From an uncultured Verrucomicrobiota bacterium (lineage in GTDB: Bacteria; Verrucomicrobiota; Verrucomicrobiia; Limisphaerales; UBA9464), in assembly GCA_903842505.1 (NCBI GenBank), contig CAIMMI010000212.1:1-37406 (forward strand): DNA of 37,406 nucleotides, given 5' to 3'. The notes below the pieces were generated by a model. It was given only the letters and a program-made list of their open reading frames with translations, searched no databases and was not told the origin of the DNA. How positions within the stretch are numbered: the first letter of the stretch is position 1; the number at the start of each line of letters is the position of its first letter. Of this stretch, positions 1 to 37,406 are shown piece by piece. The translations under genes were made by a program, and so were the position numbers.

Positions 1-427
1 GGGTGCGGGCCGGCTTGAAACTTGAATCTGAAAACTTGCGACTTCAGCAACGGCTCGACGGAGTCTCGCCCCACCCCATCAGCGGCCTCCTCACGGTGGG
101 GCGAGTGTCCTCACGAGCCGGTCGGGGAGTCCCAAGTTTCAGGATTCAAGGCCAGCGCTTGAAACTTGAATCTGAAAACTTGCGACTTCAGCACCGGCTC
201 GAGTCTCGCCCCACCCGCTCTGCGCCCCTGCGTCCCTGCGGGAAACCTGCCCCCTCCGGGAACACCCGAGGCGGGCAAACAACCACAATAGCAATGACAG
301 CAAGGTCCTTCCCTACCGTTGCTGTCGTCGTTTAAAACTCCTCTTCCCGGGACCACCGCTGTTCCCCGCTCGCGCCGCCCACCGCATCCTGACTTTCCGA
401 TCTGCGAACCCACGCTACGATGCCCGC
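1..427. repeat. Intergenic spacer with 37-bp direct repeats
   Basis: No convincing gene is visible here. A 37-bp sequence beginning GCTTGAAACTTGAATCTG occurs twice without mismatch, at 13-49 and 157-193. Between the copies, 134-150 (AAGTTTCAGGATTCAAG) is close to the reverse complement of 165-183, so a stem is possible. Each 37-mer is followed by a form of CGGCTCGACGGAGTCTCGCC; the second copy is shortened. The same tail recurs at about 24511-24530, and a related form at about 10560-10578. A GTGGGGCGAGTGTCC motif at about 98-112 recurs near 2781-2796. These look like dispersed noncoding repeats of a Verrucomicrobia-type genome. The remainder, about 220-427, shows nothing recognisable apart from the leader of the next gene. 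Confidence 0.7.
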
Positions 428-2710
428 ATGAAGTTCACCGTCGGCGGGACCTTGGGTGCGATCAGCCTCGCCGCGATCCTCGCCTACCCCGCTATCGGAG
501 CACCCGCCGCGAAGCTTCGCCCACTCCGGACTCGTTCCGGACAGCCGACCAATCCGGTCAGCCCGACTTCCGCCACCAACGCGGTCGACCTCTCCACCGA
601 GGAACTCGCCCGCCGCACCCGTCCCAGCCTCGTCGTCCTCGCCACGCGCGGTCGCGACGGCTCCGGCGAAGGGGTCGGCACCGGATTTGTCATCGACCCT
701 TCCGGCCTCGTCGCCACCAGCCTCCATGTCGTCGGCGAAGCCCGCCCCGTGGTCGCCCGCCTTTCGGATGGCCGCGAGGTCGAGGTCGAATCCATCCACG
801 CCTTCGACCGCCACACCGACCTCGCCATCATCCGCGTTGCCGCCACCAACCTCCCCGCCCTCGCCCTCGCCGACTCCGCCAGCCTTGCGCTGGGCGCTGA
901 GGTCGTTGCCATGGGCAATCCGCTCGGGCTCGAGAACTCGGTCGTCGCCGGCGTGCTCTCCGGCCGGCGCACGCTCGAAGAAGTCGAGATGCTCCAGATC
1001 GCCATCCCCATCGAACCCGGCAACTCCGGAGGTCCCTTGCTGGATCGCGCGGGACAAGTCCACGGCATCGTCAACGCCAAGTCCCTCCTCACCCGCAACC
1101 TCGGGTTTGCCACTCCGATCAACCTCCTGAAGCCGCTCCTCGATCACCCCAACCCGGTTCCTTTCGAACGTTGGGTCCGGACCGGCGCCATGGACCCGGC
1201 CCAATGGGAAGCCCGACTCGGAGCCCGATGGCGCCAACGAGCGGGAAAAATTGCTGTCGAAGGCGCCGGCACCGGCTTTGGCGGTCGCGCCTACATCCTG
1301 AACAAGACCGAATCCGCTGGGCTTCCCACCGAACTTTCCGTCTCGGTCCGCCTTCGAGACGAATCCGGCGCCGCCGGCCTCGTCTTCGGCGACGCATCGG
1401 ACGGTCGCCACTACGGATTTTATCCCACCGCCGGCCAACTCCGCCTCACCGCCTTCGAGGGCCCCGACATCTTCTCCTGGCGCATCATCGGCACCGTCCC
1501 CAGCCCGGCGTATCGACCCGGCGACTGGAACCAACTCCGCATCCGCCACGAGAAGGGCCGCATCCAATGCTGGGTCAATGGCGCCCAGGTCTTCGCCGTC
1601 GACGAATCCGCTTTCAGCGGCGTTCGCGTCGGCCTCACCAAGTTCCGCGATACCGCCGCCGAGTTCCGCGACTTCCGCACCGGATCCCAACCCGACGCAC
1701 CCGCCTCCCTTGATCCCAGCCTGGTCATGGCCCTCGGCGGCGTCGACCTGCCTTCCTCCCGGATCAGCCCTGCCGAACGGCTCGCCTTGCGCACCAACCT
1801 TCCAGCCTCCCGCTCCTTCATCGCCTCCCGCGCCCGCCAACTCGAACTCGAAGCCGCCCGCCTCCGCGACCTCTCCCTCCAACTCCACCGCGACCAGGTC
1901 CGCGACGACCTCGCCTCCGAACTCTCCCGCCCGGAAGATTCCATCGATCTCGCACGCGCCGCCCTCCTCGTCGCCCGACTCGACAACTCCGACCTCGACG
2001 TCGACTCCTACCGGCGCCAGATCCAGTCGCTCGCCGGCGAGGTGAAGAGCCGCTTCGCCGAAGCCACGCCCGCCAGCGAGCGCGTCGATATCCTTCGAAA
2101 ATTCCTCTTCGAGGAAAACGGATTCCACGGCAGCCGACACGACTACTACAACCGCGCCAACAGCTACCTCAACGAGGTCCTCGATGATCGCGAAGGCCTC
2201 CCGATCACCCTCAGCCTCGTCTTCCTCTGCCTCGCTGAACAGGCCGGCATCCCGCATGTCCGCGGCGTCCCGCTCCCCGGACATTTCCTGGTCCAGCACG
2301 CTCCACCCGATACCAACGCCCGGCTGATCGACGTCTTCGACAGCGGCCGTTACCTCACGCATTCCGAAGCCGACGAACTCGGAAGCAGCTTCGCCGGAGT
2401 GCCCGTGCGATCCGACCTCATGCGCCCCGCCACCAAGCGCGAGATGCTCGTGCGCCTCGTCACCAACCTCCAGGCCTTCACCGAGCGCGAATCCGGTGCC
2501 TCGGCCTCCCTCCACTATGCCGACCTGCTCGTCGCGATCGCCGGTGATCCGCGAACCGAAGCCGCCCAACGCGTCGATCGCGCCCGCTTGCGCGCGCAAT
2601 CCGGTGAAATCATCGGCGCACGCGAGGACCTGACCTGGATCCTGGAAGCCGCGCCCGCCGGCATTGATCCCGACCGCATCGCTGACATGATCCGCCGTCT
2701 CACCCCCTGA
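428..2710 (+). CDS. Exported HtrA-like serine protease fused to a SirB1/transglutaminase-like domain
   Basis: The 760-residue product starts with a signal-peptide-like segment (residues 1-25), so it should act outside the cytoplasm. Residues about 55-240 are a trypsin-like HtrA/DegP protease domain with a visible triad: His100 (TSLHVV), Asp131 (HTDLAI) and Ser200 (GNSGGP). No PDZ domain follows. Residues about 300-420 resemble a laminin-G/DUF1080-type beta-sandwich (GLVFGDASDGRHYGFY, then WNQLRIRHEKGRIQCWVNG). Residues about 530-690 match the SirB1/Transglut_core2 family (EGLPITLSLVFLCLAEQAG, then LPGHFLVQ). Family knowledge supports proteolysis for the first domain; the role of the SirB1 part is uncertain because that family generally lacks a proven transglutaminase activity. 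The ATG was chosen because the signal peptide follows it at once; no ribosome binding site is seen. It converges on the sigma gene across 88 bp. Confidence 0.88.
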   Translation: MKFTVGGTLGAISLAAILAYPAIGAPAAKLRPLRTRSGQPTNPVSPTSATNAVDLSTEELARRTRPSLVVLATRGRDGSGEGVGTGFVIDPSGLVATSLHVVGEARPVVARLSDGREVEVESIHAFDRHTDLAIIRVAATNLPALALADSASLALGAEVVAMGNPLGLENSVVAGVLSGRRTLEEVEMLQIAIPIEPGNSGGPLLDRAGQVHGIVNAKSLLTRNLGFATPINLLKPLLDHPNPVPFERWVRTGAMDPAQWEARLGARWRQRAGKIAVEGAGTGFGGRAYILNKTESAGLPTELSVSVRLRDESGAAGLVFGDASDGRHYGFYPTAGQLRLTAFEGPDIFSWRIIGTVPSPAYRPGDWNQLRIRHEKGRIQCWVNGAQVFAVDESAFSGVRVGLTKFRDTAAEFRDFRTGSQPDAPASLDPSLVMALGGVDLPSSRISPAERLALRTNLPASRSFIASRARQLELEAARLRDLSLQLHRDQVRDDLASELSRPEDSIDLARAALLVARLDNSDLDVDSYRRQIQSLAGEVKSRFAEATPASERVDILRKFLFEENGFHGSRHDYYNRANSYLNEVLDDREGLPITLSLVFLCLAEQAGIPHVRGVPLPGHFLVQHAPPDTNARLIDVFDSGRYLTHSEADELGSSFAGVPVRSDLMRPATKREMLVRLVTNLQAFTERESGASASLHYADLLVAIAGDPRTEAAQRVDRARLRAQSGEIIGAREDLTWILEAAPAGIDPDRIADMIRRLTP

Positions 2711-2798
2711 TCAGCCAGCCATCGGCCGCCGGATCGGGAGTTCCCAGTCGCCAGTTTCCAGATTCCAGACGCCCGCTTCGGTGGGGCGAGTGTCCCCC

Positions 2799-3863
2799 TC
2801 ACCCAGCCACCATCAGTGCCGTCAACTCCGGATCCATCTCCGCCTCCCGCTTCTCGATCCAACGCCGCAACTTGACCATGGCGCCGTTCTGGATCTGACG
2901 GATCCGTTCCCGCGTCACCCCGAAGTGCTGGCCGACTTCCTCCAGGGTCTTCTCTCCCCCGCCATCCAGCCCAAAACGATACCTCAGGATCGTCTGCTCC
3001 CGCTGATCCAACCGGCCCACAAACTCCCGAATCATCGCGTGCGACTGCTCCGTCTGGATCGACTGGTCCGCCGTCTGCATCATCTCGTCCCGGACGCGCT
3101 CCGCATAGGTCGTGTCGTCATCCTCACCGATCGGCGCATCCAGCGAGGTCGGCCGTTGGCTCGCTTCCAGCAACTCGGTCACCCGCCGAGCCGTCATGCC
3201 CAGGGCCTCCGCCACCTCGGCGTCCGTCGCCTCGCGGCCCAACTCCTCCTGTAGCTGCATCGCCGTCCGCCGGATCTTGGCGATGCGATCCACCAGATGG
3301 ACCGGAACGCGGATCGTACGGCCCTGGTTCGCAATCCCGCGCTTGATGGACTGCTTGATCCACCACGCGGCGTAGGTCGAAAGCTTGGCGCCCTTGCGCG
3401 GATCGAACCGCTGCACCGCCCGCATCAGCCCCATGTTGCCCTCGTTGATCATGTCGAGGAGCGGCAGGCCCATGCCGTCGTAATCGTGAGCGATCTTTAC
3501 GACGAGCCGTAGATTGGACCGGATCATCCGCTCCCGGGCCTCTGCATCCCCCTTGCGGATCCGCTCCGCCAACTCGACCTCCTGCTCCGGCGTCAGAAGG
3601 GGTGTCTCGCTGATTTCCCGAAGGTACATCCGCAGGGCGAAGTCCCCGCTCAATCCGCCCCGGTCGATCGTTACGATCGGAGCCGCATCCACGGCCTCGC
3701 GTGGCACGTGCACCGGAGGCAGGACCGGCCCGGCGGGAACCACGGCCTGCTTGGCAGGCCGGATCCGACGTGCGGTGGATCGCGCCCTGGATGCTGTCCG
3801 GGTCGCGCGCACCCCGCTTCGCCGTTCCGACTTCAACTGGGTCCTCGAACGAATCACAGGCAT
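2799..3863 (-). CDS. RNA polymerase sigma-70 factor, group 2 (RpoS/SigA-like)
   Basis: The 354-residue protein has a basic, Arg-rich N-terminus (residues 1-45) and then the complete sigma-70 core. Region 1.2 is at about 75-103 (MYLREISETPLLTPEQEVEL). Region 2 is at about 105-185, with the core-binding and -10-reading motifs NLRLVVKIAHDYDG, INEGNMGLMRAV and STYAAWWIKQSIKRGIANQG. Region 3 follows (RVPVHLVDRIAKI). The region 4 helix-turn-helix is at about 285-345 ([20 protein letters not shown]). Region 1.1 is absent, which points to an alternative or stress-type group-2 factor. The window also encodes the principal factor at 16497-18791. The gene stands alone. The ATG at 3863 has no Shine-Dalgarno. 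Which promoters it reads cannot be told from sequence. Confidence 0.92.
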   Translation of the reverse strand: MPVIRSRTQLKSERRSGVRATRTASRARSTARRIRPAKQAVVPAGPVLPPVHVPREAVDAAPIVTIDRGGLSGDFALRMYLREISETPLLTPEQEVELAERIRKGDAEARERMIRSNLRLVVKIAHDYDGMGLPLLDMINEGNMGLMRAVQRFDPRKGAKLSTYAAWWIKQSIKRGIANQGRTIRVPVHLVDRIAKIRRTAMQLQEELGREATDAEVAEALGMTARRVTELLEASQRPTSLDAPIGEDDDTTYAERVRDEMMQTADQSIQTEQSHAMIREFVGRLDQREQTILRYRFGLDGGGEKTLEEVGQHFGVTRERIRQIQNGAMVKLRRWIEKREAEMDPELTALMVAG

Positions 3864-3917
3864 GAATCAGACAAAAGCAGTCTGCCTGCCACCGCGAACC
3901 GTCACCCCAACAAAACC

Positions 3918-3946
3918 TGTATCCAGCCCAGACAAGTTTGAGACAA
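3918..3946 (-). promoter_or_regulatory. Possible sigma-70-type promoter for the group-2 sigma gene
   Basis: On the minus strand TTGTCT (3946-3941) and GATACA (3923-3918) are separated by 17 nt, about 55 nt upstream of the sigma start codon. The match to TTGACA/TATAAT is only partial (4/6 and 3/6), so chance is a real alternative. The rest of the 285-bp spacer (3864-4148) shows no other feature. Confidence 0.2.
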
Positions 3947-4148
3947 ACCCCACGATCACCCGGTTCAAGCCCAAGCAAACCAACGATTTAAAGCGATCAA
4001 AACCGAAACCGCCCTCCCTGAGGCGCCCCAGGGGTTCCGCCAGGTTTCTTACCCCTCAAGCCCGGGTCGCCGATCGCTCCCGCAGGCTTCGGATACCCGG
4101 TGATCGCCCCCGATCAATAAATGCCCGCCCCAAAGCCCTCGCTCTCCT

Positions 4149-5990
4149 TCACCGCTTCCGGGCCGCGATCCAGGCCTTCATCCGGGGTTCCAGCATGGTC
4201 AGTGGCAAGGCACCACGCGAAAGGAGTTCGTCGTGGAACTGACGGAGATCGAAGTCCGAACCCAACTCCCGTTCCGCGAGCAGGCGCAGGTCGCGGATCT
4301 TCAACTGACCGATCTTGTAGGCCAGTGCCTGCCCCGGCCAGACGATGTACCGGTCGACCTCCACGACGATGTCATGCTCGGTCTTGCCGGCATTCTCCCG
4401 GAAGAACCGGATGGCCTGATCCCGGGTCCACCCCTTCGAATGCATGCCGGTGTCGAGCACCAGTCGAATCGCGCGCCACATCTCGTAGGTCAACTGCCCG
4501 AACTTCGAGTAGGGATCCTGATAGAGCCCGAGGTCCGGACCCAGGCTCTCCGCGTACAGGGCCCAACCCTCGACGAAGGCCGTGGTCTCCGCATGCTTCT
4601 GGAAGTCCGGTGAACCCTCGTTCTCCTGCGCGAGCGCAATCTGGAGGTGATGTCCCGGCACGGCTTCATGCAGCGTCAATGCCTCCATCTCCCACTTCGG
4701 CCGCATGCGGAGGTTGTAGGTATTGGCGAAAAAATTGCCCGGTCGGCCTGCCGACAATGCACCCGGCTGATAATACGCCGTGGTCTGCGACCGCTCGGCG
4801 TACGACGGAATCGGCATCACACCGTAAGGCAACCGCGGAAGTCGGCCGAAGAGCTTCGGGAGCCCGCCGTCAACCCGCTTCGAGATGTCGCGGTATCCGG
4901 CGAGCAACGCCGTACCGGTCTCATGGAAGTACTTTTCCTCGGTCCGCAGGTGCTCGAAGAACGCTCCCAGGTCCCCCTGGAATCCGGCTTCAACCCGGAT
5001 CTGCTCCATGGCGGCCCGGATGCGCCGCACCTCGGAAAGCCCGATCTCATGGATCTCGGTCGCCGACAGCTTGGTCGTCGTGCTGCGCCGAACCCGATGC
5101 GCATACCACTCCTGGCCATCAGGAAGGTCGACGCAGGCAATGTTCGTCCGTGCGCCGGGCAGATAATCGTCGGTCAGGAAGCGATGCAGCTCCCGGTAGG
5201 CCGGGTAGATTCCGTTGGTAATGCTGGCGAGGGCCTTCGAGCGCCAGGCGGACTTTTCCGCTTCGGACGCCGCGGGTGGAAGACTCGAGAACGGCTGGAA
5301 GAACGGGCTCCTGGCGGGATCGGCTGGCAACAGACTCAGCACCTGGGCGGGCACGTCCCGGAGGACAATGCGCGGCGGCGTGATGCCCCGACCCAACCCT
5401 TCCCGCAGCACCGCGATGCACTGACGGATGTAGGCCGGCGCCGCATCCAACCGAGCCAGGACATCCTGGACTCCGCGACCCGTCGACGCGGACATGAGCG
5501 ACAGGGTCTGCGCCACGTCCTGCTGAGGCCCCTGAAGCTGGTTGAGCAGCAGGTACTCGGACGGAAACCGCACGCCCTCCTCGTCCATCCGCAGGTAGGC
5601 GTCGAACAGGTCGAAGTACAACCGGGAGTCCGGGTCGAGCGCTGACACGTCGATCGACCCGAGCGCCTTGCGGGTCCGCGACACATCGAGCTTCCGTCGT
5701 TCGATCGCTCCCCGCGAAAGGTCGTTCCAGCGGTCGTTGAACTCCGGGAAGCCCGTGTAGGTCGCGGTCTCCGGGCTGTCGGACATCGAATACCGCCATT
5801 GCAGGCTGAAGAGCGCCCGCAGCCTCCCCGGTTCGTTGGTCTTGCCCTTGAGGACATGGATCTCGGAGAAGGCGGCATCGAACTCACCCGGGCTCGCCGG
5901 CCCGGCCGCGCCCAGGCTCCCGGCCGCGCACAGCGCCGCCAACCCGATGGATCGCCACCACCGCCTCCCGCCGCGCAACGCCTGCATCAT
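4149..5990 (-). CDS. DUF885-family exported metallopeptidase-like protein
   Basis: The 613-residue product has an N-terminal signal peptide (about residues 1-30: Arg/Trp-rich, then GLAALCAAGSLGAAG) and matches DUF885, a gluzincin-like family. The expected zinc site is visible at about residue 440 (TLHEAVPGHHLQ, an HExxxxH-type pattern), and a downstream glutamate motif at about 470 (FVEGWALYAESLG). The C-terminal GQALAYKIGQLKIRDLR segment is also typical. The family is thought to cleave peptides in the periplasm or at the surface; substrate specificity is unknown. The start is one of two adjacent ATGs (5990, 5987). It lies 19 nt downstream of the beta-lactamase-like gene on the same strand, so the two may be co-transcribed. 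Length is normal for the family. Confidence 0.85.
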   Translation of the reverse strand: MMQALRGGRRWWRSIGLAALCAAGSLGAAGPASPGEFDAAFSEIHVLKGKTNEPGRLRALFSLQWRYSMSDSPETATYTGFPEFNDRWNDLSRGAIERRKLDVSRTRKALGSIDVSALDPDSRLYFDLFDAYLRMDEEGVRFPSEYLLLNQLQGPQQDVAQTLSLMSASTGRGVQDVLARLDAAPAYIRQCIAVLREGLGRGITPPRIVLRDVPAQVLSLLPADPARSPFFQPFSSLPPAASEAEKSAWRSKALASITNGIYPAYRELHRFLTDDYLPGARTNIACVDLPDGQEWYAHRVRRSTTTKLSATEIHEIGLSEVRRIRAAMEQIRVEAGFQGDLGAFFEHLRTEEKYFHETGTALLAGYRDISKRVDGGLPKLFGRLPRLPYGVMPIPSYAERSQTTAYYQPGALSAGRPGNFFANTYNLRMRPKWEMEALTLHEAVPGHHLQIALAQENEGSPDFQKHAETTAFVEGWALYAESLGPDLGLYQDPYSKFGQLTYEMWRAIRLVLDTGMHSKGWTRDQAIRFFRENAGKTEHDIVVEVDRYIVWPGQALAYKIGQLKIRDLRLLAERELGSDFDLRQFHDELLSRGALPLTMLEPRMKAWIAARKR

Positions 5991-6009
5991 TCGAAAAGAC
6001 TATCGCGCC

Positions 6010-7488
6010 TCATTCCAGACGTCCACGAAGCGTCGCCCCCTTCGTCGCCCCAAAGCCCACGTTGCTCTCGGATTCCAGCACCACGCCGTCCGCCTCGAAA
6101 CGCAAACGCAGGGTCTGCACAAAGGGCGTCTCCGTCGCCGCCACCGCCATCGTAAAGGTCCGATCCGCCGTCCACGCGCCCGCGCCCGAAAGCGGCACGT
6201 CCACATAAGGCCCGAAGTCCCCACGTGCCCGCTGCCAACGTCCGGTGGCACACCCCAACCGACTCTCCCGGCCGTTCGCGCTCCGCGTCACCACCCAACC
6301 TTCGCCCTCGGCATCGATCTGTATCGAGCCGAGCCCGGCGTCGTTCGCCGGGAACACGATCCTTCGCCCAACCACTCCCGCCGGGGCCGACACCCCCGCA
6401 GCCGCGACGGGCGTCGGCAGCGCCAACCGCGCGAGCTTCTCCGTCAACCGCACGTGGGCAGCGTTGTTCTTCCGGATCGGCTTGCGACCCAGGTTCGGCA
6501 GGAGCTCGGTCCAGACGAGGTCGAGCACGCCCTGCATGTCCCGCAGGCCGCTCGTGATCGCCAACACCGCGTCCTGCTCCGGGAACACGATGCAATACTG
6601 CCCGAACGCCCCATCCCCGCGGTACGCGCCATTCCGGCAACGCCAGAACTGGAAGCCATAGCCCTGGTCCCAATCACTCTTCGGATTACTCCCGTTCGAC
6701 ACCTGTCGCGACGTCGCCATCGTCACCCACGACTCCGGCAGGAGCTGCCGCCCGTCCCACCGGCCCTTCTGCAGGTACAATTGGCCAAACTTCGCGATGT
6801 CCTCGGTCCGGACCTTCAGGCCATACCCGCCCAGGCTGATCCCGCCGGCGTTCGTCGACCACGTCGGCCCGCGGATTCCCAGCGGGCTGAACAGCCGCGA
6901 CTGGAGGTAGTCGAGGACGTTCTGACCGGTCTGCTTCTGCACGATCGCCGACAGCATGAACGTCGCCGGCGTGTTGTATTTGAAGTGAGTGCCCGGCTTG
7001 TGGGGCACCGGATGTGCCAGGAACGACGCCGGCGAAATCTTGTCCGCCGAAGCCGAGGTCTCGTCCTGGTGCCCCGTCGACATCGTCAGCAGGTCGCGCA
7101 CGCGCATCGACTTCAGGTTGGCCGACGGCGACCCCGGAGCGTCCCCGGGGAAGAACCCCATCACCTCGTCATCGACCGTCAGCTTGCCTTCCGCTGCCGC
7201 AAAACCCACCGCCGTCGAAGTGAAGCTCTTGCTCAACGAGTACAACTCGTGCAACGACCCCGCCTCGTAGGGCGCCCACCACCCCTCCAGAACCACGCTT
7301 CCCCGGCGCACCAGCATCACGCTGTGCACACCACCCCCGCGTTGGTCCAGCGCCTCCACGAACTTCAGGAGCACTTCCGACGACACACCTTGCGACTCCG
7401 GCGTCGCCCGCGGCAGCGGACCATTGCCCTGCCCCGCTACCCGCATCAGCACCCACAGCAGTCCGACAAACCGAAAGAGGATCTTCAT
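6010..7488 (-). CDS. Beta-lactamase class C-like serine hydrolase
   Basis: The 492-residue product belongs to the serine beta-lactamase/DD-peptidase/esterase superfamily (PF00144). The nucleophile motif SxxK is S84-L-S-K87 (LYSLSKSFTSTAVGFA). A tyrosine motif follows at Y171 (HFKYNTPATFML) and a Gly-rich third motif near YRGDGAFGQYCIVFPEQ. An N-terminal hydrophobic stretch (MKILFRFVGLLWVLMRVAGQ) acts as the signal sequence. The ATG at 7488 is preferred over an in-frame start 11 codons upstream because the signal begins there. The C-terminal ~120 residues form an extra beta-rich domain that may shape the substrate site. True beta-lactam resistance is not implied; most PVC members are esterases or peptidases of unknown substrate. 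The DUF885 gene follows after 19 nt. Confidence 0.85.
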   Translation of the reverse strand: MKILFRFVGLLWVLMRVAGQGNGPLPRATPESQGVSSEVLLKFVEALDQRGGGVHSVMLVRRGSVVLEGWWAPYEAGSLHELYSLSKSFTSTAVGFAAAEGKLTVDDEVMGFFPGDAPGSPSANLKSMRVRDLLTMSTGHQDETSASADKISPASFLAHPVPHKPGTHFKYNTPATFMLSAIVQKQTGQNVLDYLQSRLFSPLGIRGPTWSTNAGGISLGGYGLKVRTEDIAKFGQLYLQKGRWDGRQLLPESWVTMATSRQVSNGSNPKSDWDQGYGFQFWRCRNGAYRGDGAFGQYCIVFPEQDAVLAITSGLRDMQGVLDLVWTELLPNLGRKPIRKNNAAHVRLTEKLARLALPTPVAAAGVSAPAGVVGRRIVFPANDAGLGSIQIDAEGEGWVVTRSANGRESRLGCATGRWQRARGDFGPYVDVPLSGAGAWTADRTFTMAVAATETPFVQTLRLRFEADGVVLESESNVGFGATKGATLRGRLE

Positions 7489-7641
7489 GGAAGGGCCACC
7501 AGTCTCCAGAACCCAAACCACCCGTCACCGAAAAATTCCCGGCGCAGCGTGGCAACCGTCCCAGCGCCCCAGCCTGCGTCGTGAAAGTTCAAACTCCGAT
7601 CTCACCTCCCCCAGTCCATCCACCTCAGGCCGTCCCCGGAT

Positions 7642-8532
7642 TCACCCTTCGAACCGGACCCCGGCGCTTTCCAGATCCGGGGTTGCGCCCGCCTGCGTGC
7701 ACACATACGCCGCGACATCCGTTGCGCACCGCAGCAACCGCGGCGTCGGCCACCCCTTCAGCAATCCCATCACGAGCGCCGCCGTGAACGCATCCCCGGC
7801 CCCGACCGTGTCGACGACCTGGACCGCCCTGGCTGGTTCGCGGCTCCACTCGCCCTCGCGCAGCAGGCAACTCCCCAACTCCCCGAGGGTGAGCACGACG
7901 ACCCGAAGCCCGAACCGGTCCGCCAAAACCCGCACCTGATCCTCCGCGGTTCCTTCCAATCCGAATTGCGCAGCCAGTTCCGGCAACTCGTCGTCGTTCA
8001 GCTTCAGGACGTCCGCCATCCCGAGCGATTCCCGGATCACGTCCGCCGAGACGAACGGTTTCCGCAAGTTGATGTCGCAGACCCGCAACGCGCCTTCCGA
8101 TGCCGTCGCCACCAACTCGTGCACCGCCCGCCGTCCGGTCTCCGTCCGCTGCGCCAGCGTCCCGAAACAGACCGCCTGCGCGGCCTGAACCAATCCCTTC
8201 GCCTCGATTCCCGCGTCCAATGCATCCCACGCCACCCCTTCCCGGATCCGGAACGCCGGCTTGCCCCAGGGATCCACGTCGACCTCCACTGTACCCGTCG
8301 GCCAATCCTCCAGACGTCGGACGCACGAGACATCGACGCCCCGCTCCGACAAACGCCGCCAGGCCTCGTCGCCCAAGGCGTCCCGACCGACCGCAGACAC
8401 CAGGCTCACGCGCGCTCCGAGCGATTGGCAATGGCACGCGAAGTTGGCCGGCGCGCCACCCAATCTGGCGCCGTCGGGGAAGAGGTCCCAGAGGACTTCA
8501 CCGATGCTGACGATGCGGATTTCACTTTTCAT
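7642..8532 (-). CDS. PfkB-family carbohydrate kinase (fructokinase-like)
   Basis: The 296-residue cytoplasmic protein has the ribokinase/PfkB fold. Signature 1 is seen at residues 25-31 (GGAPANFA). Signature 2 is at residues 241-249 (DTVGAGDAF), with the catalytic base Asp247 in the GAGD anion-hole motif. The N-terminal MKSEIRIVSIGEVLWDLFPDG resembles bacterial fructokinases, which phosphorylate fructose with ATP; the exact sugar cannot be fixed from sequence. It sits 53 nt downstream of the DUF1549/DUF1553 gene on the same strand and may be read with it. The ATG at 8532 gives full family length; no Shine-Dalgarno is present. Confidence 0.88.
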   Translation of the reverse strand: MKSEIRIVSIGEVLWDLFPDGARLGGAPANFACHCQSLGARVSLVSAVGRDALGDEAWRRLSERGVDVSCVRRLEDWPTGTVEVDVDPWGKPAFRIREGVAWDALDAGIEAKGLVQAAQAVCFGTLAQRTETGRRAVHELVATASEGALRVCDINLRKPFVSADVIRESLGMADVLKLNDDELPELAAQFGLEGTAEDQVRVLADRFGLRVVVLTLGELGSCLLREGEWSREPARAVQVVDTVGAGDAFTAALVMGLLKGWPTPRLLRCATDVAAYVCTQAGATPDLESAGVRFEG

Positions 8533-8585
8533 GCGTGCCCGTATTGAAGGCCGACTCCGGACGGCTGAACACAGCGAATTCCCCC

Positions 8586-10370
8586 CTAGGGCACGAACAG
8601 GAATTCATTCGAGTTGAACAATGCCCGGGCCAGAACTGCCGGCCCATGCTCGCGAACCACGGGAACCACCGTTCCCAACTCCTGTTCCGTCGGACTCCGT
8701 CCCAAGGCCAACACATAGGACCGCTCCACCTGCCGCACTGCATCACCGCCCACCTCCGACTCCACCCGCCGGCCGAACGCCTCGGCCTGCTCCACGGTAA
8801 ACCGGCTGTTCAATAGGTTCAGTGCCTGGATCGGGGTCGTGGATTCCCGTCGGCGGGCCGTGCTTTGCCCCGCGTCCGGACAGTCAAACGCCCCGAATAC
8901 CGCCTCCCGCTCCCGCCGCACCTTGTGCGCATAGACCATCCGCTTGAGCCCCGCCCCCGAATACGTCTCCACGGGCTTGAACCCGCTCAGGCCACCCCGG
9001 TTGTTGAAGAGGTCGAACCCTCGCCCTCCCATCGACAGGTTCAGTCGACCGCTCACCCACAACATCGAATCCCGCATCACCTCCGACTCCATCCGCCGGG
9101 ATGGATACCGCCACAACCAACGCACATCGGCATCCCGCGCCGAGGCTCCCGGTTCCATCCGGGACGATTGCCGGTAGGTCGCCGACAGCACGATCAACCG
9201 GTGCATCCGCTTGATCGACCACCCCTCCCGCACAAACTCCGCCGCCAACCAGTCGAGCAATTCCGGGTGCGACGGTTTCGTCCCGCTCCGCCCGAAATCA
9301 CTCGCCGTCTCCACCAGGCCCACGCCGAAATGTCCCTGCCACACCCGATTCACCATCACCCGCGCCGTCAGCGGATTCGCCGCATCCGCGATCCAGTCCG
9401 CCAATGCCCGTCGACGTTCGGATTCCTCCGCCTCCCTCGCCAGCTTCAACCCACCGAGCACCACCGGCACCGCCGGGAACACCGGTTCCTTCGGTTGCTC
9501 CGGATCCCCGCGATGCAGGAGGTGGATGTCGTCCGGCTTCCGGAACACGCCTGCGAAAGCCATCTGCGAATTGGCCGTCCGCATCTCCCGGTCGCCGTAC
9601 TCCACGCCCGCAAAGAACGCCTGCATCGAGTAGTAATCGCGGGCCGTGATCGGATCGAACTTGTGGTCGTGGCACCGCGCGCAACCCAAGCTCAGACCGA
9701 GGAACGTCTGCCCCGTGTTGACCACGATCTCATCCAATGCGTCCTGCCGCGCCAGGCGCTTCGATACGTCGTCGGCCCCGATCTGCCCCGGCAACAGCAC
9801 CGATGCCGTCACCAGGAACCCGGTCGCTGCGTCGTGGCCCAGGAGATCGCCGGCAATCTGCTCCCGGACAAACCGGTCGTACGGCGTATCCGCGTTGAAG
9901 GCCTCGATCACATAATCCCGATAGGGCCAGGCGTTCGGTCGCTCGGTGTTGACCTCGAATCCGTGGGTGTCCGCAAACCGGACCACGTCCAACCAATGCT
10001 GCGCCCAACGCTCCCCGTACCGCGGGGATCCCAACAACCCGTCCACGACCCGCTCAAACGCGTCCCCGGCCGGATCCCGGACAAACCGGTCCACCTCTTC
10101 CGGCGACGGCGTCAATCCCACCAGGTCCAGGGAAACGCGGCGCAGCCAGGCGCCCCGATCCGCCTCCCCGGAAGGCCTCAGCCCTTCCCCCTCCAACCGG
10201 GCCAGGATGAATCGGTCGACCGGATTCCGGACCCAGCCTTCCGTCCGCACCCCCGGAACCGCAGGCCGTTCCACGGGCTGGAAAGACCAGTGATCCGACG
10301 CCCACGCCATCGAACCAGACGCCACCGCCGCAAGAACGGCCACGGACATCGTCGACACGGGGAATTTCAT
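8586..10370 (-). CDS. DUF1549/DUF1553 (PSD1-type) exported protein
   Basis: The 594-residue protein carries the two domains of planctomycetal PSD1 proteins. DUF1549 is at about residues 35-250 (NPVDRFILARLEGEGL; LDLVGLTPSPEEVDRFV; YGERWAQHWLDVVRFAD), ending in a conserved CARCHDHKFDPI motif. DUF1553 is at about 300-580 (LADWIADAANPLTARVMVNR; STTPIQALNLLN). The N-terminal cytochrome module (PSCyt1) that often precedes DUF1549 is missing, and the usual 200-300-residue linker between the domains is reduced to a few dozen residues. The customary DUF1501 partner gene is also absent; a PfkB kinase occupies its place. The start at 10370 was chosen because MKFPVSTMSVAVLAAVASG is a signal peptide. A GGGAGG lies 14 nt upstream, rather far for a ribosome binding site. 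Biochemical function is unknown. Confidence 0.87.
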   Translation of the reverse strand: MKFPVSTMSVAVLAAVASGSMAWASDHWSFQPVERPAVPGVRTEGWVRNPVDRFILARLEGEGLRPSGEADRGAWLRRVSLDLVGLTPSPEEVDRFVRDPAGDAFERVVDGLLGSPRYGERWAQHWLDVVRFADTHGFEVNTERPNAWPYRDYVIEAFNADTPYDRFVREQIAGDLLGHDAATGFLVTASVLLPGQIGADDVSKRLARQDALDEIVVNTGQTFLGLSLGCARCHDHKFDPITARDYYSMQAFFAGVEYGDREMRTANSQMAFAGVFRKPDDIHLLHRGDPEQPKEPVFPAVPVVLGGLKLAREAEESERRRALADWIADAANPLTARVMVNRVWQGHFGVGLVETASDFGRSGTKPSHPELLDWLAAEFVREGWSIKRMHRLIVLSATYRQSSRMEPGASARDADVRWLWRYPSRRMESEVMRDSMLWVSGRLNLSMGGRGFDLFNNRGGLSGFKPVETYSGAGLKRMVYAHKVRREREAVFGAFDCPDAGQSTARRRESTTPIQALNLLNSRFTVEQAEAFGRRVESEVGGDAVRQVERSYVLALGRSPTEQELGTVVPVVREHGPAVLARALFNSNEFLFVP

Positions 10371-10429
10371 CGCGCCCAACATAGCCTCCCCCTCCACCCG
10401 GACATCAACGGCGGATTCGATTTCCCCTC

Positions 10430-10542
10430 CGTAGGCGACGACGTCAGGAGGCGCGCTTCCCTCCCTCTTCCCCAGCCTCCTCACGTCGGCTGCTACCCTT
10501 CCCCATCGTAGGCGACGACGTCAGGAGGCGCGCTTCCCTCCC
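10430..10542. repeat. 36-bp direct repeats with an inverted partner in a divergent promoter region
   Basis: The spacer between the divergent DUF1549/DUF1553 and DUF1592 genes holds two identical 36-bp copies at 10430-10465 and 10507-10542. Their core reads GTAGGCGACGACGTCAGG, followed by AGGCGCGCTTCCCTCCC. Between them, 10474-10496 is a diverged copy in reverse orientation (its complement reads GTAGCAGCCGACGTGAGG). The start-to-start spacing is 77 bp. The set could be a dispersed hairpin repeat or an operator region for one or both genes; the sequence alone does not decide. Confidence 0.75.
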
Positions 10543-10608
10543 CTCATCCCGCAGAACGACTCGACGGAGCTCCGCCCCAGCGGCATCGTTCCCATCGCGT
10601 ACTCACCG

Positions 10609-13600
10609 ATGTCCCTCCGCATTGCCATCCCGTTCGTGCTGGCGCTGCTCCTCGCCGCAGCCTGCAGCACCTCCGCCGCTGCAGCCGCCCCGGACCGGCT
10701 CGACCGATCCTTCACGACGGTCGTCCGCCCCTACCTCGAAACCTACTGCCTCGACTGCCACGGCTCGACCCAGCCCAAGGCCGACTTCGATCTCAGTCCG
10801 TTCACCACCGTCGCCCGCGTGATCGCGGACGACGCCCGCTGGGCCATGGTGCTCGACCAGATCGACGCAGGCGAAATGCCGCCGAAGAAGGCACGCCAAC
10901 ACCCGACGCCGAAGGAATCGCAGGCGGTGTTGGACTGGATCCGGGAACTTCGCGCCCGCGAAGCCGCCCGCCACGCCGGCGACCCTGGGCCGGTGCTGGC
11001 ACGGCGCCTCAGCAACGCCGAGTACGACTACACGATCCAGGACCTCACCGGAGTCGACCTCCACCCCACGCGCGAATTTCCCGTCGACCCCGCGAACCGC
11101 GACGGATTCGACAACTCCGGCGAATCGCTGACGCTGTCGCCGGCCCTCCTGAAGAAGTATCTCCAGGCCGCTCGAGAGGTCGCCGACAGTCTCCTACTGA
11201 CCCCGGAAGGCCTGTCGTTCGCGCCGCACCCGATGCTCGTCGACACCGACCGCGACAAGTATTCGGTGCTTCGGATCGTGGACTTCTACCGTCGCCAACC
11301 CACCGACCTCGCCGATTACTTCGAGGCCGCCTGGCGCTTCCAGCATCGCCGCCACCTCGGAGACCGCCGCGCCACGCGTGCCGAGATCGCCCGAGCCTCG
11401 CGGCTCAGCCCCGCCTATCTCGAACGGATCTGGACCGCACTGACCGACCCGCAGGAAAAGGTGGGGCCCATCGCCCAACTCCAAACCCAGTTCCGTGCGC
11501 TCCCCGTTCCCAACCGCGGCCAGACGAACCTCGCCCACGACGGCGCGATCGCCCTGCGCGATCGGGTGCTTTCCCTGCGGCGCAAGCTCGTCCCCGAGGT
11601 CGGCAACCTCTCGGCTCCGGGCGTCAACCCGGGTTCCCAGAGTTTCGTCCTCTGGAAGAACCGGCAGATGGCCGCCAACCGCCGCCGTTTCGAACCCTCC
11701 CTCCTCCAGGTCGACGGCCGCGTCCCGGACAACACCCCGGTCGGCGAAGGAATGCGCGCTCCCAAGCCCAAGGCGTCCAAGGACGCCAAACCCGTCCTTC
11801 CCGATCCCGACCTCTTCGTCCCCTCGGATCCAGCCCAGCGCGCTGCCGTCGAGGCCGCCTTCGCCCGATTCTGCTCGGTGTTCCCGGACGCGTTCTTCAT
11901 CTCCGAACGCGCCCGGGTCTTCCTCGAACCCGGTGCCGACAAGGCCAACGTCGGCCGCCTCCTGAGCGCCGGATTCCACAGCATGACCGGGTTCTTCCGT
12001 GACGATGCGCCTCTCTGCGACCTGATCCTCGATGACTCCCAACGACGCGAACTCGACCGGCTTTGGACCGAGTTCGAACTCGTCGCGGAAATCCACCAGC
12101 GGATGCACACGAGCTTCATCTGGTTCGAACGGACCGAGGGCCGGTTCCTGATGGACGACGAATTCAACTTCGCCCGTTCCGAGGACAAGGACTGCACCTC
12201 CGACTCCAAGGTCCGCCAACTCGCCGAACTCTACCTCGCCAAGGTCCAGCGCTCCGGCACCGCAGAACCCGTCCTCGCCGCAATCCGTGAACACTTCGAA
12301 CGGACGTCCGCCAACCTCCGCCGCATCGATCGAGTCCGCGCCGAGTCCGAACCCCGCCAACTCAACGCCCTCGCCGACTTCGCCCAACGCGCCTGGCGAC
12401 GCCCGCTCGATCCAACCGAACGAGCCGACCTCCTCGGGTTCTACCGCGGACTCCGGTCGCGCGACGGACTCAACCACGAGGAAGCCGTGCGCGACTGCGT
12501 CGTCAGCGTCCTGATGTCGCCCCATTTCCTCTACCGCATCGACCTCGTCGACACCTCGACACCGGCGCCTTCCAACAAGCCTTCCCGACGCACGATCTTC
12601 ACCCCTGTCCAGTCCCACGCTCCCGCCGGGACGATCCCACTTTCGGACCACGCCCTCGCCAACCGACTCAGTTATTTCCTCTGGGCCGGCCCGCCGGATG
12701 CCGCCCTCCTCGCCCGCGCCCAGGCCAGGGATCTCCACCGTCCTGACGTCCTCGTCGCCGAGACCCGACGCATGCTCCAGGACGATCGGATCCGGCGCCT
12801 GGCCGTCGAGTTCGGGGGCCACTGGCTCGACTTCCGACGCTTCGAGGAACACAACGCCGTCGACCGCGTCCGCTTCCCAACCTTCGACGACACGCTCCGC
12901 AAATCGATGTTCGAGGAACCCGTCCGGTTCCTTCAATACGTCTTCCGCGCCAACCGCCCTGTCCTCGACCTCCTCAACGCGGACTACACCTTCGTCAACG
13001 CCCCGCTCGCCCGCCACTACGGCATCCCATTCCCCCTCGACGCCCCCACACCCTGGGTCCGCGTAGACCCCACACGAACGTCCGGACGGGGCGGCCTGCT
13101 CACGATGTCGGCCTTCCTCACCGCCAATTCCCCCGGCCTCCGCACCAGTCCCGTCAAACGCGGCTACTGGATCGCACGCCGCGTCCTCGGCGAACGTATC
13201 CCGCCACCGCCCGCCGCCGTCCCCGAGCTTCCCTCCGACGAAGCCCATCTCGGTGAACTCACCCTCCGCCAGACGCTCGAACGTCACCGGGCCGATCCCT
13301 CCTGCGCGTCCTGCCACCGCCGATTCGATTCCCTGGGCCTCGTCTTCGAGGGCTTCGGCCCCGTCGGCGAACGCCGCACGCTCGACCTCGGCAACCATCC
13401 GGTCGATACCTCCGCCACGTTCCCCGACGGCTCCACCGGCAGTGGCATCGATGGCCTCCGCACCTACATCGCCGCCCACCGCCAGGAGGACTTCCTCGAC
13501 AACCTCTGCCGGAAACTCCTGGCCTACGCCCTCGGCCGCAGCCTCATCCTCTCGGACGAACCCACCATCCGCTCCCTGCGTGCCCGGCTCGACTCGAACG

Positions 13601-13689
13601 GCCAGCGCATCGGAAGCCTTGTCGAGGGCATCGTCACCAGCCCACAATTCCTCCACCGACGGGACCCTGAATTCCCCGCCCACCCGTAA
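10609..13689 (+). CDS. DUF1592/DUF1588/DUF1585 dihaem cytochrome c-domain protein
   Basis: The 1026-residue exported protein starts with a signal peptide (about residues 1-26). A PSCyt1 haem module follows with CLDCH at 47-51, then DUF1587 at about 125-190 (LSNAEYDYTIQDLTGVDL), DUF1595 at about 580-645 (LADFAQRAWRRPLDPTE), DUF1592 at about 680-805 (LANRLSYFLWAGPPD), and DUF1588 at about 825-925. DUF1588 carries a second haem motif, CASCH, at 899-903. DUF1585 is at about 945-1020 (LLAYALGRSL; TSPQFLHRR). About 390 residues between DUF1587 and DUF1595 match nothing I recognise. The architecture is typical of planctomycetes and verrucomicrobia; it is presumed a periplasmic redox protein acting on an unknown, perhaps polymeric, substrate. 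The DUF1552 gene follows after 6 nt. Confidence 0.88.
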   Translation: MSLRIAIPFVLALLLAAACSTSAAAAAPDRLDRSFTTVVRPYLETYCLDCHGSTQPKADFDLSPFTTVARVIADDARWAMVLDQIDAGEMPPKKARQHPTPKESQAVLDWIRELRAREAARHAGDPGPVLARRLSNAEYDYTIQDLTGVDLHPTREFPVDPANRDGFDNSGESLTLSPALLKKYLQAAREVADSLLLTPEGLSFAPHPMLVDTDRDKYSVLRIVDFYRRQPTDLADYFEAAWRFQHRRHLGDRRATRAEIARASRLSPAYLERIWTALTDPQEKVGPIAQLQTQFRALPVPNRGQTNLAHDGAIALRDRVLSLRRKLVPEVGNLSAPGVNPGSQSFVLWKNRQMAANRRRFEPSLLQVDGRVPDNTPVGEGMRAPKPKASKDAKPVLPDPDLFVPSDPAQRAAVEAAFARFCSVFPDAFFISERARVFLEPGADKANVGRLLSAGFHSMTGFFRDDAPLCDLILDDSQRRELDRLWTEFELVAEIHQRMHTSFIWFERTEGRFLMDDEFNFARSEDKDCTSDSKVRQLAELYLAKVQRSGTAEPVLAAIREHFERTSANLRRIDRVRAESEPRQLNALADFAQRAWRRPLDPTERADLLGFYRGLRSRDGLNHEEAVRDCVVSVLMSPHFLYRIDLVDTSTPAPSNKPSRRTIFTPVQSHAPAGTIPLSDHALANRLSYFLWAGPPDAALLARAQARDLHRPDVLVAETRRMLQDDRIRRLAVEFGGHWLDFRRFEEHNAVDRVRFPTFDDTLRKSMFEEPVRFLQYVFRANRPVLDLLNADYTFVNAPLARHYGIPFPLDAPTPWVRVDPTRTSGRGGLLTMSAFLTANSPGLRTSPVKRGYWIARRVLGERIPPPPAAVPELPSDEAHLGELTLRQTLERHRADPSCASCHRRFDSLGLVFEGFGPVGERRTLDLGNHPVDTSATFPDGSTGSGIDGLRTYIAAHRQEDFLDNLCRKLLAYALGRSLILSDEPTIRSLRARLDSNGQRIGSLVEGIVTSPQFLHRRDPEFPAHP

Positions 13690-13695
13690 CCTGCC

Positions 13696-15051
13696 ATGAG
13701 CGATCCCAACCTGAACCCCGCCGCCGCCCGCCACTTGCACCTGTCCCGGCGAACCTTCCTCCGTGGCGTGGGCGTCACGATGGCCCTGCCCTGGCTGGAA
13801 TCCGTCCCGGCCTTCGGCGCAGAACCGGCCCGCGACGGCACCCCCGGCCCCTCTCCCAAGCGTTTCGCCGCCCTCTTCTGGGGCAACGGGGTGAACTCGC
13901 ACCACTGGTGGGCCAAGGGCTCCGGCAAGGACATGGAGCTCGGCAAGAGCCTCCAACCGCTCGAAGGCCTGAAGACGAAGTTGAACTTCATCGACGGCCT
14001 CTTCAACCGCTCCGCCGTCGGCGTCGGCATCCACCCGGGCCAGACCGGCAACCTCCTCTCCGGCGCACCGCTGCTCAAGGGCGCCGTGCTCCGCGGCGGG
14101 ATCAGCATGGACCAGGTCCTCGCCAACCACATGGGCCAGGATTCCCTCCAGCCCTCCATGGTCCTCGGATGCGAGCAACCCATCACGGGCTACCACGAGA
14201 CGAACTTCTCCATGGCCTACAGCTCCCACATCTCGTGGCAGAGCGCCGACTCCCCGGTCCCCATGGAGGTCTATCCTTCGCTCGCCTTCGACAGCCTTTT
14301 CGAGAACCGCGGTTCCCACCGCACCCAGAGCATCCTCGACCGCATCCGGGATGACTCCGCCAGCCTCAGCCGCCGCATCAGCTCCGCGGACAAGGCCAAG
14401 CTCGACGAATACCTCACCAGCGTCCGCGAGGTCGAAAAGCGTGTGGACCGGATGCGCTCGGACTCCTCCCGCGCCGCCAACGTCGCCCGCGACAAGGGCC
14501 GCCCGCTCTTCACCCTCAAGCGCCCGGACAACGGCCTCCCCGAAGACATCCGCGAGCACATGAAACTCATGTGCGACATCACCGCCCTCGCCTTCCAGAC
14601 CGACAAGACCCGCGTCGTCTCCCTGCTCCTCTGCCGGGATCTGTCCGGCCTCTTCTACCCGTTCCTCGACGTCAAACTCGCCCACCACCTCGCCTCCCAC
14701 AACGACCTCACCGACGACTTCGAACGGGTCACCCGATTCTACTGCAGCCAGCTCGCCTACCTCGCCGGCCTCCTCGATTCCATGAAGGAAGGCGACGGCA
14801 CCGTCCTCGACAACTCCTGCCTGATGTTCCTGTCGAACATGTGGTCCGGGAACAAGCACGACTCCACCCGCCTCCCCATCCTCACCGTCGGCGGCCTCGG
14901 CGGCACCCTCGCCACCGGTCGCACCCTCAACTACCTCGACAAGGGCGACGAAAACCGCAAGGCCTGCGCCCTTTACCTCGCCCTCCTCCAGAAGATGGAG
15001 GTCCCCATTTCCCGCTTCGGCGACGCCACCAGCCCTCTGGCGGGGATCTGA
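13696..15051 (+). CDS. DUF1552 family protein with Tat signal
   Basis: The 451-residue protein begins with a twin-arginine signal (HLSRRTFLRGVGVTMALPWL, then AFGAEPA), so it is probably exported folded. The rest matches DUF1552 (KRFAALFWGNGVN; FIDGLFN; HPGQTGNLLSGAPL; SMDQVLANHMGQD; LPILTVGGLGGTL), a family distantly related to DUF1501 and the alkaline-phosphatase/sulfatase-like fold. In PVC genomes DUF1552 is regularly the partner of a DUF1592 protein, and here it starts 6 nt after one, so the two very probably form one transcription unit and functional pair. The substrate is unknown. Length is typical for the family. No Shine-Dalgarno is visible, and translational coupling is likely. Confidence 0.88.
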   Translation: MSDPNLNPAAARHLHLSRRTFLRGVGVTMALPWLESVPAFGAEPARDGTPGPSPKRFAALFWGNGVNSHHWWAKGSGKDMELGKSLQPLEGLKTKLNFIDGLFNRSAVGVGIHPGQTGNLLSGAPLLKGAVLRGGISMDQVLANHMGQDSLQPSMVLGCEQPITGYHETNFSMAYSSHISWQSADSPVPMEVYPSLAFDSLFENRGSHRTQSILDRIRDDSASLSRRISSADKAKLDEYLTSVREVEKRVDRMRSDSSRAANVARDKGRPLFTLKRPDNGLPEDIREHMKLMCDITALAFQTDKTRVVSLLLCRDLSGLFYPFLDVKLAHHLASHNDLTDDFERVTRFYCSQLAYLAGLLDSMKEGDGTVLDNSCLMFLSNMWSGNKHDSTRLPILTVGGLGGTLATGRTLNYLDKGDENRKACALYLALLQKMEVPISRFGDATSPLAGI

Positions 15052-15067
15052 GGGCAGGCCTTCCCTT

Positions 15068-15160
15068 CGCCCCAGGCCCGGAGGGCCGAAAGACGATAGC
15101 CCACGGCGTCAGCCGTGGGACCCGCACGCATTGACCAACCAGCCCCAGCGGGGCGAAAGA
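15068..15160 (+). repeat. 93-bp triple-hairpin repeat, copy A
   Basis: This element holds three successive hairpins: GGCCC-GGA-GGGCC (15075-15087), CCCACGGC-GTCA-GCCGTGGG (15100-15119) and GCCCC-AGC-GGGGC (15142-15154). Copy B at 16188-16280 has the same length and orientation with 7 mismatches in 93 positions. It lies in the 334-bp spacer 15052-15385 between the convergent DUF1552 and toxin genes and could serve as a terminator-like structure, although no T-run follows. The rest of that spacer contains a CGATCCCGACCCCGAC-type tract near 15246-15275 and a CTACGTCGCCTCGCTCCG motif near 15312, but no gene. Confidence 0.85.
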
Positions 15161-15385
15161 AGCCCGATTCTCCCACGCCACCGCATTCCCCACGCCACTT
15201 CGATATCGGGATCCAGAACTCATAGGGGAAGAACCGGGTTCGATCTCGATCCCGCTTGCGATCCCGACCCCGACGGACGAAGAACCCGCCCGGAATCCCC
15301 TCGCCTCGCTCTACGTCGCCTCGCTCCGTTTAGGTCGGCTACTACCGGGCTGCGGTTGGGATGGATCGGGGGAGCGGGACCCGAT

Positions 15386-15796
15386 TCAGAGCTTGGGTTC
15401 GAAGCGTCGGATGTCCCTGAACTTGTCCAGGTCGCGGTCAAATGACGCCACTCCATGTCCGAGATGGGCCGCGCGGGCAGCCAGCCAGGCATCGGCGAAA
15501 TCCACGTTCACAGACGCGAAACGCCGCAGGGCGTCGCTGACGACATCCGCATCAGCAGTGATCACCCCGGAGCTCTGAATGAGGGTCAGCAGGGCGCCCA
15601 CCACATCTTTCCGGTTCCTGCGGTAATGGCCGACAAGCACATTGACAGACTCGGCGATCGCCAGACCATCCAGGTGCAATCGGCATTCCTGACGGTCGGC
15701 CGATTCCAGCAGTGCCGTGGCAGCCGGACTTTGCAGCGCATCGTCTTGAACCAGGAAGCGGACCAGGACGTTGGCATCCAGCAGCAGTTCCTTCAT
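15386..15796 (-). CDS. PIN-domain ribonuclease toxin (VapC-like)
   Basis: The 136-residue protein has the PIN fold with the acidic residues expected to bind Mg2+: Asp7 (LLLDANVLVRFL), Glu49 (AIAESVNVLV), Asp102 with Asp99 nearby (VDFADAWLAARA), and Asp120/Asp122 (VASFDRDLDKF). PIN toxins cleave RNA, often tRNA or rRNA sites, when freed from the antitoxin. The start ATG overlaps the last codon of the upstream AbrB-type gene by 4 nt (ATGA arrangement), which indicates translational coupling and a type II toxin-antitoxin pair. The locus lies between two direct copies of a 93-bp hairpin repeat. The toxin's RNA target cannot be read from sequence. Confidence 0.87.
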   Translation of the reverse strand: MKELLLDANVLVRFLVQDDALQSPAATALLESADRQECRLHLDGLAIAESVNVLVGHYRRNRKDVVGALLTLIQSSGVITADADVVSDALRRFASVNVDFADAWLAARAAHLGHGVASFDRDLDKFRDIRRFEPKL

Positions 15797-16059
15797 GGCT
15801 TCTGTTCCGCAAGGCGAGCATTGCGGGCGAGCGCGGCCTTGGCGAAGGCGCTCTGGTTCTTGTCGGCACTGGACGGCGACGCGTTTGATTTCAGGCAGCC
15901 AGCCAGTTCGCTGAGTGGCCGAACCCGACGTCCAACCAGATTGCCGTCCTCGATCTCCCAGGCGATCCGCTCTCCGACCTTGAACGGGATCTCCTTACGA
16001 ACGTCCTCTGGAATTGTTACCTGCCACTTGGAGGTGATGGTTGACGTTGCGATTGTCAT
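15793..16059 (-). CDS. AbrB/SpoVT-type antitoxin of the PIN toxin
   Basis: The 88-residue protein has a swapped-hairpin AbrB DNA-binding domain in its first 45 residues (ITSKWQVTIPEDVRKEI, then VGERIAWEIEDGNLVGRR) and a polar C-terminal tail (about 50-88) that would wrap the toxin. It precedes and overlaps the PIN gene by 4 nt. In such pairs the antitoxin, alone or with toxin, usually represses the operon promoter. The start at 16059 was chosen because the domain begins there; the open frame continues upstream to 16287 but then runs through repeat copy B and is not protein-like. No Shine-Dalgarno is visible. Confidence 0.85.
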   Translation of the reverse strand: MTIATSTITSKWQVTIPEDVRKEIPFKVGERIAWEIEDGNLVGRRVRPLSELAGCLKSNASPSSADKNQSAFAKAALARNARLAEQKP

Positions 16060-16187
16060 TTGACGACAAGCATACGACACCAAAGACTCCTTACGCAAGT
16101 GAGTTGGCCTTACTGTGATCTTGGGACTAAGACTCTCCATCGCTGCTGCGTGCAATCCAACCCAAGTACGGTCCACTTCGCCCCCGG

Positions 16188-16280
16188 CGCCCCAGGCCCG
16201 GAGGGCCAAAAGACGATAGCCCACGGCGTCACCCGTGGGACCCGCGCGCGTTGAAAAACCAGCCCCAGCGGGGCGACAGA
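16188..16280 (+). repeat. 93-bp triple-hairpin repeat, copy B
   Basis: This is the same element as copy A at 15068-15160, in the same orientation, with 7 mismatches. One of these weakens the middle hairpin (CCCACGGC-GTCA-CCCGTGGG, one C-C mismatch); the two outer hairpins are intact. Together the copies bracket the toxin-antitoxin pair. The 437-bp spacer 16060-16496 contains this repeat, the GC hairpin at 16287-16311 and the palindrome at 16469-16488. It must also hold the promoters of the antitoxin operon (-) and rpoD (+), which I could not place. Confidence 0.85.
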
Positions 16281-16286
16281 CAAACA

Positions 16287-16311
16287 CCCCGCCCCGTCAT
16301 CCGGGGCGGGG
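16287..16311. other. Strong GC hairpin next to repeat copy B
   Basis: A perfect 10-bp inverted repeat, CCCCGCCCCG and CGGGGCGGGG, encloses a TCATC loop just 6 bp after repeat copy B. It could be a fourth arm of that element, absent from copy A, or a bidirectional terminator without a T-run. Confidence 0.7.
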
Positions 16312-16468
16312 GCGAGTCACGATGCTTCCCTCGCAACCCGCGCTTGCACCGTGGGGGGGCTACGGGTATTGAAATGGGGTAGTCGGTCGGTCCCAAACTT
16401 TGGCCGCGGAACCCGCCGCGACCCTTGACTTCACCCCCACCCCTCGAAATAGTCCTCCGCTCGCTTGC

Positions 16469-16488
16469 CGCCCGGCCATGGCCGGGCG
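16469..16488. promoter_or_regulatory. Perfect 20-bp palindrome at the rpoD start site
   Basis: The palindrome CGCCCGGCCA/TGGCCGGGCG has no mismatch and ends 8 nt before the rpoD ATG. As RNA it would form a GC-rich stem exactly where a ribosome binding site should lie; as DNA it could be an operator. It also contains an ATG at 16478, out of frame with rpoD. Confidence 0.6.
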
Positions 16489-16496
16489 CTTCCATT

Positions 16497-18791
<2,295 letters not shown>

Positions 18792-18826
18792 GCATCACGC
18801 GCCTTTTCAGGCCCCGGCCCGAAACC

Positions 18827-18853
18827 AAACCCTCCCTGACCGGAGGGTTTTTT
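18827..18853 (+). terminator. Intrinsic terminator of rpoD
   Basis: A 9-bp stem AAACCCTCC / GGAGGGTTT with a 6-nt loop is followed by an uninterrupted run of T (18848-18853), 35 nt after the rpoD stop codon. The remaining spacer to 19011 shows no feature beyond the leader of the next gene. Confidence 0.88.
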
Positions 18854-19011
18854 CATGCCAGGATCCCCCGTGGCCCACTGGGTGCAGAGTCTCCAGATGC
18901 TCCTCACGAGGATCGGGGGTAGACGCCAACCCCACGAGCTCGCAGCATGGTTGCGGCCTGGGCGCTCCTGAGGGCATCCACACCCAGAGCCGGATTCCTG
19001 AAACGGGTGTT

Positions 19012-21711
19012 ATGAACACGACCAAGCACTGGCCCATCTGGATCGCGCTCGGCGCCCTGATGCTGTTCTCCGCAGCCTCCGTCGCACGGGCAGAACCAGC
19101 CATTCCCGGCACACGCTCCAGCCAACTCGATCCGGGGCTGAAAGGATTGGTGCTGATCGACGAGTTGAACTGCGCGGCCTGTCATGTCGGCTCCGACTCC
19201 CTGAGGACCAGCTCCAAGCAGGCGCCACGCCTGTCCGACGTCGGTTCCCGGGTGAATCCCGGTTACCTGGAGACCTTCATCCGCGATCCGCACGGGACCA
19301 AGCCCGGCACGACCATGCCGGACCTCCTGAAATCCCTCGGCGAACAGGAAAGAAAGGAAGTCGCCACCTCGATCACCCACTTCCTGCTCTCCCTGAAGGC
19401 GAATGACTTCTCGCTGCAACCTCCGGATGCCGTGGCCGCCCGACTCGGGAAGCGCCTCTTCCATTCCCGCGGTTGCGCTCAATGTCACGCACCCCGCGAC
19501 GACTCGGGGACCGAGATCCCGACCCACGCTTCGGTACCGCTGGGCGCGTTGGAGAAGAAATACGGCTTCCAGGGCCTCGTGAATTTCCTGCGCCAACCCC
19601 ACGCCAGCCGACCGTCGGGTCGGATGCCCGATCTCCGCCTGGGGGGATCGGACGTGGAGCGCATCGCCCACTACCTCCTGCAACGGACGCGGGTGCCCGG
19701 ATCCTTGAACTATACCCTCTATCGAGGCGAGGTATGGGAAGGCCTGAACAGTGAGAACGTGACGGCAGAACGGGCCGGACACGTGGACGATTTCGCAGCC
19801 ACAAGCCTCGGCAAGATCCAGCATCACACCGCCCTCCGATTCGAAGGCTGGGTGAACCTTTCCAACCGGGGAACCTATACGTTTTTCCTCGAAGCCAACG
19901 GGGGCTCGCTGGTCATCGACGGAAAGCCGGTCATCACCCAGGAACCCAGCGACCAGCGCGGCGTCAAACAACTGCAGGCCTCGACCGAACTCGAATCGGG
20001 CCGGCATGCGATCCAGTTGACCTACTTCCACACGGGGCATTCGCCGAAGTTCTCCTTCGATATGGAAGGCCCTCAGTTTCCGAAGGGTCCCCTTCCCTCC
20101 TCGATGCTCTCGGTTTCCAGGGAACCCATCGCTCCCTTCGAACCCTTCAAGACCAACCCTGAACTGGCCGCGCGCGGGCGCGAACACTTCTCCCAGTTGG
20201 GCTGCGCGAATTGCCACGATGACCTGCGCGTGCCTTCGAAGCGCTCCGTGGCCTTCGGCCAACTGAATCCGACCCGAGGTTGCCTGTCTTCAGCCGCCGG
20301 ACCGTGGCCGCAGTTCGATCTCACCTCGGAACAGCGCGGATGGATCTCCCAGGCCCTGCCACAAGCCGAACACCCGAAACTCAACGACCCGCAACAGGTC
20401 GACAAGACGCTCGCCACGTTCAATTGCATCGCCTGCCACGAACGCGCCGGCCTCGGTGGAATCCCGCCCGAGCGCAACGCCCTCTTCACCGGATCCCAGC
20501 CGGGCCTTGGGGATCAGGGTCGACTGCCGCCGCCGCTGACTCACGTCGGGGCGAAGCTGACCCCGGAGTGGCTCGCCGAAGTCCTGCTCCACGGCAAACG
20601 CCAGCGCGACTACGTCGATGCCAGCATGCCTCAGTTCGGTGAGGCCAACATCGGCCACCTGGTTGCCCTCTTCGGCAAGGTGGACACCCTTGAAAAGGCC
20701 CGGATCCCCCGGGTGGCCAACGTCGAGGAATCCAGGAATGCCGGTCACCAGATGGTGGGAACGGGCGGACTGAGCTGCATTGCCTGCCACGAGTTCAATG
20801 GACAGAAGTCGGGCGAAGTCAGCGCCCTCGACATCGCCCGTGTTTCCGGGCGACTCCAGAAGAACTGGTTCCACCTCTACCTGCGCCAACCCTCGCGCTT
20901 TCACCCCACCGTGATCATGCCCATCTACTGGGCCGACGGCCAATCCCCCCTGCCCAACGTCCTGGATGGCGACGCCTCCCAACAGATCGAGGCGATCTGG
21001 CTCTACCTCGAAGGAGGCGTCCGCGCCCGGAAGCCGATCGGCCTGTCCCGGCAGTCGAACGAACTCCGCGTCGGAGACACAACCGAGATCTGCCGCGGCC
21101 AGAGCCCCGCAGGTTATCGGGGGATCGGCGTCGGGTATCCGGAGCGGATCCACCTCGCCTTCGATTCCGGGGAGATGGCCCTGCGACAACTGTGGAAGGG
21201 CGAGTTCGCCAGCGTGGATTCCGGTCACTTTCGCCCCCGGGGCACGGACCTGATCTCCTTTCCTCCCGGCATCCCCTTCCATCGACTGAAGTCGCTCGAG
21301 GACCCATGGCCCTACAAGGGCAAGGCGAACCATGCCTTCCCTCAGGACCAAGGTTACCAGTTCCGCGGCTATCATCTGGATTCCGCGCGTCGGCCGACCT
21401 TCCGATACCTTTACGGCGACATCGCCGTAGAGGACTTCTTCGAGGACCTGCGCGACAAGGCCGGCAAACCCTACTTCCAGCGGACGCTCCGCCTGGAAAC
21501 CCCCACCGGGTCCACGCCCTTCTACTTCCGGGCAGCCGGCGGCAAGCGGATCAATACCCGCTCCAACCGCAGCTTCGAAGTCGACGCCCTCCAACTGCGC
21601 ATCATCAGCGATCATGCGGGGATCGTGCGTCAGGGCGAAAACGCCGACGTCCTGATCCCTCTGACCCTGCCGAAGGGCCGCTCCACCCTCACCCTGGAAT
21701 ACCAATGGTAA
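19012..21711 (+). CDS. Exported pentahaem cytochrome c protein with PA14 domain
   Basis: The 899-residue protein has a signal peptide (about 1-27, ending VARAEP) and five CXXCH haem sites: CAACH at 54, CAQCH at 155, CANCH at 398, CIACH at 472 and CIACH at 589. Residues about 230-350 are a PA14 carbohydrate-binding beta-barrel (LNYTLYRGEVWEGL; RFEGWVNLSNRGTYTFFLEA; GSLVIDGKPVI) inserted between haems 2 and 3. The C-terminal ~250 residues are beta-rich with no family I recognise. A role in periplasmic electron transfer with binding of a glycan is inferred. The next gene starts inside its last codons (overlap ATGGTAA), so the products are likely made together. No Shine-Dalgarno is visible before the ATG. 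Confidence 0.87.
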   Translation: MNTTKHWPIWIALGALMLFSAASVARAEPAIPGTRSSQLDPGLKGLVLIDELNCAACHVGSDSLRTSSKQAPRLSDVGSRVNPGYLETFIRDPHGTKPGTTMPDLLKSLGEQERKEVATSITHFLLSLKANDFSLQPPDAVAARLGKRLFHSRGCAQCHAPRDDSGTEIPTHASVPLGALEKKYGFQGLVNFLRQPHASRPSGRMPDLRLGGSDVERIAHYLLQRTRVPGSLNYTLYRGEVWEGLNSENVTAERAGHVDDFAATSLGKIQHHTALRFEGWVNLSNRGTYTFFLEANGGSLVIDGKPVITQEPSDQRGVKQLQASTELESGRHAIQLTYFHTGHSPKFSFDMEGPQFPKGPLPSSMLSVSREPIAPFEPFKTNPELAARGREHFSQLGCANCHDDLRVPSKRSVAFGQLNPTRGCLSSAAGPWPQFDLTSEQRGWISQALPQAEHPKLNDPQQVDKTLATFNCIACHERAGLGGIPPERNALFTGSQPGLGDQGRLPPPLTHVGAKLTPEWLAEVLLHGKRQRDYVDASMPQFGEANIGHLVALFGKVDTLEKARIPRVANVEESRNAGHQMVGTGGLSCIACHEFNGQKSGEVSALDIARVSGRLQKNWFHLYLRQPSRFHPTVIMPIYWADGQSPLPNVLDGDASQQIEAIWLYLEGGVRARKPIGLSRQSNELRVGDTTEICRGQSPAGYRGIGVGYPERIHLAFDSGEMALRQLWKGEFASVDSGHFRPRGTDLISFPPGIPFHRLKSLEDPWPYKGKANHAFPQDQGYQFRGYHLDSARRPTFRYLYGDIAVEDFFEDLRDKAGKPYFQRTLRLETPTGSTPFYFRAAGGKRINTRSNRSFEVDALQLRIISDHAGIVRQGENADVLIPLTLPKGRSTLTLEYQW

Positions 21712-23198
21712 CCCTGCGTCACCGGTTGACCCTCCTGGCCCTCGCCTTCACCCCGCTCCTCCACGCCGGCGAAGACCTCGGCGCGATGTGGGGCACCGCC
21801 ACGGAGGAGGCGAAATACTATCCCATCGTCGAGATCCCGATCGCCGCCGGAGTGCCCATGCGACCGGGCAGTTTTGAAAGTCTTCCCGATGGCCGACTCG
21901 CGGTCGGCACCCGACGCGGGGACATCTACTTCATCCGGGGCGCTTTCGATTCGCCCCCGAAACCGGAGTATCACCTGTTCGCCAGCGGTCAGGATGAAAT
22001 CTTCAGCCTGTCCTGGAAGGACGGCGCCATGACCGCCACCACCTGGGGCGAGGTCACCCGCATCTCCGACTCCAACGGCGACGGGATCGCTGACCGGTAC
22101 GATACGCTGTCCAGCAACTGGGGTTACGCCGAGGGACACGAGTTCGCCTTCGGCTCCAAGCACGATCCGAAGGGCAACATCTGGGTCGCGCTGGGTCTCA
22201 GTGGATCCTATGAGTCGCACAATCTGTTCCGGGGTTGGGCGGTCCAGGTGACCCCGCAGGGAAAGATGATCCCCATTTGCAGCGGCCTCCGCAGCCCCGG
22301 CGGTGTCGGTGCCAACGCCGAGGGCGCCATGTTCGTGATCGAGAGCCAGGGTCCCTGGAACGGATGCTGTTCCCTCAAGCATCTCAAGCCGGGCGCCTTC
22401 CTCGGACACCCCGCGAGTTATAACTGGTATCCGTTCGCCCCCGGCCTGAAAGCCCCCGCGCTCGAACCCAATGGCGATTCGCGCATGGGAATCGAAAAGA
22501 AGCGGGTCAAGGAACTCGTGCCACCCGCGGTGAAGTTTCCCTACATCAAGATGGGCCGTTCGATCTCCGGCTTCCGCCTCAACCAGACCGGCGGCCGATT
22601 CGGTCCCTTCGAGAACCAACTGTTCCTGGGCGACTACAGCCTGAGCCTGATCCTGCGGGCCACCACCGAGCAGATCAACGGAGTGTGGCAGGGCGCCTGC
22701 TACCCCTTCCGCGAGGGATTGGCCACGGGGATCATGAACGTCGAGTTCTCGCCCAAGGGCCAACTCATCGCCGGCGGATTCACCACCAGCAGCCAGTGGC
22801 CGGTGCGCGGGAAGGAACCGTTCGCCCTCCAACGCATCGACTGGAATGGCGTCGTCCCCTTCGAGATCCGGGAGATCAACATCCGGAACGATGGCTTCCT
22901 CATCACGTTCACCCAACCCGTCGACAAGGCCGCGGCATCCAATCCGGACGCCTACCGGATCACCACCTATACCCACGTCTATGACGGGGGCTATGGCAGC
23001 CCGGAGGTGGACCAGACGACGGCCCGCGTCACCGGAGCCACCCCTTCCGCCGACGGTCTTTCGGTGAGGCTTTCCCTCGACAAGATCACCGAGGACCACA
23101 TCCACGATTTTGACCTTTCCCGCATCACCTCGCAGGCGGGCAAGCCCCTCCTGCACACCAAGGCCTACTACACCGTCAACGAAATCCCGAGGAACTAG
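21705..23198 (+). CDS. Exported sorbosone-dehydrogenase-like beta-propeller protein
   Basis: The 497-residue product begins with a signal peptide (VTLRHRLTLLALAFTPLLHA). It resembles the glucose/sorbosone dehydrogenase-type propellers common in PVC bacteria (PGSFESLPDGRLAVGTRRGD; ISDSNGDGIADRYDTLSSNW; GLRSPGGVGANAEGAMFV). Such proteins oxidise sugars with PQQ or a related cofactor and pass electrons to cytochromes, which fits the pentahaem gene just upstream. The C-terminal ~110 residues form a beta-sandwich-like segment (FLITFTQPVDKAAASNPDAY). The start at 21705 lies within the end of the preceding gene (7-nt overlap) and is where the signal peptide begins. Catalytic activity is inferred, since many members of this group lack demonstrated substrates. 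Confidence 0.82.
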   Translation: MVTLRHRLTLLALAFTPLLHAGEDLGAMWGTATEEAKYYPIVEIPIAAGVPMRPGSFESLPDGRLAVGTRRGDIYFIRGAFDSPPKPEYHLFASGQDEIFSLSWKDGAMTATTWGEVTRISDSNGDGIADRYDTLSSNWGYAEGHEFAFGSKHDPKGNIWVALGLSGSYESHNLFRGWAVQVTPQGKMIPICSGLRSPGGVGANAEGAMFVIESQGPWNGCCSLKHLKPGAFLGHPASYNWYPFAPGLKAPALEPNGDSRMGIEKKRVKELVPPAVKFPYIKMGRSISGFRLNQTGGRFGPFENQLFLGDYSLSLILRATTEQINGVWQGACYPFREGLATGIMNVEFSPKGQLIAGGFTTSSQWPVRGKEPFALQRIDWNGVVPFEIREINIRNDGFLITFTQPVDKAAASNPDAYRITTYTHVYDGGYGSPEVDQTTARVTGATPSADGLSVRLSLDKITEDHIHDFDLSRITSQAGKPLLHTKAYYTVNEIPRN

Positions 23199-23214
23199 AC
23201 CCTCCCCCCGCACC

Positions 23215-24243
23215 ATGCGCCACACACTCCTCCGCCTGTTCTGCTCCCTCACGATCCTGATCGCCGGCGGCCTCGCCCAGGCTGCGGACAGCCAACCCTG
23301 GCTGACCTATCCCGGAGCCAGCGGACCCGGCAAGGGCAAGCGCATCGTGCTGATCGCCGCCGACCAGGAATATCGGAGCGAACAGTCGATGCCCATGATG
23401 GCAAAGGTCCTCAGCACGCATCACGGCTTCGATTGCACGGTGCTGTTCGCCGTCAACGAGAAGGGAGAGGTCGACCCGACCATGCCGGTCTATCCGGAGA
23501 AGGGTCAGGTGTTCAAGGAGCACCACATTCCCGGCCTGGAACAACTCGCCTCGGCCGACCTCGTCGTCTTCTTTCCCCGCCTGCTGACGCTTCCCATGGC
23601 CGAACGGGAACAGATCGTGAAGTATCTCGATTCCGGCCGTCCCATCCTCTCGATCCGCACCGGGAACCACGGTTTTCACGCCGCCCTGCCCTATAAGATC
23701 AACGGCAAACAGGTCCGCTGGGGCGAGGACATCCTCGGTGGAACCTTCCTGAACCATCACGGCCAATGGCACGCCGATTCCACCCGCGGCATCCTGGTTC
23801 CCGAACAGAAGAACCACCCCATCCTCTCCGGCGTGACCGACATCTGGGGTAACTCGGATGTCTACCGCACCTATAAGGAGGGAACCCGCCTCCCCTCCGA
23901 CTGCACCGCCCTCGTCATGGGCCAACCGCTCCTGGGCCGGAATCACGATGACGCCCCCAACCCCGAACTGGAACCGCTGCCGGTCGCGTGGTTCAAGTAC
24001 TGGCAGACCAGCACTGGAAAGCGCGCCCGCGTCTTTCAATCCACCATGGGCAGCGCCCACGACTTCCAATCCGCCGGTCTGCGCCGCCTCATCGTCAACG
24101 CCACCTACTGGAGCCTCGAAATGGAGTCCGCCATCAACCCGACCCGCAGCGTCGACATCGTAGGCTCCTACCAACCGCTCGAAAGCGGCTTCAACTACAA
24201 GGAACTCGGCGTCGTTCCCAAGCCGATCTCCGCGTACCGATAG
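23215..24243 (+). CDS. ThuA-like domain protein, exported
   Basis: The 342-residue protein has a signal peptide (HTLLRLFCSLTILIAGGLAQA) followed by a ThuA-like fold of the class I glutamine-amidotransferase-like superfamily (KRIVLIAADQEYRSEQSMPM; DLVVFFPRLLTLP; HHGQWHADSTRGILVPE; HPILSGVTDIWGNSDVY). ThuA was described in trehalose utilisation; in PVC genomes these proteins accompany sugar dehydrogenases and cytochromes, as here. It begins 16 nt after the propeller gene, making it the third member of the unit. A carbohydrate-processing role is inferred from family and context. The catalytic residue is not evident to me. Confidence 0.85.
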   Translation: MRHTLLRLFCSLTILIAGGLAQAADSQPWLTYPGASGPGKGKRIVLIAADQEYRSEQSMPMMAKVLSTHHGFDCTVLFAVNEKGEVDPTMPVYPEKGQVFKEHHIPGLEQLASADLVVFFPRLLTLPMAEREQIVKYLDSGRPILSIRTGNHGFHAALPYKINGKQVRWGEDILGGTFLNHHGQWHADSTRGILVPEQKNHPILSGVTDIWGNSDVYRTYKEGTRLPSDCTALVMGQPLLGRNHDDAPNPELEPLPVAWFKYWQTSTGKRARVFQSTMGSAHDFQSAGLRRLIVNATYWSLEMESAINPTRSVDIVGSYQPLESGFNYKELGVVPKPISAYR

Positions 24244-24303
24244 AGCCGGATGGGGAGTCACGAGTTTCAAGATTCAAGTTTCCCCCGCTGCATACTTGAA
24301 ACT

Positions 24304-24488
24304 GAACCTGGAAAAGACTGTTGAAACCGCCGATGACGCCGAGGACGCCGATAGACAGGGACTTGAAGTGAAACGCCCGCGCACCTGCGAGGTGACGGCC
24401 AAACCCAACATGGATTCGGTGGTCCAGCCCCTCCATCCGCGGAATCGGCGATATCTGCGGTTAAATGAACTGCCGGTTTTAGGCTGAA
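24304..24488 (+). repeat. 185-bp inverted-arm repeat element, copy 1
   Basis: The ends (TGAACCTGGAAAAG on the left, AACTGCCGGTTTTAGGCTGAA on the right) match those of copy 2 at 25869-26054, which is in reverse orientation. Inside, AACCGCCGATGACGCC near 24326 pairs approximately with GGCGATATCTGCGGTT near 24447, so each copy is itself an inverted repeat. A central CACCTGCGAGGTGAC resembles the centre of copy 2. The element lies in the 366-bp spacer 24244-24609 between the convergent ThuA and NHL genes. Its right flank continues into the GGCTCGACGGAGTCTCGC motif also seen near position 53. No gene or clear terminator is present in the spacer. Confidence 0.75.
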
Positions 24489-24609
24489 AACTTCGAACTC
24501 CGGAACGGCTCGACGGAGTCTCGCGCCACCCCGTGAGGGATCAATTCAACTCCACATCAACGAGCCCACCCGCAATCACCCCAACCCTGAGCCCCCATCC
24601 GGCCGCGAC

Positions 24610-25872
24610 CTAGGGAAGCTCCACCACCTGATAAAACCGCTTGGCCGACCGGGATTCATCCGTTGCTTCGGATTGGGTGGAAACCGCCTTCCGTTCGGAC
24701 AACGGGATCCAGGGTGTGCCGAGGTCGTCGCGGGTGAGGAGGCGGTAGGTGCGTCCGGGAATGCTTTCCCAGGAAATGCTCACTCCGCCCTTCGCCGGAC
24801 GCGTCACGCTGAGGGTGAAGGGCAGCTTCACCTCCCGAAGGATCTGGTTGTACGTATCGGACACCACCAGCGAACCCGCCGCCGTGACCACCAATCCGTA
24901 AGGGTTGAAGAGGCGTCCGACCCGGAGGTCGCCATCGGTGCTCCCCTCGCTGCCGGCGAGACCCGCGACGGTCGAAACCGTTCCATCCGGCTTCACCCGG
25001 CGCAGGACATGGTTGGACGAGTCGACCACGTACAGCGAACCCCGCGCATCGAAGGCGAGTCCGGCCGGATTGCAGAAACGCGACCGGTCGGCTGAGCCGT
25101 CCAGACAACCGTCGTCGCCCGCCTTGCCGGCGAACGTCGTCACCGTCCCGTTGGTGGAGAACCGGCGCAGGGTGTGATTTGCGGAGTCGGCGATGAGCAG
25201 GTTGCCCGCGGCATCGAAGGCGAGTCCAACCGGTCCGTTGAACCGGGCGGCGGCAGCCGGGCCGTCTTCCGTACCCCAAACCCCGAGGTCACCGGCGAGG
25301 GTGCTGACGGTGGTATCGGGTGCGATACGACGAATGGCGTGATTGCCGGCGTCGGCCACCACGAGCGAACCATCCCGGGCGAGGGCCAGCCCGAGTGGGG
25401 AATGGAAACGCGCCTCCCCGCCCATCCCGTTCACGGCGCCCGATTCCCCGACCTTTCCGGCGAAGGTGCTGATGCGACCTCCGGGCGCGACCCGGCGAAT
25501 GACGTGATTGCCGGAGTCCGCGACGAAGATCGTGCCATCCGGAGCCACCACCAACGCGGTGGGAGAATCGAAGTGCGCGGCATCCATGCCTGGCTGACCT
25601 GGCTGCCCGGCCAGCGTGATCACGGAACCCTCGAGACCGAGGCGACGCAGGCAGTGGTTGGCGGAGTCGGCAATCAGGAGATTGCCGACCGCGTCCAAAG
25701 CCAATCCGGCTGGATCCGAGAACCGAGCCTGAGCGCCGGGTCCGTCGGCGTGCGCGGCGATTTCAGGGGCACCGGCCAGCGTATGGATGGAACTGCCGGC
25801 AGAGGCAATGGGGGCCGCGGTGAACAGCACCGCAAGGCAGAGCCAACCCCGGGATTTCCGAAGACCGTTCAT
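24610..25872 (-). CDS. Exported NHL-repeat beta-propeller protein
   Basis: The 420-residue protein has a signal peptide (GWLCLAVLFTAAPIASAG) and six NHL repeats at about residues 45-345, each with a pattern like FSDPAGLALDAVGNLLIADS then NHCLRR, enough for one six-bladed propeller. The last ~75 residues (VSISWESIPGRTYRL to KRFYQVVELP) resemble a small beta-sandwich often found at the end of verrucomicrobial exported proteins. NHL propellers bind proteins or ligands; no enzymatic role is evident. The start at 25872 is chosen because the signal peptide begins there; the frame extends upstream to 26055, but that part is repeat copy 2. It lies downstream of the decahaem gene on the same strand, separated exactly by the repeat. 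Confidence 0.86.
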   Translation of the reverse strand: MNGLRKSRGWLCLAVLFTAAPIASAGSSIHTLAGAPEIAAHADGPGAQARFSDPAGLALDAVGNLLIADSANHCLRRLGLEGSVITLAGQPGQPGMDAAHFDSPTALVVAPDGTIFVADSGNHVIRRVAPGGRISTFAGKVGESGAVNGMGGEARFHSPLGLALARDGSLVVADAGNHAIRRIAPDTTVSTLAGDLGVWGTEDGPAAAARFNGPVGLAFDAAGNLLIADSANHTLRRFSTNGTVTTFAGKAGDDGCLDGSADRSRFCNPAGLAFDARGSLYVVDSSNHVLRRVKPDGTVSTVAGLAGSEGSTDGDLRVGRLFNPYGLVVTAAGSLVVSDTYNQILREVKLPFTLSVTRPAKGGVSISWESIPGRTYRLLTRDDLGTPWIPLSERKAVSTQSEATDESRSAKRFYQVVELP

Positions 25873-26054
25873 CCTGAAACCGGCAGTTGGGTTATCCACC
25901 GATTTCACAGATTTCACAGATGGACTGGAACCAGAGGCCCCACCGCTTCGCCGTTTCCATGTCACCCGCAGGGTGAAACGACAGCCTCTCTCAACTGGCT
26001 TCCAATCCGTGGAATCGGTGCAATCTGTGGATCCAACCGCCTTTTCCAGGTTCA
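25869..26054 (-). repeat. 186-bp inverted-arm repeat element, copy 2, filling an intergenic gap
   Basis: Read on the minus strand it starts TGAACCTGGAAAAGGCGG and ends AACTGCCGGTTTCAGGATGAA. The terminal 21 bases match copy 1 at 19 positions. Inner arms GGATCCACAGATTGCACCG and GATTTCACAGATTTCACAG (in opposite sense) can pair imperfectly. The first TGA is the stop codon of the decahaem cytochrome gene, and the ATG within the last seven bases is the NHL start codon, so the element occupies the whole intergenic gap. It could shape mRNA stability between the two genes. Confidence 0.78.
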
Positions 26055-29000
26055 TTCGCGCCCCCTTCGGATCAACCGTTCGCCGGGATACCGGGGCGAT
26101 GGCGCGGGCAATGGCGGTTCCGCCTGAAACTCGCGCGTCGGCTTGAGCTCGATCCCGGCACCCGTCCGCAGCGGACCTGGTCCACCCGCAACGTCACTCA
26201 CGCGGAATTCAGGACCGGTGTTCTTGCCCGTTGCCGCGTCCAGGTGCCGGAACAGCATGCCGAATTCCTCGGCATTGAACGGCCGACTCCCGCGGCGCCC
26301 GAAGACCACCGTCTGACCTCCGCTTTCGTCCACGACCCGGTCCCGGTCCAGGCCCCGGCTGACCGCGATCGCGGGTTTGTCCGTCGGATAGGTGGCGATC
26401 AGCCTGGGGTTGGGGGCGGGACTGAACCCGTGATGATTCGGGACATTCTCGGGCGAGATGAGCTGGATCACCCGCAGACCGTTCCTTCCATCGGCAAGCA
26501 GCCCATACATCGAGGCGGCAATGCTCCCGATCTGGACGGCCCGGGCGTCGTTGATCGCCCCATCGGCGTTGAAATGGCTGAGCAGCTTCGGCTGGGCAGG
26601 ATTGGCAATGTCCACCATCGCCAGCCCACGGGGACCGTCCGGCACATAAAGATACGTCCGCGCGGCGTACAGGCGACCGGCCTGCGCCAGCGGTACGGAT
26701 GCAACCAACCTCGGCTCATAGGGCGAAGACAGGTCGGCCACCTTCACGCCATCGGCATCACTGATGAACGCATAGCGCCATTGCACAGCGATGGCATGCG
26801 GGCGGTTCAGGACGAGCCCCGATGACTCCGCTGTCCCGGATGCGTCCCTCGAAGGCAAGTGTCCCTTGATTTCGGGTTTCGTGGGATCACGGACATCCAC
26901 GACGAACAGGCCGTTCCTGCCGACCAGATACAAATGCCTGGCCCCGGCGAAATAGCCGTGTTCCAGGCCGGTAAGCTGGCCCTCCGGATTGAAGCGCGTG
27001 ACGGGTGGCAAGCCGAGGTAGGGTTCATCCAGGAAGTTGTTCGATGGATTGCCGTCGACCAGCGTCCCGACCAACACGTTGACCAGACCCTCCTCACGAT
27101 CGGTCACATAGACGAAGCCATACGGCAGGCCGCGCGCCTGCTCTTCGTTGTCGCTGTAAAGCTCGCCCAGCTTCGGATGGGTCATGGTCGGCGGATTCGT
27201 TTGCCGCAGCGGATCCACCCCCAGGGTGCTGGGAAGGATCACACTGGTGGCGTACCGGGTCCGGATCCGCGTGCGCTGGCCCAACGGACTGACCGGGGTG
27301 GTCACGATCCGCTCGCTGAAACCCTTGTGGTCAATGTTGGCGACATCGAACACCTCGAAACCGTCCGCGCCATTGGCCGTGTAGAGGTATTCACCGCGCA
27401 GCACCAGGTCGCGGATATCGCGGGCATGGTGATGGTGGGCTTCCTTCAGAACGCCTTGGTTCCGCTCGGTGTGCTCGCGCCAGGCATCGTGGTAGGCGAG
27501 TCGGTGCAGGTGGCTGCCCAGCGCCGCCTGGGGTTCCTCGCGCTCGGTCCAGACCACCGCGTGGATCCCTCCCTCGCCCGAACCCACCCAGGCATGTCGG
27601 CCCAGGAAATTGACGGTGCCCGTCCCGAAGCCCAGCAGCGAAGTCATCCAGGCGTTGTTGCTGTTGTCCTCGGCAAGGTGGCACTCGGTGCAGTTCTTCG
27701 TGGTGCCCACCCCGCTGGTGGTGTGCGGAAAATGGGGGTTGAAGGCCTGCCCGCTATAGCCTTCCGCACTCACCGTCTGCTGCTGCGAATACACCCATTC
27801 CCGGTTGGCATTCTGGGAGCCGACGAGAACGGCGCTCGACGAACGGAGCACTGCCAGTCGGTGGTTCTTGTACGTGGCGTCCTTCCCGAGTTGGAACACA
27901 TCGTCGCGCACCACCTGCGGGTTATAGGTCGTGTAATTGCGGGTCTGGGTCCCCTCGAACTTGTTGGCCGATACCCGCTGGTTGGCACGCATCGGCAGAT
28001 GGCATCCGAAACAGCTCGTGGCCCACGAGGTGTGGCAGATCTGACAGGAAACATTGGAATTCGCGTGCGCCAGTTGGGCCGCGCAGGCCGGGCTGCGATC
28101 CTCACGGAGCGGCTTGCGGTCGTCGGCCAACCAGTACGCCAGGTCGTCGGCCGACTTCTTCACCGGGGAATTCGTCCCCGGCTCGCCGGGCTTCACCTCG
28201 GGGACATCGCCCCATTCCTTGCCGTCACGACGCAGGGTCTTGGCGTAGGCACTCTTCGCGTTGTAACGCGGTGAACGGGGATCCACCGTATCCCGCGTCT
28301 GCGGAATTTCCCACACGCGGTCCGGTGCCAGGGAACTGCGTTGGAAAAGGCGCTTCCCCTCCCAGAAAAAGCGGGGCCCCCAAGGCGTGTTCCCGGTCTT
28401 CAACAGGTCCACCGACTGCGGCTTGCCCGCCTGGGAATCCCAGGACCCACCCGTGCCGCTGGTCATCAGCGTCGGCCGGGAATCGATCGTGCCATGGCAG
28501 TCCACGCACTCGATGGACGTCACGGCGCGTGGATCGCCGTACAGCATGCCGTTGCCGTGCGCATCGTGCAGGAAGTGGCAGTCCACACAATGCATGCCCC
28601 GGGCCAGGTGCACATCCTTGAGATGGACCGCCTTGTCCCACTTATGGGCGTCATCGTGCGGGATGATGCCGTCGGCCAGGTCCAGCAGGTTGCCCTTCTT
28701 GTCGCGCTTGAAGATCGCCCGGAATACCCACCCATGCCCGTGATAGTCGGCAAACTGCGTGTGTTTCAGCTGCGGATTGAGCTCGGCAACCTTGTCGAGG
28801 AAGTCCTTGTCGCTCCACAGGCCCCGCACCGCGGCGCCCTCGGGCGTTTCCAACTGCACGGCGGCGATCTCCTCCTCCGTGGGATGTTTGGCCTCGGTGA
28901 ATTGGGCCCGGGTCTTGCCACCGCGGAAATGCGGGTCATCCGCCAGCGGGTTCCCGGGGTGCGGATACAGGAACTCGCCGTCGGTCTCCTGATCCCACCA

Positions 29001-30239
29001 CGTGTAGCCGAGGAAGGAGTTCACGAAGAGGTTCCCCTGATGCATGTGGCAGTTCATGCACTGCGACGTGGGGATCGCCCGGGTGAACACGTGTCGGATC
29101 GGATGCCCGCGCTCGTTCTTCGGGATCGCCGGATCCCCGCTGAAGCTGAGCCCCTGGTGACCGTACTTGGCGTAGTAGTCGGAGTTCGAAGGCGAACGGT
29201 CGTTGGCGTACACGACATGACACGCCGAGCAACCACTGGAGCGGTAGTCACCCGGATGATTGTTGCTGCCCATGAAGTCGAGCAGCGGGTCGTGCAACCG
29301 GGTCTTCTGCAGATTGAGCCAGACCGGATCGATGCGGGATCGGGTGCCCAGGCCGCGTTCACTCAGGCGACGGGCGGGCTTCCCGGGAGCCTCGAAGGAA
29401 TTGGGCACACCCAACTCCAGCGGCCGCTCCGAGCCCCTCTCAAAGATGCGGAGGATGTTGCTGGGTTGGCCGAGGACAAAGCGCGGCAACGGATCGAGGT
29501 AAGGCAGGACCCCATAGATCCGCGTCATCTCGGGCGTGATCGGTGAGGGCGAATCCAGACGCAGGGGAACGCCATCGAGCCCATAGGCCTGACCGTAGCG
29601 GTAGTTTTTGTCGCGCCACGCGCCGTTGTTATAGAGCGCCGCGCCCCAAAGCATCGCTCCATGCCGCATGATGCTGCTCCGGACATGGGCCACGCTGTCC
29701 CCGTGACAGAGCCCGCAGGTGCGGTCCGCCACACGGAGGTCCCCGGGATTCACGAACTGGATGAACTCGGGAGACTCGTGATTCAGGAGCACCGACGATT
29801 CCACCGGATTGGCGGACGATTCCCAAAAGAGCGGGTTCGACGGTTGAATGTGCGCCTGACGCTGCGTCAGTCCGGACGCCGGATTGCCGCCATGACAATC
29901 GGTGCAACCCAGCACCACGTTCGGCGACGTGTGCATCGAATGCGTATCGGTGCCGCCGTGGCATTCCAGGCAACCACGCGACTTGGCCTTCGCCTCGTCG
30001 TGCGTCTGGTCCACGCGGTTGCGGTCCTTGGTGCGCACGGGGGCCGGGGAGCTCCTCGGCACGGAAATCCGGGGTCCATTCGCTGCCAGGTAGGTTTCGA
30101 GAGGCGAGGCGGCCCGGGCCACGAGGAGGCACTGCAGAAGGACCAGGCGGGTAAGCCAACGGCGAAGGGAGCCGGGCCGGAGTCTCCAGGAAACCCGTAG
30201 GCCAACTCGAAGGTCCGTGGAGGGTGGGAACAGCTTCAT
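26052..30239 (-). CDS. Decahaem c-type cytochrome with LVIVD beta-propeller
   Basis: The 1395-residue protein has a signal segment at about 29-44 (WLTRLVLLQCLLVARAAS). Ten CXXCH haem motifs begin at residues 90, 112, 175, 337, 394, 551, 578, 732, 743 and 850. A His-rich stretch (EAHHHHARD) follows near 930. From there to about 1330 come LVIVD-type propeller repeats (GRNGLFVVDVRDPTKPEIKG; GPRGLAMVDIANPAQPKLL). It should be a secreted electron-transfer protein; the propeller may contact a partner or substrate. The beta-barrel gene ends 3 nt upstream on the same strand, so the two are almost surely co-expressed. Decahaem cytochromes with outer-membrane barrels form electron conduits (MtrAB type), but haem spacing here is much wider than in MtrA. 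The stop codon lies in repeat copy 2. Confidence 0.88.
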   Translation of the reverse strand: MKLFPPSTDLRVGLRVSWRLRPGSLRRWLTRLVLLQCLLVARAASPLETYLAANGPRISVPRSSPAPVRTKDRNRVDQTHDEAKAKSRGCLECHGGTDTHSMHTSPNVVLGCTDCHGGNPASGLTQRQAHIQPSNPLFWESSANPVESSVLLNHESPEFIQFVNPGDLRVADRTCGLCHGDSVAHVRSSIMRHGAMLWGAALYNNGAWRDKNYRYGQAYGLDGVPLRLDSPSPITPEMTRIYGVLPYLDPLPRFVLGQPSNILRIFERGSERPLELGVPNSFEAPGKPARRLSERGLGTRSRIDPVWLNLQKTRLHDPLLDFMGSNNHPGDYRSSGCSACHVVYANDRSPSNSDYYAKYGHQGLSFSGDPAIPKNERGHPIRHVFTRAIPTSQCMNCHMHQGNLFVNSFLGYTWWDQETDGEFLYPHPGNPLADDPHFRGGKTRAQFTEAKHPTEEEIAAVQLETPEGAAVRGLWSDKDFLDKVAELNPQLKHTQFADYHGHGWVFRAIFKRDKKGNLLDLADGIIPHDDAHKWDKAVHLKDVHLARGMHCVDCHFLHDAHGNGMLYGDPRAVTSIECVDCHGTIDSRPTLMTSGTGGSWDSQAGKPQSVDLLKTGNTPWGPRFFWEGKRLFQRSSLAPDRVWEIPQTRDTVDPRSPRYNAKSAYAKTLRRDGKEWGDVPEVKPGEPGTNSPVKKSADDLAYWLADDRKPLREDRSPACAAQLAHANSNVSCQICHTSWATSCFGCHLPMRANQRVSANKFEGTQTRNYTTYNPQVVRDDVFQLGKDATYKNHRLAVLRSSSAVLVGSQNANREWVYSQQQTVSAEGYSGQAFNPHFPHTTSGVGTTKNCTECHLAEDNSNNAWMTSLLGFGTGTVNFLGRHAWVGSGEGGIHAVVWTEREEPQAALGSHLHRLAYHDAWREHTERNQGVLKEAHHHHARDIRDLVLRGEYLYTANGADGFEVFDVANIDHKGFSERIVTTPVSPLGQRTRIRTRYATSVILPSTLGVDPLRQTNPPTMTHPKLGELYSDNEEQARGLPYGFVYVTDREEGLVNVLVGTLVDGNPSNNFLDEPYLGLPPVTRFNPEGQLTGLEHGYFAGARHLYLVGRNGLFVVDVRDPTKPEIKGHLPSRDASGTAESSGLVLNRPHAIAVQWRYAFISDADGVKVADLSSPYEPRLVASVPLAQAGRLYAARTYLYVPDGPRGLAMVDIANPAQPKLLSHFNADGAINDARAVQIGSIAASMYGLLADGRNGLRVIQLISPENVPNHHGFSPAPNPRLIATYPTDKPAIAVSRGLDRDRVVDESGGQTVVFGRRGSRPFNAEEFGMLFRHLDAATGKNTGPEFRVSDVAGGPGPLRTGAGIELKPTREFQAEPPLPAPSPRYPGERLIRRGRE

Positions 30240-30242
30240 GGC

Positions 30243-32666
30243 TCAGTAGGTGAGATTCAGCGCGAGGACACCGCTGTAGAGGAAGGCATCGGGACGGCCC
30301 GCGTGCTCGGACTCCAGGTCGTCAAATCCCGGCACCGGGTCCGTGTTGCGCCGGTAGAGGTCGCGGTAACCACTGCCCGGGATCAGTACTCCGAACCCGG
30401 CACTCAGGATGATGTTGTCCGTCAGGAACGGACGCCATTGCACGCCAACGCTCAGATCCCAACCCAGTTCGCTGCGGATGTTGTCCTGGAGCACCACCGT
30501 CCGGAGCGAATCGGTCTCCGCGAAGCGCAGGTAGTTCACGTTGAAAAAGGAGCGCAGCCTCGGCGTCACGTCCGCGTCGAGTCCCACGCCGTGGATGAGG
30601 ATGCCGGGGTTCACGAAGCTGGCCTGGCCCTGGGTCTTGCTGGTGCGCAGGCTCGGCACCAGGGAATTGGGCTGCTTGAAGCCCACGCCGGTGCCGCCGA
30701 GGTTGAACCCCTGCCGGACGTAATAGCTGAACGGCCCGCCCGTGAAGTTCGGGTTGTCGAGGATCGTGTCAAAGCCACCCCCCGTGCCGTCGTCTGCGTT
30801 CTGGTCGCCGCTGGCATAAAAGAACGACGCCTTGTACCGCAGCCAGTCGCGGTCATAGCTCAACTCCAGCGCGCCCATCTGCGCCTGGATATCCACCGGT
30901 CGGCCCGCCAACTGGTTGAACTCATCCCTGCCGAAAGCCTGATAGAATTGGTGACTGATGTTGAGTCGGCCCATGTGCCCTTCGCCGGCCCAACCGACGT
31001 AGTAAGCCCGGACGTCGTGCGGCCGGACGGTACCCAGGGGCTGCGGCCGAACGATCGCACCAGTGCGATCATAGTGCGTGCCCCCCTCATCGAGGTTGGC
31101 CGCCAGCGACAGCTGTCCGGTGTAGCCCTTCCAGAAAAGGTCCTGCCGGTAAACGTTCGCGAGGAAGACCCGCTGATCCCGCGAATCGAAGGAGTTCAGC
31201 CCGGAAAACGTGTCCTTCTCCCGCAGGTCGAAGCCGAGCAGGTTATACTGCCAATGATTGTTGTCCCAGTTGCCGAACAACCGACCGCCCAGGTTGACGT
31301 CGTTGAAGAGGAAGCCCCGGAAGTCGTGGTTGAACGCCTGGTTGCCGGCCTTCACGGCGACGAAGTCATAGTTCTCGGTGAGGTCGGCTACGTGATACTC
31401 CACGAAGTACTCCTGCAACGCCCAGAACGTCCGCGTGCGCTCCGTGTAGCGGGTGCGGGAATGGGATCCACCCGCCGGGTCCAGTTGACCGTTGAGTAGG
31501 TCGTTGACGTCCCCCGGATTCACCACCCCGCTGTTGTCAGGCGGAGGAGAATTGTCGCCGCCATCGATGCCGCGGGGATCGGGCGCGAGGATCCCGGTCT
31601 CCTGCACCTGCGCATGGTTCACGTTCAGGACGGGGACGACCTTGATCGTCCAGTGCGGCGGCTTGAGCGCGGCTTCACCGGAGAACAACTCCGCCGAGAA
31701 ACCAAGATACTGCTGCACCCCGACCTGTTCGCTGCGGCCAAAAAACTCCGCCGAATCGGTCCGGGCCGAACTGACCCCGCTCGGTGTCGGCACCCGGCGA
31801 AACTCCGCGATGGTGTCACTCGTCGCCGTGAGGTTCAGGAATTTGTCCTGCCCCCAAACGGGAAGGTCTCCCTTGAGCTTCGACTGCTGATAGGGATGCC
31901 AGAGATACGGGGTCGGCCGTTCGAAGGGTTGTTCGCTCAGCCCGGTGGTGTAGCGCTTCCAGGGGGCAAAACCGAAACCGACCTGAAAGCGATCGGGCTG
32001 CGCGGACGCAAAGGGAGGAATGCCTTCACCGCGTTCCGCGAGTGGGTAGTGCGGATTCTCATGGGCCTCGAAGTGCAGCTTCTCGTTCTGGCGCACGTCG
32101 CGCCGGGGCAGAGCCTGCTGCGGGGGCAGCGGCCCCCGTTCGTAGTCGCCATCCTCCGTCCTGCGGGGACGACGCGGCACGAGGGTCTCTTCCACCAGCG
32201 GCCAGCGCGGCAGCCGCAGTTTCCCGTCGATGGGATCCCCCTCATAGGCGGGCGGAGGCGCAGGCTCGTTCGTGAAAAAGGGCTCGGCTGGTGCGGGTTG
32301 GCGGCGCTTGCCGCCCGGGTCGGGGTTGAACTCACTCGCCGTTCTGGGCGGCGAGTTCGTGTTCACGAACCTTCTCCGGCTGAAGATCGGTTCCGAGGGA
32401 ATCTCCCGCCGCGGTCCTACCGGAGCCGCACCGCCATCGACATTGCGTTGGGCGGGGGAGAGCGGCGGCGGGTTGGTGTTGATCGTCTGGCCGTGCTTCA
32501 ACGCGTCCCGGCCCTTCAACTCCACTCCCCGTTCCCTGCGTCCCCCCGGAGCCGATGCCTGCGCTGCCAGACTGACCCCGGCATAGGCAACCAGCAAAAC
32601 GGCCCCCCACGAATACGTCGCGAAAGGCCGCCTCGTGATCACACCGCGTCGGTGGGCGAGGGGCAT
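30243..32666 (-). CDS. Large outer-membrane beta-barrel protein (putative porin)
   Basis: The ~807-residue product has a signal-like segment near its N-terminus (YSWGAVLLVAYAGVSLAAQA), then a Pro/Arg-rich periplasmic-type region to about residue 210. About 600 residues follow of alternating aromatic/polar strands (FWALQEYFVEYHVADL; WQYNLLGFDLREKDTF; AYYVGWAGEGHMGRLN; DWLRYKASFFYASGDQ). It ends in LYSGVLALNLTY, with the C-terminal aromatic residue typical of outer-membrane barrels. The size would allow more than 20 strands. The start at 32666 is preferred over an in-frame ATG at 32729 because the signal lies closer and the longer form would overlap the divergent gene. The decahaem cytochrome starts 3 nt after its stop. 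I do not recognise a specific family; the porin role is inferred. Confidence 0.78.
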   Translation of the reverse strand: MPLAHRRGVITRRPFATYSWGAVLLVAYAGVSLAAQASAPGGRRERGVELKGRDALKHGQTINTNPPPLSPAQRNVDGGAAPVGPRREIPSEPIFSRRRFVNTNSPPRTASEFNPDPGGKRRQPAPAEPFFTNEPAPPPAYEGDPIDGKLRLPRWPLVEETLVPRRPRRTEDGDYERGPLPPQQALPRRDVRQNEKLHFEAHENPHYPLAERGEGIPPFASAQPDRFQVGFGFAPWKRYTTGLSEQPFERPTPYLWHPYQQSKLKGDLPVWGQDKFLNLTATSDTIAEFRRVPTPSGVSSARTDSAEFFGRSEQVGVQQYLGFSAELFSGEAALKPPHWTIKVVPVLNVNHAQVQETGILAPDPRGIDGGDNSPPPDNSGVVNPGDVNDLLNGQLDPAGGSHSRTRYTERTRTFWALQEYFVEYHVADLTENYDFVAVKAGNQAFNHDFRGFLFNDVNLGGRLFGNWDNNHWQYNLLGFDLREKDTFSGLNSFDSRDQRVFLANVYRQDLFWKGYTGQLSLAANLDEGGTHYDRTGAIVRPQPLGTVRPHDVRAYYVGWAGEGHMGRLNISHQFYQAFGRDEFNQLAGRPVDIQAQMGALELSYDRDWLRYKASFFYASGDQNADDGTGGGFDTILDNPNFTGGPFSYYVRQGFNLGGTGVGFKQPNSLVPSLRTSKTQGQASFVNPGILIHGVGLDADVTPRLRSFFNVNYLRFAETDSLRTVVLQDNIRSELGWDLSVGVQWRPFLTDNIILSAGFGVLIPGSGYRDLYRRNTDPVPGFDDLESEHAGRPDAFLYSGVLALNLTY

Positions 32667-32709
32667 TTTGTTCTTGTGACGGTAACAACGCCGTCGGAAG
32701 CCTTCCAGC

Positions 32710-34392
32710 GTGATTCGGTCCGGACTCATGCTGATCGGCCTTGGCCTGCTCCTGGCGGGTCAGGCCACGGCCGGCCCACCCCTCAGCCTCGGCAACCTCC
32801 AGACCATCGTGGCCCAGGCCGCAAGTCGGGCGCGCGAGTGGACCAACAATCCCATCCACACCAATGCCGTCATCGCCCTCGCCGACCGTGAGGGTTTCGT
32901 GATTGGCGTCTGGACCCTGAACACGAACTTCACGACCGATCCGAAGTTTCCCGCACTCCTCCGGAACGCCATCGGCAAGGCTGGAACCGCGTCGTTTCTC
33001 AGCAGCAGTCAGCATGCGTTCTCCAGCCGCTCGGCCCAGTTCATCGTTCAGCAAAACTTCCCGCCCGGTGTGGTGAACAAGCCCCCGGGTCCGCTCGTGG
33101 GCGTCAACTTCAGCAACTTCCAGTTCAGTGATGTCAACCGCTTCAAGGCTCCCACAGGGTTCATCCCGGGGTTGACGAATGGACTCAACGGCGGCGCCGT
33201 CCCCATCCCCATCACCGGCGGCCTCGCCGGTGCCAGTGGAGGCGTGCCGCTCTACAAGGACGGTCTGTTGGTCGGCGGTCTCGGCGTGGCCGGCGACGAG
33301 GAAACCGACTCCGCAGGAAACCCGCTCCCCCTGCCTCCCCGCGTGGATGCCGCGACGCTGGCCGCGGTGCCGGAACTCGCCATCGCTCCGTCCCTGGTTC
33401 GCCTGCCCGATGTCGATGAAGCCGTCGCCCTCGCCGGCCAGATCGGGTTCGCCCCGGCAACGCGCCTGTTCGGAAGCAAGGTGTTCGTGGATGGCGTCGC
33501 CCTGCCCTACACCGAGACCTCCGCCGAACCGGCGCGGAATCCGCTGCCGTTTGGTTCACCCCTGCTGGGGATCGCCGTCCCCCAGTTTCCATTGGTCGAA
33601 TCGCCCCCGCTCTTCTTCCCGGCGTTCACTCTCGGCGGTGTCACCGGAGAGTTGCGGCAACCGATCCGGGATGACCCCAGGCTTTCCGACACCGACGGCA
33701 GCAACGACGTCATCCAGGGCCAGGCCCGACTCACGGCCATGGAAGTGCGCAGCATCCTCGAACTGGGCGCCAAACGCGCCCGAACCACCCGCGCCGGAAT
33801 CCGTCTCCCACGCGGACGCGCCATGCAGTGCGTCATCACCGTGGTGGCAAATCCCGATCAGGACGGCCAACCCGCCCCGGTGTTGGGGACGTTTTTCACC
33901 TCGCCGGACACAACCCGATTTTCCTGGGATGTCGCCGTGCAGAAGGCGCGCACGGCCCTGTTCTTCTCGGACAACACCCGCGCGTTCAGCACGCGGACCG
34001 TCGGTTTCCTGTCCCAGGAATTCTATCCGCCCGGCATCGCGGGAACGTCGCCGGGACCGTTTCGCGGGCTTCAGGAAAAATTCTCCGCGCTGCCTGCGGG
34101 GCTCACCAACCCGCTGAATGGGGCCACCGTTCCCATCGCGCCCGATGCCGGCACGGTGAACCCCAACCTTCCCAACGGCATCACGATCTTCCCCGGCGGT
34201 TTCCCGCTCTATCGCAACGGCGTGCTCGTCGGGGCCATCGGTGTCTCGGGCGACGGCATTGACCAGGACGACATCGTGGCCGCCAGCGGTTGCCGGGACT
34301 TTCCCGCGCCAAAAGCCATTCGTGCCGACCGCTTCACCTACCGCGGTGCCCGTCTCCCCTACGCCAAGTTCCCCCGCAATCCCGCCCTCTAG
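32710..34392 (+). CDS. Secreted protein with two HbpS/GlcG-like domains
   Basis: The 560-residue protein starts at a GTG preceded by GGAAG with 9-nt spacing, one of the few plausible Shine-Dalgarno sites here; an ATG at 32728 is the alternative. A signal peptide follows (GLMLIGLGLLLAGQATAG). Residues about 30-200 and 340-535 are two related domains of the GlcG/HbpS-like family (PF03928). Each has a FSSRSAQF- or FSTRTVGF-type motif and a GGVPLYKDGLLVGGLGVAGD- or GGFPLYRNGVLVGAIGVSGD-type loop. HbpS of Streptomyces binds haem and iron; here haem or tetrapyrrole binding is only inferred, though it fits the cytochrome-rich surroundings. It is divergent from the barrel gene with 43 bp between the starts, so their promoters must overlap coding ends. 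Confidence 0.82.
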   Translation: MIRSGLMLIGLGLLLAGQATAGPPLSLGNLQTIVAQAASRAREWTNNPIHTNAVIALADREGFVIGVWTLNTNFTTDPKFPALLRNAIGKAGTASFLSSSQHAFSSRSAQFIVQQNFPPGVVNKPPGPLVGVNFSNFQFSDVNRFKAPTGFIPGLTNGLNGGAVPIPITGGLAGASGGVPLYKDGLLVGGLGVAGDEETDSAGNPLPLPPRVDAATLAAVPELAIAPSLVRLPDVDEAVALAGQIGFAPATRLFGSKVFVDGVALPYTETSAEPARNPLPFGSPLLGIAVPQFPLVESPPLFFPAFTLGGVTGELRQPIRDDPRLSDTDGSNDVIQGQARLTAMEVRSILELGAKRARTTRAGIRLPRGRAMQCVITVVANPDQDGQPAPVLGTFFTSPDTTRFSWDVAVQKARTALFFSDNTRAFSTRTVGFLSQEFYPPGIAGTSPGPFRGLQEKFSALPAGLTNPLNGATVPIAPDAGTVNPNLPNGITIFPGGFPLYRNGVLVGAIGVSGDGIDQDDIVAASGCRDFPAPKAIRADRFTYRGARLPYAKFPRNPAL

Positions 34393-34447
34393 ACGCTGCC
34401 ATCGGCACGGAACCCGGATCGACCCAGTGAGTCCGGTAACGTCGCCC

Positions 34448-35563
34448 TTACTTCATCGCCGCGACCAACCGGTCCAACGCATCGGCGAAGGCCGCAGGCG
34501 AAAACTCCGCCGGAACCTGCGCCAACCGGAACAAGGCGGTCAGTTCGGGCTCCAGCTTCTTTTCGAGCGCGCGATCGGACGCGGCGAACAAGCGGTCCAG
34601 CGCCAACACCAATCGATCGGCTCGACAAGACTGCTGGACCTGGCTGGTCACCCCATTCCGGAAATCACCGGCCGTCCGGGCCAACCGGGTACGCAGGGCA
34701 TCGGTATCGGCGGCAGTCCAGGTCTTGCCCGCAGCAGCCCGCGCCAGCTCATCCGGCTGGGCGGCCAGCAAGGGCAATCCGGCCGCCGGTGCTGCGTGGG
34801 CGAGCAACCATCGGACGGCGTCGCGCCGCTCGGACAACCGGTCGTCCTTCGCCCCCGCCGTCTGACCGGAGTGCCATTCCAACTCGCGAAGGGCGACCGC
34901 CTGGCCGACCAACCAGGCCTGCGCACCGGATCGATCGGCGGGCTCACGCCAATGGCGGGGTTCGGCACGCGTCTGTCCATCCAGTTCAAAGCGCAATTCA
35001 GGATGCCCGGCGGCGCGCAAGCCCGCCTCCACCTGCTCGTGACAGGCGACGCAGGTGTTGGCGCGGACATAGAGATCCTCCAGCGGAGCCAGACCCTCGG
35101 CGGCCCGATCGGCGCGGGTGAAGTCCGGACGCGTATGGCTGCGCAGCCACGATTCCGCCGGACCATGACAACTTTCGCACGAGACCCCGACGGTGACATC
35201 CAGGGGAACCACTCGCAGCGCCGGTGCGACCTGCGCAAACGGGGCGTGGCAGACGGTGCAGCGGGCCTCGGTCTCGGGTTTCCCCAGGCCCGCTGCCCGT
35301 GCGATCTGGCCGGATCGCGCCGTGACCAGCGTCGAATAGGCGCGTCGGTGGACGTCGCGTTGTTCCCAGGTGAGGACCTGATCCCGCTTTTCTCCAGCAC
35401 CTCCATGACAGGAGGACGAAGCACAGGAGGAAGCGCCCAGATAACGACTGAGGGGCGACTCCGCCGCCTGCACGGGCATCAGGCCCCAAACACTCGAAAG
35501 CAGCACCAGTGCAGGAGACAGCCATCCGTGGCCGCCGAAATGTTTCGAGGATGGACTTTGCAC
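34448..35563 (-). CDS. Exported tetrahaem c554-like cytochrome
   Basis: The 371-residue protein starts at a GTG at 35563, which gives a good signal peptide (QSPSSKHFGGHGWLSPALVL up to MPVQAAESP); the only ATG, 30 codons further in, would remove it. Haem sites are CASSSCH at 48 (a CX4CH variant), CTVCH at 103, CESCH at 130 and CVACH at 172. The arrangement, including GASSCASSSCHGG and VSCESCHGPAESW, is like the cytochrome c554/c-prime multihaem group. The helical C-terminal half (about 200-371) has no haem site. It would carry electrons in the periplasm. It is divergent from the flavin reductase gene, with 30 bp between the start codons. Confidence 0.8.
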   Translation of the reverse strand: MQSPSSKHFGGHGWLSPALVLLSSVWGLMPVQAAESPLSRYLGASSCASSSCHGGAGEKRDQVLTWEQRDVHRRAYSTLVTARSGQIARAAGLGKPETEARCTVCHAPFAQVAPALRVVPLDVTVGVSCESCHGPAESWLRSHTRPDFTRADRAAEGLAPLEDLYVRANTCVACHEQVEAGLRAAGHPELRFELDGQTRAEPRHWREPADRSGAQAWLVGQAVALRELEWHSGQTAGAKDDRLSERRDAVRWLLAHAAPAAGLPLLAAQPDELARAAAGKTWTAADTDALRTRLARTAGDFRNGVTSQVQQSCRADRLVLALDRLFAASDRALEKKLEPELTALFRLAQVPAEFSPAAFADALDRLVAAMK

Positions 35564-35593
35564 AGAACGCTGGTTAAAGCATGCAACACACCG

Positions 35594-36895
35594 ATGCAAT
35601 CCCACCTTCTCGCGGTGCTGGACGGATTCGGGGCCAATCCCGGCCTCATGGTGGGCGCTGCGCTCGTCGCCGCGGTCGGTCTCCAGACGGCCATCGCCGT
35701 GTTCATCGGAGCCCGTCGGCTTCATCACCTGCAGCGTCAGGCCAGACTCGAACAGGACCGTCTCAACCTCACCCTCCGCGCTGCACGCATCCAATCCCAG
35801 ACTGCGGAAGCGGAGAAAGCCTCCTGGAACGGTTGGCGCAAGTTCACGGTCGCGCGGAAGATCCGCGAATGTGAGGACGTGTACTCCTTCGAACTCCAAC
35901 CCCACGACGGCAAGCCGCTGCCCACCTTCAAGCCGGGGCAGTATGTGACCTTCGGCCTGGACCTGCCCGGGCACGGCAAGCAGGTCGTCCGCTGCTATTC
36001 CCTCAGCGACGCACCTCAACGCCGCGACCGCTACCGCGTCACCATCAAGCGCGACGCCAAACCCGGGTATCCGCCCGGGGTGGCCTCCAGCCATTTCTGC
36101 GATCAGGTCCGCGAGAGCGACATCCTCAACGTCAAGGCTCCTGCCGGTCACTTCGCCATCGATACGGAAAAGGAAACGGCGGCGGTGCTGATCAGTGCGG
36201 GCGTTGGCATCACGCCCGTGCTTTCCATGGCCAAGGCCGTCGTGGCGAGCGGTTCGCGGCGCGAAATCTGGTTCTTCTTCGTCTGCCGCAACCGGCACGA
36301 CTTCATGCTCCAGTCCGAGGTCGAGGCCCTCGCCAAGGCGGGCAACATCCGCGTGCAGGTGTGCTTTTCACGCCCCGACCAAGGCGATGTGAAGGGTCGG
36401 GATTATCACCATGAAGGCCGGCTCACCGCGGACCTGGTGAAGTCGTTGCTGCCGTCCTCCAACTACGATTTCTATCTGTGTGGCAACGGAGCCTTCATGG
36501 CCGACCTCTTCTCGGGCTTGACCACCTGGGGAGTGCCGGAATCCAGGATCCACTTCGAGGCGTTCGGTCCCGCCACCATCAAGAAGACCAGCGACACAAC
36601 CTCGCTCCGACGGAAAACCGGCGAGGACTCCCCGGGCCCCCAGTGCTCGGTCACTTTTGCCAAGTCCGGCCGAACGGTGCGGTGGGAACCCGGTGCGACC
36701 AACCTTCTCGAGTTTGCCCTGTCGCACGGCATCCGCATGGACTCGGGCTGCTGTGCAGGCAGCTGCGGCTCCTGCCTCGTGGCCGTGAAGTCGGGTGAGG
36801 TCGTGTACCTCAACCCGCCAGACTCCACCCCCGAGGCCGGGTCGTGCCTCACCTGTATCTGCCGACCCAAGGGCGATCTCATCCTCGACGCCTGA
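35594..36895 (+). CDS. Membrane-anchored FAD/NAD(P)H oxidoreductase with C-terminal [2Fe-2S] ferredoxin domain
   Basis: The 433-residue protein has one N-terminal membrane helix at about 15-37 (LMVGAALVAAVGLQTAIAVF) and a short coiled segment. A ferredoxin-reductase-type FAD domain follows at about 75-180, with RCYSLS near 132. The NAD(P)-binding domain is at about 190-320 (AAVLISAGVGITPVL; FYLCGNGAF). A plant-type ferredoxin domain at about 350-433 has cluster cysteines in GCCAGSCGSC (about 385-394) and one more in GSCLTCIC (about 417). The layout matches the Hcr, VanB and MMO-reductase class: electrons pass from NAD(P)H through FAD to the cluster. The partner is unknown; the neighbouring multihaem gene suggests membrane electron transfer. 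An in-frame ATG at 35540 is a possible earlier start. The next gene overlaps its stop by one base. Confidence 0.87.
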   Translation: MQSHLLAVLDGFGANPGLMVGAALVAAVGLQTAIAVFIGARRLHHLQRQARLEQDRLNLTLRAARIQSQTAEAEKASWNGWRKFTVARKIRECEDVYSFELQPHDGKPLPTFKPGQYVTFGLDLPGHGKQVVRCYSLSDAPQRRDRYRVTIKRDAKPGYPPGVASSHFCDQVRESDILNVKAPAGHFAIDTEKETAAVLISAGVGITPVLSMAKAVVASGSRREIWFFFVCRNRHDFMLQSEVEALAKAGNIRVQVCFSRPDQGDVKGRDYHHEGRLTADLVKSLLPSSNYDFYLCGNGAFMADLFSGLTTWGVPESRIHFEAFGPATIKKTSDTTSLRRKTGEDSPGPQCSVTFAKSGRTVRWEPGATNLLEFALSHGIRMDSGCCAGSCGSCLVAVKSGEVVYLNPPDSTPEAGSCLTCICRPKGDLILDA

Positions 36896-37406
36896 TGCCC
36901 TCCTCAGACACATCGCACCTGCGAATCGATCGGCCAGAACGGGCAGACAACCCCTTCGATCCGGAGTTTCCATCCGACCTGCTCGCACGCCTGCTGACGT
37001 TGTCTCCGTTCCGGGACATGAACCCGGACAACTTCCCCAAACGCCAACCGCTTCAGGCGCTCCTGCGCAATGACACCCGTCTGCGCGCCTTCCGCCGGGG
37101 CGAGATCATCATGCGCGCGGGCGACTACGGTTCGTCCGCCTTCATGGTCATCCGCGGACAGACGCGCGTCGTCCTCAATCCCGCCCTGACGCCCCAGCAG
37201 ATCGGCCGCCGCGAACGCACCGAACGTTCCCTCTGGCGAACGATCGCCCAACTCTGGCGAAACCCGAAGCACCCGGAGGTGCGGAAGCCAACGGAACTGG
37301 TCCTTTCCAGTTCGAAGGCCGACGCAACCGACGCCTCCGCCATCTTCCTCCAGGATGTGCCGCGCATCCTCGACAACCACCAGACGGCAACCATCGGACC
37401 CGGGGA
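36895..37406 (+). CDS. Cyclic-nucleotide-binding-domain protein, N-terminal part (cut by window end)
   Basis: An open frame begins at the ATG overlapping the reductase stop (TGATG) and runs off the window end after about 170 codons. Residues about 58-94 look like the first strands of a cNMP-binding (CRP-type) beta-roll (LRAFRRGEIIMRAGDYGSSA, FMVIRGQTRVVL). The motif that usually follows soon after, QTATIGPG, appears only at about 163, so about 65 residues rich in Arg, Trp and Ser are inserted in the domain. No signal peptide is seen. With its 1-nt overlap it is in an operon with the reductase and may regulate it or work with it. Downstream domains are not visible, so function stays open. Confidence 0.75.
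   Translation, partial: MPSSDTSHLRIDRPERADNPFDPEFPSDLLARLLTLSPFRDMNPDNFPKRQPLQALLRNDTRLRAFRRGEIIMRAGDYGSSAFMVIRGQTRVVLNPALTPQQIGRRERTERSLWRTIAQLWRNPKHPEVRKPTELVLSSSKADATDASAIFLQDVPRILDNHQTATIGPG

Follow-up and report, generated by a model that had tools for sequence, protein, structure and literature searches.

A conserved barrel and decahaem–propeller cytochrome as the candidate outer-membrane end of an electron-transfer pathway in Verrucomicrobiota and other phyla

The window analysed here is a stretch of 37,406 nucleotides from an uncultured member of the Verrucomicrobiota. Two adjacent genes on its minus strand were suggested, in a reading made from the sequence alone, to encode an outer-membrane β-barrel that holds a multihaem cytochrome in the manner of MtrAB. 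The question raised by the locus is whether this pair serves electron transfer at the outer membrane and, if so, whether the haem chain can lie within the barrel. Both reading frames are present, and the particulars given in the sequence-only reading (a barrel protein ending in an aromatic residue, a gap of 3 nt, and a protein of 1395 residues with ten CXXCH motifs and an LVIVD domain) are as found. The features of the pair are:

30246–32666, minus strand: predicted outer-membrane 18-strand β-barrel protein, 807 residues (AlphaFold2 [AF2] model; AlgE match; homologues adjoining the cytochrome)
26052–30239 including the stop, minus strand: decahaem c-type cytochrome fused to a C-terminal LVIVD β-propeller, 1395 residues (ten CXXCH; Pfam)
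27678–29972, minus strand: ten-haem region of the cytochrome, residues 90–854 (CXXCH positions; weak profile similarity to Geobacter ExtM)
27813–27935, minus strand: long conserved β-hairpin, residues ~769–809, between haems 9 and 10 (AF2; alignment)
26388–27596, minus strand: LVIVD β-propeller domain, about residues 882–1284 (Pfam; AF2; Foldseek)

The cytochrome gene starts at the ATG at 30239, 3 nt past the barrel stop and on the same strand, and its G+C content at the three codon positions (0.65/0.48/0.80) is typical of a coding gene. The protein has exactly ten CXXCH motifs, with haem histidines at residues 94, 116, 179, 341, 398, 555, 582, 736, 747 and 854, a spread of ~764 residues that agrees with the ~760 first proposed; in 5000 shuffles of the sequence the mean number of such motifs was 0.011 and the maximum 1. 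The ten motifs are invariant in 56 of 56 homologues, covering all phyla found, and exactly ten histidines outside the motifs (103, 130, 379, 383, 400, 500, 544, 561, 725 and 839) are invariant in the same set. The simplest reading is that the cytochrome carries ten bis-histidine, low-spin haems, which argues for electron transfer rather than catalysis. A role in electron transfer, as had been supposed, appears well supported by the invariant haem sites and extra histidines together with the co-located redox genes described below. The C-terminal domain is recognized by the Pfam LVIVD model (PF08309; E 9.7e-14; 50.9 bits against a gathering score of 20.2). In the AF2 model of a close homologue (L069), the propeller has a pLDDT mostly above 85 from about model residue 745 onwards, and the haem part, which is modelled in the apo form, has values of about 40–85. 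When this whole model was compared using Foldseek the match list was filled by propellers, and a sequence search of solved structures gave only short, CXXCH-driven matches that are little informative. The hairpin between haems 9 and 10 corresponds to strands 634–651 and 660–674 of the same model, predicted with modest confidence; it includes residues invariant in the alignment and is a possible contact element. The suggestion that the propeller acts as a surface or partner domain is a guess. Nothing relevant on LVIVD domains with multihaem cytochromes was found in open-licence papers, and large surveys may include the family without a name (PMC11475568). Two terminal features should be noted. 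A conserved R(L/I)xRRG motif closes the verrucomicrobial cytochromes of the window's order (26055–26080 in the window); sequences of other phyla lack it. In genomes labelled Prosthecobacter/Chthoniobacteraceae, the cytochromes of four loci (L105, L106, L120 and L129) differ at the N-terminus, which is hydrophobic and may be an uncleaved anchor.

The cytochrome is present in 12 of the 50 genomes of the window's family and in 42 of the 196 genomes of its order, the latter count leaving out three (G114, G174 and G213) with propeller-only matches. A wider scan gave at least 578 confirmed relatives; the best 80 of these, which were kept, are about 44–74% identical, mostly full length and mostly from Verrucomicrobiota. 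Other record titles among the listed relatives name Deltaproteobacteria/Desulfobacterota, Nitrospirae and Nitrospira, Blastocatellia/Acidobacteria, Binatia, Ignavibacteriae and Chlorobi, Planctomycetales, KSB1 and Zixibacteria. By these titles, which belong mostly to metagenome-assembled genomes and are possibly wrong, the cassette would span about nine phyla, namely Verrucomicrobiota and about eight others, with full-length cytochromes of about 45–77% identity. A barrel profile places the barrel beside the cytochrome at almost all loci that extend far enough to include it. Outside the Verrucomicrobiota it does so directly in 16 of 18 loci; in one of the remaining two (L150) it lies ~4.9 kb off, and the other (L149) begins too near a contig end to tell. 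Among the 196 genomes of the order, both genes occur in 41, the cytochrome only in one, where it sits at a contig edge, the barrel only in none and neither in 154, giving a Fisher value of 1e-41. Shared ancestry exaggerates this value, but the two genes are scattered patchily through many genera and families, and some genomes carry them unlinked. The unlinked cases are the four verrucomicrobial loci with the unusual N-terminus, at which the cytochrome has no adjoining barrel; each of their genomes carries one barrel gene elsewhere. Accidental adjacency of the barrel can be rejected because the two distributions match and because the genomes in which the genes are unlinked keep both. Co-occurrence beyond the window's own genome had been put forward at the outset as a check on the pair, and both the order and the other phyla bear it out. 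Conservation and functional coupling of barrel and cytochrome, both within the Verrucomicrobiota and well outside that phylum, are supported.

The barrel gene ends with a stop codon at 30243–30245 and starts either at the ATG at 32666 or at an alternative ATG at 32729, which would give 828 residues; the C-terminus is ...GVLALNLTY. AF2 predicts 18 long strands over residues ~265–807 (pLDDT ~95), and the N-terminal ~230 residues of the mature protein form a proline-rich linker, of low confidence in the model and without strands. There was no family match among Pfam and NCBIfam models. Among solved structures, the AF2 model matches the alginate exporter AlgE best (Z 28.2, 356 residues aligned, 2.7 Å), followed by OccK/OprD porins, and an 18-strand porin fold of the AlgE/OprD type is predicted. 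MtrB is absent among the structural matches listed, an absence that is given no weight as evidence. Long connectors come after odd-numbered strands of the model, so that the long loops should face outward; one of them, a long conserved connector at model residues ~585–656, may partly occupy the lumen. Conservation is higher at inward-facing than at outward-facing positions (0.72 versus 0.56), which fits an occupied or functional lumen but is also usual in solute porins.

It could be that the barrel is a true porin, admitting an oxyanion, organic compound, metal chelate or similar soluble oxidant or reductant to a decahaem–LVIVD protein that works as a periplasmic oxidoreductase, with no electrons crossing the outer membrane. 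The classical 18-strand porin/exporter fold with its long outer loops is in keeping with this, as is the weak haem-motif similarity of the cytochrome to nitrite reductases; yet with exactly ten further invariant histidines there is no haem that obviously lacks a distal ligand, unlike the case of a catalytic multihaem reductase, and a catalytic motif was not identified in the protein. The haem domain also has weak but collinear similarity to the profile of ExtM (2.5e-26 for the Zixibacteria protein, L148), which is encoded in the Geobacter selenite/tellurite cluster extHIJKLMNOPQS together with the porin-like ExtI, and one proposal for ExtI is a selenite/tellurite channel (PMC5877670) much like that envisaged here. 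The ExtM model (NF040943) gives 52.6 bits for the window protein and 92.2 bits for L148 against a cut-off of 800, and ExtM has 12 haems in ~600 residues without a propeller (PMC5877670), whereas the present protein has ten haems and a propeller. Some homologues (L138 and L142) look like lipoproteins in a lipobox check, which also speaks against this explanation. We consider a porin feeding a periplasmic enzyme unlikely, though it is the strongest of the alternatives.

The arrangement first proposed, a wire of ten haems running through the barrel like MtrA inside MtrB, does not agree with the model, which is of AlgE/OprD type and appears too narrow for the haem domain. By formula, the ideal radius is 16.5–17 Å for 18 strands compared with 23.5 Å for 26, and a bulky haem region of ~764 residues cannot fit inside a barrel of ~16–17 Å radius; the envelope of MtrA alone is ~25 × 50 Å in section (PMC5971433). 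The adjacency of the two genes and the conserved lining of the lumen would suit threading. So would the strand number, since Geobacter-type porin–cytochrome (Pcc) porins are predicted to have 18–22 strands (PMC4245776), and by itself it still allows a complex with a small inserted lobe; however, the connector at ~585–656 may already take up part of the lumen. Partial insertion of a haem-bearing lobe may occur, and threading of the whole chain seems most improbable.

The genes around the pair are as follows:

24610–26055, minus strand: NHL-repeat propeller protein (Pfam NHL, 3.8e-36), overlapping the cytochrome gene by 4 nt
32710–34392, plus strand: two-domain HbpS/GlcG-like exported protein, divergent from the barrel gene (PF03928)
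34448–35509, minus strand: tetrahaem cytochrome c554-like protein, three CXXCH and one CXXXCH, start provisional (PF13435, 2.4e-8)
35594–36895, plus strand: FAD/NAD(P)/2Fe-2S ferredoxin-reductase-like protein, 434 residues (FAD_binding_6, NAD_binding_1, Fer2)
36895–37406, plus strand: first part of a cNMP-binding/4Fe-4S protein (reading frame; cNMP and Fer4 domains of homologue)

The NHL-repeat gene is the conserved next gene downstream of the cytochrome in most of the order. The HbpS-like gene (58.5 bits with PF03928 against a gathering score of 25; 107.8 bits for the L148 homologue) adjoins the cassette in most loci, being divergent in Verrucomicrobiota and mostly co-directional elsewhere, and its products in several other phyla are lipoprotein-like in the lipobox check. 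The window protein ends ...YAKFPRNPAL, and a tail ...PYxKFPRNP is nearly invariant across phyla, as if it were a C-terminal binding or sorting element. Nothing relevant on HbpS with multihaem cytochromes was found in open-licence papers. The tetrahaem gene is a frequent neighbour in other cassette loci. The reductase-like protein has an N-terminal hydrophobic helix, and the same gene is found in IMCC26134; its stop codon is overlapped by the ATG of the cNMP/4Fe-4S gene, which runs off the window. Positions 36994–37406 overlap positions 5643–6055 of another contig of the same assembly (G000:C28) over 413 nt at 99.3% identity, with three mismatches, and the two contigs are therefore probably adjacent and were split by the assembler. 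C28 carries the rest of the cNMP/4Fe-4S gene, a membrane protein and a second decahaem cytochrome. In the Zixibacteria locus (L148), the order is HbpS, barrel, decahaem–LVIVD, c554-like, cNMP/4Fe-4S, membrane protein and second decahaem, followed by an FHA gene and an FAD/NAD oxidoreductase with FHA and 2Fe-2S domains. In IMCC26134, it is c554-like, FAD/NAD/2Fe-2S reductase, cNMP/4Fe-4S, membrane protein, second decahaem, barrel and decahaem–LVIVD. The redox gene cluster is also seen in KSB1 and Chlorobi loci. The second decahaem is found in 39 of the 42 cytochrome genomes of the order, often on a different contig, and at full length in none of the 154 others, short N-terminal-only matches (G084, G096, G129, G157 and G215) being left out. 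The membrane protein has no family match in Pfam; conserved histidines in its hydrophobic segments, read by eye, suggest that it may bind b-haem. A literature search for the combination of cNMP, FHA and decahaem proteins gave nothing relevant in open-licence papers. The conservation across phyla of the HbpS-like neighbour, whose family PF03928 is called ‘haem degrading’, might make the cassette one for the uptake, storage or sensing of haem or iron, centred on the HbpS-like protein and with the cytochrome storing haem or sensing redox state. Electron flow is indicated, however, by the conserved genes for the reductase, the Fe-S protein, the membrane protein and the second decahaem, and the covalent haem sites are invariant; there is very little to recommend this explanation.

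How the system stands to known conduits can be considered on this basis. Like Pcc (OmbB-OmaB-OmcB) and MtrCAB/MtoAB/PioAB, the cluster has adjacent genes for a barrel and a multihaem c-type cytochrome, with genes for periplasmic and inner-membrane cytochromes there or close by. Pcc systems are recognized by a porin of 18–22 predicted strands adjoining a cytochrome of 5–14 haems (PMC4245776), and here there are 18 predicted strands, ten haems and adjacency in nearly all loci. Unlike either type, the present cytochrome has 1395 residues, haems spread over ~764 residues, a propeller and a conserved HbpS-like partner, and the scans run gave no match to curated families of Pcc or MtrCAB/MtoAB/PioAB. 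MtrB has been described with 28 predicted strands, the periplasmic loops being the longer ones (PMC5971433), and the MtrAB/MtoAB/PioAB barrels in general have 26–28 strands with long periplasmic loops, whereas the present model has its long side outside the cell. The decahaem–LVIVD proteins do not match TIGR03508 (the MtrA/DmsE-family decahaem), which the second decahaem of L148 matches weakly (30.6 bits against a cut-off of 192.2). The system is thus similar to porin–cytochrome conduits in general outline and fails the MtrAB and ExtM features that were tested.

Within the same phylum, a putative octahaem porin–multihaem cytochrome system has been described in bog Verrucomicrobia and suggested to serve extracellular electron transfer; that study names IMCC26134 among the genomes that have it (He et al. 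2017; PMC5615132). It too combines a porin with a multihaem cytochrome, and IMCC26134 also carries the present cassette, but the cytochrome described there has eight haem sites and the present one ten. IMCC26134 has a separate locus (2588422–2593267) encoding a hexahaem protein of 498 residues, a protein of 269 residues with seven CXXCH and a barrel-like protein of 763 residues, which fits that description and has no match to the present barrel and cytochrome profiles. Identity of the present pair with the system of He et al. can be rejected because of this separate, profile-unrelated octahaem-type locus. The Uet pathway (UetABCDEGHIJ; PMC10734462) likewise encodes a barrel porin, multihaem cytochromes and NHL-repeat proteins together; its cytochromes are an undecahaem and a trihaem/tetrahaem set, and no propeller fusion is described for it (PMC10734462).

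Other observations in the genome and window concern separate loci. Reading frames of 690–747 residues with eight CXXCH lie around 8894 of contig G000:C186 in the window's genome (L166) and around 65696 of G008:C62 in a relative (L164), and are perhaps a second multihaem system. The window itself holds, at 8586–15051 and 19012–24243, Planctomycete-type cytochrome/DUF clusters (PSD1/PSCyt2; PSD3/PSD4/PSCyt3; HXXSHH), followed by genes for a PA14 cytochrome carrying several CXXCH motifs, a DUF7133 protein and a ThuA-like protein. At 16425–18791 it encodes an RpoD-type sigma factor in which a long N-terminal stretch of low complexity, made up of Ala, Lys and Pro, precedes region 1.1.

Our preferred reading, which we think somewhat probable, makes the pair the outer-membrane terminus of a trans-envelope electron-transfer pathway that is conserved and has not been described before. 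NAD(P)H or ferredoxin would be linked, via the FAD/2Fe-2S reductase and the cNMP-binding 4Fe-4S protein, to the b-cytochrome-like membrane protein and a membrane-anchored decahaem; the periplasm would be crossed via the tetrahaem c554-like cytochrome; and the outer-membrane module would consist of the barrel, the decahaem–LVIVD cytochrome and the HbpS-like protein. The barrel would be an anchor or gate that docks or exports the cytochrome, or admits a small haem-bearing lobe, and this is more likely than that it encloses the haem chain entire. We infer in this scheme the complex of the three outer-membrane proteins, the sequence of carriers, the passage of electrons between modules, the crossing of the outer membrane and the location of the cytochrome. 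Against the trans-envelope reading is the narrow 18-strand barrel of the model, which leaves the route of electrons across the membrane unexplained. An apparent cbb3-type oxidase gene near the IMCC26134 cluster (judged by eye, from the start of the sequence) makes inward flow to oxygen as possible as outward flow. We hold only tentatively the fuller proposal, in which the complete pathway occurs in about nine phyla and has an outer-membrane module of new design, connected to a cytoplasmic NAD(P)H/Fe-S module, in which an 18-strand AlgE-type barrel docks or exports the decahaem–propeller cytochrome along with the HbpS-like protein, without sheathing the haems.

If the trans-envelope reading is true, many bacteria of soil, freshwater and groundwater, hitherto without known extracellular electron transfer, would carry a ready-made electron path between their metabolism and the outer membrane, and the barrel would be of a type not previously found linked to multihaem cytochromes. 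The combination of decahaem–LVIVD cytochrome and barrel offers a specific sequence marker for surveys, and IMCC26134, a complete genome with the cassette, is a possible test organism. The reading would also separate two easily confused porin–cytochrome systems of the Verrucomicrobiota.
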